Below, piece by piece: positions 1-64,000 of a stretch of 64,000 bases of DNA; positions within the stretch are counted from its first letter, which is position 1; every line of letters starts with the position of its first letter. The notes beneath the pieces are model-generated. The model searched no databases, was not told the origin of the DNA, and worked only from the letters and a program-made list of their open reading frames with translations. Source of the stretch: Gluconacetobacter diazotrophicus PA1 5. Its GTDB lineage: Bacteria > Pseudomonadota > Alphaproteobacteria > Acetobacterales > Acetobacteraceae. Made by a program: the position numbers and the translations under genes. The stretch spans positions 186,001-250,000 of the forward strand of contig NC_011365.1 in assembly GCF_000021325.1 (NCBI RefSeq). The letters are read 5' to 3'.

Positions 1-655
1 TGGCCTGCTCGCGGGCTTCCGCCTCCAGTCGCGCACAGGCTTCATCCAGCTTTGCCTTCAGAGCCTCCCGCCGGGCCAGTTCCTCCGGCAACGCCTGATG
101 ATCCACATCGGTTGTATCCGCCGCCTCTGCCCGTTCCATCAGGGTGGAGATATCGGTGGCCAGTTTCTCGCGCAGCTCTTTCGCGCGATCATAACGAATG
201 GAACGGTATTTCGAGGCATTGGCATCGATCTTCGTGCCGTCGATCGACACCGTGCCAAGCCGCACCAGTCCCGTCTCGCGTGCCAGCAGGAGTACATGCA
301 TGAACGCTGCCTCGATCGCCGTGCGGTTGCCGCGCCGGAACGTCGCGATCGTGTCATGGTCAGGATGCAGGTTCGCCGCCACAAAGCGCATACCGATATC
401 ACGATATGTCGCCCGTTCGATCCGACGCGATGAGAACACGCCGTTCGCATAGGCGTAAATCAGCAGCGCCAGCATCAGGCGCGGATGATACTGCGCCTTG
501 CCGCCAGTCCGCACAGGAACGGAAAATGCCCTCAACGGCACCCGCTCTACCGCCGCCACGATGAAATGCGCCACATCGTCCGACGGCAGCCATGACTTCA
601 GATCCGGCGGCAGAAGATACGGCTGCGATCGATCAAACGGAATGAAGCTGCTCAT
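1..655 (-). CDS. IS1182-family transposase, N-terminal part (cut by window edge)
   Basis: The minus strand is open from an ATG at 655 to the left edge, about 218 codons with no stop. The protein begins MSSFIPFDRSQPYLLPPDLK and has the N-terminal DUF772-type region of IS1182/IS4-like transposases (SSRRIERATYRDIGMRF, then HPDHDTIATFRRGN). A first catalytic-type aspartate lies in the segment SIDGTKIDANASKYRS, followed by a charged helical stretch. The catalytic core continues beyond base 1, so whether the copy is intact cannot be judged. Its outer end should lie between 656 and 712, but no inverted repeat can be recognised without the other end. An IS5-family element sits immediately beside it. 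Family call confident; state of the copy unknown. Confidence 0.85.
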   Translation of the reverse strand, partial: MSSFIPFDRSQPYLLPPDLKSWLPSDDVAHFIVAAVERVPLRAFSVPVRTGGKAQYHPRLMLALLIYAYANGVFSSRRIERATYRDIGMRFVAANLHPDHDTIATFRRGNRTAIEAAFMHVLLLARETGLVRLGTVSIDGTKIDANASKYRSIRYDRAKELREKLATDISTLMERAEAADTTDVDHQALPEELARREALKAKLDEACARLEAEAREQA

Positions 656-712
656 CCTGAAAGCTTACCGCAGATCGCCAGAGCCAGGTACCCCAACCCG
701 ACAGCCTGCTTA

Positions 713-1642
713 GAGCCCGATCCGAAAGTTCTTCAACCGTGACAATGCCTTGCTGTCCGTCGTGTGAGCATTCGGATCGAGGCGATCAATGTCCATGCGG
801 TTGAGGAAGCAATGGATTGTTCCCAGTCTTTGGCGAGCCGCCTGCACCGTCCCAGCCATGCGAATGTCCGTTCAACCACCCAGCGGCGCGGCAGGATCTG
901 AAAGCCCTTCGCCGTATCGGACCGCCTGATGATTTCAAGGGTCCATTTTCCCATGGAGGCGAGCGCGGATCGCAATTTGTCGCCAGCATAGCCGCCATCA
1001 GCGAAGATGTGGCGCAGCCAGGGAAAGCGCCTGCGTATCGCTGCCAGGACATCAACAGCCCCATCACGGTCCTGGATGTCGGCGGCATGAACGAGGAGAA
1101 AGATCAGGAAGCCGCAGGTATCCGTCACAATATGGCGCTTGCGGCCCTTGACCTTCTTCCCCGCGTCATAGCCCGAAAGCCCGCCACTTTCCGTGGTTTT
1201 CACCGACTGGCTGTCAATCACGCCCGCGCTCGGAGAGGCTTCACGCCCCTCGATCTCGCGCAGGCTCATGACCAGCACCGTATTCATGACTTCGAACACT
1301 CCGGCACCACGCCAGGCGTAAAAATAGCGCCTGACGGTCGAGACCGGCGGAAAGCATTTCGGCAGCAGGCGCCACGCACACCCGGCCGAGGCTATGTAGA
1401 GCATCGCGTTGACCACCTCGCGCATATCCGTAGTGCGGGGGCGACCGCCCCGTTTCGCCGGGGGTACAAATGGCATGATCAAAGCCCACTCCCCGTCCGT
1501 CATATCCGATGGATATCGCAACCCTTCCCGGCTATGTTCACGTCGGGCAATACCAGTCCATGTCACCATTCACTCCATCTCTTCGCAAAGACGGATGAAT
1601 CACAACAGGCTGGTATTGTTCAAAAACTTTCGGATCGGGCTC
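713..1642 (-). mobile_element. Complete IS5-family element, IS1031 type, 930 bp
   Basis: The ends form terminal inverted repeats. The left end reads GAGCCCGATCCGAAAGTTCT and the right end, reverse-complemented, reads GAGCCCGATCCGAAAGTTTT; they match at 19 of 20 positions and continue imperfectly to TTCAAC/TTGAAC. Both sides are flanked by TTA (710-712 and 1643-1645), a 3-bp duplication of the TNA type known for the IS1031 group. The 930-bp length also fits IS1031 elements of acetic acid bacteria. The single transposase gene is intact, so the copy looks recent and possibly active. It lies 38 bp beyond the stop codon of the chemotaxis receptor and does not break that gene. Confidence 0.93.
733..1569 (-). 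CDS. IS5-family (IS1031 group) transposase
   Basis: This 278-residue DDE transposase should catalyse cut-and-paste movement of the surrounding element. The N-terminal DUF4096-type domain (DMTDGEWALIMPFVPPAKRG) is followed by the three catalytic segments: Asp in VIDSQSVKTTESGG, Asp in IFADGGYAGDKLRS, and Glu in RRWVVERTFAWLGRCRRL. No stop or frameshift breaks it. The ATG at 1569 follows a GGAG about 8 bases upstream; the methionine of DMTDGEW is a weaker alternative start. It fills nearly the whole element, as usual for the group. Confidence 0.95.
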   Translation of the reverse strand: MVTWTGIARREHSREGLRYPSDMTDGEWALIMPFVPPAKRGGRPRTTDMREVVNAMLYIASAGCAWRLLPKCFPPVSTVRRYFYAWRGAGVFEVMNTVLVMSLREIEGREASPSAGVIDSQSVKTTESGGLSGYDAGKKVKGRKRHIVTDTCGFLIFLLVHAADIQDRDGAVDVLAAIRRRFPWLRHIFADGGYAGDKLRSALASMGKWTLEIIRRSDTAKGFQILPRRWVVERTFAWLGRCRRLAKDWEQSIASSTAWTLIASIRMLTRRTARHCHG

Positions 1643-1680
1643 TTAGATATCTCATGGAAGGGCATGAATGTAATCCGCTT

Positions 1681-3318
1681 TCAGAATTCGTCCCAGCCAT
1701 CCGCGCCTTTTGCAGCAGGAAAGGACAGGACATTGCCCCCCGCCGCGGAACGGGAAGACGCAGCCGGCATGTAGGCCGATGACTCCTCGTCCTGCCAGAG
1801 GCTCGCCGCAGGTGCGGGCCCGGTCCGCGAGGCGGTCTGAAACGCCTGGCTGTGACCGGTCTGGAACTGCTCGACCAGACGCGCCAGATCTTCCGCCTCA
1901 TTGGCCATGCTGCGGCTGGCAGCGGCGGATTGCTCCACCATTGCGGCGTTCTGTTGCGTCACCTGGTCCATCTGGTTCACGGCGTCATTGACCTCGTTCA
2001 ACCCTGTCGCCTGGTTCGCGGAGGAGATCGCTATATCCGTCACCAGGACGTTCAGGCGGCTAACCTGTTCGACGATACGGTCCAGCGCCTTGCCGGTCTC
2101 GCCAACCAGCTTCACGCCGGTCGTCACCTGCCGGCCGGACGCCGAAATCAACTCCTTGATTTCCTTTGCCGCTTCGGCGGAACGCTGCGCCAGGGCACGC
2201 ACCTCCGTCGCCACCACGGCGAAGCCGCGGCCGGCATCTCCGGCCCGGGCCGCCTCGACCCCGGCATTGACCGCCAACAGGTTGGTCAGGAAAGCGATCT
2301 CGTCGATGATGCCGATGATGCTGCCGATCTGCCTGGACGATGCCTCGATCCCGCTCATGGTCGTCACGGTCTGGCGCACGACGTCCCCGGAACGCTCGGC
2401 GTCGGTTTTCGCGACCGTCGCCATATGGCGCGCCTGGCCCGCATCCTCGGCCGACCTGCGGACCGTGGTGGTGATGCCGTCGAGCGTGGCGGCGGCCTGT
2501 TCGAGGCTGGCCGCCTGCTGCGCGGTCCGTCGTGCCAGGTCGTCCGACGCCTGCCGGATTTCGTCCGATCCGGTGCGAACGGCCTGCGCGTTGGTGTCGA
2601 TCGCCTGCATCGTGGTCTGCAGGCTTTCGATCGCGCCGTTGAAATCCTCCTGAAGCTTGCGGTACTCCTCGGGGACGTCGCTGGACATGCGGAATGTCAG
2701 GTCACCGGTGGCCAGGGCCGCCATGCCCGCGCCCACCCGGTCCACCACCGTTCCGCGCTCCCTGGCCAGGACGTCGGCCTCGACCTTCTGCCGGGCGGTT
2801 TCCGATGCTTCGAGGTAAGCGGAAATGGCATAATCCATGTCGATCAGGGCGGCCTTCACCAGCGCGCCGGCTTCCTCCGCCACCTGCCTGACGTCGGCAC
2901 CTCCGCCCAGGCCGATTCTGGCCGCAAGGCCGGCCTTGGGCCAGCGTGCTTCCAGCAGGGCACCCAACATGGATTCGATCAGCAGCGCATAGCCGCCGAT
3001 ATGCCAGCGCGGCTCCAGGCCAACCCGTGCGTGAACCTCGCCGATCCTGGTGGCCGCCTCCATATAGGATTGGTCGAACCGCGCGTCGGAAATCGTTCCC
3101 CAATGCGCAATCTGCCGGCTCTTGGCAGCATCGATATGCGCCTGGCCGGAAAAAAAATGACGTGTCTTGGGAAAAGACCGGACCTGATCGTAAAATTTAT
3201 CCAGGGCGCCCGGCAACGCACGCATGATGATCGATTTGATACCGCGCAGATTTTGTCTGGTCTTCGAGTCAAGCTTGACAAACTGAAGGCGGTCGGCAAG
3301 CGTGTCCGGTTCCAACAT
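1681..3318 (-). CDS. Globin-coupled methyl-accepting chemotaxis protein (HemAT-like)
   Basis: This 545-residue soluble receptor probably senses oxygen or another haem ligand and signals to CheA/CheW. Residues 1 to about 170 form a globin sensor domain; the proximal haem histidine is most likely His96 in [23 protein letters not shown]-like linker follows ([19 protein letters not shown]). The C-terminal half is the MCP coiled-coil hairpin, with its conserved tip around residues 335-375 ([20 protein letters not shown]). There is no transmembrane segment, as expected for globin-coupled sensors. No che genes are nearby, so it is an orphan receptor. An insertion element sits just downstream of its stop. 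Family call secure; the ligand is inferred. Confidence 0.93.
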
Positions 3319-3655
3319 TTACATGATCCAGAAAATACGACTTAATTCAATCGCTTGTGGTAAGTTCCTTAAATCATACCATCACGTTTTATTTGTAAAC
3401 AATACAAATTTTTCTATTTCGAAACATCTGTTGCTAACGCGCGGCGGTAATTATATTTTTTCCAAATTTGTTTTAGATCAATGCCTATTGGAGTAGCCCC
3501 TCCGGACAGGATTCGAATCCGGCGTTTATTGATAAAACCGAAAAGTTCTACATCGAACGTTTTGTTATAGAAGCATTTTTGACGAACGATGCTCGATTAT
3601 CTACCTGCCCCGTGTTCCGGGAAAATACGCAACGCGAGGCCAGGAAGACAGGATG
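3319..3655. other. AT-rich intergenic region with a tRNA T-arm-like motif
   Basis: No protein gene is evident in these 337 bases, which are much richer in A and T than the neighbours. They should hold the promoter of the chemotaxis receptor. At about 3489-3524 the minus strand reads like the 3' part of a tRNA, with GATTCGAATCC as a T-loop and GGGGCTACTCCA as an acceptor-end mimic. The left half of a cloverleaf cannot be folded. It could be a decayed tRNA or an old integrase attachment site, or chance: CCGGA and TCCGG also pair as a simple hairpin around it. Confidence 0.4.
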
Positions 3656-5974
3656 TCAGAAATCGGCCTCCAACGTGAAGTGGAACATGCGCGGCAGGCC
3701 GGCATAAATACTGCTGGCCCCGGTGTCGTTGTTCAGCGAACCGTTGTTGCTCGCAGGATAGAGGGATGACCAGTACTGCGTATTCGCGACATTGGTCACG
3801 CCGAAGCGGGCCGCCCAGGGGTGATGCGCCGCGAAGAAGGGATAACGAATGCCCAGGTCCAGCGTGGCGTATGCGTCGGCATAGGCCGAATTCGTTATGG
3901 TGGCGGCACGACGACCGGTGTAATGGACATTCGCGTTGACGGCCAGGCCGGACGCAAAGGCACCGTGCGGGATGGGCAGCCGGTAATCCAGCAGGATGTT
4001 CGCCTGGACCGGCGGGGCGCCCACGACCTCCTTGTTATTGGTGGCGGCATTGCCGGTACCGCCCAGTTCGGCGTCAAGCCAGGTCATGCCGGCCAGGACG
4101 GACAGGTCGGGCGTGATGCGTCCCTGCGCCTGGACCTCGACGCCATAGTTGGTCTGCATGCCGAAGGTGCCGAAATATCCGTTCGCGTCCTGATAGGCGT
4201 AAGGGCGATTCATGCGGAATCCCGCGACGCTGAACAGCATCTTCTGATAGCTGATCTTGTAGCCGACCTCATATTCCTCGCTGCGGAACGGCTGGGTCAT
4301 CTGGTTCGCATTCGCGGCGGACGCCGGTGCCTGGACACCCGCCTGGATGGCGCGGCCATAGGTGAAATAGGCCGTCTGGTTTTCGGCGGGCTTGTACACC
4401 AGGCTCGCCATCGGGCTGAAGGCCCCGTCGATATGCTTGCTCGTCCAGCCGAGCGGCGTGGTGTACGAATAGGTGGTGTTGCCGTCCTTGACCGTCCTTG
4501 ACTTCGTTGAGCGATTATCCTGGCTCAGCCAGTTCCAGGTCAGCGTGCCGACGATGGACCAGTGGCGGTCCAGGTGCAGGGTGTCGCCCAGGATCATCGC
4601 CTGGTTGCGGATATAGGCCGATTCATAACGCCCGTGATAATAGGGCTGCGACCCGGACAGGACGGATGGCGAATACATGTTGGACTTGCCCAGGGCAATC
4701 GTCTCGCCCTGCGTGGGATTGTAATTGCCCATCATGTAGCCGTTCGTGCCGGCCACGATATCATGCGTGATGAAACCGGTGTGGAAGTGCCCGTTGACGT
4801 AGGCAAGATTGGCGCCGGAGCGGAAATCGTTGGCGGTGACCGCCGCCGCGATGGTCTGGGTATATTCACCGACAGGCCCGGTCGTCAGGGTATTGGTGTT
4901 GCTGAAGACCTGGCGGATCGAATCCTCGTAGTTGCCCCCGAGGGTGAAGCTCCAGTCCCTGTTGATGGTATGTTTTATCTTCGCCATGAACAGGTTCGTT
5001 TCCATATTGTAACCGGCATAGTCCTGCCCCAGGTTGGGCTTGCTGAGATCGGGCGCCGGCGGAAGCGACGTCGCGTTATACGCAAGGTTGAATCCCGGCG
5101 TCGTTCCACGCTGAACATAGGTATAGTGGGAAGCGTCGAGTTCCAGGACCGTGTCCGGATCGAAATGGATGTCGAAATCCGCGCTGACCAGGTTGCGGCG
5201 CATCCAACTGTTCTGCACATAGGTCGTGCCGTCGCCATGCAACAGGTTGATCCGGTAACCAAACCACTTGTTCTTGCCGATCCGGCCGGACACGTCGGCA
5301 TTTTCCATCAGCGTGCCGATTGAATCGACGCCGACGGTCAGGCGATTGATCGGAGTATCGGTCGGACGTTTTGTCGAGAAGGCGAAGGTGCCGGCCGGGT
5401 TCTGCGCCCCGTAGAGCGCACCGGCCACACCGTTGAGAACCTGCACGTCCTCGAACATTTCGGCGGCGTACGGCGTGGTCGAAACGATATTCAGCCCGTC
5501 GAGGCGGGTATTGGCGATGACATCGGCCTCGAAACCGCGCGATTGCGGGCGACTGGTGTTCGGGTCGCCGCGCACTTCCAGCTGCACCGAAGACATGTAG
5601 CCCATCAGGTCGTTCAGGTTGCGCGTCTGCTGATTGACCATGACATCGTGCGGCACGGACTGGATCGACATCGGCGTATCCAAAATGCTCCTGTTGCCAA
5701 GGGGACCGAGATAGGCCGTCTTCTTGTTGTAATCGGCTGTGGCACCGGAAACGGTGCGCCCCGTAACCAGGATATGTTGTGCCGTCGGGACAGGTGTGGC
5801 TGGAGCCGCGGGCTTGGATTTGGGTGCCGAGGCATGCTGCTGCGGGCCGGACAGGACGGGACGGGGCTTGGTTGTCGATTTACTTTCAGCAGCCTGCGAT
5901 ACGGAAGAGAGCAGGACGAGGCCAACTCCAGCCATGGTAAATGGTTGCCCGCCTTTTCGATCTTTCCTGCTCAT
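3656..5974 (-). CDS. TonB-dependent outer-membrane receptor, siderophore type
   Basis: This receptor of about 772 residues should import a ferric siderophore or similar chelate across the outer membrane, powered by TonB. It has a signal peptide (MAGVGLVLLSSVSQAAES), a Pro/Lys-rich spacer and a TonB-box-like HILVTGR. The plug domain follows (SIQSVPHDVMVNQQTRNLND; GALYGAQNPAGTFAF), then a beta-barrel ending in the terminal phenylalanine of FHFTLEADF. I chose the ATG at 5974 because GGGAGG lies 8 bases upstream. The longer frame to 6046 would run through a large inverted repeat. No FecIR-type sigma/anti-sigma genes adjoin it. The substrate cannot be told from sequence. Confidence 0.92.
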   Translation of the reverse strand: MSRKDRKGGQPFTMAGVGLVLLSSVSQAAESKSTTKPRPVLSGPQQHASAPKSKPAAPATPVPTAQHILVTGRTVSGATADYNKKTAYLGPLGNRSILDTPMSIQSVPHDVMVNQQTRNLNDLMGYMSSVQLEVRGDPNTSRPQSRGFEADVIANTRLDGLNIVSTTPYAAEMFEDVQVLNGVAGALYGAQNPAGTFAFSTKRPTDTPINRLTVGVDSIGTLMENADVSGRIGKNKWFGYRINLLHGDGTTYVQNSWMRRNLVSADFDIHFDPDTVLELDASHYTYVQRGTTPGFNLAYNATSLPPAPDLSKPNLGQDYAGYNMETNLFMAKIKHTINRDWSFTLGGNYEDSIRQVFSNTNTLTTGPVGEYTQTIAAAVTANDFRSGANLAYVNGHFHTGFITHDIVAGTNGYMMGNYNPTQGETIALGKSNMYSPSVLSGSQPYYHGRYESAYIRNQAMILGDTLHLDRHWSIVGTLTWNWLSQDNRSTKSRTVKDGNTTYSYTTPLGWTSKHIDGAFSPMASLVYKPAENQTAYFTYGRAIQAGVQAPASAANANQMTQPFRSEEYEVGYKISYQKMLFSVAGFRMNRPYAYQDANGYFGTFGMQTNYGVEVQAQGRITPDLSVLAGMTWLDAELGGTGNAATNNKEVVGAPPVQANILLDYRLPIPHGAFASGLAVNANVHYTGRRAATITNSAYADAYATLDLGIRYPFFAAHHPWAARFGVTNVANTQYWSSLYPASNNGSLNNDTGASSIYAGLPRMFHFTLEADF

Positions 5975-6004
5975 CCCATGCGCCTCCCGGGTGCTTGCCA
6001 TATG

Positions 6005-6066
6005 TCGATATACGAACGGATATAGACGAGTTAACCGGATGTCCATATCCGTTCGTATATTATCGA
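6005..6066. promoter_or_regulatory. Long inverted repeat upstream of the TonB-dependent receptor
   Basis: Arms of 19 and 22 bases (TCGATATACGAACGGATAT at 6005-6023, mirrored at 6045-6066 with a 3-base insertion) flank a 21-base spacer. The innermost 15 bases pair perfectly. It lies 31 bases upstream of the chosen start, so it could be an operator or a hairpin in the 5' leader of the receptor mRNA. It does not resemble a Fur box. Which regulator acts here is unknown. Confidence 0.7.
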
Positions 6067-6509
6067 CCGCGAATATTTGGAAGTTTCAATACAAACAGGA
6101 CCATTATTGTTCTGTATTGAATCGCAAGGCATGATATTTATTGGGTAAATATCCTACCCAATTCCCTGATCCTCTTGTTTTTCTGCAACTATTTTTGTCT
6201 TTGCGCTCGAACTTCCTCCGGCCACCGACGTGGCGATGCGAATACTGATATGATCGCCGATCGGTTTCGCACCCATGACGACTGTCAGGTCGACCGCAAT
6301 AGCCATGCCAAAGGCGCAATCGATGTGCCGGCCGGTCGATCCTTGTCCGATACGACGGGAGGGCCGGCGTCTCTGCAACAAAACCGACAAACGCCCCTTT
6401 CATTGTCGGTTCTCAGACAATATTGGCGTATGTCGTCATGGCGTCGCTTTTGACACGATTTCGTCTTTCGACACCGCCTTCTGTTCCATAAGGCGAGTCG
6501 CGTTATCGA
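6067..6509. other. Intergenic region without a convincing gene
   Basis: Between the receptor promoter and the cinA-like gene there are about 440 bases. Short frames exist, the best being 6154-6390 on the minus strand (78 codons), but it has no recognisable domain and no good ribosome site. The part nearest the receptor is AT-rich and likely carries its promoter. The rest may be a decayed gene; nothing firmer can be said. Confidence 0.4.
6140..6162. promoter_or_regulatory. Perfect 8-bp inverted repeat, putative operator
   Basis: ATTGGGTA (6140-6147) and TACCCAAT (6155-6162) are perfect inverted arms around a 7-base AT-rich spacer. The site lies about 165 bases upstream of the TonB-dependent receptor start, in AT-rich DNA that could contain its promoter. 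A dimeric repressor or activator site is plausible. No candidate regulator gene lies beside it. Confidence 0.45.
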
Positions 6510-7016
6510 TTATTCCGTGCCGATGCGCTGCAGGATCAGGTCCAGCGCCTGGACTACGGCCCGTTGCCGAACGGCGGTCCGGTCGCCGCCGAAATGACGC
6601 GACAGGGTGCGTGTCTGTCCGCCCCGGCGGGCCGTCCCGAACCAGACCAGGCCGACCGGCTTGCTTGCCGAACCGCCGCCGGGGCCCGCGATGCCGGTGA
6701 TGGACACCGCGATCGCGGCATGGGGGGCGCGGGACAACGCGCCTTCGGCCATCGCGGCCGCGACTTCGGCGCTGACCGCGCCATGGCGCGCCAGCAGCGC
6801 CGGCGCCACGCCCAGCAGGGCGGTCTTCATATCGTTGGAATAGGTGATGAATCCGCCCTGGACCATGTCGGATGACCCCGCGTGATGGGTCAGGGCGGCG
6901 GCGACCAGTCCGCCGGTGCAGCTTTCGGCCGTGACGACCTGCAGCCCCGCTTGCCGCAGCCGGTCCAGCGTTTCGGCCGCCTGGGTCAGGACGGTGCCAT
7001 CCAGCATGGACGTCAT
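6510..7016 (-). CDS. pncC: CinA-family nicotinamide-nucleotide amidohydrolase
   Basis: This 168-residue stand-alone CinA C-terminal domain should deamidate nicotinamide mononucleotide to nicotinic acid mononucleotide in pyridine nucleotide salvage. Family motifs are clear: VTAESCTGGLVAAALTHHAG near the N-terminus with the active-site serine, then GGFITYSNDMKTALLGV and SITGIAGPGGGSASKPVGLV. The N-terminal molybdopterin-binding-like domain of full CinA is absent, as in E. coli PncC. It is the last gene of a minus-strand run with pgpA and the lytic transglycosylase, 19 bases after pgpA. Confidence 0.92.
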   Translation of the reverse strand: MTSMLDGTVLTQAAETLDRLRQAGLQVVTAESCTGGLVAAALTHHAGSSDMVQGGFITYSNDMKTALLGVAPALLARHGAVSAEVAAAMAEGALSRAPHAAIAVSITGIAGPGGGSASKPVGLVWFGTARRGGQTRTLSRHFGGDRTAVRQRAVVQALDLILQRIGTE

Positions 7017-7035
7017 GGGGTCCTCGCTTTCCCGT

Positions 7036-7515
7036 TCAGGTCATGACGATCAGGCAGCGTATCGCGGCCAGGATGAAGGCCCCGATCAGGCCGGCCACGA
7101 TATCGTCACCCATGATGCCCACGGCGTCGTGGCGGCGGTCGAACCAGCCGACCGGACCGGGCTTGGTGATGTCGAACAGGCGAAACAGCGCGAAGGCCAG
7201 AACCAGCCAGAGCACGCCGATCCGGTCGGGCGTCCAGGGATGGACCGGGGTGGGGGGCAGGGACAGGGGGAACATGGTGATCCACATGCCCGCGACCTCG
7301 TCGATCACGATCCAGCCATGGTCCACGCCCCCGCTGGCGCGGGCGGTGGCGACGTATCCGATCGCGCAGCACAGCACGATCGCCACGGCCAGGGCCAGCG
7401 GATGGGCCAGCAGCCCCAGCCCGCACGCCAGCGCGGCCAAAGACCCGACCGTGCCGGGCGCGAAGGGCGAAAACCCGCACCCGCCGAAGCTGGCGATCAG
7501 CCGGGACGGGGTCAT
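7036..7515 (-). CDS. pgpA: Phosphatidylglycerophosphatase A
   Basis: This 159-residue inner-membrane enzyme dephosphorylates phosphatidylglycerol phosphate to phosphatidylglycerol. The family signature GGCGFSPFAPGTVGSLAAL is at residues 10-28 and the acidic motif IVIDEVAGMW at mid-protein. Several hydrophobic helices follow. The frame stays open upstream to 7686, but the ATG at 7515 gives the family-like N-terminus MTPSRLIAS. It overlaps the upstream transglycosylase stop by four bases (ATGA), implying translational coupling. Cardiolipin synthase lies about 11 kb away and acts later in the same lipid route. Confidence 0.94.
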   Translation of the reverse strand: MTPSRLIASFGGCGFSPFAPGTVGSLAALACGLGLLAHPLALAVAIVLCCAIGYVATARASGGVDHGWIVIDEVAGMWITMFPLSLPPTPVHPWTPDRIGVLWLVLAFALFRLFDITKPGPVGWFDRRHDAVGIMGDDIVAGLIGAFILAAIRCLIVMT

Positions 7516-9533
7516 GGCGCGGCCTCCGCCTGGGCGGAGGCGGCCAGCGCCTGGTAGATGGCCATGTTTTCTTCCACGCGCTGGATATAGCTTCTGGTTT
7601 CCGCGAACGGAATGCTTTCGATCCAGTCCAGCATGGCGTCGGCCGTGGGCGTGCCTCGTGCCGGATCGCCCAGCAGGGCCAGCCATTCGTCCGCCCGGTG
7701 GGGCCCGGCATTGTAAGCCGCCAGCACATAGGGCACCGCGCCGCCGAATTTCTGCATCAGCCGCACCAGGTAGGCGCTGCCGATACGTATGTTCAGGTCC
7801 GGGTCCGTCAGGCGCGCGCCGGTCAGCGGACCGGTCGCCAGCCGGGCCTGCCGCGACACGTCCCGCGCCGCCGCCGGCATAAGCTGCATCAGGCCATAGG
7901 CGCCGGCCGGGCTGACGATGCCGGGATCGAACCCGCTTTCCTGCCGGATCACGGCCATCAGGAAACCGGGGGGCAGCCCCTCGCCAGGGACCGAGGACAA
8001 GGCTGGTGAGAACGGGACGGGCCAGCCCAAGGGCAGCAATGCCGTGCCCTCGCGCCCCGCGCGGCGGGCGATCGACACCGCGACATCCGGCAGGCCGAGC
8101 TGCAGCGCCAGCGTCGCGGCCAGGACGTGGCCGGCGGTCCCGCCTGTCCGCGTATCCTGCAACAGCAGGAAATCGCGCGCATGACCCAAATCATGCCGTG
8201 CGGCCAGCAGCCGGGCGGCCTGCACCAGGTCGCTGGCATCGAAACGCGCCTTGTCGTCCGGGGTCCAGACCGGCCCCGGAATGGCGCCCAGCCGCGACCG
8301 CACCAGGTCGCCCGATCGCTCGGGGAACAGCAGGGGGCTGGCCGTGTCCCCTGCCAGCCGGGATGCCGCCATCTGGCCATAGAAGGTGCCGGGCAGGGCG
8401 GCAGCCTGCCCCCAGGCGGTGCGGGCACCATCCCGGTCGCCCAGGTCCGACAGGGCACGGCCGGTCCAGTACAGGCCCCGGCTGCGCGTCAGCAGCGACG
8501 ACGCGTCGCACAGCGGGCGGAACCGGGCCAGCGCGGCATGCGGGTCATGATCGTGCTGCAGCAGGATCCAGCCCGACAGGAACCGCGCCGCGTTACGGTC
8601 CGTGGGCGCCATGTCGTCGGAAGCCGTGGCCAGGGCCAGGGCTTCCTTGTCCCGGCCGGCCAGCATCATGTCGTGGGCCAGGGCGTCGCGTTCCGCCCAG
8701 AAGGCGGCCTTTATGGCGGCCGCGAAGGCGGGATCCGCCACGCGCTGCTCTGCCGCCGGCCCCGACTGGGCCCACAGCGCGGCGGCGAGGTCGGCCTGCC
8801 CGGACCGGCGCAGCCAGCGAATCCGGTCCAGCACCAGCACCGGATCGTCGGACAGGGCAGGGGGAACCAGCGCCAGCAGGGCGGGGGTATCCGACCAGCC
8901 CATCCGTAGCGACAGGCGCGCCCGGGCTAGGGCCTGACGGCCGATATCCACGCGCGCCACCTGTCGCTGGGCGGCATCCAGATGCCCCGTCAGTTCCTGC
9001 CGCATGAAGCGATGCCATTGGTCGGCCGGGGTCAGGACGGGGGCGAACGCGGCCAGAAACGCGGCTTCGTCCTCCATCTGGTCGACGCCCTCGGTCCAGG
9101 CATGGCGCGCGCGGGCCGGCAGGTCGGGGGCGGGAACCGGCTGGCGGGCACAGGCCGCCAGGGCGGGGGCATAGGTCAGGGTCAGGGTGGCGCAGGCCTG
9201 CGCCATCCCGGGCACGCCCGGGGCCGCCACCGCCATCAGCCGTTGCAGGCGGCCCAGCATGACCGCGCGGCGCGGCCAGGTCGGGGTCTGGTCCAGGAAG
9301 GACAGGTACTCGTCGATATCGCCACCAAGGGGCGAGAGCAGGCGCAGATACGTATCCACCCGCGCCGCGACCGCATCCGATGTCCCATCCGGCACCGCAG
9401 GGGGGACGACCGCATCGGACGGCACCGACCGGGGCGGTTCCGGCAGGCCGGATGAATCGGCACGCGCCGACCCGCCCAGCAGCGCCAGGCAGGCGAGAAC
9501 GGGAAGGGGAAAGAAGGGGAGAAGACGCCTCAT
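7512..9533 (-). CDS. slt: Soluble lytic murein transglycosylase
   Basis: This 673-residue periplasmic enzyme cleaves the MurNAc-GlcNAc bond of peptidoglycan, forming 1,6-anhydro ends. It starts with a signal peptide (FPLPVLACLALLGGSARADS). A long alpha-helical superhelix of TPR-like repeats rich in Ala and Arg follows. The SLT catalytic domain is at the C-terminus: MAVIRQESGFDPGIVSPAGA has the catalytic Glu near residue 531, then AYGLMQLMPAAARDVSR and VLAAYNAGPHRADEW. It is first in a likely operon with pgpA and pncC. Confidence 0.94.
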   Translation of the reverse strand: MRRLLPFFPLPVLACLALLGGSARADSSGLPEPPRSVPSDAVVPPAVPDGTSDAVAARVDTYLRLLSPLGGDIDEYLSFLDQTPTWPRRAVMLGRLQRLMAVAAPGVPGMAQACATLTLTYAPALAACARQPVPAPDLPARARHAWTEGVDQMEDEAAFLAAFAPVLTPADQWHRFMRQELTGHLDAAQRQVARVDIGRQALARARLSLRMGWSDTPALLALVPPALSDDPVLVLDRIRWLRRSGQADLAAALWAQSGPAAEQRVADPAFAAAIKAAFWAERDALAHDMMLAGRDKEALALATASDDMAPTDRNAARFLSGWILLQHDHDPHAALARFRPLCDASSLLTRSRGLYWTGRALSDLGDRDGARTAWGQAAALPGTFYGQMAASRLAGDTASPLLFPERSGDLVRSRLGAIPGPVWTPDDKARFDASDLVQAARLLAARHDLGHARDFLLLQDTRTGGTAGHVLAATLALQLGLPDVAVSIARRAGREGTALLPLGWPVPFSPALSSVPGEGLPPGFLMAVIRQESGFDPGIVSPAGAYGLMQLMPAAARDVSRQARLATGPLTGARLTDPDLNIRIGSAYLVRLMQKFGGAVPYVLAAYNAGPHRADEWLALLGDPARGTPTADAMLDWIESIPFAETRSYIQRVEENMAIYQALAASAQAEAAP

Positions 9534-9573
9534 GACCGGATATGCTTCGGTTACCAGGAACGATCGTGCGCCA

Positions 9574-10176
9574 TTATGACACGGAGTGCCAGACCTCGCC
9601 GCCCCCCTTGACGATCAGTTCGACGGCGACGCCCAGCACGATCAGCAGTCCGACCCAGGCGATCCAGCGATAGCGTTCCAGCAGGCGGGCGATCATCGCG
9701 GCCGCGACCGCCATCATCAGCACCGAAATCGCGAGTCCGCTGACCAGGACCCAGATATGCCGGCCCGCCGCACCGGCCACGGCCAGGACGTTGTCCAGGC
9801 TCATCGACAGGTCGGCCACGACGATGCGCACGATGGCGGAACGGAGCGCCCCGGGACGCGCCGTCCCCTGCGATGCCGCCTCGGCATCGTGCGTGCCCTG
9901 CGGCCCGCGCAGTTCGCGAAACATCCGCCAGCAGACCCACAGCAGCAGGATTCCGCCCGCCAGGGTCAGGCCGATGATCGCCAGCAGCCGCACGGCGACC
10001 AGCGCCAGCCCGACGCGGATCAGCGCCGCCGCCGCCACGCCGACCAGGATGGCCTGCTGCCGTTGCGTGGCAGGCAGGCCGCGAACCGCCAGTCCGATGA
10101 CGACGGCATTGTCGCCTGCCAGCGTCAGGTCGATCAGGACGACCTGGAGAAACGACGCAAGTGCGGAAAGGTCCAG
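9574..10176 (-). CDS. TerC-family integral membrane protein (YjbE type), unusual start
   Basis: About 200 residues with the TerC hallmarks: a first helix containing LIDLTLAGDNAVVIGLAVRG and a second repeat with IVVADLSMSLDNVLAVAGAA, each carrying the acidic/Asn pair thought to bind metal. Family members are implicated in metal (Mn2+) export or tellurite resistance. The frame has no ATG, GTG or TTG that would include the first helix. The only usual start is GTG at 10038, which deletes the AGDN motif. CTG at 10176 follows AGGAG by 7 bases and would give LDLSALASFLQVVLIDL. An ATG at 10181 sits in another frame, so a frameshift near the start is the alternative. Confidence 0.8.
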   Translation of the reverse strand: MDLSALASFLQVVLIDLTLAGDNAVVIGLAVRGLPATQRQQAILVGVAAAALIRVGLALVAVRLLAIIGLTLAGGILLLWVCWRMFRELRGPQGTHDAEAASQGTARPGALRSAIVRIVVADLSMSLDNVLAVAGAAGRHIWVLVSGLAISVLMMAVAAAMIARLLERYRWIAWVGLLIVLGVAVELIVKGGGEVWHSVS

Positions 10177-10366
10177 GACATCGCTCCTGTGATATCAGGG
10201 GGCGCCCCCGGACGCCCGACGGGCGATGTTGACCACCGGCGCGACGCCGCCGCAAGGGGGGCGCGTTTTCCAAGGGAGACGCGGCGGCGGAAATCGGCTA
10301 AAGGGGCGACCCCGTCCTTCATTCGCCGCCCCCTCCTTTTCATCGATAGAGAGAAAGCCGAGCACG

Positions 10367-11722
10367 ATGGTTCCGCGTTATACCCGCCCCGCCATGGCCG
10401 CCATCTGGGCCCCCGAGAACCGGTACCGGATCTGGTTCGAGATCGAGGCCATGGCGTGCGAGGCCATGGCGCAGTACGGCGCCGTGCCCGCCGAGGCCGC
10501 GAAAGTGGTGCGGGAGAAGGGCGACGCCGCCATGGCCGCGTTCTCGCAGGCCGACCTGGACCGCATCGACGAGATCGAGGCCGAGACCCGGCATGACGTC
10601 ATCGCGTTCCTGACCTGGCTGGCCGAGAAGATCGGCCCCGAAAGCCGCTTCGTCCATCTGGGCATGACGTCGTCCGACGTGCTGGACACCTGCCTGTCGG
10701 TGCAGCTGGTGCAGGCCACCGACATGCTGCTGGCGGACCTGGATGCCGTGCTGGACGCGCTGAAGCGCCGGGCGTTCGAGCATAAATACACGCTGACCAT
10801 CGGGCGCAGCCACGCGATCCATGCCGAACCGACCTCGTTCGGGCTGAAGCTGGCCGGCCATTACGCCGAATTCGCCCGCAATCGCGAGCGGCTGGTCCGC
10901 GCCCGCGCGGAAATCGCCACCTGCGCCATTTCCGGCGCGGTCGGCACCTATGCCCATGTCGACCCCCGGGTCGAGGAATTCGTGGCCGCGCGGCTGGGGC
11001 TGGAGCCCGAGGGCGTGTCCACCCAGGTGATCCCGCGCGACCGCCATGCCGCCTATTTCTGCGCGCTGGCGGTGATCGCCAGCGGCATCGAGCGCCTGGC
11101 GGTCGAGGTCCGGCACCTGCAGCGTTCGGAAGTGCGCGAGGCCGAGGAGTTCTTCCATCCGGGCCAGAAGGGTTCGTCGGCGATGCCGCACAAGCGGAAC
11201 CCGGTCCTGTCGGAAAACCTGACCGGCCTGGCCCGCCTGGTGCGCGCGCATGTCATCCCGGCGCTGGAGAACGTGGCGCTGTGGCACGAGCGCGACATCA
11301 GCCATTCGTCGGTCGAGCGCAACATCTGCCCCGACGGCACGATCGGCCTGGATTTCGCCCTGGCCCGGCTGGCCGGCATGATGGACAAGCTGGTGATCTA
11401 TCCCGACCGGATGATCGCGAACCTGGAAAGCCTGGGCGGCGTTGTCCATTCCGGCGAGGTCCTGCTGGCCCTGGCCCGTGCCGGCATCCTGCGCGAGGAT
11501 GCGTACCGCATCGTCCAGCGCAACGCGATGGCGACCTGGACCATGCTGGGCAAGCCCGGCGGCCGCTCGTTCCGCGAGAACCTGGAAGCCGACCCCGAGG
11601 TCGCGGGCCGGGTCCCGGCCTCGGTGCTGGACGCCGCCATGAACAGCGATTCCCACCTGGGCGCGCTGGACCACAGCTATACCCGCGTGTTCGGCGAAGC
11701 CGGGCCCGGCCGGGCGGGCTGA
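10367..11722 (+). CDS. purB: Adenylosuccinate lyase
   Basis: This 451-residue enzyme acts twice in purine synthesis: it splits SAICAR to AICAR plus fumarate, and adenylosuccinate to AMP plus fumarate. The fumarase/ASL superfamily signature GQKGSSAMPHKRNPVLSENL is near residue 265-284, with the mobile-loop catalytic serine. Earlier conserved blocks are HLGMTSSDVLDTCLSVQLV and TIGRSHAIHAEPTSFG. The ATG at 10367 gives the typical N-terminus MVPRYTRPAMAAIW; the frame is open upstream to 10226, but that sequence is not family-like. It starts about 190 bases from the divergent terC gene. Confidence 0.97.
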   Translation: MVPRYTRPAMAAIWAPENRYRIWFEIEAMACEAMAQYGAVPAEAAKVVREKGDAAMAAFSQADLDRIDEIEAETRHDVIAFLTWLAEKIGPESRFVHLGMTSSDVLDTCLSVQLVQATDMLLADLDAVLDALKRRAFEHKYTLTIGRSHAIHAEPTSFGLKLAGHYAEFARNRERLVRARAEIATCAISGAVGTYAHVDPRVEEFVAARLGLEPEGVSTQVIPRDRHAAYFCALAVIASGIERLAVEVRHLQRSEVREAEEFFHPGQKGSSAMPHKRNPVLSENLTGLARLVRAHVIPALENVALWHERDISHSSVERNICPDGTIGLDFALARLAGMMDKLVIYPDRMIANLESLGGVVHSGEVLLALARAGILREDAYRIVQRNAMATWTMLGKPGGRSFRENLEADPEVAGRVPASVLDAAMNSDSHLGALDHSYTRVFGEAGPGRAG

Positions 11723-11772
11723 TACACGGCACCCGCGCGCCGGGGCCGTGACGCAAGGATGGAAGAAAGATC

Positions 11773-12516
11773 GTGTGTACCATCGTCCTGTCCCTGGCCC
11801 CCGGTTCCGAATGGCCCCTGCTGCTGGCGGCCAATCGTGACGAACGCCTGGACCGCCCCTGGGACGCTCCGGGCCGGCACTGGCCCGATCGCCCATCGGT
11901 CATCGGCGGGCGGGACCGGCTGGCCGGCGGGTCCTGGCTGGCGCTGAACGATGCCGGGGTCGTCGCGGGGGTGATGAACCGGGTCGGCAGCCTGGGGCCG
12001 GCCGCCGGCAAGCGTTCGCGCGGGGAACTGCCGCTGATGGCCCTGGAGCACACCACCGCGACCGATGCCATGCGCGCGCTGGCCACGCTGGATGCCGGGG
12101 CGTGGCGGTCGTTCAACATGGTGGTGGCGGACCGCCGCTGCGCCTATTTCATTTCCGGCCTGGGCTATGCGACGCCCGAGATCCTGCGGCTGGAACCCGG
12201 CTGCCACATGGCGGCGACGACGGGGCCTGACGACCTGTCGATTCCCCGGATCGGCCGCCACCTGCCGCGCTTCCGCGAGCCCGCACGTCCCGTCCCGCCG
12301 GACTGGACACCCTGGACCCGCATCCTGTCCGACCGGTCGCTGCCCGCGGGGAGCGAGCTGAACATTCCGCCGCGCGCGGGATTCGGTACCTGCAGTTCCT
12401 CGGTCATCGGCCTGCCGGCGGCGCCGGATGCCGCGCCGTCATGGCATTTCGCCGCCGGGGCGCCCGACCGCGTGGGCTACGCGCCTGTGGATTTAAGGAG
12501 TGGCCCGGCCGCCTGA
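11773..12516 (+). CDS. NRDE (TANGO2-like) family protein
   Basis: This 247-residue member of the NRDE family is related to eukaryotic TANGO2. It begins MCTIVLSLAPG, with a cysteine as residue 2, as in Ntn-type hydrolase folds, and has the name-giving motif LLLAANRDERLDRPW. Further family blocks are SVIGGRDRLAGGSWLALND and GVMNR. The C-terminal part has GTCSSSVIGL. The start is GTG at 11773 after a GGAAGAAAG purine-rich site. Function in bacteria is uncertain; haem handling or amide hydrolysis has been proposed for relatives. It lies 50 bases after purB and may be cotranscribed. Confidence 0.85.
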   Translation: MCTIVLSLAPGSEWPLLLAANRDERLDRPWDAPGRHWPDRPSVIGGRDRLAGGSWLALNDAGVVAGVMNRVGSLGPAAGKRSRGELPLMALEHTTATDAMRALATLDAGAWRSFNMVVADRRCAYFISGLGYATPEILRLEPGCHMAATTGPDDLSIPRIGRHLPRFREPARPVPPDWTPWTRILSDRSLPAGSELNIPPRAGFGTCSSSVIGLPAAPDAAPSWHFAAGAPDRVGYAPVDLRSGPAA

Positions 12517-12669
12517 CGGCGGTCCCGTCCCGCATTCCGCCCCTTCAAGGGAATGGTATCTTCCGCAACCAATCGTTGCTATGAGGCTGTCGCATTACAG
12601 GGACCTTATGGGACCCCTCATCGGGAGGCATGCCCGCGCAGGCCTCCACCAGCCGTATGAAGGACGAGT

Positions 12670-13434
12670 ATGGCCCGCCGCCGTCAGCTCTACGAAGGAA
12701 AAGCCAAGATCCTCTTCGAGGGTCCGGAACCCGGGACGCTGGTCCAGTATTTCAAGGACGACGCGACCGCCGGCAACGGCGCGAAGAAGGGGATCATCAC
12801 CGGCAAGGGTGTGCTGAACAACCGCATCAGCGAACATCTGATGCTGCGCCTGCACGACATCGGAATCCCGACCCACTTCATCCGCCGCCTGAACATGCGC
12901 GAGCAGTTGATCCGCGAAGTGGAGATCATTCCGCTGGAGGTCGTGGTGCGCAACGTCGCCGCCGGCAGCCTGGCCAAGCGGCTGGGCATTCCCGAGGGCA
13001 CGCGCCTGCCGCGCACGATCATCGAATACTACTACAAGAACGACAGCCTGAACGACCCGATGGTCAGCGAGGAGCACATCACCGCCTTCGGCTGGGCCTG
13101 CACGCACGACCTGGACGACATGGTGGCGCTGACCATGCGCACGAACGATTTCCTGTCGGGCCTGTTCGTCGGCATCGGCATCACGCTGGTCGATTTTAAG
13201 CTGGAATTCGGCCGGCTGTGGGAAGGCGAGGACATGCGCATCGTCCTGGCCGACGAGATTTCGCCCGACAATTGCCGCCTGTGGGACGCCAAGACCAGCG
13301 AGAAGCTGGACAAGGACCGGTTCCGCCGCGACATGGGCCGCGTCGAGGAAGCGTATCAGGAAGTGGCATGGCGGCTGGGCATCCTGCCCGAGGCCACGAA
13401 TTCCGACATGAAGGGACCGGAGGTAATGCAATGA
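12670..13434 (+). CDS. purC: Phosphoribosylaminoimidazole-succinocarboxamide synthase (SAICAR synthetase)
   Basis: This 254-residue enzyme joins aspartate to CAIR with ATP in de novo purine synthesis. It starts [18 protein letters not shown], the family N-terminus. Clear blocks are [29 protein letters not shown] and [16 protein letters not shown] (nucleotide/substrate site). AAGGA lies 6 bases before the ATG. It leads the purC-purS-(Rap1a/Tai-like)-purQ-purL operon and overlaps purS by four bases. A small stem (CATTCC/GGAATG around 12532-12555) in the 153-base leader is too weak to call a regulator. Confidence 0.97.
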
Positions 13435-13673
13435 AGGTACGCGTGACGGTCATGCTGAAGGACGGCGTGCTGGACCCGCAGGGCAAGGCCGTGGCCCATG
13501 CGCTGCATGTCCTGGGCTTCGGTGGCGTGGGCGAGGTCCGCATCGGCCGCGTGATCGAACTGGAACTGGACGAGACCGATCCCGCCGCCGCGCGCGAGAA
13601 GGCCGATGCCATGGCGCGCGGCCTGCTGGCCAACCTGGTGATCGAGGATTTCGTGACCGAGGTCGTGGCATGA
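13431..13673 (+). CDS. purS: Phosphoribosylformylglycinamidine synthase subunit PurS
   Basis: This 80-residue small subunit of three-part FGAM synthase bridges PurQ and PurL to channel ammonia. It starts [20 protein letters not shown] and contains [20 protein letters not shown], both typical. The start codon overlaps the purC stop (ATGA), and the stop overlaps the next start by four bases. The split PurS/PurQ/PurL arrangement, rather than one large PurL, is usual in Alphaproteobacteria. Confidence 0.96.
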
Positions 13674-14065
13674 CGGCCCGGCGTTCCGTTTTCCTGCTGG
13701 CCGCCGCCCTGGCCGCTGGTAGTGCCGTCGCCAGCCTGCCGTCCAGCGCGATGGCGCAGCGCGTCTCGACCCTGAAGGGCGGGCGGTTCCTGGAGTTCTG
13801 CAGCCGGGCGCCCAGCGTCGCGATCTGCGACGCGTACCTGTCGGGTCTGGCGGATGCGGTGGCCCTGACGCACGTCTATGACAAGAACCAGGGCGACAAG
13901 ACCACGCCCACGGGTTTCTGCATCGCCCCGGGGGCGACCAGTGCCGAGATGCGCGGCCATGTGGTGACCTGGCTGCATGGGCATAGCGACCAGTTGTCCA
14001 AGCCGGTCGGCGAACTGGTCTTCACGGCGCTGCACGAATCCTATCCCTGCGGTGGCGGCAAATGA
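13670..14065 (+). CDS. Rap1a/Tai-like secreted protein inside the purine operon
   Basis: This 131-residue protein has a signal peptide ([20 protein letters not shown], cleavage likely after SSAMAQ). The mature part resembles Rap1a/Tai domains, with paired cysteines ([20 protein letters not shown]; then TGFCIAPG and SYPCGGG) that could form disulphides in the periplasm. Named members are immunity proteins against type VI amidase effectors, but most family members are uncharacterised. It overlaps purS and purQ by four bases on each side, so it is translated as part of the operon. No toxin or type VI gene is near. A periplasmic housekeeping role is an equally good guess. Confidence 0.75.
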
Positions 14066-14763
14066 AGGCCGGCATCGTCGTCTTCCCGGGGACGAACCGG
14101 GAGAGGGACATGGCGATCGCGCTGCGCAGCGTGACCGGCCGCGCACCGGCCATGATCTGGCATCGTGATACCGACCTGCCGGACCTGGACCTGGTGGTGC
14201 TGGCCGGCGGGTTCAGCTACGGCGATTACCTGCGCTGCGGTGCCATGGCGGCCCACGCCCCGATCATGGCGGCCGTCCGCCGCTTCGCCGAGGCCGGGGG
14301 GCATATCCTGGGGGTCTGCAACGGCTTCCAGATCCTGACGGAGACCGGATTGCTGCCCGGCGCGCTGCTGCGCAACGCGGCGCTGCGCTTCCTGTCGCAG
14401 GATTGCCATCTGCGCGTCGAACGCAACGACACGCCCTTTACCCGCCGCTGGCAGGTGGGTGACGTGTTCCGTACCCCGATGGCGCATGGCGACGGCAACT
14501 ACATCGCCGACGACGCGACGATCCACGCGCTGGAAGACGAGGGCCGCGTGGCCTTCCGCTATGCCCGGCCCGACGGGCGGGTGGATGCGGGCGACCGGCA
14601 GACGAACCCGAACGGCAGCGTGAACGCGATTGCCGGCGTATTCAGCGCCAACCTGCGGATCTGCGGCATGATGCCGCACCCCGAGGACCTGGTGGACCCG
14701 CTGATGGGCGGCGAGGACGGAAAACCCCTGTTCGAGGGGCTGGTGGAGGCTCTGGTCCGATGA
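14062..14763 (+). CDS. purQ: Phosphoribosylformylglycinamidine synthase subunit PurQ (glutaminase)
   Basis: This 233-residue class I glutamine amidotransferase releases ammonia from glutamine for PurL. The nucleophile Cys is near residue 86 in [20 protein letters not shown]. The catalytic His and Glu lie near the C-terminus in [20 protein letters not shown]. The N-terminus [18 protein letters not shown] is typical. It overlaps the Rap1a/Tai-like gene before it and purL after it by four bases each. Confidence 0.96.
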
Positions 14764-16973
14764 GCAGCGAAAAGGGACAGCGACCTGTCGATCAGGACCT
14801 GGCGAAGGAATTCGGGCTGACCGCGGAAGAATACGGCAACGTCCTGTCGATCATGGGCCGCACGCCCTCGCTGACCGAACTGGGCATCTTTTCGGTCATG
14901 TGGTCGGAGCATTGTTCGTACAAATCGTCGCGCGTATGGCTGAAGACGCTGCCGACCACGGCGCCGTGGGTGATCCACGGACCGGGCGAGAATGCCGGCG
15001 TCGTCGATATCGGCCAGGGCCTGGCAGCCATCTTCAAGATGGAAAGCCATAACCATCCGTCGTTCATCGAACCCTACCAGGGGGCGGCGACCGGCGTGGG
15101 CGGCATCCTGCGCGACGTGTTCACCATGGGCGCGCGACCGGTGGCGAACCTGAACGCCCTGCGCTTCGGCAGTCCCGAAAACCCGCAGACCCGTCGCATC
15201 ATCGACGGCGTGGTGCGCGGCGTGGGCGGATACGGCAATTGCGTCGGGGTGCCGACCGTGGGCGGGGAAATCAATTTCCACCCGTCCTATGACGGCAATC
15301 CGCTGGTCAACGCCATGACGGTGGGCATCGCCCGCCAGGACCGGATCTTCCTTTCCGCCGCGGCGGGGGTGGGCAATCCGGTGATCTATGTCGGGTCCAA
15401 GACCGGGCGCGACGGCATCCATGGCGCCACCATGTCCTCGTCCGAATTCGACGAGGACGCGCTGGCCAAGCGCCCCACCGTGCAGGTCGGCGACCCGTTC
15501 GTGGAAAAGTTGCTGATCGAGGCCTGCCTGGAACTGATGGCCACCGACGCCATCGTGGCGATCCAGGACATGGGCGCCGCCGGCCTGACCTCGTCTTCGG
15601 TCGAGATGGCGGGCAAGGGCGGGGTCGGCATCGACCTGGACCTGGATGCCGTGCCGCAGCGCGAACGCGGCATGACGGCGTACGAGATGATGCTCTCGGA
15701 AAGCCAGGAGCGCATGCTGATCGTCATCCGTCCCGACCGGACGGACGTCGCGCGCGCGATCTTCGAGAAGTGGGAACTGGATTTCGCGGTCATCGGCCAC
15801 CTGACCGAGACCGGCCATATCGTCGTGCGCCACCAGGGCCGCGTCGAGGCCGATATTCCGCTGGACCCGCTGGCGGACCAGGCGCCGATCTATCGCCGCC
15901 CGACCGCCCCCGCGCCCGTCCCGGCGCCGCTGGGCCCGCTGACCGACCCTGTCGGGATCGAGCAGGCGCTGATCCGGCTGATCGGCTGCCCGGACCTGGC
16001 CTCGCGCGCGTGGGTGTGGAACCAGTACGACAGCACGGTGGGCGGCCAGACCGTCAAGCGCCCCGGCGGGGCCGACGCCGCGATCGTCAAGATCGAGGAC
16101 ACGTCGCTGGGCCTGGCGCTGACCACCGACTGTACTCCGCGCTATTGCCGCGCCGACGCCCGCCTGGGCGGGGCGCAGGCGGTGGCCGAGGCCTGGCGCA
16201 ACATCGTCGCGACCGGCGCGCGCCCCCTGGCGGTGACCGACAACCTCAATTTCGGATCACCCGAGAAGCCCGAGGTTATGGGCCAGTTCGTCGCGGCGAT
16301 CGAGGGGATGGGCGAGGCCTGCCGCGCGCTGGACTTCCCGGTCGTCAGCGGCAACGTCTCGCTCTACAACGAAACCCGCGCGCCGGACGGGTCCTCGGTC
16401 TCGATCCTGCCCACGCCCGCCATCGGCGGCCTGGGGGTGCTGGAAGACGTGACGAAGGCCGTCGGGCTGGCGATGCCGGCGGACTGCATCCTGGTCCTGG
16501 TCGGTACCACGCGGGGCGAGATGGGCCAGTCGCTGTGGCTGCGCGAGATCCATGGCCGCGAGGACGGGCCGCCGCCGGCGCTGGACCTGGCGGCGGAACG
16601 GCGGAATGGCGATTTCGTCCGCGGGCAGATCCAGGACGGCCATGTCGTGGCCTGTCATGACGTCGCGGATGGCGGGCTGCTGGTCACGCTGGCCGAGATG
16701 GTCATGGCCGGCGATGTCGGCTGCGTCCTGTCGGCGCCGCAATCGGGCATCCGCCCCGAGGCCTTCTGGTTCGGCGAGGATCAGTCACGATATGTTGTGG
16801 CGGTTCGCGATGCCGACGCCTTTACCCTTGCCGCCACGGGGGCAGGGGTCGAAACGCGGGTGCTGGGCCGGTCGGGCGGCGACGGTTTGACTTTGCCCAG
16901 TGGCGCCACAATATCGACAGCGCGGTTGAATGCAGTCAATTCGGCGTTCTTTCCTGCCTTGATGGACCGCTAG
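14760..16973 (+). CDS. purL: Phosphoribosylformylglycinamidine synthase subunit PurL
   Basis: This 737-residue ATP-dependent synthetase converts FGAR to FGAM using ammonia from PurQ. Its length fits the small, three-subunit form of PurL. Family blocks include [19 protein letters not shown] near residue 40, [20 protein letters not shown] near residue 95, [18 protein letters not shown] and [18 protein letters not shown] catalytic-type His is in [20 protein letters not shown]. The start overlaps the purQ stop by four bases. Confidence 0.97.
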
Positions 16974-16999
16974 AACTAACGCGCACAGGAGTACTGCCG

Positions 17000-17236
17000 A
17001 TGGCGATGACGGCACAGGAAATAGAGACCTATATCCGGACGGCCCTGCCGGATGCCTCGATCAGCATCGAGGACCTGGCGGGGGACGGTGATCATTACGC
17101 CTGCACCGTCGTCAGCGAAGCCTTTCGCGGCCTGTCCCGCGTGCGGCAGCATCAGGTTGTCTATGCGGCCCTGCAGGGTCATATGGGTGGCAAGCTGCAT
17201 GCCCTGGCATTGCAGACCAACGTTCCCGAACGGTAA
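17000..17236 (+). CDS. bolA: BolA-family protein
   Basis: This 78-residue protein has the BolA/IbaG fold pattern: an N-terminal helix (AQEIETYIRTALPDA) and a central DGDHYACTVVSEAFRGLSRV. The QHQVVYAALQGHMGGKLHAL block includes the conserved His expected to help ligate a shared [2Fe-2S] cluster. BolA proteins form complexes with CGFS monothiol glutaredoxins, and such a gene follows 60 bases downstream. An AGGAG site lies 9 bases before the ATG. Confidence 0.93.
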   Translation: MAMTAQEIETYIRTALPDASISIEDLAGDGDHYACTVVSEAFRGLSRVRQHQVVYAALQGHMGGKLHALALQTNVPER

Positions 17237-17296
17237 TCGGACCGGACTACGACGCAACGCGGTCGCCGGCGGCCGCCTTTCTGACAGGATCGAACC

Positions 17297-17632
17297 ATGG
17301 CTGACACCATCACGCAGCGTATTCAGAACGACATCGATACCAACCCCGTCATGCTGTACATGAAGGGTACCGCCCAGTTCCCGCAGTGCGGGTTCTCGGC
17401 CAAGGTGGTGAAGATCCTGAACCACCTGGGCGTGCCGTTCCAGGCGGCCAATGTCCTGGAAGATGCGGAACTGCGCCAGGGGGTCAAGGATTTCACCAAC
17501 TGGCCGACCGTGCCGCAGCTCTACGTCAAGGGCGAGTTCATCGGCGGCTGCGACATCGTCAGCGAAATGTTCCAGACCGGCGAACTGGAAAAGCTGTTCG
17601 TGGAAAAGGGCATCGTGACGGCTTCGGCCTGA
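17297..17632 (+). CDS. grxD: Monothiol glutaredoxin, Grx4 type
   Basis: This 111-residue CGFS glutaredoxin should carry or transfer [2Fe-2S] clusters together with BolA. The signature is in YMKGTAQFPQCGFSAKVVKI, with the single active cysteine near residue 32. TVPQLYVKGEFIGGCDIVSE holds the cis-proline (TVP) and glutathione-binding glycines. AGGA precedes the ATG. A strong terminator follows, closing the purC-to-grxD transcription unit. Confidence 0.96.
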   Translation: MADTITQRIQNDIDTNPVMLYMKGTAQFPQCGFSAKVVKILNHLGVPFQAANVLEDAELRQGVKDFTNWPTVPQLYVKGEFIGGCDIVSEMFQTGELEKLFVEKGIVTASA

Positions 17633-17658
17633 CGCGCATCGGCCTTCCCGATAAAAGG

Positions 17659-17690
17659 CGGCCCGGATCGTTGATCCGGGCCGTTTTTTT
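17659..17690 (+). terminator. Rho-independent terminator after grxD
   Basis: A perfect 11-bp stem (CGGCCCGGATC, 3-base loop GTT, GATCCGGGCCG) is followed at once by seven T residues. It lies 26 bases beyond the grxD stop codon. This is the clearest intrinsic terminator in the window. Confidence 0.95.
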
Positions 17691-17761
17691 ATGCTCGTGC
17701 TCATTGCGGCCCTTGTCGCGGGCCCGGCCTTTCGCTTAGCCTTGGAAGATCGGGGTTGGTG

Positions 17762-18115
17762 ATGAGGACAATGATGTTTCGGGTCGCAATCAGGAAAGCC
17801 GCTCTCAGCCTGCTCGGAACCGGGATGGCGCTGCTGGCCGTCGGCACGACGTCCGCGCACGCGCAGCATATGGTCACGGATATCGAGGCCGGGCGCCTGA
17901 CCCTGGATGCGCTGACCGCCCCGCCGCCGCCGGTCCGGCATATCGTCTATCGCCGCGCCGTCCGCACCGCGCCGGTCCATGCCTATCGCACCGCCCTGGC
18001 GTCCGGCACGCACGGCCTAGGCACGCATGGCCTGGTCCGCAACGTGGTCTATCATCCCGCCCATGCCGCGTCGTCCGGCCGTCATGTCGCGCACAAGGGC
18101 CGTCACCGGACCTGA
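17762..18115 (+). CDS. Small secreted His/Ala-rich protein of unknown function
   Basis: About 117 residues with a clear signal peptide (a basic start, then LSLLGTGMALLAVGTTSAHA, cleavage before QHMV). The mature part is rich in His, Arg, Ala and Val and has no recognised domain. It includes TAPPPPVRHIVYRRAVRTAP and a short repeat (GTHGLGTHGL). The frame opens at TTG 17756, but the ATG at 17762 is preferred. Histidine richness hints at metal binding in the periplasm, but this is speculation. It lies alone between the grxD terminator and the convergent yraN gene. Confidence 0.6.
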   Translation: MRTMMFRVAIRKAALSLLGTGMALLAVGTTSAHAQHMVTDIEAGRLTLDALTAPPPPVRHIVYRRAVRTAPVHAYRTALASGTHGLGTHGLVRNVVYHPAHAASSGRHVAHKGRHRT

Positions 18116-18142
18116 CGCAGGGCAGGGCGGGCCTGCCCGCCG

Positions 18143-18559
18143 TCATTCCATCCTGAAGGCATCCGTGATGTGGTGCACGGCGTCGCCTGCCGTAACCAGA
18201 AGCACGTCAAAACGCATTTCGTCATAAATCCAGCCGGGATGGGCGGCGCACAGCCAGGCCGCCGCATTCATCAGCCGCCGCATCTGGGCGCGTCCCAAGC
18301 TTTCGGCCGCCGCGGTGTAGTGGGGGCGGCACTTGACCTCGCAAAACACGATCATGGCGCCCCGTTGCGCGACCAGGTCGATTTCCCCCCAACGGGTACG
18401 GGCCCGATGCATCAGGATCGTCCAGCCGTGCTCCTGCAACCACGCGCCCGCGACCTGTTCTGCCTGCAAGCCGCGCTGATAGGACGCGGCGCCGCGCACC
18501 CGGCGGCGCGTGGGTTCCACCATCATCCCGTCATCCTCGCGGCTTGACCGCATCGTCAT
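18143..18559 (-). CDS. yraN: YraN/UPF0102 family nuclease-fold protein
   Basis: This 138-residue member of UPF0102 has a restriction-endonuclease-like fold. The core motif is [20 protein letters not shown] followed by [11 protein letters not shown], the E-x(n)-D-x(n)-E-V-K pattern of metal-dependent nucleases. The N-terminal [18 protein letters not shown] helix is also typical. Its cellular role is not well established; links to recombination or Holliday junction handling have been proposed. It is divergent from the cardiolipin synthase gene. Confidence 0.9.
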
Positions 18560-18605
18560 CCTTTCGCACCGTTTTCCCCGTCATATCAGGGATCGACATG
18601 ATTTC

Positions 18606-20024
18606 ATGCTGCTGACGTACTGGCATACCGTTCTTTTGCTCGTGTTGCTGTCGCGCGTGGTCGTCGCGCTCAGCGTGGCAGTGCATGTCCTGCTGAACAA
18701 GCGCGATGTCGGGGCCGCGATCGGCTGGATCGGCATCTCGATTCTGATGCCGTTCACGGGCGGGGTGCTGTACGCCATGTTCGGCATCAATCGCGTGCAT
18801 CGCCGCGCGCGCAAGCTGATCGGGCGGTCGTCCTGGCACAGCCGGACCCTGTCCTCACGCTGGAAACGCGCCGAGCAGGGTCATTTCGCGCCGCTGTCCA
18901 ACATGGTCGGCAAGCTGACCGGCCGCCCGTTGATGAGCGGCAACGGCATTTGCATGCTCCATGACGGGGACCAGGCCTATCCCCAGATGCTCGACGCCAT
19001 CGGGGGCGCCACCAGCAGCGTACTGCTGTCGTCCTACATCTTTCGTGGTGACGATGCCGGGGACCGGTTCATCGCCGCCCTGATCGGCGCCCATCAGCGG
19101 GGTATCGCGGTGCGCGTCCTGGTCGACGGGGTCGGCAGCGGCTATTTCCGCTGCCCCGTGACGCATGCGCTGCACCGGGCCGGGGTTCCCGTGGGGCGGT
19201 TCATGCATTCCCTGCTACCGTGGCGCATGCCGTTCATCAACATGCGCAACCACAAGAAGATCCTGGTGGTGGACGGGCAACTTGGCTTCATGGGCGGCCT
19301 GAATATCGGTGCGGAAAACGTGGTCGCCAGCCATCCCGCCCATCCGGTATCGGACACGCATTTCCGGGTCGAGGGCCCGATCGTGCATCAATTGACCGAA
19401 GCCTTCGCCCAAGACTGGTCCTTTACCACGGGCGAGGACCTGCCGGTCGACCCGTTCTTCCCCGAGGTCAGCCAGCATGGAGATATCCTGGCCCGGATCG
19501 TCACCGCCGGCCCCGATTCCGACCTGGAGAAGATCGAATTCACCATGCTGCAGGCCATTACCATGGCGCGGCATTCGGTCCGGCTGATGACGCCCTATTT
19601 CCTGCCGGGCGAGCGGTTCCTGACGGAACTGGCGCTGGCCGCCCTGCGCGGGATCGAGGTGGATATCGTCATTCCCGGGCGCAGCAACCACACGCTGATC
19701 GACTGGGCGCGGTCGGCCAACCTGCCGCGCTTCCTCGATTCAGGCTGCCGGGTGTGGCGGGCCAGTCCGCCTTTCAACCATTCCAAGCTGATGGTGGTGG
19801 ACCAGCACTGGGCCTTCGTCGGCAGTTCCAATCTGGACGTGCGCAGCCTGCGGCTGAATTTCGAGATCAACCTGGAAGCGTACGACGACGCGATGGCCGG
19901 GCTGATCGACGCGTTCATCATCCGGCATCGGCATGAACGCCTGACGCATCACGACCTGGACCGGCGCATACTGCCGATACGCCTGCGCGATGCGGGGGCG
20001 CGGCTGTTCCTGCCCTATTTGTAG
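18606..20024 (+). CDS. cls: Cardiolipin synthase (phospholipase D family)
   Basis: This 472-residue membrane enzyme joins two phosphatidylglycerols into cardiolipin. Two N-terminal transmembrane helices (WHTVLLLVLLSRVVVALSVA; IGWIGISILMPFTGGVLYAM) precede two HKD phosphodiesterase motifs. These are at about residue 215 (NHKKILVVDGQLGFMGGLNI) and residue 392 (FNHSKLMVVDQHWAFVGSSN). The ATG at 18606 is chosen because it directly precedes the first helix. The 3' end overlaps the convergent EEP gene by 10 bases. Confidence 0.95.
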   Translation: MLLTYWHTVLLLVLLSRVVVALSVAVHVLLNKRDVGAAIGWIGISILMPFTGGVLYAMFGINRVHRRARKLIGRSSWHSRTLSSRWKRAEQGHFAPLSNMVGKLTGRPLMSGNGICMLHDGDQAYPQMLDAIGGATSSVLLSSYIFRGDDAGDRFIAALIGAHQRGIAVRVLVDGVGSGYFRCPVTHALHRAGVPVGRFMHSLLPWRMPFINMRNHKKILVVDGQLGFMGGLNIGAENVVASHPAHPVSDTHFRVEGPIVHQLTEAFAQDWSFTTGEDLPVDPFFPEVSQHGDILARIVTAGPDSDLEKIEFTMLQAITMARHSVRLMTPYFLPGERFLTELALAALRGIEVDIVIPGRSNHTLIDWARSANLPRFLDSGCRVWRASPPFNHSKLMVVDQHWAFVGSSNLDVRSLRLNFEINLEAYDDAMAGLIDAFIIRHRHERLTHHDLDRRILPIRLRDAGARLFLPYL

Positions 20025-20722
20025 CCCGATCGTTCCAGCCTGACCGTGATGGGACAATGGTCGGACGTGTAATTGTCCAGGACGCGGGCCTCGGTGCAGC
20101 TCAGGCCGCGCACCAGGCAGCGGTCGATCCGGATCGGGACCATGTCGACCATCCGGTGGGTAGGCGCGCGCGGCCCGACATCGCGGAAATGGGGCATCAA
20201 TGTCGGCCCCACCAAGTTGAAATCCCCCAGCACGGCGGCGTGGGCCGGCAGGATTTCACCCAGCCGCCGCAACTGCCGCCGGTTCATGATCTGGCCGTGC
20301 GAGAGATGGACGTTGGCGACGGTGAAGGCGAAGGACGCGCATTCGATCATCTGCGCCACCCGCCGCACCAGCGGACCCGACGGCAGGGTGCAGGTCAGCG
20401 GCTGGCGGCGAAAGGGGCTGGGGCTCCAGCACGCCACGCCGTGGATACGGCCGGGCAGAGGGGAGCGCGCGTAATGACCGCCGATCAGGTGGGGCAGAGC
20501 GTCGAAATCCGACGTCGCTTCCTGCATCAGCAGCAGGTCGGGGCGTTCCTGTTCGATCAGATGGATGACGTCGCGCGGCGAGGCGCCGACCAGCCGCAGC
20601 AGGTTCCAGCTGACGATCTTGCGTTCCGAACCGCCGGCATTCGCCGGCAGGTGCGCCGGTCGCGGCCGCTGCCCGGGCCGCAGGTGCGGCGCCGAGGGGG
20701 GATAGGGGCGGACGATGCTCAT
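20015..20722 (-). CDS. Endonuclease/exonuclease/phosphatase (EEP) family protein
   Basis: This 235-residue protein has the EEP metallohydrolase motifs in order: KIVSWNLLRLVG, LLLMQEATSDFDALPHLIGG (metal-binding Glu), VANVHLSH, AVLGDFNLVGPTL and NYTSDHCPITVRL. Members cleave nucleic acids, sphingomyelin or phosphoinositides; the substrate here cannot be told. The start ATG overlaps the stop of the AI-2E-family permease gene by four bases, so the two are coupled. The 3' end overlaps cls by 10 bases on the other strand. Confidence 0.88.
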   Translation of the reverse strand: MSIVRPYPPSAPHLRPGQRPRPAHLPANAGGSERKIVSWNLLRLVGASPRDVIHLIEQERPDLLLMQEATSDFDALPHLIGGHYARSPLPGRIHGVACWSPSPFRRQPLTCTLPSGPLVRRVAQMIECASFAFTVANVHLSHGQIMNRRQLRRLGEILPAHAAVLGDFNLVGPTLMPHFRDVGPRAPTHRMVDMVPIRIDRCLVRGLSCTEARVLDNYTSDHCPITVRLERSGYK

Positions 20723-21837
20723 GGTTCTATGAAATTCTCCTGTATCGGGGTGGCATTCCCCGTATGGCCCGATCCGTTGGCCGCGAATTCCGCCGTCAGC
20801 GTATAGCCCACGCCCAGCAGCACCGGCCCCAGGAAGATCCCCAGCCCCCCGAAGGTCCATACCCCGCCCAGGACCCCCAGAACCGTCAGCAGGTAGGGCA
20901 GTTGCGCGCCCCGGGAAATGAACATCGGCCGGATGATGTGATCGGCGCCCGATATGATCAGGACCCCATACACGACCAGGAAGATTCCCCAGCCGGGATG
21001 GTGCGTCAGGATCAGCGCCAGCGCCCCCGGAATCCATATCAGGGGCGCGCCGATCGGCAGGACGGCCACGCAGGCGGTGATCAGGCCGAACAATACCGGT
21101 TCGGGCAGGCCGGTCAGCGCGAACCCCAGGCCGGTCAGCACGCCCTGCACGATCGCGGTGCCCAGGATGCCGTACACCGTGCCCCGGATGGTGCGGCCGA
21201 TGATGCTGAGGATCCGGTCGGCATAGGACCCGGCGATACGCCGGATCACCGCCGAGAACGTGCCGCCCAGCGAATCCCCCCCCAGCCAGAAGAAGAAGGC
21301 GATGAACAGCGCCATGCCCAGATGCACCAGTCCGCTGGCCACCTGCATCAGCCCGGCCAGCATCGACTGCGCGATGCTGCCGGTATAGGGCAGCAGCATC
21401 CGTTCCGCATGGCCCAGGTCGGTGGCCCATTGCGTCCAGATCTTTGCCAGGTCGGGACCGAAATGGGGAATCCGCGCCAGCCAGGGCGGCGGGGCGGGCA
21501 GGTGGATCAGCCGCGCCAGCGTTTCGGCCAGGCCTTCGAACGTGCCGGGCAGGTCGGCGATGCTGGTGCTGACCACGACCGCCAGGGGCAGGGCCACGAC
21601 CAGCGCGGACAGGACGGTCATGCCGATGGCGGCGGTCACCGGGCCGGTGCGCCGGCGCAGGCGGATGAAGAGCGGCCATGTGGCGAAGGTCAGGATCGCC
21701 GCCCACAGCAGCGCGGACATGAAGGGATAGAGGATGGCACCACAGCCGAAGGCCACCCCGCCCAGCAAAAGCCCCATCATGATGCGTTCGGCCATACGCT
21801 CCCGCCATAGCTCGCGGCGCCGGAGAGCATCCGGCAT
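20719..21837 (-). CDS. AI-2E/PerM family transporter
   Basis: This protein of about 372 residues has around eight hydrophobic helices and the AI-2E exporter/permease pattern (formerly UPF0118). The C-terminal half has GLPEPVLFGLITACVAVLPI, PLIWIPGALALILTHH and GVLIISGADHIIRPMFISRG. Relatives export autoinducer-2 or work as Na+/H+ antiporters, so the substrate is open. The ATG at 21837 (MPDALRRRELWRER) is chosen; a second ATG at 21795 has a closer GGAG and may be the true start. It is translationally coupled to the EEP gene. Confidence 0.88.
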   Translation of the reverse strand: MPDALRRRELWRERMAERIMMGLLLGGVAFGCGAILYPFMSALLWAAILTFATWPLFIRLRRRTGPVTAAIGMTVLSALVVALPLAVVVSTSIADLPGTFEGLAETLARLIHLPAPPPWLARIPHFGPDLAKIWTQWATDLGHAERMLLPYTGSIAQSMLAGLMQVASGLVHLGMALFIAFFFWLGGDSLGGTFSAVIRRIAGSYADRILSIIGRTIRGTVYGILGTAIVQGVLTGLGFALTGLPEPVLFGLITACVAVLPIGAPLIWIPGALALILTHHPGWGIFLVVYGVLIISGADHIIRPMFISRGAQLPYLLTVLGVLGGVWTFGGLGIFLGPVLLGVGYTLTAEFAANGSGHTGNATPIQENFIEP

Positions 21838-22004
21838 CGTGCGATGATGTGGCAGAGCGCCCTGACGGTAAAGGCCTACCCGGGAGCGGGCGCCATCACA
21901 TGATAGGCCCGGTTGATCCGTGCGGGGCCGCTCCGGTAATGACAGGGGCTGTACCGGCCGCCGGGGACGTCCCCGGACCACGGAACCGTGAAGGGATTCC
22001 TGCC

Positions 22005-22859
22005 ATGCATCCGCTGATTTCGCCGGCCCAGCTACAGGAGCGCCTGGCCGCGCCCGACCTGGTGGTCCTGGACGCCACGATGGCATTGCCGGGCGAAACG
22101 TTCGATCCCGCCCGGTGCTTCGCGCAGGCTCATATTCCCGGCGCCCGCCGGTTCGATATCGAGCTGTTCTCGGACCCGGATTCCCCGCTGCCGCACATGA
22201 TCCCGACCCAGGCGCGGTTCGAGCATCTGGCGCGGGGCCTGGGCCTGTCGGACGGGGCGCACGTCGTCTTCTACGACCAGGGCAATGCGGCCTCGGCCGC
22301 GCGGGGGTGGTGGCTTGCCGGCCTGTTCGGGCTGGACCGGGTCCAGGTGCTGGATGGCGGACTGCCCGCCTGGCAGCGCGCCGGCGGCCCGGTCGAGCAA
22401 GGTGAGGAAGGACCTGCGGCGGCAGGGGGATTCCGTGCCGCACCGCGCTTTGCCCGGGTCAGCGGCCTGGGCGACATGCGGGCCCACGTGGGGCGGGGCG
22501 ACCGGCTGATCCTGGACGCCCGAGCGCAGGCCCGCTTTGCCGGAACGGCGGCCGAACCGCGTCCGGGCCTGGCGTCGGGCCATATGCCCGGGGCACGCAA
22601 CCTGCCGTTCGGCACGCTGCTCGATGCCAATCGCGCGTTCCTGCCGCCCGCGGCGCTGCGCGATCGCTTCGCCCATGTGGGCGTGACCGATGGGCGGCCG
22701 GTCGTCACCACCTGCGGCTCCGGCGTATCGGCCGCGGTGCTGTCCCTGGGGCTGGCCATCTGCGGGCGAACCGGCGACTCGCTTTATGACGGATCGTGGG
22801 CCGAATGGGGGTCCACCCCGGGCGCGCCGGTGGAAACGGGCGAGGGCACATCCCCATGA
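22005..22859 (+). CDS. sseA: Sulfurtransferase, 3-mercaptopyruvate type (two rhodanese domains)
   Basis: This 284-residue enzyme has two rhodanese domains. The catalytic loop in the second, VVTTCGSGVSAAVLSLG, is CGSGVSA-like, which favours 3-mercaptopyruvate over thiosulfate. The first, inactive domain has AHIPGARRFDIELFSDPDSP, and the linker-proximal GHMPGARNLPFGTLLDANRA is typical. The frame is open upstream, but MHPLISPAQLQERL at 22005 is the family-like start. It overlaps the following cystathionine beta-lyase-like gene by four bases, a link between two cysteine/sulfur steps. Confidence 0.93.
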   Translation: MHPLISPAQLQERLAAPDLVVLDATMALPGETFDPARCFAQAHIPGARRFDIELFSDPDSPLPHMIPTQARFEHLARGLGLSDGAHVVFYDQGNAASAARGWWLAGLFGLDRVQVLDGGLPAWQRAGGPVEQGEEGPAAAGGFRAAPRFARVSGLGDMRAHVGRGDRLILDARAQARFAGTAAEPRPGLASGHMPGARNLPFGTLLDANRAFLPPAALRDRFAHVGVTDGRPVVTTCGSGVSAAVLSLGLAICGRTGDSLYDGSWAEWGSTPGAPVETGEGTSP

Positions 22860-24106
22860 CCGACCGTCAGGCCCTGCATCATGCCGTCTCCCGCGGCTGG
22901 CGCCATATGGGCACCACGCTGGTCCATCTGGCGCGCGACCTGCCGCCGGCGGCGGAGGGCACGCTGGTCAACCCGGCCTCCACGCGCGGATCGACGGTGC
23001 TGTTCCCCACCGTCGCGGACATGAACCGCAACGGCACGCGGCGCTATGATCACGAACTGATCTATGGTGCCATGGGCACGCCCATCCAGCACCAGCTGGA
23101 ATCCGCGATCGCGGCGCTGGAGGGTGCGCGCCATACGCAGGTGGTCTCGTCCGGCCTGGCCGCGTGCTCCACGCCGCTGCTGGCCTTCCTGGGCAAGAAT
23201 GGCCATTGCCTGATCCCGGATTCGGTCTATGGCCCGACCCGCCGCTTCGCCAATACCGTCCTGCGCCGCTTCGGGGTCGAGACGACCTATTACCCCCCCA
23301 TGATCGACGCGGACGGGCTGCGCGCCGCCATGCGGCCGAACACGCAGGTCGTCTTCGCCGAAAGCCCGGGCAGCCATACGTTCGAGGTCCAGGACATCCG
23401 CATGATCGCGGACATCGCGCACGAGCACGGCGCGCGGATGATGCTGGACAATACCTGGGGCATCGGCGTGTTCCAGCCGTTCGACCATGGGGTCGATATC
23501 TCGATCCAGGCGCTGACCAAATATCCGGCCGGCCATTCGGACAGCATCATCGGCGCGGTATCCGTCGCCGACGAACAGGACTGGCAGGCCCTGCGCGATA
23601 CCAGCATCCAACTGGGGCAGGTGGCGGGCCCCGACGATTGCTGGCTGACCCTGCGCGGGCTGCGGACCATGGGGGCGCGGCTGGAGCGGCAATCCCGCGC
23701 CGCGATCGACATCGCCCTGTGGCTGTCCGACCGGCCCGAGGTGGCGCGCGTGCTGCATCCCGCCCTGCCGTCCTGTCCGGGACACGAGATATGGCGGCGC
23801 GATTATACCGGGGCGTCGGCGCTGTTCGGCGTGGTCTTCCAGCCGGAATACGACGCGGCCGCGATGACGGCGATGATCGATTCCCTGGCCCTGTTCGGAA
23901 TCGGTGCCTCCTGGGGCGGATATGAAAGCCTGGTCCTGCCGACCACGGGCGGCATTACCCGGTCCTGCCCGCCCGGCGAGGAATGCGGCCCGCAGACCGG
24001 CCCGGCCTGCCGCCTGCATATCGGACTGGAAAACCCCGAGGACCTGATCGCGGACCTGTCGGCCGGGCTGGAGGTGCTGGCCGGCGGGGCCGTGTACGGG
24101 GCATAG
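22856..24106 (+). CDS. metC: Cystathionine beta-lyase or related PLP enzyme of sulfur amino acid metabolism
   Basis: This 416-residue Cys/Met metabolism PLP enzyme should split cystathionine into homocysteine, pyruvate and ammonia. The PLP lysine is near residue 221 in SIQALTKYPAGHSDSIIGAV. Other blocks are YDHELIYGAMGTPIQHQLES, VVSSGLAACSTPLLAFLG and MLDNTWGIGVFQPFDHGVDI. A cysteine desulfhydrase activity is possible given the coupled sulfurtransferase gene. The C-terminus carries an extra Cys-containing stretch (RSCPPGEECGPQTGPACRL) that is not usual for MetC. Confidence 0.9.
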   Translation: MTDRQALHHAVSRGWRHMGTTLVHLARDLPPAAEGTLVNPASTRGSTVLFPTVADMNRNGTRRYDHELIYGAMGTPIQHQLESAIAALEGARHTQVVSSGLAACSTPLLAFLGKNGHCLIPDSVYGPTRRFANTVLRRFGVETTYYPPMIDADGLRAAMRPNTQVVFAESPGSHTFEVQDIRMIADIAHEHGARMMLDNTWGIGVFQPFDHGVDISIQALTKYPAGHSDSIIGAVSVADEQDWQALRDTSIQLGQVAGPDDCWLTLRGLRTMGARLERQSRAAIDIALWLSDRPEVARVLHPALPSCPGHEIWRRDYTGASALFGVVFQPEYDAAAMTAMIDSLALFGIGASWGGYESLVLPTTGGITRSCPPGEECGPQTGPACRLHIGLENPEDLIADLSAGLEVLAGGAVYGA

Positions 24107-24407
24107 GGCGAAACCGGTATCGAGGCCGCTTTTGCGCGACTGGCTGTGATGACGTTGAAGCCCAAGGACACGTTCTCTCAATATAAAACTAAAATAAAGT
24201 ATCCGATAAGCATAGAATAACATGAAAGCCGTTTAATATATATTATGCCAATTCGTATAAATAATGGGTATATACTCCAAGAGTAGGTCGATCAATAAAT
24301 AATATATTTTTGACAATTACCGTCGGCCAGGCTTGCGTGGCCGGTCGTCCCAGATCGCCGACCATGTTGGCGACCTGGAGGGGCAGGGGTGGTGAGGCGC
24401 AGGGCTG
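24107..24407. other. Intergenic region with a very AT-rich core
   Basis: This 301-base gap separates the convergent metC and beta-lactamase genes. From about 24178 to 24318 the sequence is far richer in A and T than anything nearby, with runs such as AATATATATTATG and AATAAATAATATATTTTTGAC. No intact gene or clear terminator stem is visible. It may be the scar of acquired DNA or a degenerate element. Confidence 0.5.
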
Positions 24408-25274
24408 TCAAATCCCGGGATAAAGCCGCGTCCCCACGACACGCGCGATGCCAGCGAAGGCCGTGCGGAATTGCTGCTGCGTTGGCGATCCGCCTCGCGT
24501 GTAGACGCACAGGATGATCGGGACATCGCGTTCGGGCCAGACCACTGCGATGTCTCCGGCGGCATCGCGGCCGTTATTGCCCGTTTTGTCACCGATGACC
24601 CAATGGGGCGGAAGGCCGGCGCGCAACCGGTCGTCACCGGTTCGGCACCCGACCAGCCATCGCGTGAAGATGGCCCGCGATGCGTCGGACAGAACCCGCC
24701 CGAGAACAAGAGACCGCATTATCGTGGCCATGGACGCGGGCGTAGTCGTGTTTCGTACGCCGCCGGGCGGGGTGCGATTCAGATAGGGTTCTGGGTCGTC
24801 AAGGCGCGTTTCCCGGTCCCCGATCCCGCGCCAGAATGCCGTCAGCGCCGATGGACCGCCGATACGGGCGAGGAGAATATTGGCGCAGGTATTGTCGCTT
24901 TGCTCGACCGCCGCCTGGCACATGTCGCCGACCGACATCGCGCCCCTGGCCAGGTTCGCCTTTGCCACGGGGGCATACCAATCCTGTATATCGCTGGCGC
25001 TGTAGGGAATGATGTCCTCCAGCCTGTCGCGACCGCGATCGACGCGCGACAGCACGCAGGCGGCAAGGGACGCCTTGACCGTGCTGCACATGACGAAGCG
25101 TTCCCGTGCCCTCCAGGTCAGCTTCGCGCCTGTCTTCACATTTTCCGCATACAGACCGATGTGCCCCCCGGTGCCGTTTTCATAGTCCGAGATCACAGAA
25201 GGCGGGGCAGGCCGGGCAAGGGACGGCGAGGCGAGAAAGGTCGAACCGCCCCATAGAAAATGGCGTCTTTTCAT
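24408..25274 (-). CDS. bla: Class A serine beta-lactamase
   Basis: This 288-residue enzyme has every class A active-site element. Ser64 is in VMCSTVKASL (S-x-x-K), SDN is at 126-128 in EQSDNTCANI, the general-base Glu162 is in DDPEPYLNRT (E-x-x-L-N), and K230-T-G is in IGDKTGNNG. It should hydrolyse penicillins and perhaps cephalosporins in the periplasm. The signal peptide (KRRHFLWGGSTFLASPSLA) has a twin-arginine-like motif, suggesting Tat export. It starts only 6 bases after the yifB stop, so it is probably cotranscribed and not regulated by an adjacent ampR. Class D or C is excluded by the SDN and ExxLN motifs. Confidence 0.93.
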   Translation of the reverse strand: MKRRHFLWGGSTFLASPSLARPAPPSVISDYENGTGGHIGLYAENVKTGAKLTWRARERFVMCSTVKASLAACVLSRVDRGRDRLEDIIPYSASDIQDWYAPVAKANLARGAMSVGDMCQAAVEQSDNTCANILLARIGGPSALTAFWRGIGDRETRLDDPEPYLNRTPPGGVRNTTTPASMATIMRSLVLGRVLSDASRAIFTRWLVGCRTGDDRLRAGLPPHWVIGDKTGNNGRDAAGDIAVVWPERDVPIILCVYTRGGSPTQQQFRTAFAGIARVVGTRLYPGI

Positions 25275-25280
25275 AAGACG

Positions 25281-26792
25281 CTAACGCCGGTCTGGCCGGC
25301 GCAGGCGATAGCTGACGGCCTCGGCGACGTGGGGCTGGCCGGTCTCCTCATCTCCCGCCAGGTCGGCGATCGTCCGTGCGACGCGTAGCAGGCGCGTGAA
25401 TCCGCGCGCCGACAGGCGCAGCCGGTCGGCGGCGCGCACCGCATAATCGCGCGCCGCCGTGCTGGTGGGGAACAGGTCAGGCGGGGCTTCGGCGTTGGTC
25501 AGCCCGTCCTGGCGCGCGGTCTGCCGCGTGCGGGCGACGGCGACGCGGGCGGCGACGGCGGCACTGTTTTCGCCGGTCGGCAGGCCGGCCAATTCGGCCG
25601 GCGAGACCGGTTCGACATGCACGGCCATGTCCATCCGGTCCAGCATGGGGCCGGAAATGCGCGACAGATATTCCTCGCCGCAGCGGGGCGCCTTGCGGCA
25701 TTCCTGCGACGCATCCCCCAGATAGCCGCACCGGCAGGGATTCATTGCCGCGACGAGCTGGAAGCGGGCAGGGTAGGTGACATGCGCCGAGGCCCGCGCC
25801 ACCGTGATGGTACCCGTTTCGATCGGCTGGCGCAGGGCCTCCAGCGCGGCGCGGGAAAATTCCGGCAGTTCGTCCAGGAACAGCACCCCGCGATGGGCCA
25901 GGCTGACCTCGCCGGGCCGGATGCGGTTGCCGTTGCCGCCGCCCACCAGCGCGATCTGGCTGGTCGAATGATGCGGGTCGCGAAAGGGCGGACGAAAGAC
26001 CGGCAGGCCCATCGGCAGGTGCCCGGAAATACTGTGGATGCGGCTGATCTCCAGGATCTCGGTGCTGGTCAGGTCGGGCAGGAGCGAGGGGAGGCGGGCC
26101 GCCAGCATCGACTTGCCGGCGCCGGGTGGCCCGGTCATCAGCAGGGAATGCGCCCCCGCCGCCGCGATTTCCAGCGCGCGCCGGGCGGTTTCCATGCCGC
26201 GCACGTCCGCGAGGTCCGGCCCCGTTCCGATGGATTCGACCGGCAGGCGCTCGGGAAGTTCGACCGGCGGCAGGACCTGTTCCCCGGTCATGTGGTTCAC
26301 CAGCGCCAGCAGGGAGTCGGGGGCGAGGATGTCCAGGCCGTCACCGGCCCAGCGGGCCTCGTGCCCCTGTTGCGCGCCGCAGATCAGGCCGCGCGACTGG
26401 TCCACCGCGCACAGCGCCGCCGGCAGGACGCCGGGCACGGGATTGATCCGTCCGTCCAGGGACAGTTCGCCGATGGCCGCGAAGCGGCCGCTTTCCTCGG
26501 ACGGGACCACGCCCATCGCCGTCAGCAGAGCCAGCGCGATCGGCAGGTCGAAATGCGACCCTTCCTTGACGATGTTGGCGGGGGCCAGATTGACGACGAT
26601 CCGCTTGGCCGGCAGCGTCAGCCCCATGGCGGACAGCGCGGCGCGGACCCGTTCCCGCGCCTCGGCCACCGCCTTGTCGGCCAGGCCCACGATCAGGAAG
26701 GACGGCAGCCCCGACGCCAGTTGCACCTCGACCCGGACAGGGATCGCGTCGATACCGGAAAAGGCGAACCCCAGCACGCAGGAGATGGTCAT
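25281..26792 (-). CDS. comM: YifB-family Mg-chelatase-like AAA+ ATPase (ComM-like)
   Basis: This 503-residue protein has an N-terminal Lon-protease-like fold domain (VEVQLASGLPSFLIVGLADK) and a Mg-chelatase AAA+ core. Walker A is in LLMTGPPGAGKSMLAARLPS and Walker B in GVLFLDELPEFSRAALEAL. A Cys-rich zinc-like insert follows (NPCRCGYLGDASQECRKAPR). ComM/YifB helicases promote branch migration during natural transformation. The ATG at 26792 gives MTISCVLGFAFSGIDAIPV, the normal start; the frame runs on to 27188 without family similarity. The beta-lactamase gene follows directly. Confidence 0.92.
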   Translation of the reverse strand: MTISCVLGFAFSGIDAIPVRVEVQLASGLPSFLIVGLADKAVAEARERVRAALSAMGLTLPAKRIVVNLAPANIVKEGSHFDLPIALALLTAMGVVPSEESGRFAAIGELSLDGRINPVPGVLPAALCAVDQSRGLICGAQQGHEARWAGDGLDILAPDSLLALVNHMTGEQVLPPVELPERLPVESIGTGPDLADVRGMETARRALEIAAAGAHSLLMTGPPGAGKSMLAARLPSLLPDLTSTEILEISRIHSISGHLPMGLPVFRPPFRDPHHSTSQIALVGGGNGNRIRPGEVSLAHRGVLFLDELPEFSRAALEALRQPIETGTITVARASAHVTYPARFQLVAAMNPCRCGYLGDASQECRKAPRCGEEYLSRISGPMLDRMDMAVHVEPVSPAELAGLPTGENSAAVAARVAVARTRQTARQDGLTNAEAPPDLFPTSTAARDYAVRAADRLRLSARGFTRLLRVARTIADLAGDEETGQPHVAEAVSYRLRRPDRR

Positions 26793-27074
26793 GCAGTCCC
26801 AATCGTCGGAAAAACCCCGTATGCACCTGTTGTAGCCGAGAAACCGCAACGCGAAACCCCGGCGGCGCGATGATCGTCCTCCTCCATCCCGCACACTGCC
26901 ACGCGCAGTCTTGTTGGCATAATATATATTATACGATACTCCTGTGTGGGCGGGCCCGGGAGGCCCACCCACGAGTGTCACACTTCCGTCCGGCGCCTGC
27001 CCCGCGAAAGTCGCCGCCCAACTGATGGCGACTGCCCGCGTCGCGACAACAAGTTCTTGCTGACAGGGATACAT
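26793..27074. other. Intergenic promoter region between divergent yifB and XRE regulator genes
   Basis: No gene is seen here, apart from non-coding-looking extensions of the yifB frame. An AT-only palindrome (ATAATATATATTAT at about 26928-26941) could be a -10-like region. Just after it, GTGGGC and GCCCAC arms around a GC-rich loop could form a hairpin near 26945-26971. Which gene either element serves is unclear. Confidence 0.4.
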
Positions 27075-27094
27075 ATGTTGTGTATGCACAACAT
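27075..27094. promoter_or_regulatory. Perfect inverted repeat, likely operator of the XRE regulator
   Basis: ATGTTGTG and CACAACAT are perfect 8-base arms around the spacer TATG. The site ends 17 bases before the start codon of the small Cro/XRE-type regulator, a position that suits autorepression. The link to that protein is inferred from position only. Confidence 0.65.
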
Positions 27095-27111
27095 GATCAA
27101 GGATTGACTGG

Positions 27112-27354
27112 ATGCATAACCGGATTGCGATGTTTCGTGCGGAGCGCGGTCTGACACGGCGTGCCCTGGCCGAGGCGGTCGAGGTCAATCCTCAGACCAT
27201 CGGCTATCTGGAGCGCGGCGACTACAAGCCGAGCCTGGAACTGGCCCTGAAGATTTGCCGCGTCCTGGGTGTCGAGGTGGACATGGTGTTCTCGCTGGAA
27301 CCGTTCGAATCCGTTGCGGAACAGATGCGGCGTGCGATGAGGAACGGTTCATGA
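27112..27354 (+). CDS. Small Cro/XRE-type HTH transcriptional regulator
   Basis: This 80-residue protein is almost only a helix-turn-helix domain: RIAMFRAERGLTRRALAEAV then NPQTIGYLERGDYKPSLELA, with the recognition helix in the second block. It resembles the YozG/Xre-like single-domain regulators often found before a membrane protein gene. AAGGAT lies 8 bases upstream of the ATG. A perfect palindrome just upstream is the likely binding site. The membrane protein gene 20 bases downstream is probably its partner and target. Confidence 0.88.
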   Translation: MHNRIAMFRAERGLTRRALAEAVEVNPQTIGYLERGDYKPSLELALKICRVLGVEVDMVFSLEPFESVAEQMRRAMRNGS

Positions 27355-27374
27355 TGTATCGTGGGTACGTATAG

Positions 27375-27953
27375 ATGGTCCCCGTCAATCCGTGGTCGAC
27401 GCCCGACCGCTCGATCGCGGCGTTCCTGGATGTTCCGGCGAAAGCCTTCGCACAGGGCATGGACCGGATCGGCATGCCGGTCCTCGCAGACAATCCGGAC
27501 ATGAAGCGCGATCCCGCGTCCGTCCGTTATCGCTGGCGGCCTGCCCTGATCCTGTTGCTGACAATCGTCAATCTGACCTGGCTGTCGATAAGCCCGCATC
27601 CCTCTCCGTTACTGTTCATGTATGTCCAGATCGGTCTCTCAGGATGGTTGAGCGGACTCGTCTACAAATTCGCGCAGGCTCTGGGTCCCGTCTTCGAATG
27701 GGACGAGCGCCAGCAGGCGCTTGCAGGTGCCGCGCGGGAGAAAGGACTGATGGGGGCGCTATTGCTGACATATACCGGATTAGGCGTTCTGCTTTGGCAA
27801 CTCCTCGCGGCCGCGCAACGCCGGGTAGATTTCCTGCTGCCCCGCCTTGCGACAGAAATAATATTACTCCTGACGGCGACAGTCATCGTCTACCAATGCA
27901 TCCGGCTGCTCTACCTTTCTTGGGCGGATCGTTCCCTTCCCGATCCAGAATAA
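27375..27953 (+). CDS. Predicted four-helix membrane protein of unknown function
   Basis: 192 residues if the first ATG is used. Four hydrophobic helices are visible (ALILLLTIVNLTWLSI; LLFMYVQIGLSGWLSGLVY; MGALLLTYTGLGVLLWQLL; IILLLTATVIVYQCIRLLYL). No enzymatic motif is seen. No good ribosome site marks the start, and the internal ATG at 27501 (MKRDPASVRYRW) is an alternative that begins just before the first helix. Its base composition is less GC-rich than the surroundings. Small XRE gene plus multi-helix membrane protein is a recurrent bacterial pairing, but the function is not known to me. Confidence 0.6.
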   Translation: MVPVNPWSTPDRSIAAFLDVPAKAFAQGMDRIGMPVLADNPDMKRDPASVRYRWRPALILLLTIVNLTWLSISPHPSPLLFMYVQIGLSGWLSGLVYKFAQALGPVFEWDERQQALAGAAREKGLMGALLLTYTGLGVLLWQLLAAAQRRVDFLLPRLATEIILLLTATVIVYQCIRLLYLSWADRSLPDPE

Positions 27954-28032
27954 AACCGACCGGCACTTTGACTTTTTTGACCTGAGCGGAGAGGCTTGGG
28001 AAACGTCATGCAGCTGATTGGGATCGAAACCA

Positions 28033-28563
28033 ATGGAAGCGGCCCTTTATATCAGGCGGGCGAAGCCTGATGATTGCGCGCTGATATTCGCGATACACAA
28101 GGATTCCGTCCTCGGTCTTTGCGCATCGCATTACTCCGACACGCAGATGTCCGCGTGGTTCGAAGGACGCGCATCGGACGATTATACGACGGCAGTGGAA
28201 CTGGGCAGTTGCTGGATCGCCTATAAAGCGGACGATCCCGTCGGATTTTTAGGCCTGTTCGCGAACCGCATTTCCATGATTTTCGTGCAGAGTGCCGCCT
28301 CCGGCCAGGGGATTGGCACGATTCTGCTTCACTTCGCCCTGGATCGGATCAGGGAAGCTGGAAACAGTTCCGCAATTCTTGACGCGACACTGAACGCGCA
28401 GGGATTTTACGAGAAATACGGCTTCAGGAAAGTCGCGGACAGCCACCTGGTCCGGCCGTCCGGCATGAAGATCGAAACGGTCGTCATGGAGCGGTCCATT
28501 CGCTCGCCACCGCGTGGGCGAAATCGCGATAGGACCGTGGCGGATGGCCGAGCAATGTCGTGA
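28033..28563 (+). CDS. GNAT-family N-acetyltransferase
   Basis: This 176-residue acyltransferase has the GNAT pattern: an N-terminal IRRAKPDDCALIFAIHKDSV and the acetyl-CoA loop QSAASGQGIGTILLHFALDR (Q-x-x-G-x-G type). The C-terminal beta-hairpin motif is DATLNAQGFYEKYGFRKV. The substrate is unknown. The ATG at 28033 is preferred to TTG 28018. The last 80 bases overlap the convergent NmrA-like gene, and the final part of the protein (SIRSPPRGRNRDRTVADG) looks non-native. The original stop may therefore have been lost. Confidence 0.82.
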   Translation: MEAALYIRRAKPDDCALIFAIHKDSVLGLCASHYSDTQMSAWFEGRASDDYTTAVELGSCWIAYKADDPVGFLGLFANRISMIFVQSAASGQGIGTILLHFALDRIREAGNSSAILDATLNAQGFYEKYGFRKVADSHLVRPSGMKIETVVMERSIRSPPRGRNRDRTVADGRAMS

Positions 28564-29329
28564 GGCGGTCGATCTGCGCTGCCGTCGCCGTCGCGCCGTC
28601 CTGTTGATAGCGGCGGAACATGAGCTTCAGGTCATAGGCCTGCCAGGCCGGCGCGAACGCCCGCAGACGCTGTTCCATCGTATCCAGATCGTCGCCGCCA
28701 TAGCGGATCGGACGATCCAGGATTTCGCTCCAGATCGCCGCGATCGCAGCACCGGTCAGCCCGTCCGGCCCGACCAGTTCATACGTCTCGCGCGGCAGCG
28801 GGGCGGCGGCCTCGCCGATGTCGCGCGTATCGACCATCGAGATGCCCTTGGTGCCGACCGGGCTGGCGTAGAGCCCCTGCGTCAGCAGCGCGTCCTTCTG
28901 CCGGACATCGTTCTGGAAGAAATAAGCCGGGCGCAGCACCGTGGCCGGCAGATCGCAATCCGCGATCATCCGCTCGACCGCGTATTTGCCGATGAAGTGG
29001 GGAACATCGGCATATTCCTCCCCCTTGAACACAGACAGATAGACGATGCCCTTCACGCCGGCCTCGCGCGCCACGTTCAGCGTCAGCATGGCCTGTGTCA
29101 GCTCGTCCGCGGCGTTCGGCGCCAGCAGGAACAGCGTGTCGACGCCGTCCATGGCGGCGCGCACGGAATCGATGTCGGACAGATCGCCTTTCACGGGGAC
29201 GGTGCCGGCCGGTAGCCGGGCCGTGTCGGGTGCGCGCGTCAGGACGCGAACCTCCCCGCCCTGCCCATCCAGATAAGCCAGAACCTGGGAGCCGATCGTG
29301 CCCGTCCCCCCGATGACCAGGATCGTCAT
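28484..29329 (-). CDS. NmrA-like/atypical SDR family NAD(P)-binding protein
   Basis: This 281-residue protein begins with the Rossmann motif MTILVIGGTGTIGSQVLAYL (G-x-x-G-x-x-G). It resembles NmrA/HSCARG-type atypical short-chain dehydrogenases (VKGDLSDIDSVRAAMDGVDT; LFLLAPNAADELTQAMLTL). The catalytic Tyr-x-x-x-Lys of classical SDRs is not obvious, as in sensor-type members. It may sense the NADP+/NADPH ratio or act as a quinone reductase. GAGGAGG lies 7 bases before the ATG. It overlaps the GNAT gene tail to tail by 80 bases. Confidence 0.86.
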   Translation of the reverse strand: MTILVIGGTGTIGSQVLAYLDGQGGEVRVLTRAPDTARLPAGTVPVKGDLSDIDSVRAAMDGVDTLFLLAPNAADELTQAMLTLNVAREAGVKGIVYLSVFKGEEYADVPHFIGKYAVERMIADCDLPATVLRPAYFFQNDVRQKDALLTQGLYASPVGTKGISMVDTRDIGEAAAPLPRETYELVGPDGLTGAAIAAIWSEILDRPIRYGGDDLDTMEQRLRAFAPAWQAYDLKLMFRRYQQDGATATAAQIDRLTTLLGHPPRSYRDFAHAVASEWTAP

Positions 29330-29430
29330 GTCACAGCCTCCTCATAGCCGGGTCGCGATGCGTGGCCCTGGCAGGAACGCCATGTGGTCATGATCGCCCC
29401 AAAAGCGGCATGGTTGCCCCGGGACTTGTC

Positions 29431-29520
29431 CTACAGCGAGGTTCCCTTCGCGGCCTCATCCACCGTCACGGTGCCCAGCCCCTCGATATCCTTCGTCAGC
29501 GAGGCAGGCTGTCTGGTCAT
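29431..29520 (-). pseudogene. 3' fragment of the DUF2807 gene, separated by IS630
   Basis: Directly beyond the left end of the IS630 element the minus strand reads MTRQPASLTKDIEGLGTVTV and ends DEAAKGTSL then TAG. This suits the C-terminus of a DUF2807/GIN-domain protein, which usually ends in repeats of a Gly-x-Gly beta-helix turn. Joined to the upstream fragment at 30695 with one AT removed, the frame is continuous (...GAVELMTRQPASL...). Alone it cannot be expressed as a useful protein. Confidence 0.75.
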
Positions 29521-30694
29521 ACCAACTCCTGTTTGTTAAAACCCATGTGCCCATTGTCGTAGCCCGAGGGACATGATGCGCCAGGGCTGGTCGACGAGCT
29601 GGTTCCAGGCGTGGCAGCAGATATCGACGATGTCGTCGTAGGTGCGGAAGATCCGGTTCGACAGCCAGGTATTGCGCATGAACTGCCAGACGTTTTCCAC
29701 CGGATTGAGTTCGGGCGAGCGTGGCGGGAGCGGCAGGATGGTGATGTTGGCGGGGATATCGAGTTTCGGGCTGGTATGCCACGCTGCCTGATCGACGATG
29801 AGGATAGCGTGAGCGCCCGGCGCTACGGCCTGCGAGATCTCGTCGAGATGCCGGTTCATGGCGTGGAGGTTGCACCAGGGCAGGACGAGGGCCGCTCCCT
29901 TGCCTAGCGCCGGACAGATCGCTCCGAAGATCCAGGCCGAACGTGTGCGCTGATCGGCAGGCGCGCGTGGACGGGTGCCGCGTCTGGCCCAGCGGCGCGT
30001 CAGCTTCGTTTTCTGGCCGACCCTCGCCTCGTCGCCCCACCAGAGTTCGATGGCCTTGCCGGGATGCCGGGCCCGGATCCCGGCCATGACGTCGGGGAAG
30101 CTTTTTTAAAAACGTCCTGGGCCTCGGGATCCTGGGCATGGTGCCGGGGGCGTCCCGTCAGAAGGCGGAAGTCGAGGCCCCGGATAACGGCGCTCAGCCG
30201 GCTGCGCGAAAGAGAGACGCCGAATTCCTCATAAAGCCATTGCCCCAGATCAGCCTGCCGCCAGCGCACCACCCCATGCACGGCAGCGATCGGGCCGTCC
30301 TCGATCCGGCGCATCAGCGCTTCCAACATGGCTGGTGTCAGGCGGGGAACGACACCGCCCCCATGATGATCCCGCACGCCATCCGGGCCCTCGGCGTTGA
30401 AACGCACCACCCAGTCCCGCACAATCTGCCGATCCGTCCCAGCCAGTCGTGCCGCGTCTCCGCGTGACGCACCATCGTAGATCGCCGCCAGCGCCAGAAG
30501 CCGACGCGCCTGGCCCGCATGCCTCGTTGTCCGCGCCAGAGCACGCAGTCCCGCCGCATCATAATCCTCACGCAACGCTAACGCCCCGCCCATTCGGATG
30601 CCTCCCGCCCGGTTCGGCATCCTGTGAATCACAGCTCGTTCCAGAACGATACCGTCAGGCAATCACATATGAGTCAGGGCGGACCGGAGTTGGT
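29521..30694 (-). mobile_element. IS630-family insertion sequence inside a DUF2807 gene
   Basis: Short terminal inverted repeats (ACCAACTCC then T or G, then G, read inward from each end) bound about 1174 bp. Both ends are flanked by the same dinucleotide, read as AT outside 29521-30694 or as TA if the element is taken one base shorter at each end. TA duplication is typical of IS630/Tc1-mariner. The AT reading restores the interrupted host frame exactly. It carries one transposase gene expressed through a -1 frameshift. The element splits the last gene of the PadR operon. Confidence 0.9.
29536..30593 (-). CDS. IS630-family transposase, two frames joined by a -1 frameshift
   Basis: Frame A (start ATG 30593 after GGGAGG; stop at 30000) encodes the HTH half (MGGALALREDYDAAGLRALA; DRQIVRDWVVRFNAEGPDGV). 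Frame B (29536 to about 30102) encodes the DDE half: IELWWGDEARVG, AILIVDQAAWHTSP and LPPRSPELNPVENVW carry the three acidic residues. The frames meet at a run of five T then A-A-A-A-A-A-G (minus strand, 30113-30101), a classical -1 slippery heptamer. Reading through gives ...QDVFKK then SFPDVMAGIRARHPGKAI. All catalytic residues survive, so this is probably programmed frameshifting, not damage. Confidence 0.9.
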
Positions 30695-31341
30695 ATCAGT
30701 TCCACGGCGCCGATGCCGCTGAGGTGGATGGACGCGCGTCCCGTCGGGCCGGCCGTGACATGCCCTGCCCCTTCGATATCGATATCGGCGTCCCTTACGA
30801 CCATGTCCGACAGGTCGGCATGGGCCGCGCCGGCCACGTTCAGCGTGATCGCATCCGCCCTGCCATGGCCGACCACGTCGGCGGCCCCTTCCACGGTCAG
30901 GCGCAGATGATCCACCGCCACGTTCTGCAGGGTCAGCGATCCGGCGGAACGGACGGTCAACGCCTTCAATCCCGGCGCGGTCACGACGATCCGCAGGTGA
31001 TGGATATGCCAGCTTCGGGTCGATTCATGATCCAGGTCGATCACGTCGTCATCCAGCGTGACCCGATCGATGGCCCGTTTCGGGCCGCTGACGGTGATGC
31101 TGGATGTCGGCCCCTGCGTATAGACGATGGTGGCCGGCAGTTCGAAGGTCAGCGCCTCGCCGCCCTTCCAGTCCAGGGTGCGCGATGCCATCGGTGACTG
31201 GGGCGCGTCCCCATCGTCATCGATCAATACGCCCAGATCGGGGACATGCCAGCCCATCGGCCCCCGGACGGAGGCGACCCCGAAACAGGCCATGGACAAT
31301 GCAGCACCGCCCACGGCCACCAATATGATCCCGCGAATCAT
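30655..31341 (-). pseudogene. DUF2807/GIN-domain protein, 5' part truncated by IS630
   Basis: The frame encodes a membrane-anchored or secreted protein. An N-terminal hydrophobic segment (IRGIILVAVGGAALSMACFG) precedes the DUF2807 beta-helix with its repeated turn pattern (KALTVRSAGSLTLQNVAVDH; LRLTVEGAADVVGHGRADAI; ADIDIEGAGHVTAGPTGRAS). From base 30695 leftward the sequence is IS630, adding a foreign tail (IPTPVRPDSYVIA) before a stop at 30655. The uninterrupted protein would be about 244 residues. It is the third gene of the PadR-DUF1700-DUF2807 unit. A shortened but folded protein might still be made. Confidence 0.82.
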
Positions 31342-31407
31342 CGAGCCCTCCTGCGCGTATGGATTGATATCGCGCTATATTCGATTGTTTTTAAAACTTA
31401 TTGCCCG

Positions 31408-31974
31408 TCAGGCATCTGCGGCGATCAGCCGATAGTGCGCACGCCCGTACCGGGCCAGGACATTGACCAGCCCGATGGTGAAGAGGATGCAGAACGCCAC
31501 CAGGGATGCCCCGCCACTGAGCAGGCCCATGCTGAGCAACACCGCCTGCAACCGGTCGCCGGCGAAGCCCGGGAAATTTGTGATGATGGCGAACGGCAGC
31601 GCCAGGCTGCCCCCCAGGCAGATCCCCACGCCGGCGATGAAGAACGAGAAGACGGTGGTCACGGCCGCGACCAGAAGCGGCAGGACGATGAACAGGTCCA
31701 GTGCCGCCAGCCCCAATACGCCCACGATCACGCCCAGGGCGGAGGCCAGGCTGCGTTCGTCCTCCCACCGGCGCAAGCCGGCTTCGGCACGCAGTTCCCG
31801 CGCCAGGCGCGACGGATTGCCCAAGGCGGCGGCCACATCGGCCTCGCTACGGCCGGCGGCCAGGCCGGCATCGAAATGCCCTTCGTAATCGGCCATGATG
31901 TCGTCGATGGCAGGTCGCGGCATCCCCTTCAGGCCGGCCTTCAGGCGGCGGAGGAACGTTTGTCGCTCATTCAT
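31408..31974 (-). CDS. DUF1700 family membrane protein
   Basis: This 188-residue protein has the DUF1700 N-terminal helical region (NERQTFLRRLKAGLKGMPRP; MADYEGHFDAGLAAGRSEAD; AALGNPSRLARELRAEAGL). Three or four transmembrane helices follow (LGVIVGVLGLAALDLFIVLP; FFIAGVGICLGGSLALPFA; LLSGGASLVAFCILFTIGLV). The ATG at 31974 overlaps the PadR stop by four bases. PadR-DUF1700-DUF2807/DUF4097 sets recur in many bacteria and are thought to respond to envelope stress, but the molecular role is unknown. Confidence 0.85.
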   Translation of the reverse strand: MNERQTFLRRLKAGLKGMPRPAIDDIMADYEGHFDAGLAAGRSEADVAAALGNPSRLARELRAEAGLRRWEDERSLASALGVIVGVLGLAALDLFIVLPLLVAAVTTVFSFFIAGVGICLGGSLALPFAIITNFPGFAGDRLQAVLLSMGLLSGGASLVAFCILFTIGLVNVLARYGRAHYRLIAADA

Positions 31975-32306
31975 GGCGTCTTCTCCTGATCCTGCTCCAG
32001 GACGGCGGCGACAGAGCGCGTGAAATCGTTCCATGCAGCCTTTTGGGCATCCAGATTTTTCCGACCGCCTTCAGTCAGGCGGTAATATTTTCGCGGCGGG
32101 CCCGAGGACGATTCCACCAGATAGGTGGACACCAGCCCGTCCTTCTGCATGCGACGCATCAGCGGGTATATCGTACCCTCCCCCATATCGATCGCATCCG
32201 ACAGACGGCTGGCGATGTCGTAGCCGTACGAGTCAGCGCGCGAGAGAAGCGCCAGGACGCAGAGTTCCAGCACCCCCTTTTTGAATTGGACAAGATTAGG
32301 GTCCAC
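31971..32306 (-). CDS. PadR-family transcriptional regulator
   Basis: This 111-residue winged-helix regulator starts VDPNLVQFKKGVLELCVLAL and contains SYGYDIASRLSDAIDMGEGT, IYPLMRRMQKDGLV and PPRKYYRLTEGGRKNLDAQK, the PadR DNA-binding fold. I chose GTG at 32306 because family members usually start at this point; TTG 32339 and GTG 32336 are upstream alternatives. It probably represses its own operon through the inverted repeat at 32355-32387. It overlaps the DUF1700 gene by four bases. Confidence 0.9.
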   Translation of the reverse strand: MDPNLVQFKKGVLELCVLALLSRADSYGYDIASRLSDAIDMGEGTIYPLMRRMQKDGLVSTYLVESSSGPPRKYYRLTEGGRKNLDAQKAAWNDFTRSVAAVLEQDQEKTP

Positions 32307-32354
32307 GGCGTGTCGATCCTCGGACCGGTCCCGCACCAACGCAGAACCTGTCTA

Positions 32355-32387
32355 TGCAAGATAGCCATCATTAGATGGTTCCTTGCA
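32355..32387. promoter_or_regulatory. Inverted repeat upstream of padR, likely operator
   Basis: TGCAAG...CCATC (32355-32369) and GATGG...CTTGCA (32374-32387) form an interrupted inverted repeat centred on ATTA. It lies about 50 bases upstream of the PadR start, a position usual for PadR autoregulation. Assignment to PadR is positional inference. Confidence 0.65.
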
Positions 32388-32792
32388 ATAGTCTTGTTGG
32401 GGGATACGATATTTTTTACGTCCCGATTCCTCCCCCTGCCGCAACCTGACAGGTGGGAAACATCGCAAGCGTGTCTGAAAAAACCGATTCCGGACAAAAT
32501 ATGTGGTGACGCTATGGTAGTTGCAGAATCCACGGTAGTTGCAGGATAGGTACAGCGTAGATATATTTACCGACAATACTTCCGATCAGGTCGCATTCCC
32601 GGTTCTATAGGTCATGCGTTTTGATCTCGATCATATTTTGACCGTCCTCTTCCAGCCTACGTTGCTTATCTCTTTCGCCGGCATCGGCGTGGGGGCGCGG
32701 TCCCACGACACGACGAGCGGCAAGCAGAGTACGACGGGCAGATTTTCGATGACGGCATTTTGCAAACCATCCTTCCCGACCATAGCGGCGTA
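32388..32792. other. AT-richer intergenic region with a direct repeat and a doubtful small frame
   Basis: This stretch separates the divergent padR and sulfotransferase genes. A direct repeat GGTAGTTGCAG occurs twice 18 bases apart (about 32516 and 32534). A 59-codon frame from ATG 32614 to TAA 32791-32793 (MRFDLDHILTVLFQPTLLIS...) ends so that its stop overlaps the sulfotransferase start (TAATG). This looks like a leader peptide, but no family or ribosome site supports it. Promoters in both directions are expected here. Confidence 0.35.
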
Positions 32793-33596
32793 ATGCACTT
32801 CATCTCGGGACTTCCCCGCTCGGGCTCGACGCTGCTGGCGGCCATCCTGCGGCAGAATCCCCGCTTCACCGCGTCCATGAGCAGCCCTGTCTGCGGCCTG
32901 GTCCGCAAGCTGCTGGACGGGATGAGCGCGAATAACGAATTCGCGTCCTTCATCACCGACGAACAGCGCCGACGCATCCTGCGCGGGGTGTTCGAGAATT
33001 ATTATGGCGACGATTTCACGTCCCGGACCGTGTTCGATACCAACCGGGCGTGGAGCAACTGCCTGCCTCTGCTGGGCGACCTGTTTCCCGGCTGCCGGGT
33101 CATCGCCTGCGTCCGCGACGTGCCCTGGATCCTCGACAGTATCGAACGGCTGGTCCGCCGGAACTGCCTGGCGGCGTCGGGCATGTTCAATTTCGATTCC
33201 GCCGGCTCGGTCTATACGCGGGCCGAGGCCGTGGCACGGGCCGACGGCATGCTGGGCTACGGCTACAACGCCCTGAAGGAAGCCTTCTATGGCGAGCAGA
33301 CCGACCGGCTAATGCTGGTCCGTTACGAAACCCTGGTCCAGGACCCGCGACGGGTGCTGTCGGCGGTCTACGATTTCATCGGGGAAACGAATTTCGCCCA
33401 CGACCTGAAGAATATCCGCTTCGACGCCGAAGCCTTCGACCGGCGCATGGGCACGCCGGGGCTGCATCAGATCCGTCCCGCCATCGGCTGGCAGCCGCGG
33501 CGGAACCTGCTGCCCCCCAACCTGATCGCCCGCTTCGCCGACGACGCGTTCTGGAACCACCCCAACGCCAACCCGAACGGGGTTCGGGTCATATGA
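32793..33596 (+). CDS. Sulfotransferase-family protein
   Basis: This 267-residue protein begins MHFISGLPRSGSTLLAAILR, whose GLPRSGSTLL loop is the 5'-phosphosulfate-binding motif for PAPS in sulfotransferases. The region around residues 100-130 (CRVIACVRDVPWILDSIERL) matches the 3'-phosphate-binding segment, and RLMLVRYETLVQDPRRVLSA is the usual helper block. It should transfer sulfate from PAPS to an unknown acceptor. TTG 32760 would extend it by 11 residues. Its stop overlaps the start of the large autotransporter gene by four bases, which suggests coupled expression. Tyrosine or glycan sulfation of the autotransporter is possible but unproven. Confidence 0.85.
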   Translation: MHFISGLPRSGSTLLAAILRQNPRFTASMSSPVCGLVRKLLDGMSANNEFASFITDEQRRRILRGVFENYYGDDFTSRTVFDTNRAWSNCLPLLGDLFPGCRVIACVRDVPWILDSIERLVRRNCLAASGMFNFDSAGSVYTRAEAVARADGMLGYGYNALKEAFYGEQTDRLMLVRYETLVQDPRRVLSAVYDFIGETNFAHDLKNIRFDAEAFDRRMGTPGLHQIRPAIGWQPRRNLLPPNLIARFADDAFWNHPNANPNGVRVI

Positions 33597-36500
33597 TCCG
33601 CCGCACCCTGGTCGCAACCCTCAGAAAGACCGTCACCACACCCATGACCGTTATCCAGCAAGCCTCTTCCGAACCAGAATCGTTTCTCGCGCTCATCCGT
33701 CGTGCCACCACGCCACGAACAGGGCGCCACACGCATGGCGCCAGCGCCCGGTTGCGTGTCTCGGTCTCCAGCCTGGCCATCCTCTGCGCCCTCCGGCTGG
33801 CCCTGCCCCATCAGGCGTCGGCCCAGACCGTGGTCGTGACCTCTCCCCTGACGGGCGCTTCGAACTTCAATGCCGGTGGTGCGGACGGAACGTCAGGCGC
33901 CGGCGGCACGGGCACCGGTGTCGGCGGCGGTACGGGGGGATCTTCTTCTGGAAATAATGCCGCGGGGGGCAGCGTCGGTGGTTCTTCCGCCGGCTATGGC
34001 GGGACCGGCTTCGGCGGTGGTGGTGGCGGCGGCGCGGGCGGCCAGATCGGCAATCAGGGCAATGGCGCCGGCGGCGGTGGCGGCCTCGACGGCAGCGTCA
34101 GTAACGGGAGCGCTGGCGGGGGTGCTGGCGGGGGCGTCGGCACGACGGTGACGGCGGGTAGCTGGACCAACAATTCCTCTGTTTCCGGTGCTTATGGCGG
34201 CAATGGCGGCAATGGCGCGCCGGTCATGAACAGCGGCGGCGGCGGCGGTGGCGGCGCGGGCGTCTACGCCTCGGGCTCTGGTTCTGGTTCGGTTACGTTG
34301 ATCAATAATGCCGGTGCGGCCATTCGGGGCGGCTTCGGCGGCGAGTACGCCGGATTCGGCGTCAACACCACGGGCATTGGCGGCGGCGGCGGCGGCGGAA
34401 CCGGCGTTGCCGGTAGCAACTTCACCCTGACCAACGCCGGTACCATAGCCGGTGGCGGCGGTGGATACGGCTACACCGGCGGCAGCGGCGGCAACGGTGT
34501 CGGCGGTACAAACTTCAACCTGTCGAACTCCGGCAACGTGACAGGCGGCAATGGCTACAACGGCAGCCTTGGTGGCACCGGCGTTGCGGGCTCCGGCTTC
34601 ACCCTCACCAACTCGGGCACGATAGCAGGCGGCCTCGGCGGCGGAAGCGGTGGAAGCGGCGTTGCCGGCAGCGGCTTCACCCTGACCAATTCCGGCACCA
34701 TAACGGGCGGCAATGGCAATTATTTCACCCCTACCCCCACTGGCGGCAACGGCGGAACCGGCGTTACCGGCAGCGGTTTCAGCCTGACCAACACCGCCAC
34801 CGTAACAGGCGGCAATGGCAGCAGCGGCTTTGACTTCGACAGCGGCAACGGTGGCAACGGCGGAAGCGGCGTTGCCGGCAGCAGCTTCACCCTGGCCAAT
34901 TCCGGCGCCATAACGGGCGGCAACGGCGGCGACGGCGGCGACGGCGGCGACGGCGGCGACGGCGGCAATGACAGCTATGGCCAGGATAGCCATAACAGCA
35001 ACGGCAATGGTGGTCATGGCGGCGGCGGCGTCACCGGCAGCGGCTTCACCCTGACCAATACGGGTACCATAACGGGCGGCGATGGCGGCAGTGGCGACGG
35101 CGACGGCAAGGGCATCGATGGAAGCGGCGGGGTCGGCGTGACCAGCACGGGGGGATCGACGATCGTCACCTCCGGCCAGATCAGCGGCGGTGTCTCCGCT
35201 GCCGGTGTGCAGGCCGATGCCGTTGACCTCAGCGGTGGCGGCAACACGCTGAAACTGGAAAGTGGGTATGGCTTTACCGGCAATGTCGTCAGCACCAGTG
35301 GCACCACGAATGGGGGCGACACCCTGGAATTGGGCGGCACGGCCAACGGCACGTTCAACCTGTCGCAGATCGTCACGACAACGCCGACATCCTGGACCGG
35401 AACCGTTCAATATTCCGGATTCGACAGGTTTCTTGTGACCGATTCGGCGGTATGGACGCTGACCGGATCGACGAATGCCGTCTCCATCGCCGCGTCGATG
35501 CAGATCAACAACGGTGCAACGCTCCAGTTTGATAACGGCGCCGCCGGCATATCGCTCGCGGGCACCTTTACCGACAATGGAATCCTGACCATCGGGGGCA
35601 GCGCCGCCGCCGCCTCGCTGGCCGGTACCGGCACCGCCAATCTTGCCGGCATCCTGACCCTGACCAACGCCGCCGATCGTTTCAGCGGCACCATCCAGGG
35701 AACCGGCGGCCTGACCATTGCGGGGGGTAACGAGACGCTGACCGGTGCCAACACCTACAGCGGTGGCACGACGATCGAGGCCGGCACCCTGACGGTGGGA
35801 AGCAATACGGCCCTGGGAACCGGGGTGCTGGACATGGCACAGGGCACGGCGCTGGCCTTCGGAACGAATGGCCTGACGCTGGGCAATGCGATCGTCCTGA
35901 ACGGCGACCCGACGGTCGAGATCGACAGCGGCACCGACACCCTGGCCGGCACGATCAGCGACGGCGCAACGCCGGGGGACCTGGTCAAGACCGGGGCCGG
36001 CACGCTGGTGCTCGCGGGCAACAGCACCTATAGCGGCGGCACCGAAGTCGCGGCCGGCACGCTGCAGGTCGACGGCGCGATCGCCAGTCCGGTGACTGTG
36101 GATACGGCGGGCACGCTGGCGGGCGCCGGCACCATCGGCACCACCACCGTCTCCGGCACGCTGGCGCCGGGTGATGCCGGCGTGGGTACGCTGCATGTGA
36201 ACGGCAACCTGACCATGGCAGCGGGCTCGACCTATCAGGTGGACGTGACGCCGGCGGCGGCGCTGGGACATGTGGCGGTCACCGGTGCCGCCACGCTGCA
36301 GGGCGGCACGGTCGCGGTCACGGCGGGTGCGGGAAACTGGACGACCACGCGCTACACCATCCTGACGGCGGGCGGCGGGGTAACCGGACAGTTTGCCGGC
36401 GTGCTGACGAATCTGGCCTTCCTGACACCGACCCTGGCCTATGATTCCGACGACGTGTTCCTGAGCCTGAGGCGCAACACGCTGGATTTCGCGGGCGTCG

Positions 36501-37609
36501 CCACCACGCGCAACGAGGTCGCGGCCGGCAACGGGCTGTCCGGCACGACCAGCGGTGCCCTGTATGACGCGCTGGTGCAGACCGACGCGGCCACGGCGCG
36601 GCACGCGTTGAACAGCCTGTCGGGTGAACTCCACGCCTCGGCGCGCACCGCGTTGGTCCAGGACAGCTATTACGTGCGCGACGCCGCGGTCGAACGGCTG
36701 CGCGGCGTGGAGTGCGCGCCGGGTGCCGCCAGCGGCATGAAAACCGCCGCCGGAGGAAAGCCCACCGACGGCGCCTGCCAGCCGGACCGGGCATCGGTGT
36801 GGATGCAGGATTACGGCTCGTTCGGGCATAATGGCGGCAACGGCAATGCCGCCGGGATGGGCCATTCGGTCGGCGGCTTCGTGCTGGGCGCGGATGCGCC
36901 GGTGCTGGGCTGGCAGGTCGGCGGCCTGGTCGGCTACGGCCATTCCTCGTTCGACAGCGGGGCGGTGTCCTCGTACGGGCACAGCAGCAATGTCAGCCTG
37001 GGCCTGTATGCCGGCACCCACTGGGGCCGCCTGGCCCTGCGCACGGGGGCGACCTATAGCTGGAACATGCTGTCCACCACCCGCAATGTCGGGTTCACCG
37101 GGTTCTCCAACCGGCTGAACACCGACTATGACGGCGGCACCGCGCAGGCCTTCGGCGACCTGGGCTATCGCCTCGATGCCGGCCCGGCGATGATCGAGCC
37201 CTTCGCGAACGTCGCCTATGTCAACCTGCACACCAACGGCTACATTGAGCATGGCGGCCCGGCGGCGCTGGCCGGCCGGGCCATGGATACCGGCGTCACC
37301 TACTCGACCTTCGGGGCGCGGTTCGCCGGCACGGTCCGGGTGGGCGGCGTCGCGCTGACGCCCAATGCGACGCTGGGCTATCGCCACGCCTTCGGCCTGA
37401 CCACGCCGACCACGCGCGAGGCGTTCCTGGCCGGCGGCAACGCGTTCGACGTCGCGGGCGTGCCGCTGTCCACCGACGCGGCGGTGCTGAAGGCGGGGCT
37501 GCAGGCGAAGCTGACCGACAGGCTGAATGTCGGCCTCTCCTATGTCGGGCAGTATGGCGACCACTCCACCGACAGCGGCCTGACCGGTAACGTCAAGGTC
37601 ACGTTCTGA
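33593..37609 (+). CDS. Large glycine-rich autotransporter (type V secretion)
   Basis: This 1338-residue protein has three parts. First comes a long basic leader (extended signal peptide) ending in LPHQASAQT near residue 81. The passenger (about 82-1000) has Gly/Asn-rich repeats of the type GVAGSGFTLTNSGTITGGNG, followed by autotransporter-associated repeats (GTLVLAGNSTYSGGTEVAAG). The C-terminal autotransporter beta-barrel (about 1060-1338; SVWMQDYGSFGHNGG) ends NVKVTF with the terminal Phe needed for barrel assembly. It should be a surface adhesin or biofilm protein. The start ATG overlaps the sulfotransferase stop. The repeats suggest length variation between strains. Confidence 0.92.
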   Translation: MIRRTLVATLRKTVTTPMTVIQQASSEPESFLALIRRATTPRTGRHTHGASARLRVSVSSLAILCALRLALPHQASAQTVVVTSPLTGASNFNAGGADGTSGAGGTGTGVGGGTGGSSSGNNAAGGSVGGSSAGYGGTGFGGGGGGGAGGQIGNQGNGAGGGGGLDGSVSNGSAGGGAGGGVGTTVTAGSWTNNSSVSGAYGGNGGNGAPVMNSGGGGGGGAGVYASGSGSGSVTLINNAGAAIRGGFGGEYAGFGVNTTGIGGGGGGGTGVAGSNFTLTNAGTIAGGGGGYGYTGGSGGNGVGGTNFNLSNSGNVTGGNGYNGSLGGTGVAGSGFTLTNSGTIAGGLGGGSGGSGVAGSGFTLTNSGTITGGNGNYFTPTPTGGNGGTGVTGSGFSLTNTATVTGGNGSSGFDFDSGNGGNGGSGVAGSSFTLANSGAITGGNGGDGGDGGDGGDGGNDSYGQDSHNSNGNGGHGGGGVTGSGFTLTNTGTITGGDGGSGDGDGKGIDGSGGVGVTSTGGSTIVTSGQISGGVSAAGVQADAVDLSGGGNTLKLESGYGFTGNVVSTSGTTNGGDTLELGGTANGTFNLSQIVTTTPTSWTGTVQYSGFDRFLVTDSAVWTLTGSTNAVSIAASMQINNGATLQFDNGAAGISLAGTFTDNGILTIGGSAAAASLAGTGTANLAGILTLTNAADRFSGTIQGTGGLTIAGGNETLTGANTYSGGTTIEAGTLTVGSNTALGTGVLDMAQGTALAFGTNGLTLGNAIVLNGDPTVEIDSGTDTLAGTISDGATPGDLVKTGAGTLVLAGNSTYSGGTEVAAGTLQVDGAIASPVTVDTAGTLAGAGTIGTTTVSGTLAPGDAGVGTLHVNGNLTMAAGSTYQVDVTPAAALGHVAVTGAATLQGGTVAVTAGAGNWTTTRYTILTAGGGVTGQFAGVLTNLAFLTPTLAYDSDDVFLSLRRNTLDFAGVATTRNEVAAGNGLSGTTSGALYDALVQTDAATARHALNSLSGELHASARTALVQDSYYVRDAAVERLRGVECAPGAASGMKTAAGGKPTDGACQPDRASVWMQDYGSFGHNGGNGNAAGMGHSVGGFVLGADAPVLGWQVGGLVGYGHSSFDSGAVSSYGHSSNVSLGLYAGTHWGRLALRTGATYSWNMLSTTRNVGFTGFSNRLNTDYDGGTAQAFGDLGYRLDAGPAMIEPFANVAYVNLHTNGYIEHGGPAALAGRAMDTGVTYSTFGARFAGTVRVGGVALTPNATLGYRHAFGLTTPTTREAFLAGGNAFDVAGVPLSTDAAVLKAGLQAKLTDRLNVGLSYVGQYGDHSTDSGLTGNVKVTF
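34400..35110 (+). repeat. Tandem passenger repeats encoding Gly-rich beta-helix rungs
   Basis: Within the autotransporter gene an imperfect unit recurs about seven times: GlyGly-x-Gly-Val-(Ala/Thr)-Gly-Ser-x-Phe-(Thr/Ser)-Leu-(Thr/Ala)-Asn, then Thr-Ile-(Ala/Thr)-Gly-Gly. Each unit is followed by a variable Gly/Asn spacer. Near-identical DNA stretches encode the GSGFTLTNSGTI core. The pattern predicts stacked beta-helix turns. Confidence 0.8.
34925..34960 (+). repeat. Four perfect 9-base tandem copies of GGCGGCGAC
   Basis: GGCGGCGAC is repeated four times without change, with a fifth partial copy following. It encodes (Gly-Gly-Asp)n in one spacer of the autotransporter passenger. Being a multiple of three, slippage here would change spacer length without breaking the frame. 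Confidence 0.9.
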
Positions 37610-37622
37610 TCCCACCGCCCGT

Positions 37623-38417
37623 TCAGGGCCTGGGGGCGGAGTCCCACCTGGCGCGCATGCGCGCCAGGACGGCATCGTCGGTGCGTTCGAACCGCAGGGG
37701 CGTGACCGCGATGTGGCCGGCGGCGAGGGCCGCCGTTTCGGTGCCGGCCTCGTCCGCCCTGGGGGATCGCGTCAGGGTCAGCCAGTGATCCTGCCCGTTG
37801 CGCGGGTCGGTGCGCGGCAGGATATCAGCCCCGTCCAGCAGGCCCGTCCCCTGGCTGGTCAGGATCGGCGCGCCGGCCTGGCCGGCCGGGCAATCGGGAA
37901 AATTGACGTTCAGGCAGGCGCCGGTGGCCCAGTCCAGCGGCAGCATGCGGCGGATCACCCCGGCGGCCAGCGTGCGCGCGGTGTCCCAGCGCACCGGTTG
38001 GCCGGCGGTAAACGCCTAGCTGAGCGCGATCGAGGGAATCCCCAGCAACATTCCCGTCATGGCCGCCCCCACGGTGCCGGAAAAGACGGTCTCGATCCCC
38101 AGGTTGGCACCGCGATTGACCCCGGACAGGATCAGGTCCGGCCCCTGCCCGGCCATGAGGTGCCAAACGCCCATGACGACGCAATCGCCCGGCGTTCCCA
38201 GCACCGCATAACGCCGCACCCCCTTTTCGCTGATCCGCAGCGGGTCGTGCAGGCTCAGCGCGTGCGACGTACCGCTCTGGTCGTGTTCGGGGGCGACCAC
38301 CCAGACCTCCGGCGCCAGCGTGGCCGCGACCTGTTCCAGGACCTGCAGGCCCGGCACGTCGATTCCATCGTCGTTGGTCAGCAGAATGCGTTTGGCAGCG
38401 AAGTTCGTTCCGGTCAT
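37623..38417 (-). pseudogene. surE: 5'/3'-nucleotidase SurE with an in-frame amber codon
   Basis: A single frame encodes a 264-codon SurE interrupted by TAG at 38018-38016. The 5' half has the metal site RILLTNDDGIDVPGLQVLEQ, the conserved HDQSGTSHALSLHDPLRISE and SGVNRGANLGIETVFSGTVG. It ends SIALS, and the frame resumes after the stop as AFTAGQPVRWDT, so CAG-to-TAG is the simplest change. The 3' half (ACLNVNFPDCPAGQ) is otherwise intact. SurE dephosphorylates nucleoside monophosphates. Possible explanations are real inactivation, a suppressor or a sequencing error. The 5' part alone (133 residues) would lack a full fold. Confidence 0.88.
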
Positions 38418-38427
38418 GTCACATCCT

Positions 38428-39093
38428 TTAAAGCAGGCCCGCTTGGCGGAAGCTGATCGAAGCGCCGTTTCCGACGATCACGTGATCGCGGACCGTCAGG
38501 CCCAGCACGGTGGCGATCTGCGCCAGTCGGCGGGTCATGGCGATATCCTCGCGCGACGGGGTCGGGTTCCAGCCGGGGTGGTTGTGGACCAGGATCAGTT
38601 CGCTGGCCTTCAACTGAATGGCGCGGCGCATGACCTCGCGCGGGTAGACCGGGGTCTGGTCGATCGTGCCCTGGGCCAGGACCTCATCGGCGATCAGCCG
38701 CGTGCCACGGTCCAGGAACAGGACGCGGAACTGTTCGACCGTGTCCCGCGCCAGCGACGCCTGCAGATAGGCCATCAGCGCATCGTGGCAGGACAGCAGG
38801 TCGCCCTGCCTGATGCGGGCGCGCATCAGGCGGATCGCGGCTTCGCGCAGCAGCGGGACGATCACGCGGATTTGCAACCGTCCCGCGACGGCCGAGGCCA
38901 GTTCCGCCGGGTCGGCGGCGAAGACCGCGCCGATGGTGCCGAAACGCGCCAGCAACGCACGGGCGGCATCCGCCGGATCGGCACCGGGCGGCAGGGCCAG
39001 GGCCAGAATCGAGGCCAGCAGCGCGGTATCGTCCGCAGCGTCGTGTGGGGAGCCGCCAGGGGCGCCCGCACGGTCCGTGGGGGGCAGGTTCAT
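38428..39093 (-). CDS. radC: RadC-family JAB/MPN-domain protein with intact metal motif
   Basis: This 221-residue protein has an N-terminal helix-hairpin-helix-like region (LLARFGTIGAVFAADPAELA) and a C-terminal RadC JAB1/MPN+ domain. The metal motif is complete: ELILVHNHPGWNPTPSREDI gives H-x-H...D, and an upstream Glu is in TRLIADEVLAQGTIDQTPVY. RadC is named from a repair mutant, but its real function is unsettled. It starts 11 bases upstream of surE on the same strand, and a second RadC-like gene lies beyond the next gene. Confidence 0.9.
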   Translation of the reverse strand: MNLPPTDRAGAPGGSPHDAADDTALLASILALALPPGADPADAARALLARFGTIGAVFAADPAELASAVAGRLQIRVIVPLLREAAIRLMRARIRQGDLLSCHDALMAYLQASLARDTVEQFRVLFLDRGTRLIADEVLAQGTIDQTPVYPREVMRRAIQLKASELILVHNHPGWNPTPSREDIAMTRRLAQIATVLGLTVRDHVIVGNGASISFRQAGLL

Positions 39094-39200
39094 CGGCAGG
39101 TCCCGCCTGGTACAGGGCCGGATGCCTCGGGTGACGGTCGCAACGGCTCGATTGCGTGCGTATATAGAATACTCATGGAGCCTAAAGGATTATCGCCGGT

Positions 39201-39908
39201 ATGAATGTCCTGTCGTCCTTGAACCGTCACGATGCGGTTCTTCTTGATCTCGATGGCACGATCGTCGATTCCCGTGCCGGAATTATCGGCTCCCTGCACG
39301 ATTCGTTGCGCGATCTTGGGCATGAACCCGATCCCGAGGAAGACCTGACCTGGGTGGTCGGCCCCCCGCTGCACGATCTGGTCGCCCGGGTCTTGCAACA
39401 TTATGGCGACGACCGGGCCGAAGAGGCTGTCCGACTCTATCGCTATCACTACGAACGCCACGGCATGCATCGCAGTGCCGTGTTCGCCGGCATGCAGGAT
39501 GTCATCGAAACGGTGGCGGCATCCGGCGCGCGGCTGTTCCTGGCGACGTCCAAGCCGGTGCATCTGGCGCGCGCGATCCTGGATCTGCGCGGGCTGACGA
39601 AATATTTCACCGCCCTGTACGGCGCGCGGCCCGATGACAGCGGGGCGGAAAAACCGGAACTGATCGGGCAGTTGCTGCGCGAGCACGCAATTGCGACCGG
39701 CCGCGCCGTCATGGTCGGCGACCGTCGCTACGACATCAGCGGGGCGCATGCGAATCATGTCCGGGCGCTGGGCGCGCTTTGGGGCTATGGCGGCGAGGAA
39801 GAACTGACCGAGGCCGGGGCGGATGCCCTGGTGGCCGATCCCGGCGAGCTTCTGGCCGCGATCCGCAGCCAGCTTGCGGCGGCGCACCTGCACCCCGCTG
39901 CGGAATGA
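39201..39908 (+). CDS. HAD-family phosphatase, phosphoglycolate phosphatase-like
   Basis: This 235-residue haloacid-dehalogenase hydrolase has the catalytic motif AVLLDLDGTIVDSRAGIIGS (nucleophile Asp near residue 16), motif II in RLFLATSKPVHLARA and motif III in AVMVGDRRYDISGAHANHV. The helical cap follows motif I. It resembles Gph-type phosphatases that remove 2-phosphoglycolate or pyrophosphate, but the substrate is not fixed by sequence. It sits between two RadC-like genes, divergent from the first and convergent with the second. Confidence 0.9.
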   Translation: MNVLSSLNRHDAVLLDLDGTIVDSRAGIIGSLHDSLRDLGHEPDPEEDLTWVVGPPLHDLVARVLQHYGDDRAEEAVRLYRYHYERHGMHRSAVFAGMQDVIETVAASGARLFLATSKPVHLARAILDLRGLTKYFTALYGARPDDSGAEKPELIGQLLREHAIATGRAVMVGDRRYDISGAHANHVRALGALWGYGGEEELTEAGADALVADPGELLAAIRSQLAAAHLHPAAE

Positions 39909-39916
39909 CGGCCATC

Positions 39917-40651
39917 CTATAGCCGCCGCTGCTGCCGCAGGCTGAGCCACTGGCCATGGTGTAGGATCAGGTGGTCCTGCACCGTCAGGGACAGGTTCTG
40001 CGCATGGTAGGAAATAGCCTGCATCAGCACGGCATCACGCTCGACCAGCGTCGCGGGGGGCGGCCAGACCGGGGCGATGCGGATGCCGACGAAGGCGGTG
40101 GCGTGCAGGTCGAGCGCGCGCAGCAGGATATGGCGCTGCACCAGGTCCAGTTCCCCCGTATCCAGCGCGGCGTCCAGGGCTTCGTCGGCGATGATGTGGT
40201 TGCTGCTGTCGAGGAAGAGAATCCGCAACTGGCCGGGCGGTGCGCCGGTCAGGACCGTGTCGCAATAGGCCAGCACGGCATCCCAGTCGCGCATGGGCGT
40301 GCGCGTCAGCGGGTCGGGGCGCGACAGACGCTCGGCCACGCTGGCCGGCAGCATCAGCGGCAGCGCCACCCGGTCCGACAGGCCCGCCGCGCGCAGGGCA
40401 TCGGCCGGCGCCGACAGCAGGGCGCCCAGGCTGCCGAACCGGTTCAGCAGCGCCTTGGCCATCGGCTTGGTATCGCGGCGCGGCACGCCGGAAAACAGCA
40501 GCATTTCAATAATTTCGTAATCGGCCAGCGACCCGGCGCCCGATGCCAGCACGCGCGCGCGCATCCGGGCGCGGTGCCCGGTGGGGCCGGTCTCCTTGAA
40601 CGGGGCACTCTGTCGGGGGGCTTTCCCCCCATCCCCGCCCGTCCGTGTCAT
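39917..40651 (-). CDS. RadC-like protein lacking the JAMM metal motif
   Basis: This 244-residue paralogue keeps the N-terminal part (HRARMRARVLASGAGSLADY; EIIEMLLFSGVPRRDTKPMA; NRFGSLGALLSAPADALRAA) and the RadC block LRILFLDSSNHIIADEALDA. Where the metal motif HxHPxG should be it has FVGIRIAPVWPPPATLVERD, with no histidines. It therefore should not be a zinc peptidase and may be structural or regulatory. The ATG at 40651 follows GAGAGG by 5 bases; an earlier start at 40678 would overlap the uvrD promoter more. Confidence 0.85.
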   Translation of the reverse strand: MTRTGGDGGKAPRQSAPFKETGPTGHRARMRARVLASGAGSLADYEIIEMLLFSGVPRRDTKPMAKALLNRFGSLGALLSAPADALRAAGLSDRVALPLMLPASVAERLSRPDPLTRTPMRDWDAVLAYCDTVLTGAPPGQLRILFLDSSNHIIADEALDAALDTGELDLVQRHILLRALDLHATAFVGIRIAPVWPPPATLVERDAVLMQAISYHAQNLSLTVQDHLILHHGQWLSLRQQRRL

Positions 40652-40749
40652 TCCATCCTCTCTTTCACGCCTGGCCACAGACCCGCCTGCCCGCGCGAAT
40701 GCGCGCGCATAAGCTTGGTCATAATCTCCGGACGCCCTATACGGAAATC

Positions 40750-42981
40750 GTGACCCAGACCCCAGCCCCCTTCCCCGAGCGTCCCGCCGCTGATCGTCCC
40801 GACTACCTTCAGCGGCTCAATCCCGAACAGCGGGCGGCGATCGAGACGACCGACGGTCCGTTGCTGGTCCTGGCCGGCGCCGGCACCGGCAAGACGCGCG
40901 TCCTGACCACCCGCTTCGCCCATATTCTGCTGTCGGGCCGGGCGCGGCCATACCAGATCCTGGCGGTGACCTTCACCAACAAGGCGGCGCGTGAAATGCG
41001 CGAGCGGATCGGCGCCCTGCTGGGCGAGCCGGTCGAGGGATTGTGGCTGGGCACGTTCCATGCCCTGTGCGCGCGCATGCTGCGCCGCCACGCCGAATAT
41101 GTGGGCCTGGGCAGCGGCTTCACCATCCTGGACACCGACGACCAGCTCCGCCTGCTGAAGCAGGTGATCGAACCCTTGCGCATCGACACCAAGCGCTGGC
41201 CGCCGCAGGGTATCCTGGGCGTCATCCAGCGCTGGAAGGACCGGGGCCTGACGCCCGAACGCGTGACCCCGGCCGAGGATTGCGACTTCGCCGGCGGGCA
41301 GTGCCGCCCGATCTATGCCGCCTACCAGGCGCGGCTGGTCCAGTTGAACGCCTGCGATTTCGGCGACCTGATGCTGCACGTGACCGAGATCCTGCGGACC
41401 CGGCCCGACGTGCTGGCCCAGTATCACCGGCTGTTCCGCTATATCCTGGTGGACGAATACCAGGACACGAACACGATCCAGTATCTGTGGCTGCGCCTGC
41501 TGGCCCAGCGCGAGGGCCAGCCCGCCAATATCTGCTGCGTGGGCGACGACGACCAGTCGATCTATTCCTGGCGCGGGGCGGAGGTCGAGAATATCCTGCG
41601 CTTCGAACGGGACTTCCCCGGCGCCGCCGTCGTGCGGCTGGAACGCAATTACCGTTCCACCGCCCAGATCCTGGGGGCGGCGTCCGGCCTGATCGCGCAT
41701 AATGACGGGCGGCTGGGCAAGACCCTGCGCCCGGGACGCGAGGACGCATCGGGCGAGAAGGTGCGCGTGGCGTCGGTCTGGGATTCGGACGACGAGGCCC
41801 GCCTGGTGGGCGAGGAGGTCGAGCGGCTGCGCGCCGGGGGGCATTCCCTGGCGGAAATCGCGATCCTGGTGCGGGCCGGATTCCAGACCCGCGCGTTCGA
41901 GGAACGGCTGATCACCCTGGGCCTGCCCTATCGCGTCGTCGGCGGGCTGCGATTCTACGAGCGGTCGGAAATCCGCGACGCCATGGCCTATATGCGGGTG
42001 CTGAACCAGCCGGCGGACGACCTGGCGTTCGAGCGGATCATCAACGTGCCCCGGCGCGGCATCGGCGCGGCCGCGATGCAGAAATTCCATGTTGCCGCGC
42101 GCGAGGGCCAGATGCCTCTGGCCGCCGCCGTGATGGACCTGATCGCGCGGGGCGCGCTGAAGGGCCGCGCGCGCGAGCAGATGACCGCGCTGATGGCCTG
42201 CCTGGCGCGCGGACGCGAGGCCCTGCCGCGCGAGGGGCATGTGGTGGTGGTCGAAACGCTGCTGGAAGAAAGCGGCTATATCGACATGTGGAAGGCCGAT
42301 ACCTCGCCCGAGGCGCCCGGACGGCTGGACAACCTGAAGGAACTGGTGCGGGCCCTGGCGGACTTCGAAAGCCTGGGCGGCTTCCTGGAACACGTCGCGC
42401 TGGTCATGGAAAACGAGGAGAATGCCGGCGCCGAGCGCCTGAGCATCATGACCCTGCACGGCGCGAAGGGCCTGGAATTCGACACCGTCTTCCTGCCGGG
42501 ATGGGAGGAAGGGGTCTTCCCGTCCCAGCGCACCCTGGACGAGGGCGGCCTGAAGGGGCTGGAGGAGGAGCGGCGCCTGGCCTATGTCGGCATTACCCGG
42601 GCGCGGCACCGGGCCGTGATCAGCCACGCCGCCAGCCGGCGCATCTACGGCAACTGGCAATCGGCGATCCCCAGCCGGTTCATCGAGGAACTGCCGGCCG
42701 AGCACGTCACCACCACGGGGGGCGCGGCGCAGGCACGGTCGCGGACGTTCGGCCATGCGCCCCTCTCTTCCACCGCCTTCCCGGTCATGGCGCGGCGGCC
42801 GCGCGTGACCGATGTGGGGGAAAAGGGCCCGACTGCCGCGATGGCGGTGGGAACGCGGGTCTTCCACCAGAAATTCGGATACGGAACCATATCGTCCGTC
42901 GAGGGCAACCGGCTGGAAGTCGCGTTCGAGAAAGCCGGCCCGAAACGGGTCCTGGATACATTTGTCGAGAAGATCCCATGA
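40750..42981 (+). CDS. uvrD: UvrD/PcrA-type superfamily 1A DNA helicase
   Basis: This helicase of about 743 residues unwinds DNA 3' to 5' in repair and replication restart. Motif I (LLVLAGAGTGKTRVLTTRFA) is near residue 43, and motif Ia is in ILAVTFTNKAAREMRERIG. Motif II is YILVDEYQDTNTIQYLWLRL and motif III is CCVGDDDQSIYSWRGAEVEN; later motifs include SIMTLHGAKGLEFDTVFLPG and AYVGITRARHRAVISHA. The C-terminal tail (RVFHQKFGYGTISSVEGNRL) is the PcrA/UvrD RNA-polymerase-interaction type domain. The GTG at 40750 is chosen; ATG 40699 is an alternative. Confidence 0.95.
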   Translation: MTQTPAPFPERPAADRPDYLQRLNPEQRAAIETTDGPLLVLAGAGTGKTRVLTTRFAHILLSGRARPYQILAVTFTNKAAREMRERIGALLGEPVEGLWLGTFHALCARMLRRHAEYVGLGSGFTILDTDDQLRLLKQVIEPLRIDTKRWPPQGILGVIQRWKDRGLTPERVTPAEDCDFAGGQCRPIYAAYQARLVQLNACDFGDLMLHVTEILRTRPDVLAQYHRLFRYILVDEYQDTNTIQYLWLRLLAQREGQPANICCVGDDDQSIYSWRGAEVENILRFERDFPGAAVVRLERNYRSTAQILGAASGLIAHNDGRLGKTLRPGREDASGEKVRVASVWDSDDEARLVGEEVERLRAGGHSLAEIAILVRAGFQTRAFEERLITLGLPYRVVGGLRFYERSEIRDAMAYMRVLNQPADDLAFERIINVPRRGIGAAAMQKFHVAAREGQMPLAAAVMDLIARGALKGRAREQMTALMACLARGREALPREGHVVVVETLLEESGYIDMWKADTSPEAPGRLDNLKELVRALADFESLGGFLEHVALVMENEENAGAERLSIMTLHGAKGLEFDTVFLPGWEEGVFPSQRTLDEGGLKGLEEERRLAYVGITRARHRAVISHAASRRIYGNWQSAIPSRFIEELPAEHVTTTGGAAQARSRTFGHAPLSSTAFPVMARRPRVTDVGEKGPTAAMAVGTRVFHQKFGYGTISSVEGNRLEVAFEKAGPKRVLDTFVEKIP

Positions 42982-43883
42982 CATCTCTGACCCGTCGGCA
43001 TGCGACGGAACTGGAAACCATTGCCGTCACCGTCCCGGCCGAGGCCGTGATGGCGTACGAGGACGCGCTGTCGGTCGTCTGCACCACCATCGGCATTTTC
43101 GAACTGGATGACAGCCAGATCCTGTGGCGGGTCGAAGGCGTACGCGATGTCGGCTACGGCGACAGCGAACTGACGGGTGCGCTGGCACTGGCCGCGACCG
43201 TGACCGGCCACGCGGCGGAACTGGAACGCGTGCGGACCGAGGCCGAGGGCTGGCTGGCCCGGACCTATGATTCGTTTCCCGAACAGACGGTCGGGCGGCG
43301 CTTCGTCGTGCGCGGCACGCATCTGGACGCCCCTGCCGCGTCACGCCGCATCGCCATCACGCTGGATGCCGGGATGGCGTTCGGATCGGGCGAACATGGA
43401 TCGACCCGGGGCTGCCTGCGGGCGCTGGAAAGCGTGGCGCATCGCCGCCCGCAGCGCATCCTGGACATGGGCTGCGGGTCGGGAATCCTGGCCATGGCGG
43501 CGGCGGCGCTGCTGCACCGCCCGGTACTGGCAGTCGATATCGAACCCTGGTCGGTGCGCACTACTGCGCAGAACGCGGCCCTGAACGGCCTGTCCGGACT
43601 GGTCACCGCGCGGCTGGGCAATGGCTGGCGCACGCCCGGGCTGAAGCGGTATGCGCCGTTCGACCTGGTCTTCGCCAACATCCTGGCCCGCCCGCTCTGC
43701 ATGATGGCGCGGGACCTGGCCCTGAACCTGGCGCCTGGCGGCACCGCGATCCTGGCCGGGTTGCTGAACAGCCAGGCCGGGATGGTACTGGCCGCCCACC
43801 GGCGCCAGGGCCTGGTACTGGAACGGCGCCTGACCGAAGGCGACTGGACGACCCTGGTGCTGCGCAAGAGGACGACGACATGA
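42978..43883 (+). CDS. prmA: Ribosomal protein L11 methyltransferase
   Basis: This 301-residue SAM-dependent enzyme should methylate ribosomal protein L11 at several lysines and the N-terminus. The SAM motif is ILDMGCGSGILAMAAAALLH near residue 162, preceded by the PrmA signature TLDAGMAFGSGEHGSTRGCL. The product-site motif is DLVFANILARPLCMMARDLA. The start overlaps the uvrD stop (ATGA) and the stop overlaps the aminopeptidase P start. Coupling of all three genes is likely. Confidence 0.93.
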   Translation: MTSLTRRHATELETIAVTVPAEAVMAYEDALSVVCTTIGIFELDDSQILWRVEGVRDVGYGDSELTGALALAATVTGHAAELERVRTEAEGWLARTYDSFPEQTVGRRFVVRGTHLDAPAASRRIAITLDAGMAFGSGEHGSTRGCLRALESVAHRRPQRILDMGCGSGILAMAAAALLHRPVLAVDIEPWSVRTTAQNAALNGLSGLVTARLGNGWRTPGLKRYAPFDLVFANILARPLCMMARDLALNLAPGGTAILAGLLNSQAGMVLAAHRRQGLVLERRLTEGDWTTLVLRKRTTT

Positions 43884-45670
43884 CGGCGATCGCTTCCCGC
43901 CTCCCTGCCCTGCGGACCGTGCTGGGGCAGATGGACGTGGATGGTTTCATCCTGCTGCGCGGTGACGAGCATCTGGGGGAATATGTCGCACCCTGTGCCG
44001 AACGCCTGGCCTGGCTGACCGGGTTCACCGGCAGCGCCGGCATGGCCGTGGTGCTGCGCGACGGGCCGGCGGCGGTGTTTTCCGACGGCCGCTATGTCAC
44101 CCAGATGGACCAGCAGGTGGACGGCGCGGCCTGGTCGCGCCTGCATCTGCGCGACACGCCGCCGGCCCGCTGGCTGGCATCCCATGCCGGGGCGGGCCAG
44201 CGGATCGGCTACGATCCCCGGCTGGTCGGCGAGGCCGGGTTGCAGCCCTTCCTCGATTGCGGGCTGACCATGGTGCCGATGGCGGCCAACCCGGTGGACC
44301 GCATCTGGACCGACCGGCCGGCGGCACCCGCCACGGCCTGCATGCCGCAGCCCCTGGCCTTCGCGGGCGAGGACAGCGCCGCCAAGCGGGCACGGATGGC
44401 CGCCATCCTGAAGGCGGACGGCCAGGATGCCGCCGTGCTGGGCGACCCCACCGCCATTGCCTGGTTGCTGAACGTCAGGGGCCATGACGTTCAATACACC
44501 CCCGTCTGCCTGGCCTTCGCCATCCTGCATGACGATGCGCGGGTGGACCTGTTCATCGACCCCGCGCGCCTGCCGCAGGATACGGCGGCGTGGCTGGGCC
44601 CCGAGGTGACGATCGTGGAGCCGGCGGGGCTGGAGGCGGCACTGGCGGCGTTGGCCGGACGGCGGGTGCGCGTCGATCCGGTCGGGACCGCCATATGGTT
44701 CATCCAGACGCTGGAGGCGGCCGGGGCGACGGTGGCGCGCGGCGGCGACCCGTGCGTGCTGCCCCGCGCCCGGAAGAACGATGTCGAGCAGGACGGCGCA
44801 CGGCGGGCGCATCTGCTGGACGGGATCGCGCTCTGCCGTTTCCTGCACTGGATGGATACCGAGGGCGTGGGCCCGGATAGCATAAGGCCGGGAGAACTGG
44901 ACGCCGCGAACCGGCTGGACGCGTTCCGCGCCCTGTGCCCGGACTATCGCGAGGAAAGCTTTCCCGCGATTTCCGGGGCCGGCCCCAACGGCGCGGTCAT
45001 CCATTATCGCGTGACCCCCGAAAGCAGCCGGACGATCGGGACGGACGAGGTCTATCTGATCGACAGCGGCGGGCAGTATCCGTTCGGCACCACCGACGTC
45101 ACGCGCACGATCTGGACCGGCGCCGGCCGAGGGCCGGAGGATGTGCGCCACGCCTTCACCCGCGTGCTGAAGGGGCATATCGCCCTGGCGCGGGCCCGCT
45201 TTCCGGTGGGCACCACCGGGCACGCGCTGGACGGGCTGGCGCGCTATGCGCTGTGGCAGGCGGGAATGGATTACGACCATGGAACCGGCCACGGCATCGG
45301 CAGCTATCTGTCGGTCCATGAGGGACCGTGTTCGATTTCGCCCGTCTATCGGCCCGTCGCGGTCGAGGCCGGCATGATCCTGTCCGACGAGCCCGGATAT
45401 TACCGGCCCGGCGCCTTCGGCATCCGGCTGGAAAACCTGCTGCTGGCCCGCCCGGCACCGGCCGAGCCCAACCGGTCGTTCCTGGAGTTCGAGACGCTGA
45501 CGCTGGCGCCGTTCGACCGGCGGCTGATCGACGCGTCCCTGCTGACGGCGGAGGAAACCGCATGGATCGATGCGTACCATGCACGGGTTTGTGAAACGCT
45601 TGCCCCGCATCTGGAGGCTGCACCCACGGCATGGCTGCATGCCGCATGTGCCCCGATCGGCGCGGAATAG
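43880..45670 (+). CDS. pepP: Xaa-Pro aminopeptidase (M24B)
   Basis: This 596-residue metallopeptidase removes N-terminal residues before proline. It has the long form with two creatinase-like N-terminal domains (SRLPALRTVLGQMDVDGFIL; LGDPTAIAWLLNVRGHDVQY) and a C-terminal pita-bread domain. Metal ligands are visible: Asp in YLIDSGGQYPFGTTDVTRTI (two), His in DHGTGHGIGSYLSVHEGPC, and Glu in ILSDEPGYYRPGAFGIRLE and FLEFETLTLAPFD. Cytoplasmic; no signal peptide. Confidence 0.94.
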   Translation: MTAIASRLPALRTVLGQMDVDGFILLRGDEHLGEYVAPCAERLAWLTGFTGSAGMAVVLRDGPAAVFSDGRYVTQMDQQVDGAAWSRLHLRDTPPARWLASHAGAGQRIGYDPRLVGEAGLQPFLDCGLTMVPMAANPVDRIWTDRPAAPATACMPQPLAFAGEDSAAKRARMAAILKADGQDAAVLGDPTAIAWLLNVRGHDVQYTPVCLAFAILHDDARVDLFIDPARLPQDTAAWLGPEVTIVEPAGLEAALAALAGRRVRVDPVGTAIWFIQTLEAAGATVARGGDPCVLPRARKNDVEQDGARRAHLLDGIALCRFLHWMDTEGVGPDSIRPGELDAANRLDAFRALCPDYREESFPAISGAGPNGAVIHYRVTPESSRTIGTDEVYLIDSGGQYPFGTTDVTRTIWTGAGRGPEDVRHAFTRVLKGHIALARARFPVGTTGHALDGLARYALWQAGMDYDHGTGHGIGSYLSVHEGPCSISPVYRPVAVEAGMILSDEPGYYRPGAFGIRLENLLLARPAPAEPNRSFLEFETLTLAPFDRRLIDASLLTAEETAWIDAYHARVCETLAPHLEAAPTAWLHAACAPIGAE

Positions 45671-45909
45671 CGCGGGATAGCGCCGGATAATGTGACCGGG
45701 AAAGCACCCGAGGCGGCGGGGAGTGGAATTGTCACCCGTCGGCCACGGGCCTAGTCACTATGTCACGTGGCCTGCCGATCCGGGATATCCCGTAAGAATG
45801 CGTTGGCGGGACACTGGGACCATACGGGTTCCGGCATGGCGGTTCCGCCTCGCGAACGGATCGTCCGTGGCCCGGACCTGTCAGACTGCACAGAGGGAGA
45901 CGTTCGACA

Positions 45910-46938
45910 ATGTCCGCTGAAAAGACCATTCCGGCTACCCTGATCCCCGGCGATGGGATCGGCCCCGAAATCACGGAATCCGTGACCGAGATCCTGGCGG
46001 CCGTCGGCGCGCCGTTCGACTGGGACAACCAGCTCGCGGGCATGGCGGCGGTCGACGCCACCGGCAATCCGCTGCCGCCGCAGACGATCGCCAGCATCCA
46101 TCGCACCGGACTGGCCCTGAAGGGCCCGCTGACCACGCCGGTCGGCGGCGGCTTCAAGTCGATCAACGTCACGCTGCGGCAGGAGTTCGGCCTGTTCGCC
46201 AATCTTCGTCCGACGCACACGATCGTCCCCGGCGGCCGCTTCGACAAGATCGACCTGGTCCTGGTGCGCGAGAACCTGGAAGGCTACTACGCCGCCATGG
46301 AAAGCTACATCCCGGTGGGCGACGACCCGCACGGGATCGCGACCGGCGCCGGCTACAACTCGCGCGCCGAATGCAACCGCATCGTCCGCTTCGCCTTCGA
46401 ATACGCGGTCAAGAACAACCGCAAGAAGGTGACGCTGGTCCACAAGGCCAACATCCTGAAGCTGCTGACCGGCCTGTTCCTGGAAGAAGGCCGCAAGGTC
46501 GCCAAGGAATATGAAGGCCGCGTCGAGTGCAACGAGCGCATCGTCGATGCGTGCGCCATGCAGCTGGTCATCGACCCGTGGCAGTTCGACGTGATCGTCA
46601 CCACGAACCTGTTCGGCGACATCCTGTCCGACCTGACGGCCGGCCTGGTCGGCGGCCTGGGCCTGGCCCCGGGCGCCAATATCGGCGAGAAGGCAGCGGT
46701 GTTCGAGGCCGTTCACGGCTCGGCGCCCGACATCGCCGGCAAGAACGTCGCCAACCCGCTGGCACTGCTGATGGCCGCCAACATGATGCTGAAGCATGTC
46801 GGCCGCGCGGATCTGGCCACCCGGATCGAAAGCGCGATCCAGTCCGTCATCACCGAGGGCACGGTCCGCACCCGCGACCTGGGCGGCACCGCCGGCACGC
46901 GCGAACTGACCGCGGCGCTGAAGCAGAAGCTGGTCTGA
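45910..46938 (+). CDS. NAD-dependent isocitrate dehydrogenase (homodimeric short type)
   Basis: This 342-residue beta-decarboxylating dehydrogenase has the NAD-IDH/isopropylmalate family pattern: ATLIPGDGIGPEITESVTEI at the N-terminus, then KGPLTTPVGGGFKSINVTLR (isocitrate phosphorylation-loop type Ser and Asn). LVLVRENLEGYYAAMESYIP and IVTTNLFGDILSDLTAGLVG follow. The conserved FEAVHGSAPDIAGKNVANP precedes the coenzyme site. Acetic acid bacteria are known to use such short NAD-type enzymes in the TCA cycle. Homoisocitrate or tartrate dehydrogenase are less likely. A GC-rich hairpin follows the stop. Confidence 0.88.
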   Translation: MSAEKTIPATLIPGDGIGPEITESVTEILAAVGAPFDWDNQLAGMAAVDATGNPLPPQTIASIHRTGLALKGPLTTPVGGGFKSINVTLRQEFGLFANLRPTHTIVPGGRFDKIDLVLVRENLEGYYAAMESYIPVGDDPHGIATGAGYNSRAECNRIVRFAFEYAVKNNRKKVTLVHKANILKLLTGLFLEEGRKVAKEYEGRVECNERIVDACAMQLVIDPWQFDVIVTTNLFGDILSDLTAGLVGGLGLAPGANIGEKAAVFEAVHGSAPDIAGKNVANPLALLMAANMMLKHVGRADLATRIESAIQSVITEGTVRTRDLGGTAGTRELTAALKQKLV

Positions 46939-46944
46939 CCCGGA

Positions 46945-46973
46945 TTGCCGGCCCGGTTTTCCCGGGCCGGCAA
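46945..46973. terminator. Hairpin between convergent isocitrate dehydrogenase and uraD-uraH genes
   Basis: A perfect 12-bp stem (TTGCCGGCCCGG/CCGGGCCGGCAA) with a 5-base loop fills the 41-base gap between the two convergent stops. There is no T run on either side, so it is a hairpin barrier or mRNA end stabiliser more than a classical intrinsic terminator. Its position suggests use in both directions. Confidence 0.7.
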
Positions 46974-46979
46974 CCTCTC

Positions 46980-47858
46980 TCAGCTTCCCCGATAGGTCGA
47001 AAACCCGTACGGGGAGACCAGCAGCGGCACATGATAGTGCCCGCCCTTCCCGTCCACAGGCGGGGCGATGCCGAAGGCGATCGGCACGATATCCAGGAAC
47101 GGCGGGTCGCTCAGCGCCACGCCCTGCCCCCGGAAATACGCCGCAACCCCGAATTCCAGACGATAGGCGCCCGGTGCCAGGGCACCGATCCCGGCCAGGT
47201 CCGGACAACGCCCATCCCCGTTGGTTCGCCCGCTGAACAGGCGTGTGGCGCCCGACCACAACGTGATGTCCATCCCGGCGGCCGGCCGGCCGGAGACCAG
47301 GTCCAGCACATGGCTGGACAGGGTGATCACGGCTTCCTTTTCCAGCCGCGCCAGGGCGTCGGCCAGGCGCAGCCTGGCGATCTTGCCGATTTCCACGATC
47401 GCGGTCCGCACCTCCTGCTCCGGCGTGTGGACGACGCGGCGTTCCATCTCGGACAGGATGAAATCCTTGTCCGACAACCGCACGCAGATCACGAACGGCA
47501 TGGCGAAGCGCGCGGCGTAGGCGTCGTTCAGGCGGTTGAACCGGGCGTATTCCTCGGGCGACAGACGGTCCAGCCCGGCGGATGCCTGCTCGGCGGCCGA
47601 GGCCTGTGTCAGGGTCGGGTCCACCCCGGCCCGCCGCGCCAGTTCGGGATGCGCGCGCACCAGCGCCAGCTTCTCGGCGTCGGTGGCCCGATCCAGCACC
47701 TGGTTCATGGCCGCCAGCATCGCGTCCGGGTCCGGAAAAGGCCGCAGGGACGCCGCCCGTGCCGCGACCCAGGGCGAATGTTCGTACAGCGCGCCGAACA
47801 GGGCGACGAAATCCGCCGGGTCCAGCCGGTTGACCCGGTCCATGATGCCGATGGTCAT
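46980..47858 (-). CDS. Bifunctional OHCU decarboxylase-5-hydroxyisourate hydrolase (UraD-UraH fusion)
   Basis: One 292-residue chain holds two steps after urate oxidation. Residues 1 to about 168 are the OHCU decarboxylase, with the catalytic His in LALVRAHPELARRAGV and the block FNRLNDAYAARFAMPFVICV. Residues from about 172 are the transthyretin-like HIU hydrolase (ITLSSHVLDLVSGRPAAGMD) ending in the signature tetrapeptide YRGS. Order of action is hydrolase then decarboxylase, giving S-allantoin. ATG 47858 overlaps the puuE stop by four bases. It is the last gene of the operon. Both domains look complete. Confidence 0.94.
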   Translation of the reverse strand: MTIGIMDRVNRLDPADFVALFGALYEHSPWVAARAASLRPFPDPDAMLAAMNQVLDRATDAEKLALVRAHPELARRAGVDPTLTQASAAEQASAGLDRLSPEEYARFNRLNDAYAARFAMPFVICVRLSDKDFILSEMERRVVHTPEQEVRTAIVEIGKIARLRLADALARLEKEAVITLSSHVLDLVSGRPAAGMDITLWSGATRLFSGRTNGDGRCPDLAGIGALAPGAYRLEFGVAAYFRGQGVALSDPPFLDIVPIAFGIAPPVDGKGGHYHVPLLVSPYGFSTYRGS

Positions 47859-48760
47859 GCGGGGTGAACCTCCAGCCAATGGCGGGCGATATCCAGCCGG
47901 GTGGCGACCCAGACGCGATCATGCGCCATGACATGGTCCAGGAAGCGCGCCACCGCCCGCGCCCGTCCGGGGCGGCCGGCGACACGGCAATGCAGGCCGA
48001 CCGACATCATTTTGGGCGCCGATTCCCCTTCCTCGTACAGCGCATCGAACGTGTCGCGCAGGTAGCGGAAGAACTGCTCGCCCTCGGTAAAGCCGTTCAG
48101 GGCGACGAAGCGCATGTCGTTCGCGTCCAGCGTATAGGGGACGATCAATTGCGGTCGCCCGTACCTGCGGTCGTAATAGGGCAGGTCGTCGGCATAGGAA
48201 TCGGCATCGTAGGCGAAGCCCCCTTCCTCGGCGACCAGGCGGGCGGTGTTCGGGCTGGTGCGCCCCTGGTACCACCCCACCGGCCGCGATCCGGTCAGGG
48301 CGGTATGCAGCGCGATGCAGTCGCGGATATGGGCGCGCTCCACATCCTCGGGGATGTCCTGGTAATCGATCCAGCGCAGGCCGTGGGTGGCGATGTCCCA
48401 CCCGGCCCCCAGCATGGCCGCCACCGCGTCGGGATTGCGCGCCATCGCCGCCGCCACCCCGAAGACCGTCACGGGCAGCGACCGCTCGGTGAACAGCCGG
48501 TGCAGGCGCCAGAAACCGGCGCGCGACCCGTATTCGTACAGGCTTTCCATGGCCATGGCGCGCGCGCCGGGGACGGACCGGGCACCGATCATCTCGGACA
48601 GGAAGGCCTCGGACCCCGCATCGCCATGCAGGACCGAATTTTCGCCCCCTTCCTCGTAATTGATGACGAACTGCACGGCGACCCGGGCCTGCCCCGGCCA
48701 GCGCGGATCGGGCGGATGGCCGGCATAGCCGACCAGGTCGCGGGGATACGGGTCCGTCAT
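47855..48760 (-). CDS. puuE: Allantoinase PuuE (polysaccharide-deacetylase fold)
   Basis: This 301-residue protein belongs to the PuuE branch of the polysaccharide deacetylase family, which hydrolyses allantoin to allantoate without the usual bimetal centre of AllB. Family marks are PRDLVGYAGHPPDPRWPGQA at the N-terminus, QFVINYEEGGENSVLHGDAG, GWDIATHGLRWIDYQDIPED and MMSVGLHCRVAGRPGRARAV. It overlaps both neighbours by four bases. The product feeds the allantoate amidohydrolase encoded upstream. Confidence 0.94.
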   Translation of the reverse strand: MTDPYPRDLVGYAGHPPDPRWPGQARVAVQFVINYEEGGENSVLHGDAGSEAFLSEMIGARSVPGARAMAMESLYEYGSRAGFWRLHRLFTERSLPVTVFGVAAAMARNPDAVAAMLGAGWDIATHGLRWIDYQDIPEDVERAHIRDCIALHTALTGSRPVGWYQGRTSPNTARLVAEEGGFAYDADSYADDLPYYDRRYGRPQLIVPYTLDANDMRFVALNGFTEGEQFFRYLRDTFDALYEEGESAPKMMSVGLHCRVAGRPGRARAVARFLDHVMAHDRVWVATRLDIARHWLEVHPA

Positions 48761-50004
48761 GACGCGGCCCCGGGTGCGGCCCCGGGCATGGCCTCGTAGG
48801 ACGCGCGGGCGGCATCCACGCCGGCCCCGCGCGGCAGGGCGTGGCCTTCGGCGGCCAGCACGGCTTCCAGCGCGCCCAGGGTGATCAGGACCTTGTGCTT
48901 CATGGCGTTGTAGCCCATGGCGCCGATGCGCCAGATCCGGCCCGCCAGCGGGCCGAAGGCGGTGCCGATCTCGATCTCGAATTCGTCGCGCATGCGGGTG
49001 CGGGCGCGCTCACCATCCACGCCGTCGGGGATGAACACGCCGGTGACGTTGGCCATGCGGTACGCATCCTGGCCGTACAGCGTCAGGCCCATCGCCCGCA
49101 ATCCGGCGGCCATGGCCTCACTCGCGGCGCGATGCCGGGCGAAGCGCGCCTCCAGCCCCTCTTCCACCATGATCCGCGCCGCCTCGCGCGCCGCATAGAG
49201 CATGGAGGTCGCTTCGGTGTGGTGGTTCAGCCGCTTCTCGGACCAGTATTCCATGATCATGGCCAGGTCGAAATAGTTCGATCCGATCCGCGTCCGGCTG
49301 CCATCCTGGGCATCGGCGCCCCTGATCCCGGCCTCGACATGCCGGCGGGCCATGATATGCGCCGCCGCCCGGTCCGAGATGGTGATGGGGGCCGAGCCCG
49401 GCGGACCGCCCATGCATTTCTGCAATCCGCCCGTCACCACATCCACGCCCCAGGCGTCGGTCGCCACCGCCATACCGCCCAGCGTCGCCGTGGCATCGAC
49501 ATAGGACAGCACGCCGTGCCGCCGGCAGATCGCCCCCACGCCGTCCAGCGGCTGGGCCATGGTGGTCGAGGTATCGCCGTGGATGGTGGCGAAGACCTGC
49601 GGCCGGTGTTCGATGATCGCGGCCTCGATCTGCTCCGGGGTCGCGACCTCGCCCCACGGGATGTCGATGGTGCGGATCTCGGCGCCGATGCGCTGCGCGA
49701 TTTCCGACAGCAGCAGCCCGAACCGGCCCGCCCGCAGGATCAGCAGCCGCGCCCCCGGCTCGACCAGCGAGACCAGGGCGGCCTCGATCCCCGCCCGCGC
49801 CGTGCCGTCGACCAGGAAGGTCCAGCGGTTTTCGGTCATGAACACCTGGCGGTACAGCGCCATCGTCTGGTTCATGTACCCCGTCATCTCCGGGTCGAAC
49901 TGGCCCAGCATGTCCGCCGTCATCGCGCGCAGCACGCGCGGATGCACATTCACCGGCCCCGGCCCCATCAGCAGCCGCTGCGGCGGATCGATCTGCCCGA
50001 ACAT
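48757..50004 (-). CDS. pucG: (S)-ureidoglycine-glyoxylate aminotransferase
   Basis: This 415-residue class V aminotransferase is close to PucG/UGXT, which converts ureidoglycine plus glyoxylate to oxalurate plus glycine. It has the opening FGQIDPPQRLLMGPGPVNVH, the PLP lysine in VVTGGLQKCMGGPPGSAPIT, and a substrate-loop NYFDLAMIMEYWSEKRLNHH typical of the AGT/UGXT group. ATG 50004 has GGAGG 11 bases upstream; a GTG at 50031 overlaps the preceding stop and could also be used. Alanine-glyoxylate or serine-glyoxylate aminotransferase is possible from sequence alone. The cluster strongly favours PucG. Confidence 0.9.
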   Translation of the reverse strand: MFGQIDPPQRLLMGPGPVNVHPRVLRAMTADMLGQFDPEMTGYMNQTMALYRQVFMTENRWTFLVDGTARAGIEAALVSLVEPGARLLILRAGRFGLLLSEIAQRIGAEIRTIDIPWGEVATPEQIEAAIIEHRPQVFATIHGDTSTTMAQPLDGVGAICRRHGVLSYVDATATLGGMAVATDAWGVDVVTGGLQKCMGGPPGSAPITISDRAAAHIMARRHVEAGIRGADAQDGSRTRIGSNYFDLAMIMEYWSEKRLNHHTEATSMLYAAREAARIMVEEGLEARFARHRAASEAMAAGLRAMGLTLYGQDAYRMANVTGVFIPDGVDGERARTRMRDEFEIEIGTAFGPLAGRIWRIGAMGYNAMKHKVLITLGALEAVLAAEGHALPRGAGVDAARASYEAMPGAAPGAAS

Positions 50005-50027
50005 CGTCCCCGTATCCTCCATTGTCT

Positions 50028-51317
50028 TCACTGCGTACCCTGTTGTGCCGAAGCCGCTGCCCGGGCATCGAACCGTTCGATAAAATCCGTCATCGCCCGC
50101 AGGGCCAGATCGGCATCCTCGACCCGGACGGCCTCGGCCGGGTTATGGCTGATACCGCCGGCGCAGCGGATGAACAGCATGGACATCGGCGCCAGCCCGG
50201 CCATCACCATCGCATCGTGCCCGGCCCCGCTGACCAGGGTGCGCGGCGCGATGCCCATGGCGTGCTGCACCGCCTGTTCCATCAGGCGGGTCAGGCCGGG
50301 ATCGCACGGCGTCGCCTTCAGGTCCTGCTGCAATTCCAGGTCCAGCGTCACCTGCCGGGCCCCGGCGATCCCGGCCAGCGCCGCGCGGACCGCCTCCGCC
50401 GCCCGGTCGCGCACCGCGCCGGTCCCGGCACGGATATCGATGCTGAATTCGACCGCGCCGGGCACCACGTTGGGTACGCCGGGACGGACCTCCATCCGGC
50501 CCACCGTCGCCACCAGGTCGTCCGTGCCGGCGCCGCCAATCCGTTCGATGGCCAGCACCATCTCGGCCGCCGCCGCCAGCGCGTCACGGCGCAGCCGCAT
50601 GGCCATGGTGCCGGCATGCCCCGCCACCCCGCACACCGTGGCGCGAAAGCGGAACTGCGCCGCAATGGCGCTGACGACGCCCAGCGCGCGATCCTCGGCC
50701 TCCAGCACCGGGCCCTGCTCGATATGGGCCTCGACATAGGCCAGCACGTCCTCGCGCGGCCGCGCGGCATGGTCCAGTCGTGCCACGTCCAGGCCGAAAA
50801 TCTCCAGCGCCGTGGCCAGGCTGGTACCGTCCGCATCCAGCAGGTCCAGGTCCTGGCCCGCCAGCGTGCCGGCAACGGCGCGGGTGGCCAGCATCGAGAC
50901 GGGAAAGCGCGATCCTTCCTCGTCCCCGAAGCCGATCACCTCGATCGCGAAGGGAAAGCGGCGGCGGCGTTCGGCGAACCAGGCGACGGCCTCGATCCCC
51001 AGCATGACGCCCAGCATGCCGTCATAGCGGCCGGCATCGCGCACGCTGTCGACATGCGACCCGATCATCAGCGCCGGCGCGTCGGGTGATTGGCCTTCAT
51101 ACCGGCCGAGGATATTGCCGGCGGCGTCGATCCGCGCCGTCATGCCGGCCTCGGTCATCCAGGCCGCGATCCGGTCCAGCGTCGCGGCGTGCCCCGCCCC
51201 CAGATAGGGGCGGAAAAGCCCCGCCGGGTCGTCCGAATACGGGGCCGTGCCCAGTTCGTCGCACCGCACGACCGCGCGGATGCCGGAGGCCGTCTCCCGC
51301 ATCGGGGGAATTACCAT
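50028..51317 (-). CDS. allC: Allantoate amidohydrolase (M20 family)
   Basis: This 429-residue zinc/manganese hydrolase converts allantoate to ureidoglycine, CO2 and ammonia. M20 metal motifs are present: MIGSHVDSVRDAGRYDGMLG (His and Asp ligands), EVIGFGDEEGSRFPVSMLAT (Glu-Glu), EAHIEQGPVLEAEDRALGVV (His) and SGAGHDAMVMAGLAPMSML (His). N-carbamoyl amino acid hydrolases share these motifs, so specificity rests on the neighbours. Its start overlaps the stop of the HpxW-like gene by 7 bases. Confidence 0.9.
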   Translation of the reverse strand: MVIPPMRETASGIRAVVRCDELGTAPYSDDPAGLFRPYLGAGHAATLDRIAAWMTEAGMTARIDAAGNILGRYEGQSPDAPALMIGSHVDSVRDAGRYDGMLGVMLGIEAVAWFAERRRRFPFAIEVIGFGDEEGSRFPVSMLATRAVAGTLAGQDLDLLDADGTSLATALEIFGLDVARLDHAARPREDVLAYVEAHIEQGPVLEAEDRALGVVSAIAAQFRFRATVCGVAGHAGTMAMRLRRDALAAAAEMVLAIERIGGAGTDDLVATVGRMEVRPGVPNVVPGAVEFSIDIRAGTGAVRDRAAEAVRAALAGIAGARQVTLDLELQQDLKATPCDPGLTRLMEQAVQHAMGIAPRTLVSGAGHDAMVMAGLAPMSMLFIRCAGGISHNPAEAVRVEDADLALRAMTDFIERFDARAAASAQQGTQ

Positions 51318-52903
51318 GCCGCCACCATGCCGTCGCTGCGCGGGTCCGTCGCGCCCTCGATCAGGCCGGACGGGTGCAGCACCAGCGCGCCCGCGTGGCC
51401 CATGGTGGAGGTAAAGGCCGGCATGGCCTCCAGCACATGCCCGGCTTCGCCCAGCCGGGCGATGACTTCCGGCGCGAAGCGGTCCTCGTATTTCAGGGTG
51501 GTGCTGTCCTCGCCCCAGGTGCGGCCCAGCAGCCAGCGCGGGGCGGTCACCGCCTGCTGCAACCCGATGCCGTAGCGGGCATAGCGGGTGAACAGCGCGG
51601 CCTGGGTCTGGGGCTGGCCCTCGCCGCCCATGGTGCCGTAGACCATGGTGCGCCCGTCATCGAACCGGGCGGCGGCGGGGTTCAGCGTATGGAACGGCTT
51701 GCGCCCCGGGCGCAGCGCGTTCCAGCCATCTTCCGCCAGGCGGAAGCTGGCGCCGCGATTCTGCCACAGTACCCCGGTGCGCGGCAGGACCACGCCCGAC
51801 CCGTATTCGAAATAGACGCTCTGGATCATGCTGACGGCCACGCCGTCGGCATCCACCGCCCCCATCCACACCGTATCGCCGGCCTGCGACGGATGGGGCC
51901 AGGGCGCCGCCCGGGCCGGGTCGATCGCCAGCGCCATGCCGTCCAGCGCCAGCGTGTCGTCCAGCACCGCCTGCGCGTCCACGGACATGAAGGCGGGATC
52001 GCCGACATGGGCGTCGCGATAGCGGAAGGCCTGCTTGGTGGCTTCGACCAGCCCGTGGACGTGATCGAACCCGTCCGGCTGGTCCGCGCGCAGCCGGTCG
52101 AAGATGGCCAGGATCAGCAGCGACGCGACCCCCTGGGTCGGCGGGGCCATGTTGAACAGGCGCGCGCCCGTGACATCGACATGCAGCGGCGGCCGGGCGC
52201 GGGCCTGGTGGGTGTTCAGGTCGGCCAGGTCCAGCGGGCTGCCCAGCACGCGCAGGTCCTGGGCCATGTCGCGGGCCAGGGCGCCGCGATAGAAGGAATC
52301 CAGCCCGTCCGAGGCCAGCCGGCGAAGGGTCTGGGACAGCGCCGGGTTATGCAGCATGTCACCCGCCCGGGGCGCACGCCCCCCCGGCAGGAAGACATCG
52401 CGAAAGCCCGGAATGCCGGCCAGTTCGTCCATTTTCGCCTGGGTCAGGGCGGCCCCGCCCTCGGTCACCGGCACGCCCTGTTCGGCGTAATAGATGGCAT
52501 CGCGCAGCAGCCGGTGCAGGCTCAGCCCCGGCTGCTGCGCGTGGCTCCAGGACAGGGCGAGGTCCCAGCCGGAGATCGTGCCCGCGACCGTGTTCGCGGC
52601 CAGCGGGCCGCGCCACGGAATCGCGTCCCGACCCGCCGCGCGATAGAAATCCAGGTCGGCGCGCCGGGCCGCCGCGCCGCAGGCGTCGATCGTCTCGGTC
52701 CGGCCGTCGGGCCACAGGACCAGCCAGAACCCGTCGCCGCCGATCCCGGTCATGTGGGGATAGACGACGGCCAGGGCGGCGGCGGTCGCAACCACCGCCT
52801 CGATTGCCGTGCCGCCGTCGCGCAGCACGTCCAGTCCGGCCTGGCTGGCCAGATGATGCGGGGACGTCACCATCCCGCGCTGCGAACGTGGCGTATGCAG
52901 CAT
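51311..52903 (-). CDS. hpxW: Gamma-glutamyltransferase-family hydrolase, HpxW-like (oxamate amidohydrolase)
   Basis: This 530-residue Ntn hydrolase starts MLHTPRSQRGMVTSPHHLAS and has no signal peptide, unlike true gamma-glutamyltransferases. The self-cleavage nucleophile is expected to be Thr in SQAGDTVWMGAVDADGVAVS. Other blocks are HMTGIGGDGFWLVLWPDGRT and MVYGTMGGEGQPQTQAAL. In the Klebsiella hpx system the homologous gene HpxW hydrolyses oxamate to oxalate and ammonia, and its neighbours hpxX and hpxY are also present here. It follows the HpxY-like gene by 3 bases. The exact substrate is inferred. Confidence 0.87.
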   Translation of the reverse strand: MLHTPRSQRGMVTSPHHLASQAGLDVLRDGGTAIEAVVATAAALAVVYPHMTGIGGDGFWLVLWPDGRTETIDACGAAARRADLDFYRAAGRDAIPWRGPLAANTVAGTISGWDLALSWSHAQQPGLSLHRLLRDAIYYAEQGVPVTEGGAALTQAKMDELAGIPGFRDVFLPGGRAPRAGDMLHNPALSQTLRRLASDGLDSFYRGALARDMAQDLRVLGSPLDLADLNTHQARARPPLHVDVTGARLFNMAPPTQGVASLLILAIFDRLRADQPDGFDHVHGLVEATKQAFRYRDAHVGDPAFMSVDAQAVLDDTLALDGMALAIDPARAAPWPHPSQAGDTVWMGAVDADGVAVSMIQSVYFEYGSGVVLPRTGVLWQNRGASFRLAEDGWNALRPGRKPFHTLNPAAARFDDGRTMVYGTMGGEGQPQTQAALFTRYARYGIGLQQAVTAPRWLLGRTWGEDSTTLKYEDRFAPEVIARLGEAGHVLEAMPAFTSTMGHAGALVLHPSGLIEGATDPRSDGMVAAW

Positions 52904-52906
52904 GGT

Positions 52907-54271
52907 CTATCGTCCCTTCGGAAGCGGAACCTTCCCGGCCACGCCGGCGGCTTCCAGCGCCGCGGCCACGGCAAACAACGCGGGCTCGCCCCCCGGGGCT
53001 GCGATCAATTGCAGGCCGAGCGGCAAACCCCCGGTGCCCAGCAGCGGAACGCTGAGGATCGGCACCCCGGCCAGGCTGAGCGGCTGGGTATACAGGCCCA
53101 GGTTGGTGCGGGCGGAAACGGCCTGCCCGTCCACGACGATGGTCGGCTGGTCGATCAGCGGGGCCTCGCCGACCGTGGCGGGGGCGATCAGCACATCGGC
53201 CGTGCGGAACGCGGCGTGGATCTGTTCGCGGAACCACGCACGGAAGCGATGGGCCTGCAGGACCGTCGCGGCGGGCAGCAGGGCGCCCGCGATCAGCCGG
53301 TCGCGCGTCGCCGGGTCGTATTGCAGGGCGCGGCGGCGCAGGCGCGGCAGGTGCAGCATGCCGCCTTCCGCCGCCGTGATCAGGAACGACGCCGCACGCG
53401 CCCGCGCGACCTCCGGCAGTTCCACCACCGGAACATGGCCCAGATGGCCCGCCACGGCGTCGATGGCCGCCGCCAGCGGGGCGGACACGTTTTCGGCGAA
53501 CCAGCCGCCCAACCGCGCCACCCGCAGGTCGGACAGGACCGGCACGGCCGGCATCGGGGCGCCATTCATCGCTTCATGGACCACGCGCAGGTCGGCCAGC
53601 GTACCCGCGAACGGTCCCACCACGTCCAGGCTGGCGGCGAAGGGATACGCCCCTTCTCGCGGGACGGTGCCGAAGGTGGGCTTCAGCCCCCACACGCCGC
53701 ACAGCGACGCCGGAACGCGGATCGACCCGTTGGTGTCCGACCCCAGGGTGAACGGCAGGAAGCCGGCCGCCACGGCGGCGGCGGACCCGCCCGACGACCC
53801 GCCGGCCAGCCGCGCCGGATCATGCGGGTTGCGGGTGATGCCGTAATGCGCGTTGTCGGTGGCGAAGCCGTAGGCGAATTCGTCCATGTTCAGGCTGGCC
53901 AGCGGGATGGCCCCCGCCGCGCGCAGCCGCGCGATCACGGTGGCGTCCTGCACCGCCGGACGCGCCTCGCGCAGGACGACGGACCCTGCGGTCGTGACCT
54001 CGCCCTCGACATCGAACAGGTCCTTGACGCCGAAGGGCACGCCGGCCAGCGGGCCGGGGTCTTCGCCGGCCGCGATGCGGCGGTCGATCTTCTCGGCCTC
54101 GGCCACCGCGCGGGGGCCGAAGATGCGGGTTACGCTGTTGACCCGCGTGTCACGGACCTCGATCGCCGCGATGGCGGCGGTGACGAAGGATACGGCATTG
54201 CGCCGCCCCTGGCGGATTTCGGCCGCGATGGCCAGCGCATCGGCCGGACCGGCCGCAACGGGCGCGCTCAT
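52907..54271 (-). CDS. hpxY: AtzE/HpxY-family amidase
   Basis: This 454-residue amidase-signature enzyme has the full Ser-cisSer-Lys triad: Lys83 in GVPFGVKDLFDVEGEVTTAG, cis-Ser near residue 159 in RLAGGSSGGSAAAVAAG, and nucleophile Ser183 in LGSDTNGSIRVPASLCGVWG. AtzE (1-carboxybiuret hydrolase) needs the small AtzG partner, encoded here by the overlapping upstream gene. Within purine operons the homologue is HpxY and probably acts on a ureido compound such as oxalurate. ATG 54271 overlaps the upstream stop by four bases. Confidence 0.88.
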   Translation of the reverse strand: MSAPVAAGPADALAIAAEIRQGRRNAVSFVTAAIAAIEVRDTRVNSVTRIFGPRAVAEAEKIDRRIAAGEDPGPLAGVPFGVKDLFDVEGEVTTAGSVVLREARPAVQDATVIARLRAAGAIPLASLNMDEFAYGFATDNAHYGITRNPHDPARLAGGSSGGSAAAVAAGFLPFTLGSDTNGSIRVPASLCGVWGLKPTFGTVPREGAYPFAASLDVVGPFAGTLADLRVVHEAMNGAPMPAVPVLSDLRVARLGGWFAENVSAPLAAAIDAVAGHLGHVPVVELPEVARARAASFLITAAEGGMLHLPRLRRRALQYDPATRDRLIAGALLPAATVLQAHRFRAWFREQIHAAFRTADVLIAPATVGEAPLIDQPTIVVDGQAVSARTNLGLYTQPLSLAGVPILSVPLLGTGGLPLGLQLIAAPGGEPALFAVAAALEAAGVAGKVPLPKGR

Positions 54272-54489
54272 GGGCGGTATTCGAAAGCGGGTTCGCACGT
54301 GTCCGGCAGCGCGAAGCCATGGACCAGGTCGGCATAGCGCCGCAGCAGGGCCCGGTTGGCCAGCACGCCCGGCATGCAGACGTCGGCGATGGTCAGGCCG
54401 ACCTCGCGCGCCGTGGCGGCGACGAGCGCCGCATCCGGTATCGTGTCAGGTGCACTCTTGGGGGGGGCATCGCCTTGGTTGTCGGTCAT
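54268..54489 (-). CDS. hpxX: AtzG/HpxX-like small subunit (DUF4089)
   Basis: This 73-residue protein has a DUF4089 helical core: LVAATAREVGLTIADVCMPG then VLANRALLRRYADLVHGFAL and the C-terminal PDTCEPAFEYRP. AtzG-type proteins bind AtzE-type amidases and are needed for their stability. The start ATG 54489 (MTDNQGDAPPK) is chosen; the frame is open to 54522. Overlap with the amidase gene (ATGA) fits equal production. A partner of the AtzH/HpxZ type is not found nearby. Confidence 0.85.
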   Translation of the reverse strand: MTDNQGDAPPKSAPDTIPDAALVAATAREVGLTIADVCMPGVLANRALLRRYADLVHGFALPDTCEPAFEYRP

Positions 54490-54552
54490 CGACTTGTCCT
54501 CGTTCCGTGGTCCCTGCCGCATCGTATGGCGTGCGGCAGGGCCTGCAACGGA

Positions 54553-56007
54553 TCATGCATCCGGAGGATCGAGGCTGACCAGTTCCGGCGTTACATAACT
54601 GAGCAGATTGTCCAGGTGCCAGGCGCCGTCGGCCACGAACAGGTCGCGCCCCAGGCCGCGCGCCAGCCGCTCCACGCCGAATCGCATGCCGCTGATCGAA
54701 GCTCCCGACAGGCCCATGCTGGGCGTCGCGCCGAAGGTGAAATTATGGATGTTCGCCAGCATCGTCGCCAGCGGATCGCGCGGATCGCGGGGCTGGAACT
54801 GATAGGCGTCGCCCAGATAGGCATGGGCCCCCAGCAGCGCGCTTTCCTCGCCGTCCGGCGGGGTGAAGCGGTCGCGCCACAGGGCGACCGACCCGGCGAA
54901 GGAGGCCAGTTCCGGACGCAGGTTCAGGTCGGTGGCGAAGCCGGTGCCGATGATGACGAAATCGAATCGCTTCTCGCCATCCGGGGTGCGGACGACGACT
55001 TCGTCGCCATCCATCTCCGCCCCGGTCCAGCCGCATCCGGTATGGTACGAGAAGGTCGGATGCCGGCGGCAGCGCCAGAACGTATCCTGCGGCGGTGGCT
55101 GGTTCAGTTCGTAGATATGGCGCATGAACTGCCAGCGCAGCGTATCCGGCAGCGACGGGAAATGGGCCAGGAAACCCGTGTTTTCCATCCAGCGGTACGG
55201 GTTGACCGACGGAATGACGCGCCGCCGCAGGCACAGCGCGACCGACGCCGCGCCCTGTTCCAAGGCGGTCGCGGCGTTGTCGAAGGCCGAGGCCCCGGCC
55301 CCCAGCACGCCGATCCGCTTGCCGCGCAGAGCCGCGAAATCGATGTCTTCGGACGTGTGGGCGAAGCGCTCGCGCGGCAGGTTCTCGCGGATGAAGGCCG
55401 GGACGTTCCACGCGCCGTTGCCTTCGATGCCGGTCGCCAGGACCAGCTTGCGGGCCAGATGATGATATTCCCGCCCGGCCGCGTCACGGAAGGTCAGGCG
55501 CAGCAGGCCGTCCACCCATTCCACATGCTCGAACGACCGGTCGTTTTCGACCGGCAGGCCCAGCGTGTCGCGATACCAGTCCAGATAGGCCTGCCAGTCG
55601 CCGCGGGGAATCTTGTCCAGGTCTTCCCACGCCTGCACGCCGTAGGTGGCTTCGTACCACGCGCGGGGCGTCAGGTTGGGAATGCCCAGGTCGGGACCGG
55701 TGACGTATTTCGGCGTCCGCAGGGTGATCATGCGGGCATAGGTGATCCACGGCCCCTCGCCGCCGCGCGCCGCGCGATCGAAGATACGGACATTCGTGAT
55801 ATTGCCGCGCTGCAGGGCGAACGCGGTGGCCAGTCCGCCCTGCCCGGCGCCGATGATGGCGACGTCCAGCACCGGTTCACCGTTGCGCGAAAAATTCGGC
55901 GTCCAGTCGTGACGGGGGTAGCCGATAACGGCCAGGTCGCGTCGGACCGCGGCGGTCAGCGCCGCAAGCCCCTCTTCTGATGGAAGAGCACTGCTGTCGG
56001 CGGCCAT
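54553..56007 (-). CDS. Flavin-containing monooxygenase-like FAD/NAD(P)-binding protein
   Basis: This 484-residue protein has two dinucleotide-binding motifs, VAIIGAGQGGLATAFALQRG (FAD) near residue 52 and KRIGVLGAGASAFDNAATAL (NADPH) near residue 230. ATP-grasp or other folds are absent, so it looks like a class B flavoprotein monooxygenase. AAGGAG precedes ATG 56007. It heads the purine operon, followed 63 bases later by hpxX. The pathway in this window lacks a recognisable urate oxidase (uaZ, puuD or HpxO-type), so it is a candidate for urate hydroxylation. That is an inference. It could instead oxidise an amine or another purine product. Confidence 0.75.
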   Translation of the reverse strand: MAADSSALPSEEGLAALTAAVRRDLAVIGYPRHDWTPNFSRNGEPVLDVAIIGAGQGGLATAFALQRGNITNVRIFDRAARGGEGPWITYARMITLRTPKYVTGPDLGIPNLTPRAWYEATYGVQAWEDLDKIPRGDWQAYLDWYRDTLGLPVENDRSFEHVEWVDGLLRLTFRDAAGREYHHLARKLVLATGIEGNGAWNVPAFIRENLPRERFAHTSEDIDFAALRGKRIGVLGAGASAFDNAATALEQGAASVALCLRRRVIPSVNPYRWMENTGFLAHFPSLPDTLRWQFMRHIYELNQPPPQDTFWRCRRHPTFSYHTGCGWTGAEMDGDEVVVRTPDGEKRFDFVIIGTGFATDLNLRPELASFAGSVALWRDRFTPPDGEESALLGAHAYLGDAYQFQPRDPRDPLATMLANIHNFTFGATPSMGLSGASISGMRFGVERLARGLGRDLFVADGAWHLDNLLSYVTPELVSLDPPDA

Positions 56008-56147
56008 CCTCGGCTCCTTCTGTCGATATTGATCCGGTAGGCATGCCACGTGCCGGGCGGATGGTCCGTGTCCCCCGACACGGACCGAGTTCCCCAACTC
56101 GCACCATCCCGGAACCGAAACTAACCGGATCGCCCGGTGTTTCGTCC

Positions 56148-56153
56148 AGTATA
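56148..56153 (-). promoter_or_regulatory. Possible -10 element of the purine operon promoter
   Basis: On the minus strand TATACT lies about 140 bases before the monooxygenase start, in an AT-rich patch (TTTTTATTATACTGG). The -35 region is poor. The LysR-type box at 56166-56190 ends about 12 bases upstream of it, an arrangement expected for a promoter that needs an activator. Confidence 0.45.
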
Positions 56154-56165
56154 ATAAAAAGACCA

Positions 56166-56190
56166 ATCCGTTGCTGAAACAGGAACGGAT
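56166..56190. promoter_or_regulatory. LysR-type operator candidate (7-bp arms, 11-bp spacer)
   Basis: ATCCGTT at 56166-56172 and AACGGAT at 56184-56190 are perfect inverted arms separated by 11 bases, which satisfies the T-N11-A rule of LysR-type binding boxes. It lies 9 bases beyond the lysR stop codon and upstream of the monooxygenase-hpxXYW-allC-pucG-puuE-uraDH operon. Binding by the adjacent LysR protein is the obvious inference. Confidence 0.7.
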
Positions 56191-56198
56191 AGAGCCAC

Positions 56199-57125
56199 TT
56201 ACATCGCCTGCAGCGTTGCCCGTATTTCGGCGATCAGCCGTTCAAGCGCGGGCGGCAGCCAGCGGGCATCGCGGACATAGACGCCCAGGTCGGTCACGGC
56301 ACGCGGATCGGCCAGCGGCACATGGACCAGGGCGCCGCGCTGGATGTCGAATTCCAGCGCCAGCCGGGACTGGAACGCCAGCCCCGCCCCGGCCGCCACC
56401 ATGCGGTTGGTCAGTTCGATGGACCCGGTTTCCAGCACCACGTCCAGCCGGTCGCGCCAGGGTCGCAGCATGGGTTCCATGACCCGGTGGAGCGACAGCG
56501 ACCGGGTGGGCAGGATCAGCTTGTGGCCGATGCACTCCTCGATCCGCACGCGGCGCTGGCCGGCCAGCGCATGATTGGCGGGCATGATGACGCCGACCGG
56601 GAAATTCGCGACCGCGACCCGGCGCAGTTCATCCGGCGGGTCCAGCGAAAAGGCGATGCCCAGGTCGGTGGTGCCCCCGGACAGGGCCGCGATGATGGCG
56701 GCGGGCGAGCCGGTTTCCGCCTGCAACTGGACGTCCGGACAGGTTTCGGTCATGCGCGTCAGCAGGCGGGCCATCAGGTCGCCCGCGACGCCTTCGACCG
56801 CCATCAGGCTGACGCGTCCGCCGCGCATGCCGGCCAGGGCCGCGATCTGCTCGTCCGTGCGCACGGCGTCCTGCATGACGGTGATGATATGGCGGGCGAC
56901 GATTTCGCCCACCGCCGTCAGCACCATGCCGCCCGGCAGCCGGTCGAACAGCGGCGACCCGATTTCGTCCTCCATCTGCGCGATCTGGCGCGTCAGGGCG
57001 GACGGGGTGACGTTCAGGCGGCGCGCGGCCTCGCGGATCGACCCGAAATCGCGCACCGCGTTGAAATACACGATGCAGCGCGCATGCAGCCGCAACATAT
57101 GCGCGGTCCGGCCCGATGCCCTCAT
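56199..57125 (-). CDS. LysR-family transcriptional regulator
   Basis: This 308-residue regulator has an N-terminal winged HTH (YFNAVRDFGSIREAARRLNV then TPSALTRQIAQMEDEIGSPL) and a LysR substrate-binding domain (GGRVSLMAVEGVAGDLMARL; ELTNRMVAAGAGLAFQSRLA). It is cotranscribed with xdhABC: its ATG overlaps the xdhC stop by four bases. A purine intermediate or related metabolite is the likely co-inducer. Its target is probably the T-N11-A box just downstream, so it would link the xanthine dehydrogenase operon to the ureide operon. An N-terminal extension of about 9 residues before MLRLHARC is unusual but harmless. Confidence 0.9.
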   Translation of the reverse strand: MRASGRTAHMLRLHARCIVYFNAVRDFGSIREAARRLNVTPSALTRQIAQMEDEIGSPLFDRLPGGMVLTAVGEIVARHIITVMQDAVRTDEQIAALAGMRGGRVSLMAVEGVAGDLMARLLTRMTETCPDVQLQAETGSPAAIIAALSGGTTDLGIAFSLDPPDELRRVAVANFPVGVIMPANHALAGQRRVRIEECIGHKLILPTRSLSLHRVMEPMLRPWRDRLDVVLETGSIELTNRMVAAGAGLAFQSRLALEFDIQRGALVHVPLADPRAVTDLGVYVRDARWLPPALERLIAEIRATLQAM

Positions 57126-57985
57126 GCCGTGTACCTCATGCCGATCCCTTCCGCCCCGTTGCTCTCTTCCATTCCGGCATTGTCATGCAACAATCGTTCC
57201 ACAATTTCGGCGGCGACCAGGGCGGCGATGATTTCGGGGCGCTTGTCGCGGATGCCGCGATCGCCGATCGGGCAGACCAGGGTCTCGATGCGGTCCTCGC
57301 CCAGGCCCAGGCTGCGAAAACCGGCCTCGAACCGCCGCCGCTTGGTCTTCGACCCGATCAGTCCGACATACCGGAAATCACCCCGTTCCAGCGCCGCGCC
57401 GACGATCAGCGCATCCAGCGCGTGGCTGGGCGTCAGCACCAGGGCGCCGGCGCCGGGCGGGGCGGCGGCAATGGCGCTTTCCCAGTCGGCGGTGACGCGG
57501 ATTTCGACACTATCGGGGACCGTGCCGAATTCGGCGGCACGCGGATCGATCCAGACCAGGCGCAGCGGCAGCGGGGCCAGCGCGCGGGCCAGCGCCCGCC
57601 CGACATGCCCGGCGCCGAACAGCAGCAGCACCGGCCGCGCCGCGCGCGCGGCCAGCCCGTCGCGCACCAGCGCATCCAGCAGCGCGTCGTCCGCGCGTTC
57701 GATCCGCACCCGCACCACCCCGCCGCAGCACTGGCCGATTTCGGGGCCGAGCGGCACGTCATGTTCCCCGGCCTGACCCTGTCCGGCCAGCAGGGCCCGC
57801 GCCCGGATCACGCTGTCCCATTCCAGATGGCCGCCGCCGATGGTCCCGGCCTGCGCGTCCGGTGTGACCAGCATGAACGACCCGGCCTCGCGCGGGGTGG
57901 ACCCGCGGGCGGCGCGGATCGCGATCCGGGCGATGGGCTGCCCGGCGGGCCGCCAGAGATCAAGCGCGGCCAGGATCTCGTCCAT
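57122..57985 (-). CDS. xdhC: Xanthine dehydrogenase accessory protein XdhC
   Basis: This 287-residue protein binds the molybdenum cofactor and promotes its sulfuration and insertion into XdhB. Family marks are RAARGSTPREAGSFMLVTPD and GTIGGGHLEWDSVI near the N-terminus. A Rossmann segment follows (PVLLLFGAGHVGRALARALA), then DFRYVGLIGSKTKRRRFEAG. A CGG motif is in IGQCCGGVVRVRIERADDA. ATG 57985 is 11 bases after the xdhB stop, and its own stop overlaps lysR. Confidence 0.93.
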   Translation of the reverse strand: MDEILAALDLWRPAGQPIARIAIRAARGSTPREAGSFMLVTPDAQAGTIGGGHLEWDSVIRARALLAGQGQAGEHDVPLGPEIGQCCGGVVRVRIERADDALLDALVRDGLAARAARPVLLLFGAGHVGRALARALAPLPLRLVWIDPRAAEFGTVPDSVEIRVTADWESAIAAAPPGAGALVLTPSHALDALIVGAALERGDFRYVGLIGSKTKRRRFEAGFRSLGLGEDRIETLVCPIGDRGIRDKRPEIIAALVAAEIVERLLHDNAGMEESNGAEGIGMRYTA

Positions 57986-57996
57986 CGCGGGACCGC

Positions 57997-60378
57997 TCAG
58001 CCGACGGGACAGGGTGCCGCGAGGCCGCGCATCCGCTCCGTCGTGCGCAGGATCGTCTCGGGCGTCGCGGGCGCGTCCAGCCGGGGACAGGTGCGGTAGC
58101 CATCGATGCTGGCCAGGGCGTCGGATATGGCGTGCAGGACCGCCACCCCATGCACGAAGGGCGGCTCCCCCACCGCCTTGGACCGGAAGATCGTGTCCTC
58201 GCGATTGGGGGCGTGGTCCAGCAGCTTCACCGTGAACCGGCGCGGCCGGTCGGAACAGGCCGGGACCTTGTAGGTGCTGGGGGCGTGGGTGCGCAGGCGG
58301 CCGGACGCGTCCCACACCAGTTCCTCGGTCGTCAGCCAGCCCGCGCCCTGGACGAATCCGCCCTCGATCTGGCCGATATCGATCGCCGGATTCAGCGATT
58401 GTCCGGCATCGTGCAGGATGTCCACCTGTTCGATCCGCGTCTCGCCGGTCAGCAGGTCGATCGCGACCTCGGCGCAGGCGGCGCCATAGGCGAAATAGAA
58501 GAACGGCCGCCCCCGCCCGGTCTCGGCGTTCCACGAGATTTTCGGCGTCTTGTAGAACCCGCTGGAGGACATCGACACCCGGGCGAAATAGGCGGCGCGG
58601 GTCAGGTCCGGGAACGGCACCACGGTCGCGCCGACATGCACGCCATCCGGCAGGAACCGGACCTGGGCGGCATCCACGCCCCAATGGCCGGCCGCGAATT
58701 CCACCAGCCGATCCTTGATCCGGCGCACCGCGTCCAGCACCGCCATGCCGTTCAGGTCGGCGCCGGACGAGGCCGCGGTGGCGGATGTGTTGGGCACCTT
58801 GCCGGTCGTCGTCGCGGTGATGCGGACGCGGTCGGCCGGCAGGCCGAATTCGCGCATGGCGATCTGCACCATCTTGGTGTGCAGCCCCTGCCCCATTTCG
58901 GTCCCGCCGTGATTCACCTGCACCGACCCATCGGTATAGACATGCACCAGCGCGCCGGCCTGGTTGTAATGCGTGGCGGTGAAGGAAATGCCGAACTTGA
59001 CCGGCGTCAGCGCGATGCCGCGCCTGATATGCGGGCTGCCCTCATTGGCGGCGCGCAGGGCGGCGCGGCGCGCGCGATAGGCGCAGTCATCGGCCAGCTT
59101 CGCCATGATGTCGGCCGAAATCGAATCCTCGACCGTCATGTGATAGGGCGTCAGGTCGCGCGTGCCGGTGCCGTAGACGTTGCGCAGGCGGACATCCAGC
59201 GGGTCCAGACCGGTCGCGAACGCGATTTCCTCGATCACGCGTTCCGCCGCGACGATGCCCTGCGGACCGCCGAAACCGCGATAGGCGGTATTGGACTGGG
59301 TGTTGGTCTTCAGCGGTTCCGACCGCAGCCGGACATCGGGGTAGTAATAGGCGTTGTCGGCATGGAACAGCGCGCGGTCGGTCACCGGGCCGGACAGGTC
59401 GGCCGACCAGCCGCAGCGGGCCGCCAGCACCATGTCCACGGCCCGGATGCGGCCGTCATCGTCGAATCCGACATCGTAATCAACCACGAAATCATGCCGC
59501 TTGCCGGTCATCATCATGTCGTCGTCGCGGTCCAGCCGGATCTTGGCCGCCCGCCCCGTCAGTTCCGCCGCCAGCGCCGCCAGGCAGGCCGGGGTGTTGG
59601 CCTGGGTTTCCTTGCCGCCGAAACCGCCGCCCATGCGGCGGATTTCCGTCGTCACCAGATTGCTGGGCCGGTCCAGCACATGGGCCACCATATGCTGGGT
59701 TTCGGTCGGATGCTGGGTGGAGGACCAGACCCGCATCTCGCCCTCCTCGCCAGGCTGGGCCATGGCCGCCTGGCCTTCCAGGTAGAAATGCTCCTGCCCA
59801 CCCATGGTGATGCGCCCCGCCACGCGGCGGGGCGACGCGGCCAGGCCGGACGGGGCATCGCCGCGCTGCATGGTCAGGGGCCGCCAGACCATGGCGCCAC
59901 CCGCCGCGCGGGCCTGCGCGATGTCCAGGATGGCGGGCAGGTCCTCGTACTCGATCCGCGCCAGCCTGGCCGCGTGCCGGGCCTGCAGGCGGGTTTCGGC
60001 CACCACGGCGAAGATCGGCTGGCCGTAATAGGACACCAGGTCCGTCGCGAGCAGCGGTTCGTCATTGCGGCCCACCGGGCTGACCTGGTTGTGGCCGGGA
60101 ATATCCGCCGCCGTCAGCACCCGCACGACCCCGGGGGCGGCACGGACGGCATCGAGGTCCATCGAGACGATCCGGGCATGCGCCCGCGTGCTCAGTCCCG
60201 GCACGACATGCAGCAGTCCCTTCGGTTCGGGCATGTCGTCGATATAGGCGGCGGCGCCGGCAACATGCATCGCCGCACTTTCGTGCCGCAGGCTGTGCGA
60301 CGCGCCGCCCGTCACGACGGTGCCGGGAACGGCGTCAGGAAGGGCGCCAGAAATGGGGGCCGATATCGTATCACGCAT
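57997..60378 (-). CDS. xdhB: Xanthine dehydrogenase, molybdopterin-binding subunit
   Basis: This 793-residue large subunit holds the molybdenum site that hydroxylates hypoxanthine and xanthine to urate. Conserved blocks are RRMGGGFGGKETQANTPACL, the active-site region NTQSNTAYRGFGGPQGIVAA (Arg for substrate binding), VQVNHGGTEMGQGLHTKMVQ and the catalytic Glu in KAVGEPPFVHGVAVLHAISD near the C-terminus. Length is normal for bacterial XdhB. Its start overlaps the xdhA stop by 8 bases. Confidence 0.96.
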   Translation of the reverse strand: MRDTISAPISGALPDAVPGTVVTGGASHSLRHESAAMHVAGAAAYIDDMPEPKGLLHVVPGLSTRAHARIVSMDLDAVRAAPGVVRVLTAADIPGHNQVSPVGRNDEPLLATDLVSYYGQPIFAVVAETRLQARHAARLARIEYEDLPAILDIAQARAAGGAMVWRPLTMQRGDAPSGLAASPRRVAGRITMGGQEHFYLEGQAAMAQPGEEGEMRVWSSTQHPTETQHMVAHVLDRPSNLVTTEIRRMGGGFGGKETQANTPACLAALAAELTGRAAKIRLDRDDDMMMTGKRHDFVVDYDVGFDDDGRIRAVDMVLAARCGWSADLSGPVTDRALFHADNAYYYPDVRLRSEPLKTNTQSNTAYRGFGGPQGIVAAERVIEEIAFATGLDPLDVRLRNVYGTGTRDLTPYHMTVEDSISADIMAKLADDCAYRARRAALRAANEGSPHIRRGIALTPVKFGISFTATHYNQAGALVHVYTDGSVQVNHGGTEMGQGLHTKMVQIAMREFGLPADRVRITATTTGKVPNTSATAASSGADLNGMAVLDAVRRIKDRLVEFAAGHWGVDAAQVRFLPDGVHVGATVVPFPDLTRAAYFARVSMSSSGFYKTPKISWNAETGRGRPFFYFAYGAACAEVAIDLLTGETRIEQVDILHDAGQSLNPAIDIGQIEGGFVQGAGWLTTEELVWDASGRLRTHAPSTYKVPACSDRPRRFTVKLLDHAPNREDTIFRSKAVGEPPFVHGVAVLHAISDALASIDGYRTCPRLDAPATPETILRTTERMRGLAAPCPVG

Positions 60379-61864
60379 GGATCGCGGCCTCGCTCCGTCC
60401 GGCCAGCCGGGTTTCGGGCCGACGCGCGCCGGGGGCGGTCTCGGCGAACAGCCGGGTCAGCAGGTTGGCCGCGACCGTGCGGCGGTACCAGTCGCTGGCC
60501 CGCATGTCGGAAATCGGCGCGAAATCGGTAGCGATGGCGGCCCGCGCGGCCTGCAGCGTCGCCTCGGACCACGGATGGCCGCGCAGGGCTTCCTCGGTCG
60601 CGCGGGCCCGCTTGGGGGTCGCCGCCATGCCGCCGAAGGCGATGCGGGCGTCGGTGATGGTGCCCGCATCGTCCAGCGTCAGCGCGAAAGCGCCCAGCAG
60701 GGCCGAGATATCCTGGTCGAACCGCTTGGAGACCTTGTAGGCCCGGAAAACCTGTCCCTGGCGCAGGGCGGGAATGGTCACGCCCTCGACGAATTCGCCG
60801 GGTTGGCGGTCCTGCTGGCCATAGGCGAGGAAATAATCCTCCAGCGGCATGTTTCGCCGCACATCGCCCCGGCGCAGGTGCAGCGTCGCCCCCGCCGCGA
60901 TGAAGACCGGCGGCCCGTCCCCGATCGGCGAGCCGTTGGCGATGTTGCCGCAGACCGTCCCGGCGTTGCGCACCTGGGTCGAGCCGATCCGCCGCACGAT
61001 TTCACCCGCGTCCGGCAGCAGGCCGGCCAGGGCGTCGCGCGCGTCCTCGTATGTGACGGCCGCGCCGATCCGCAGCCCGTCCGCCGTGCGGTCCAGCCGC
61101 TTCAGGTCGGGGACCTGGCCGATGGCGACGACATGCGGCAAGGTGCGCAGCCCCTTGGTGACCCACAGCCCGACATCCGTGGCCCCGGCCACGATCGTGG
61201 CCTCGGGATCGGCCAGCAGGGTGGCGGCCAGCGCGTCGGCGTCGGCGGGAATGGTCAGCCGGCCCGCTGGACCCGAGACGTGTACCGTCTGGCCGTCCCG
61301 CAGGGCCGACAGACGGTCGGCGATCGCCGCGGCCTGCGCGTCGAACCGGTCGGAACCCGCCGCCATCGCCTGTTTCATGGCGCGGACGATCGGGGCGTAG
61401 CCGGTACAGCGGCACAGATTGCCGGCCAGCGCGTCGTCGATCGGCCCGTCCTCGGCCACCGCGCCCGGTTGCTTGCGGTAGGCGACCATCGACATGACGA
61501 ATCCCGGCGTGCAGAACCCGCATTGCGATCCGTGCAGGTCCACCATCGCCTGCTGCACCGGATGCAGCGTGCCGTCCGACGCGCGCAGATCCTCCACCGT
61601 GAAAAGCTGCGCGCCATCCAGCATGGACACGAACTGGATGCAGGCATTCACCGCCCGCCAGGCCAGGCGCGGGGCATCGGGGGGGCCGCCGTCCAGCCGC
61701 GCCACCAGCACGGTGCAGGCCCCGCAATCGCCCTCGTTGCAGCCTTCCTTGGTGCCGGTCCGGCCGCGCTGCTCGCGCAGCCAGTCCAGGACCGTCAGGG
61801 TCGGGGAAAAGCCCGACAGGTCGTAAAGCGTGTCGCCCAGGTAAAAGCGGATATGGTCGCGCAT
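60371..61864 (-). CDS. xdhA: Xanthine dehydrogenase, iron-sulfur/FAD subunit
   Basis: This 497-residue small subunit carries two [2Fe-2S] clusters and FAD and passes electrons to NAD+. The plant-type cluster is in GCNEGDCGACTVLVARLDGG near residue 45, with an additional Cys downstream. The second cluster uses QCGFCTPGFVMSMVAYR and GNLCRCTGYAPIVRAMKQAM. The FAD domain has TIVAGATDVGLWVTKGLRTL and NAGTVCGNIANGSPIGDGPP. It leads the xdhA-xdhB-xdhC-lysR operon. A promoter is expected in the 137 bases upstream, but none is obvious. Confidence 0.96.
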   Translation of the reverse strand: MRDHIRFYLGDTLYDLSGFSPTLTVLDWLREQRGRTGTKEGCNEGDCGACTVLVARLDGGPPDAPRLAWRAVNACIQFVSMLDGAQLFTVEDLRASDGTLHPVQQAMVDLHGSQCGFCTPGFVMSMVAYRKQPGAVAEDGPIDDALAGNLCRCTGYAPIVRAMKQAMAAGSDRFDAQAAAIADRLSALRDGQTVHVSGPAGRLTIPADADALAATLLADPEATIVAGATDVGLWVTKGLRTLPHVVAIGQVPDLKRLDRTADGLRIGAAVTYEDARDALAGLLPDAGEIVRRIGSTQVRNAGTVCGNIANGSPIGDGPPVFIAAGATLHLRRGDVRRNMPLEDYFLAYGQQDRQPGEFVEGVTIPALRQGQVFRAYKVSKRFDQDISALLGAFALTLDDAGTITDARIAFGGMAATPKRARATEEALRGHPWSEATLQAARAAIATDFAPISDMRASDWYRRTVAANLLTRLFAETAPGARRPETRLAGRSEAAIHA

Positions 61865-62001
61865 CGTTCGGTTCCGTAACGCTGCGGCCGCCCTGTCCCC
61901 CTCAGGGCAGGCGACCGGAACTCAGATCAGGCCCGCCTCCCCCGAGACCGGCCCGACTGCCCAGTCTAGGCGTCAAAATCCGAAGGGCAAGGAATGTCTC
62001 T

Positions 62002-63557
<1,556 letters not shown>

Positions 63558-63610
63558 ATCAGCAGGCCACTAAAATATTGATTTGGCTGGTGTCCAGCAG
63601 GAGGAACAGG

Positions 63611-64000
63611 ATGAGCGGCACGGGTGGTCTTCGCAAGGGCGACAACATCACCGTGAATGGCGCGGCGTTATGGGACGACATCCTGCACACCGCCCGGTTC
63701 GGCGGCACGCCCAAGGGCGGGATCAGGCGCCTGACGCTGACCGAGGAAGACCGGCTGGTCCGCGCGTGGTTCGAGGCGGCCTGCCGGCAGGTCGGCTGCA
63801 CCGTCACCCATGATTCGCTGGGCAACCAGTTCGCCCGCCGCCCGGGGCGCGACGACAGCCTGCCGCCGATCACGATCGGCAGCCATCTGGATACCCAGCC
63901 CACCGGCGGCAAGTTCGACGGGATCGTCGGCGTGCTGGGCGGCCTGGCCGTGCTGCGGGCGCTGCATGCGTCGGGCCACGAGACCCGGCATCCGATCGAA
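63611..64000 (+). CDS. M20-family N-carbamoyl-amino-acid amidohydrolase (beta-ureidopropionase-like), N-terminal part
   Basis: The first 130 residues are seen before the window ends. They contain NGAALWDDILHTARFGGTPK, LTLTEEDRLVRAWFEAACRQ and the M20 metal block ITIGSHLDTQPTGGKFDGIV with the His and first Asp ligands. This fits Zn-dependent N-carbamoyl-beta-alanine or N-carbamoyl-L-amino acid hydrolases, which act directly after dihydropyrimidinase. AGGAGG lies 8 bases before ATG 63611. The rest of the gene is outside the window. Confidence 0.88.
   Translation, partial: MSGTGGLRKGDNITVNGAALWDDILHTARFGGTPKGGIRRLTLTEEDRLVRAWFEAACRQVGCTVTHDSLGNQFARRPGRDDSLPPITIGSHLDTQPTGGKFDGIVGVLGGLAVLRALHASGHETRHPIE

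Follow-up and report, generated by a model that had tools for sequence, protein, structure and literature searches.

A predicted HpyO-type urate hydroxylase in the purine-breakdown island of Gluconacetobacter diazotrophicus

Introduction

The window analysed here, a stretch of 64,000 nucleotides from Gluconacetobacter diazotrophicus PA1 5, carries a purine-breakdown island (Table 1) and raises the question of which of its products, if any, converts urate to 5-hydroxyisourate. An earlier note on this DNA had found no known urate oxidase in the island and had proposed the flavoprotein P0001 as a candidate for a different urate hydroxylase. From its distribution, its gene context and its replacement of PuuD beside UraH, P0001 is predicted to be very probably a urate hydroxylase, of the HpyO type.

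Table 1. Genes of the island and its upstream neighbour, by position in the window.
Predicted product	Position	Strand	Basis
UraD-UraH fusion (OHCU decarboxylase + 5-hydroxyisourate hydrolase)	46980..47879	-	PF09349 169 bits, PF00576 97.9 bits
PuuE allantoinase	47855..48760	-	TIGR03212 542.9 bits, cut-off 424.6
Class V aminotransferase, probably (S)-ureidoglycine-glyoxylate aminotransferase	48757..50031	-	PF00266 68.7 bits; role from context
Allantoate amidohydrolase	50028..51317	-	NF006775 634.6 bits, cut-off 479
HpxW-like gamma-glutamyltranspeptidase-family hydrolase	51311..52903	-	PF01019 404.7 bits
AtzE-family amidase	52907..54298	-	NF006631 597.4 bits, cut-off 461
HpyO-like FAD/NAD(P)H urate hydroxylase (predicted), 484 aa, P0001	54553..56007	-	motifs, homology, context, distribution, predicted fold
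LysR-type regulator, upstream of the flavoprotein gene	56199..57125	-	PF03466 128.2 bits, PF00126 67.5 bits
XdhC-like xanthine dehydrogenase accessory protein, 287 aa	57122..57985	-	sequence reading and position; start at MDEILAALDL
XdhB xanthine dehydrogenase large subunit	57997..60378	-	sequence reading and position; syntenic relatives
XdhA xanthine dehydrogenase small subunit	60371..61864	-	TIGR02963 653.6 bits, cut-off 467
Dihydropyrimidinase/hydantoinase-family gene, directly upstream of the island	62002..63429	-	TIGR02033 577 bits, cut-off 393.25

Results

Genes of the island

The purine-breakdown genes previously named are present, with XdhA, UraD, UraH, PuuE and allantoate amidohydrolase all above their family cut-offs; UraD and UraH are fused in one open reading frame (TIGR03164, 183.3 bits against a cut-off of 96.25; TIGR02962, 96.6 bits against 87.45). 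The ureidoglycine aminotransferase stands in part: the protein matches PF00266, but no NCBIfam model reached its cut-off, and it is the context of the gene that makes this role probable. The earlier reading had passed over the HpxW-like gamma-glutamyltransferase homologue and the AtzE-family amidase; the former is possibly, after the Klebsiella hpx pathway, an oxamate amidohydrolase. To describe the flavoprotein gene as the head of the ureide operon is fair, as 191 bp separate it from the LysR gene upstream and the genes downstream are closely packed after a first gap of 254 bp, the later junctions being a 3-bp gap or overlaps.

Known urate oxidases in the genome

The genome is 99.99% complete, in 2 contigs, and a search of the whole of it gave no match to Uox (uricase, PF01014) or to PuuD (PF06181). 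The HpxO model (NF033623, urate_HpxO) had five distant matches, the best of which lies at another locus and scored 93.6 bits (cut-off 500). This confirmed the earlier view that these three types are missing; no canonical urate oxidase was found elsewhere in the genome. The further statement, that no known urate oxidase is encoded in the island, was not borne out: it had overlooked HpyO, a fourth known type, and the flavoprotein is 47% identical to the protein in the urate operon of Xanthomonas-type genomes.

Motifs and predicted fold of P0001

P0001 contains the motifs GAGQGG (residue 53), GAGASA (residue 236) and GTGF (residue 354), and its GxGxxG and GxGxxA motifs are as in a flavoprotein that binds FAD and NAD(P)H. 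It matches PF13454 (NAD_binding_9), a domain name that, we take it, InterPro ties to HpyO, with 32.4 bits (cut-off 21.8), another Pfam match scoring higher; in the flavoprotein of one relative (L184) PF13454 is the top Pfam match, at 53.5 bits. No NCBIfam model exceeded its cut-off for P0001, FAD_binding_3 gave no match at E <= 0.001, and at the same threshold a search of the protein's own genome returned only P0001 itself and no paralogue. Searching PDB by sequence gave weak matches only (best 6.9e-05). The predicted model (pLDDT 85.2, pTM 0.86) has PvdA (E 1.1e-20, TM-score on the query 0.61) and SidA (1.7e-18, 0.58) as its nearest solved structures, and shows an NMO-like class B fold with two dinucleotide domains. 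The label of class B flavin monooxygenase-like protein therefore holds for the fold, but not for the usual class B fingerprint. That of FMO and BVMO enzymes, FxGxxxHxxx(Y/F/W), lies ahead of the second Rossmann motif; residues 212-224 of P0001 read RERFAHTSEDIDF, and H217 is the sole position kept.

The Xanthomonadaceae counterpart

Among 119 Xanthomonadaceae genomes, nine had a strong match to the flavoprotein, all of them among the 21 with UraD, and at 9/9 loci its gene is flanked on the same strand by UraD on one side (0-32 bp away) and UraH on the other (18-45 bp away). Four of the nine, in one group (g275), are probably Xanthomonas, having 71, 68, 29 and 80 matches to sX9 RNA, although two genomes of another group (g266) also had 5 and 6; a further set of genomes (f40), which carries a PuuD-like gene, was considered as Xanthomonas and dropped. 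Judged by its place in the operon and this sX9-based genus, the operon flavoprotein of the Xanthomonas-type genomes would be the published HpyO. P0001 is homologous over its full length to one Xanthomonadaceae operon flavoprotein (221/467 positions identical, 47%; 407 bits), and its identity to the Xanthomonadaceae proteins is 46-48%.

PMC4562309, citing Michiel et al. 2012, describes HpyO as a urate hydroxylase of Xanthomonas that uses FAD and NAD(P)H; PMC5138847 and PMC5270733 name it within the reference list only. The remark that such a flavoprotein falls outside the established families for the urate step therefore fails: HpyO is established in Xanthomonas, and the operon protein that would be HpyO is 47% identical to P0001. 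Since it is a relative of HpyO, already described from Xanthomonas, the flavoprotein is a good assignment and not a new kind of enzyme. Among the matches listed from the urate, uric acid and uricase literature, no paper title concerned the gene in acetic acid bacteria.

Distribution among relatives

The distribution of the flavoprotein was followed in 200 genomes of the same order, all listed as Acetobacteraceae, with a close form defined by E <= 1e-190. All 79 genomes carrying the close form had UraD and no genome without UraD carried it; full-length PuuD was found in 0/79 of them, and in 0/92 genomes with either the close or the middle form. The earlier note had suggested looking for co-occurrence with uraD-uraH and puuE where uaZ, puuD and hpxO are missing, and the outcome was positive: the close form was present in 79/86 genomes with UraD and without PuuD, as against 0/11 with both, counts for which Fisher p-values overstate independence because the genomes are related. 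Six of the 86 had neither the close nor the middle form (G043, G048, G062, G119, G163 and G189). In 80 of the 86, which were searched further, there was no Uox and no HpxO above 500 bits.

These data bear on whether the flavoprotein might serve some other step of the island, such as the handling of a side product, while urate oxidation falls to an enzyme not recognised here or to a distant HpxO-like class A hydroxylase. We regard this as very unlikely. It draws on the five distant HpxO-model matches in the genome, and the activity of P0001 is itself predicted from sequence; against it, the HpxO cut-off was reached by 0/80 genomes, the flavoprotein replaces PuuD beside UraH, and in the small Gluconobacter and Niveispirillum clusters it is the only recognised oxidase beside UraD, UraH or PuuE.

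Gene context in relatives

Context also points to P0001 as the urate hydroxylase. A UraD or UraH match was found on the same stretch as the flavoprotein in 61/74 named loci. The Gluconobacter gene precedes PuuE by 24-30 bp, with UraDH following (15/15 loci), and Niveispirillum has UraD, flavoprotein and UraH back to back. Roseomonas-type genomes have flavoprotein-UraH where relatives show PuuD-UraH, and the conserved neighbours at these loci offer no obvious substitute for UraD. In 13/13 genomes with the 51-55% form, flavoprotein and UraH share a strand and their alignment ends lie 21-75 bp from each other; of 13 PuuD-bearing relatives, 10 have 24-118 bp between UraH and PuuD and one has 2.5 kb, and in two UraH was not seen.

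Sequence identity alone was rejected as a guide to function after paralogues of 40-50% identity had been examined as possible counter-examples. Four annotated plasmid copies have LysR, ABC transporter, sarcosine oxidase or other genes as neighbours, and neither UraD nor UraH was matched on the stretches around them.

Signature residues and tree

In an alignment of 72 rows, comprising 39 urate-group sequences and 25 clear paralogues among others, R272, E275, N302, Q303, S439, T98 and T218 occur in 39/39 of the urate group and each in at most 20% of the paralogues (R272 in 4/25, T218 in 4/25, N302 in one, L115). This count leans on the tree, because five of the 39 rows (L051, L070, L144, L147 and L148, at contig ends or unlinked) had no UraD or UraH seen nearby and were added for their tree position. 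The quick tree interleaved rows lacking urate context among the urate-linked ones. Tests rejected a tree holding the 34 linked rows together as a single clade (p-AU 1.2e-6) and one doing so for 37 rows (p-AU 4e-29), but not one for 39 rows (p-AU 0.32), the 39-row grouping having been drawn up after the two smaller groups proved to split sister rows such as L064/L070 and L144/L145.

The tree could also be taken to mean that the enzyme of acetic acid bacteria arose separately from Xanthomonas HpyO, out of a shared pool of flavin hydroxylases, and forms a family of its own: its identity to the Xanthomonadaceae proteins is not above that to many relatives lacking urate context (40-54%), and rows of that kind sit between the two groups. 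Such an origin is very unlikely in our view, as R272, E275, N302, Q303 and S439 are common to all urate-group rows, the single 39-row clade was not rejected, and one Acetobacteraceae row (L145), whose gene has UraD and UraH at a distance of 3.3-3.8 kb, falls among the Xanthomonadaceae rows at an SH-aLRT of 100.

Three relatives (L098, L141 and L142) retain these same five residues, with UraD and UraH not seen on the stretches around them. In Rhizobium sp. ACO-34A (L098) a gene annotated as 8-oxoguanine deaminase is found at a distance of about 2 kb; the other two, from Acetobacteraceae, are near an AtzE-like amidase, and L142 also near hydantoinase-like genes. Tentatively, and as a possibility that we would not call probable, HpyO may be one branch of a wider set of NMO-fold flavin enzymes that hydroxylate purines and comparable heterocycles at ring carbons; the substrates of signature-keeping relatives may then be other oxopurines or rings related to them.

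Discussion

The assignment of the flavoprotein as an HpyO-type urate hydroxylase is based on its cofactor motifs, predicted NMO-like class B fold, gene context, distribution complementary to PuuD, homology to the Xanthomonas-type protein and signature residues. Its substrate, product and nucleotide preference, like the steps after allantoate, we infer as follows. NAD(P)H would reduce the FAD, which with O2 would form a flavin hydroperoxide; this would hydroxylate C5 of urate to give 5-hydroxyisourate, and water would be the by-product. From there the UraD-UraH fusion would yield (S)-allantoin; allantoate would come from PuuE, ureidoglycine from the amidohydrolase and oxalurate from the aminotransferase, and the HpxW/AtzE-type hydrolases may break down the end products.

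The assignment would fill an apparent gap in purine breakdown in acetic acid bacteria (Gluconacetobacter, Komagataeibacter, Gluconobacter, Acetobacter and Asaia). A protein outside the NCBIfam cut-offs gains a predicted role, together with a set of residues that accompany its urate-linked members. An enzyme that degrades urate with water rather than hydrogen peroxide as product, as predicted here, is of some practical interest, although the family itself is already known.

Comparison with known systems

HpxO, the FAD urate hydroxylase of Klebsiella, which we take to be class A, would share its reaction and cofactors with P0001 but belongs to a different family, as the low score of the HpxO model at another locus indicates. 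PuuD, the membrane cytochrome c urate oxidase, also serves the urate step and adjoins UraH in Roseomonas-type relatives; it is unrelated to P0001 and absent from this genome. The N-hydroxylating monooxygenases PvdA and SidA have the closest solved folds, with 14-19% identity to P0001 in the rows listed; they hydroxylate the amine nitrogen of ornithine, whereas P0001 would act on a ring carbon of urate. The closest system is the Xanthomonas-type operon, whose flavoprotein, probably HpyO, has PF13454 and PF13738 matches and residues R272, E275, N302, Q303 and S439, as P0001 does, and whose partners are largely alike (allantoate hydrolase, aminotransferase, PuuE, UraD and UraH). The order of genes differs: in the island described here the flavoprotein heads the operon, the fused UraD-UraH lies at its far end and, unlike in the Xanthomonas-type operon, HpxW/AtzE-type genes are included.

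The genome lacks three known urate oxidases

The genes of the purine-breakdown island are listed in the table below. Those that were scanned are backed by family scans, which also added the HpxW-like and AtzE-family genes, absent from the list in the earlier note; the names XdhB and XdhC come from reading of the sequence and from position. Presumably the island also serves pathway steps beyond allantoate.

Genes of the island, in their order on the minus strand
Gene	Window position	Strand
Hydantoinase-family gene		-
XdhA		-
XdhB		-
XdhC		-
LysR-type regulator	56199-57125	-
Flavoprotein	54553-56007	-
AtzE-family amidase		-
HpxW-like hydrolase		-
Allantoate amidohydrolase		-
Class V aminotransferase		-
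PuuE (allantoinase)		-
UraD-UraH fusion		-

The genome of G. diazotrophicus (99.99% complete, 2 contigs) gave no match to Uox (PF01014) or PuuD (PF06181) and none to HpxO over the cut-off, the top model score being 93.6 bits against 500, at another locus. The absence of a urate oxidation step that had been noted from the sequence is therefore real for these three known oxidases. The 11 named loci whose proteins come closest to the flavoprotein (83-86% identity) belong to Gluconacetobacter species and one Nguyenibacter. The LysR-type regulator, which may control the operon, is conserved in Gluconacetobacter and Komagataeibacter relatives (66-84% identity).

The flavoprotein accompanies UraD and takes the place of PuuD

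The earlier note had asked whether the flavoprotein co-occurs with the ureide genes where known oxidases are missing. In a sample of 200 genomes from the order, every one of them listed under the bacterium's own family, UraD (OHCU decarboxylase, PF09349) was found in 97 and full-length PuuD in 44, with a short partial match in 4 more. A flavoprotein of the close form (E <= 1e-190) was present in 79, every one of which carried UraD and none PuuD. The 86 genomes with UraD and without PuuD held the close form in 79 cases, a middle form (51-55% identity) in one (G165) and neither form in 6; the close form was found in 0 of the 11 genomes with both UraD and PuuD. Fisher tests gave p-values of 1.5e-38 for the pairing of the flavoprotein with UraD and 5.8e-12 for its relation to PuuD, which overstate the evidence because the sampled genomes are related. 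Neither Uox nor HpxO over its cut-off was detected in the 80 of these 86 genomes that were searched further. The flavoprotein fits the gap at urate oxidation.

A UraD or UraH match lay on the same fetched stretch at 61 of 74 named flavoprotein loci, and each of the other 13 (11 on stretches shorter than 16.3 kb, two full length) matched at least one other island gene. All 15 Gluconobacter loci had the flavoprotein, a gap of 24-30 bp, PuuE and then UraDH, with no further island gene matched on these stretches except a distant LysR. A Niveispirillum plasmid (Azospirillaceae) carried the genes as UraD-flavoprotein-UraH, with ends overlapping.

The middle form occurred in 13 of the 200 genomes which, as far as they were included in the tree, cluster with named Roseomonas, Pararoseomonas and Humitalea. 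In all 13 the alignment ends of flavoprotein and UraH were 21-75 bp apart on one strand. Among 13 hand-picked PuuD-bearing relatives, 10 had UraH and PuuD as same-strand neighbours 24-118 bp apart, one had them separated by 2.5 kb, and two showed no UraH (loci L134-L140 and L198-L216 for both sets). Since UraH adjoins the flavoprotein in the one set and PuuD in the other, the flavoprotein occupies the place of PuuD.

Within this family sample, 12 of the 13 middle-form genomes and 33 of the 44 with full-length PuuD had no PF09349 decarboxylase, and no obvious substitute was present among the conserved neighbours at these loci; either OHCU decays unaided in such genomes or an unknown decarboxylase acts. 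A divergent UraD-like gene (32-34% identity) was found in four own-family genomes (L161, L162, L163 and L169), in each case on a stretch where nothing else from the island was matched.

Residues common to the urate-linked members

Many paralogues from the flavoprotein superfamily, 40-50% identical, occur in other places. An alignment of 72 rows was divided into a urate group of 39, 25 clear paralogues and eight further rows that the tree put close to the urate group. The urate group comprised 34 rows whose stretch held UraD or UraH, among which the window row (a short fetched stretch) was counted by its own island, and five without a link seen that were placed by the tree (L051, L070, L144, L147, L148). 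T98, T218, R272, E275, N302, Q303 and S439 were common to all 39, whereas T98, E275, Q303 and S439 occurred in none of the 25 clear paralogues, N302 in one, and R272 and T218 in four each. Of the nearby rows, L104 and L097 were without R272, E275, N302, Q303 and S439; L096 had E275, Q303 and S439; all five were kept in L098 and in the L141 and L142 rows at 49% identity; and the L141 and L142 rows at 40-43% identity lacked N302 alone. The signature is thus common to all urate-linked members, which favours a shared function beyond a shared fold, but, occurring in some nearby rows too, it is no proof of a urate substrate.

L098, a 49%-identical relative on a plasmid of Rhizobium sp. ACO-34A (8968-10419), has an annotated 8-oxoguanine deaminase gene about 2 kb away; its 19-kb stretch has a PuuE-like match and no UraD or UraH match.

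Comparison with HpyO and other flavin monooxygenases

An AlphaFold2 model of the flavoprotein (mean pLDDT 85.2, pTM 0.86) had the N-hydroxylating monooxygenases PvdA and SidA as its nearest structures. No protein named as a urate hydroxylase was among the 50 structure matches listed, and a PDB sequence search gave weak matches only. The usual fingerprint known from class B flavin monooxygenases is missing except for its histidine.

A Xanthomonadaceae-like genome (G292) was picked by 11 matches to the XVIPCD domain, which we take to mark that family; it was the only one of 80 genomes searched to have them. UraD was present in 21 of 119 genomes of its family; nine genomes, all within these 21, also matched the window protein strongly. 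Ten genomes (nine of the 21 and G292) were checked for sX9, known as a small RNA of Xanthomonas: four that share a genus had 71, 68, 29 and 80 matches, two from a second genus had 5 and 6, and the remaining four had none. At all nine strong-match loci, the four sX9-rich genomes included, the flavoprotein had UraD at 0-32 bp on one side and UraH at 18-45 bp on the other, all three on one strand; PuuE was 0.9-1.9 kb distant, an aminotransferase was close by and, in most, allantoate hydrolase too. Identity to the window protein was 46-48% across the nine (47% over 467 residues in the one compared); G618 had a second copy elsewhere in the genome (44%).

Two own-family genomes without the close form, G119 and G189, have flavoproteins (L145 and L144) that group with the Xanthomonadaceae rows (SH-aLRT 100), which hints at transfer between lineages. 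Both adjoin an allantoate-hydrolase-like gene, and L145 has UraD and UraH about 3.3-3.8 kb away.

No paper noting HpyO in acetic acid bacteria was among the matches listed in our literature searches. The proposal of the flavoprotein as a urate hydroxylase had the right gene and probably the right reaction, but was wrong in supposing that no established family existed: HpyO, a urate hydroxylase that uses FAD and NAD(P)H, is reported from Xanthomonas (PMC4562309, citing Michiel et al. 2012). We infer that the flavoprotein of the Xanthomonas-type operon is the published HpyO; the window flavoprotein, which probably uses NAD(P)H and O2 to hydroxylate urate, is a relative of HpyO.
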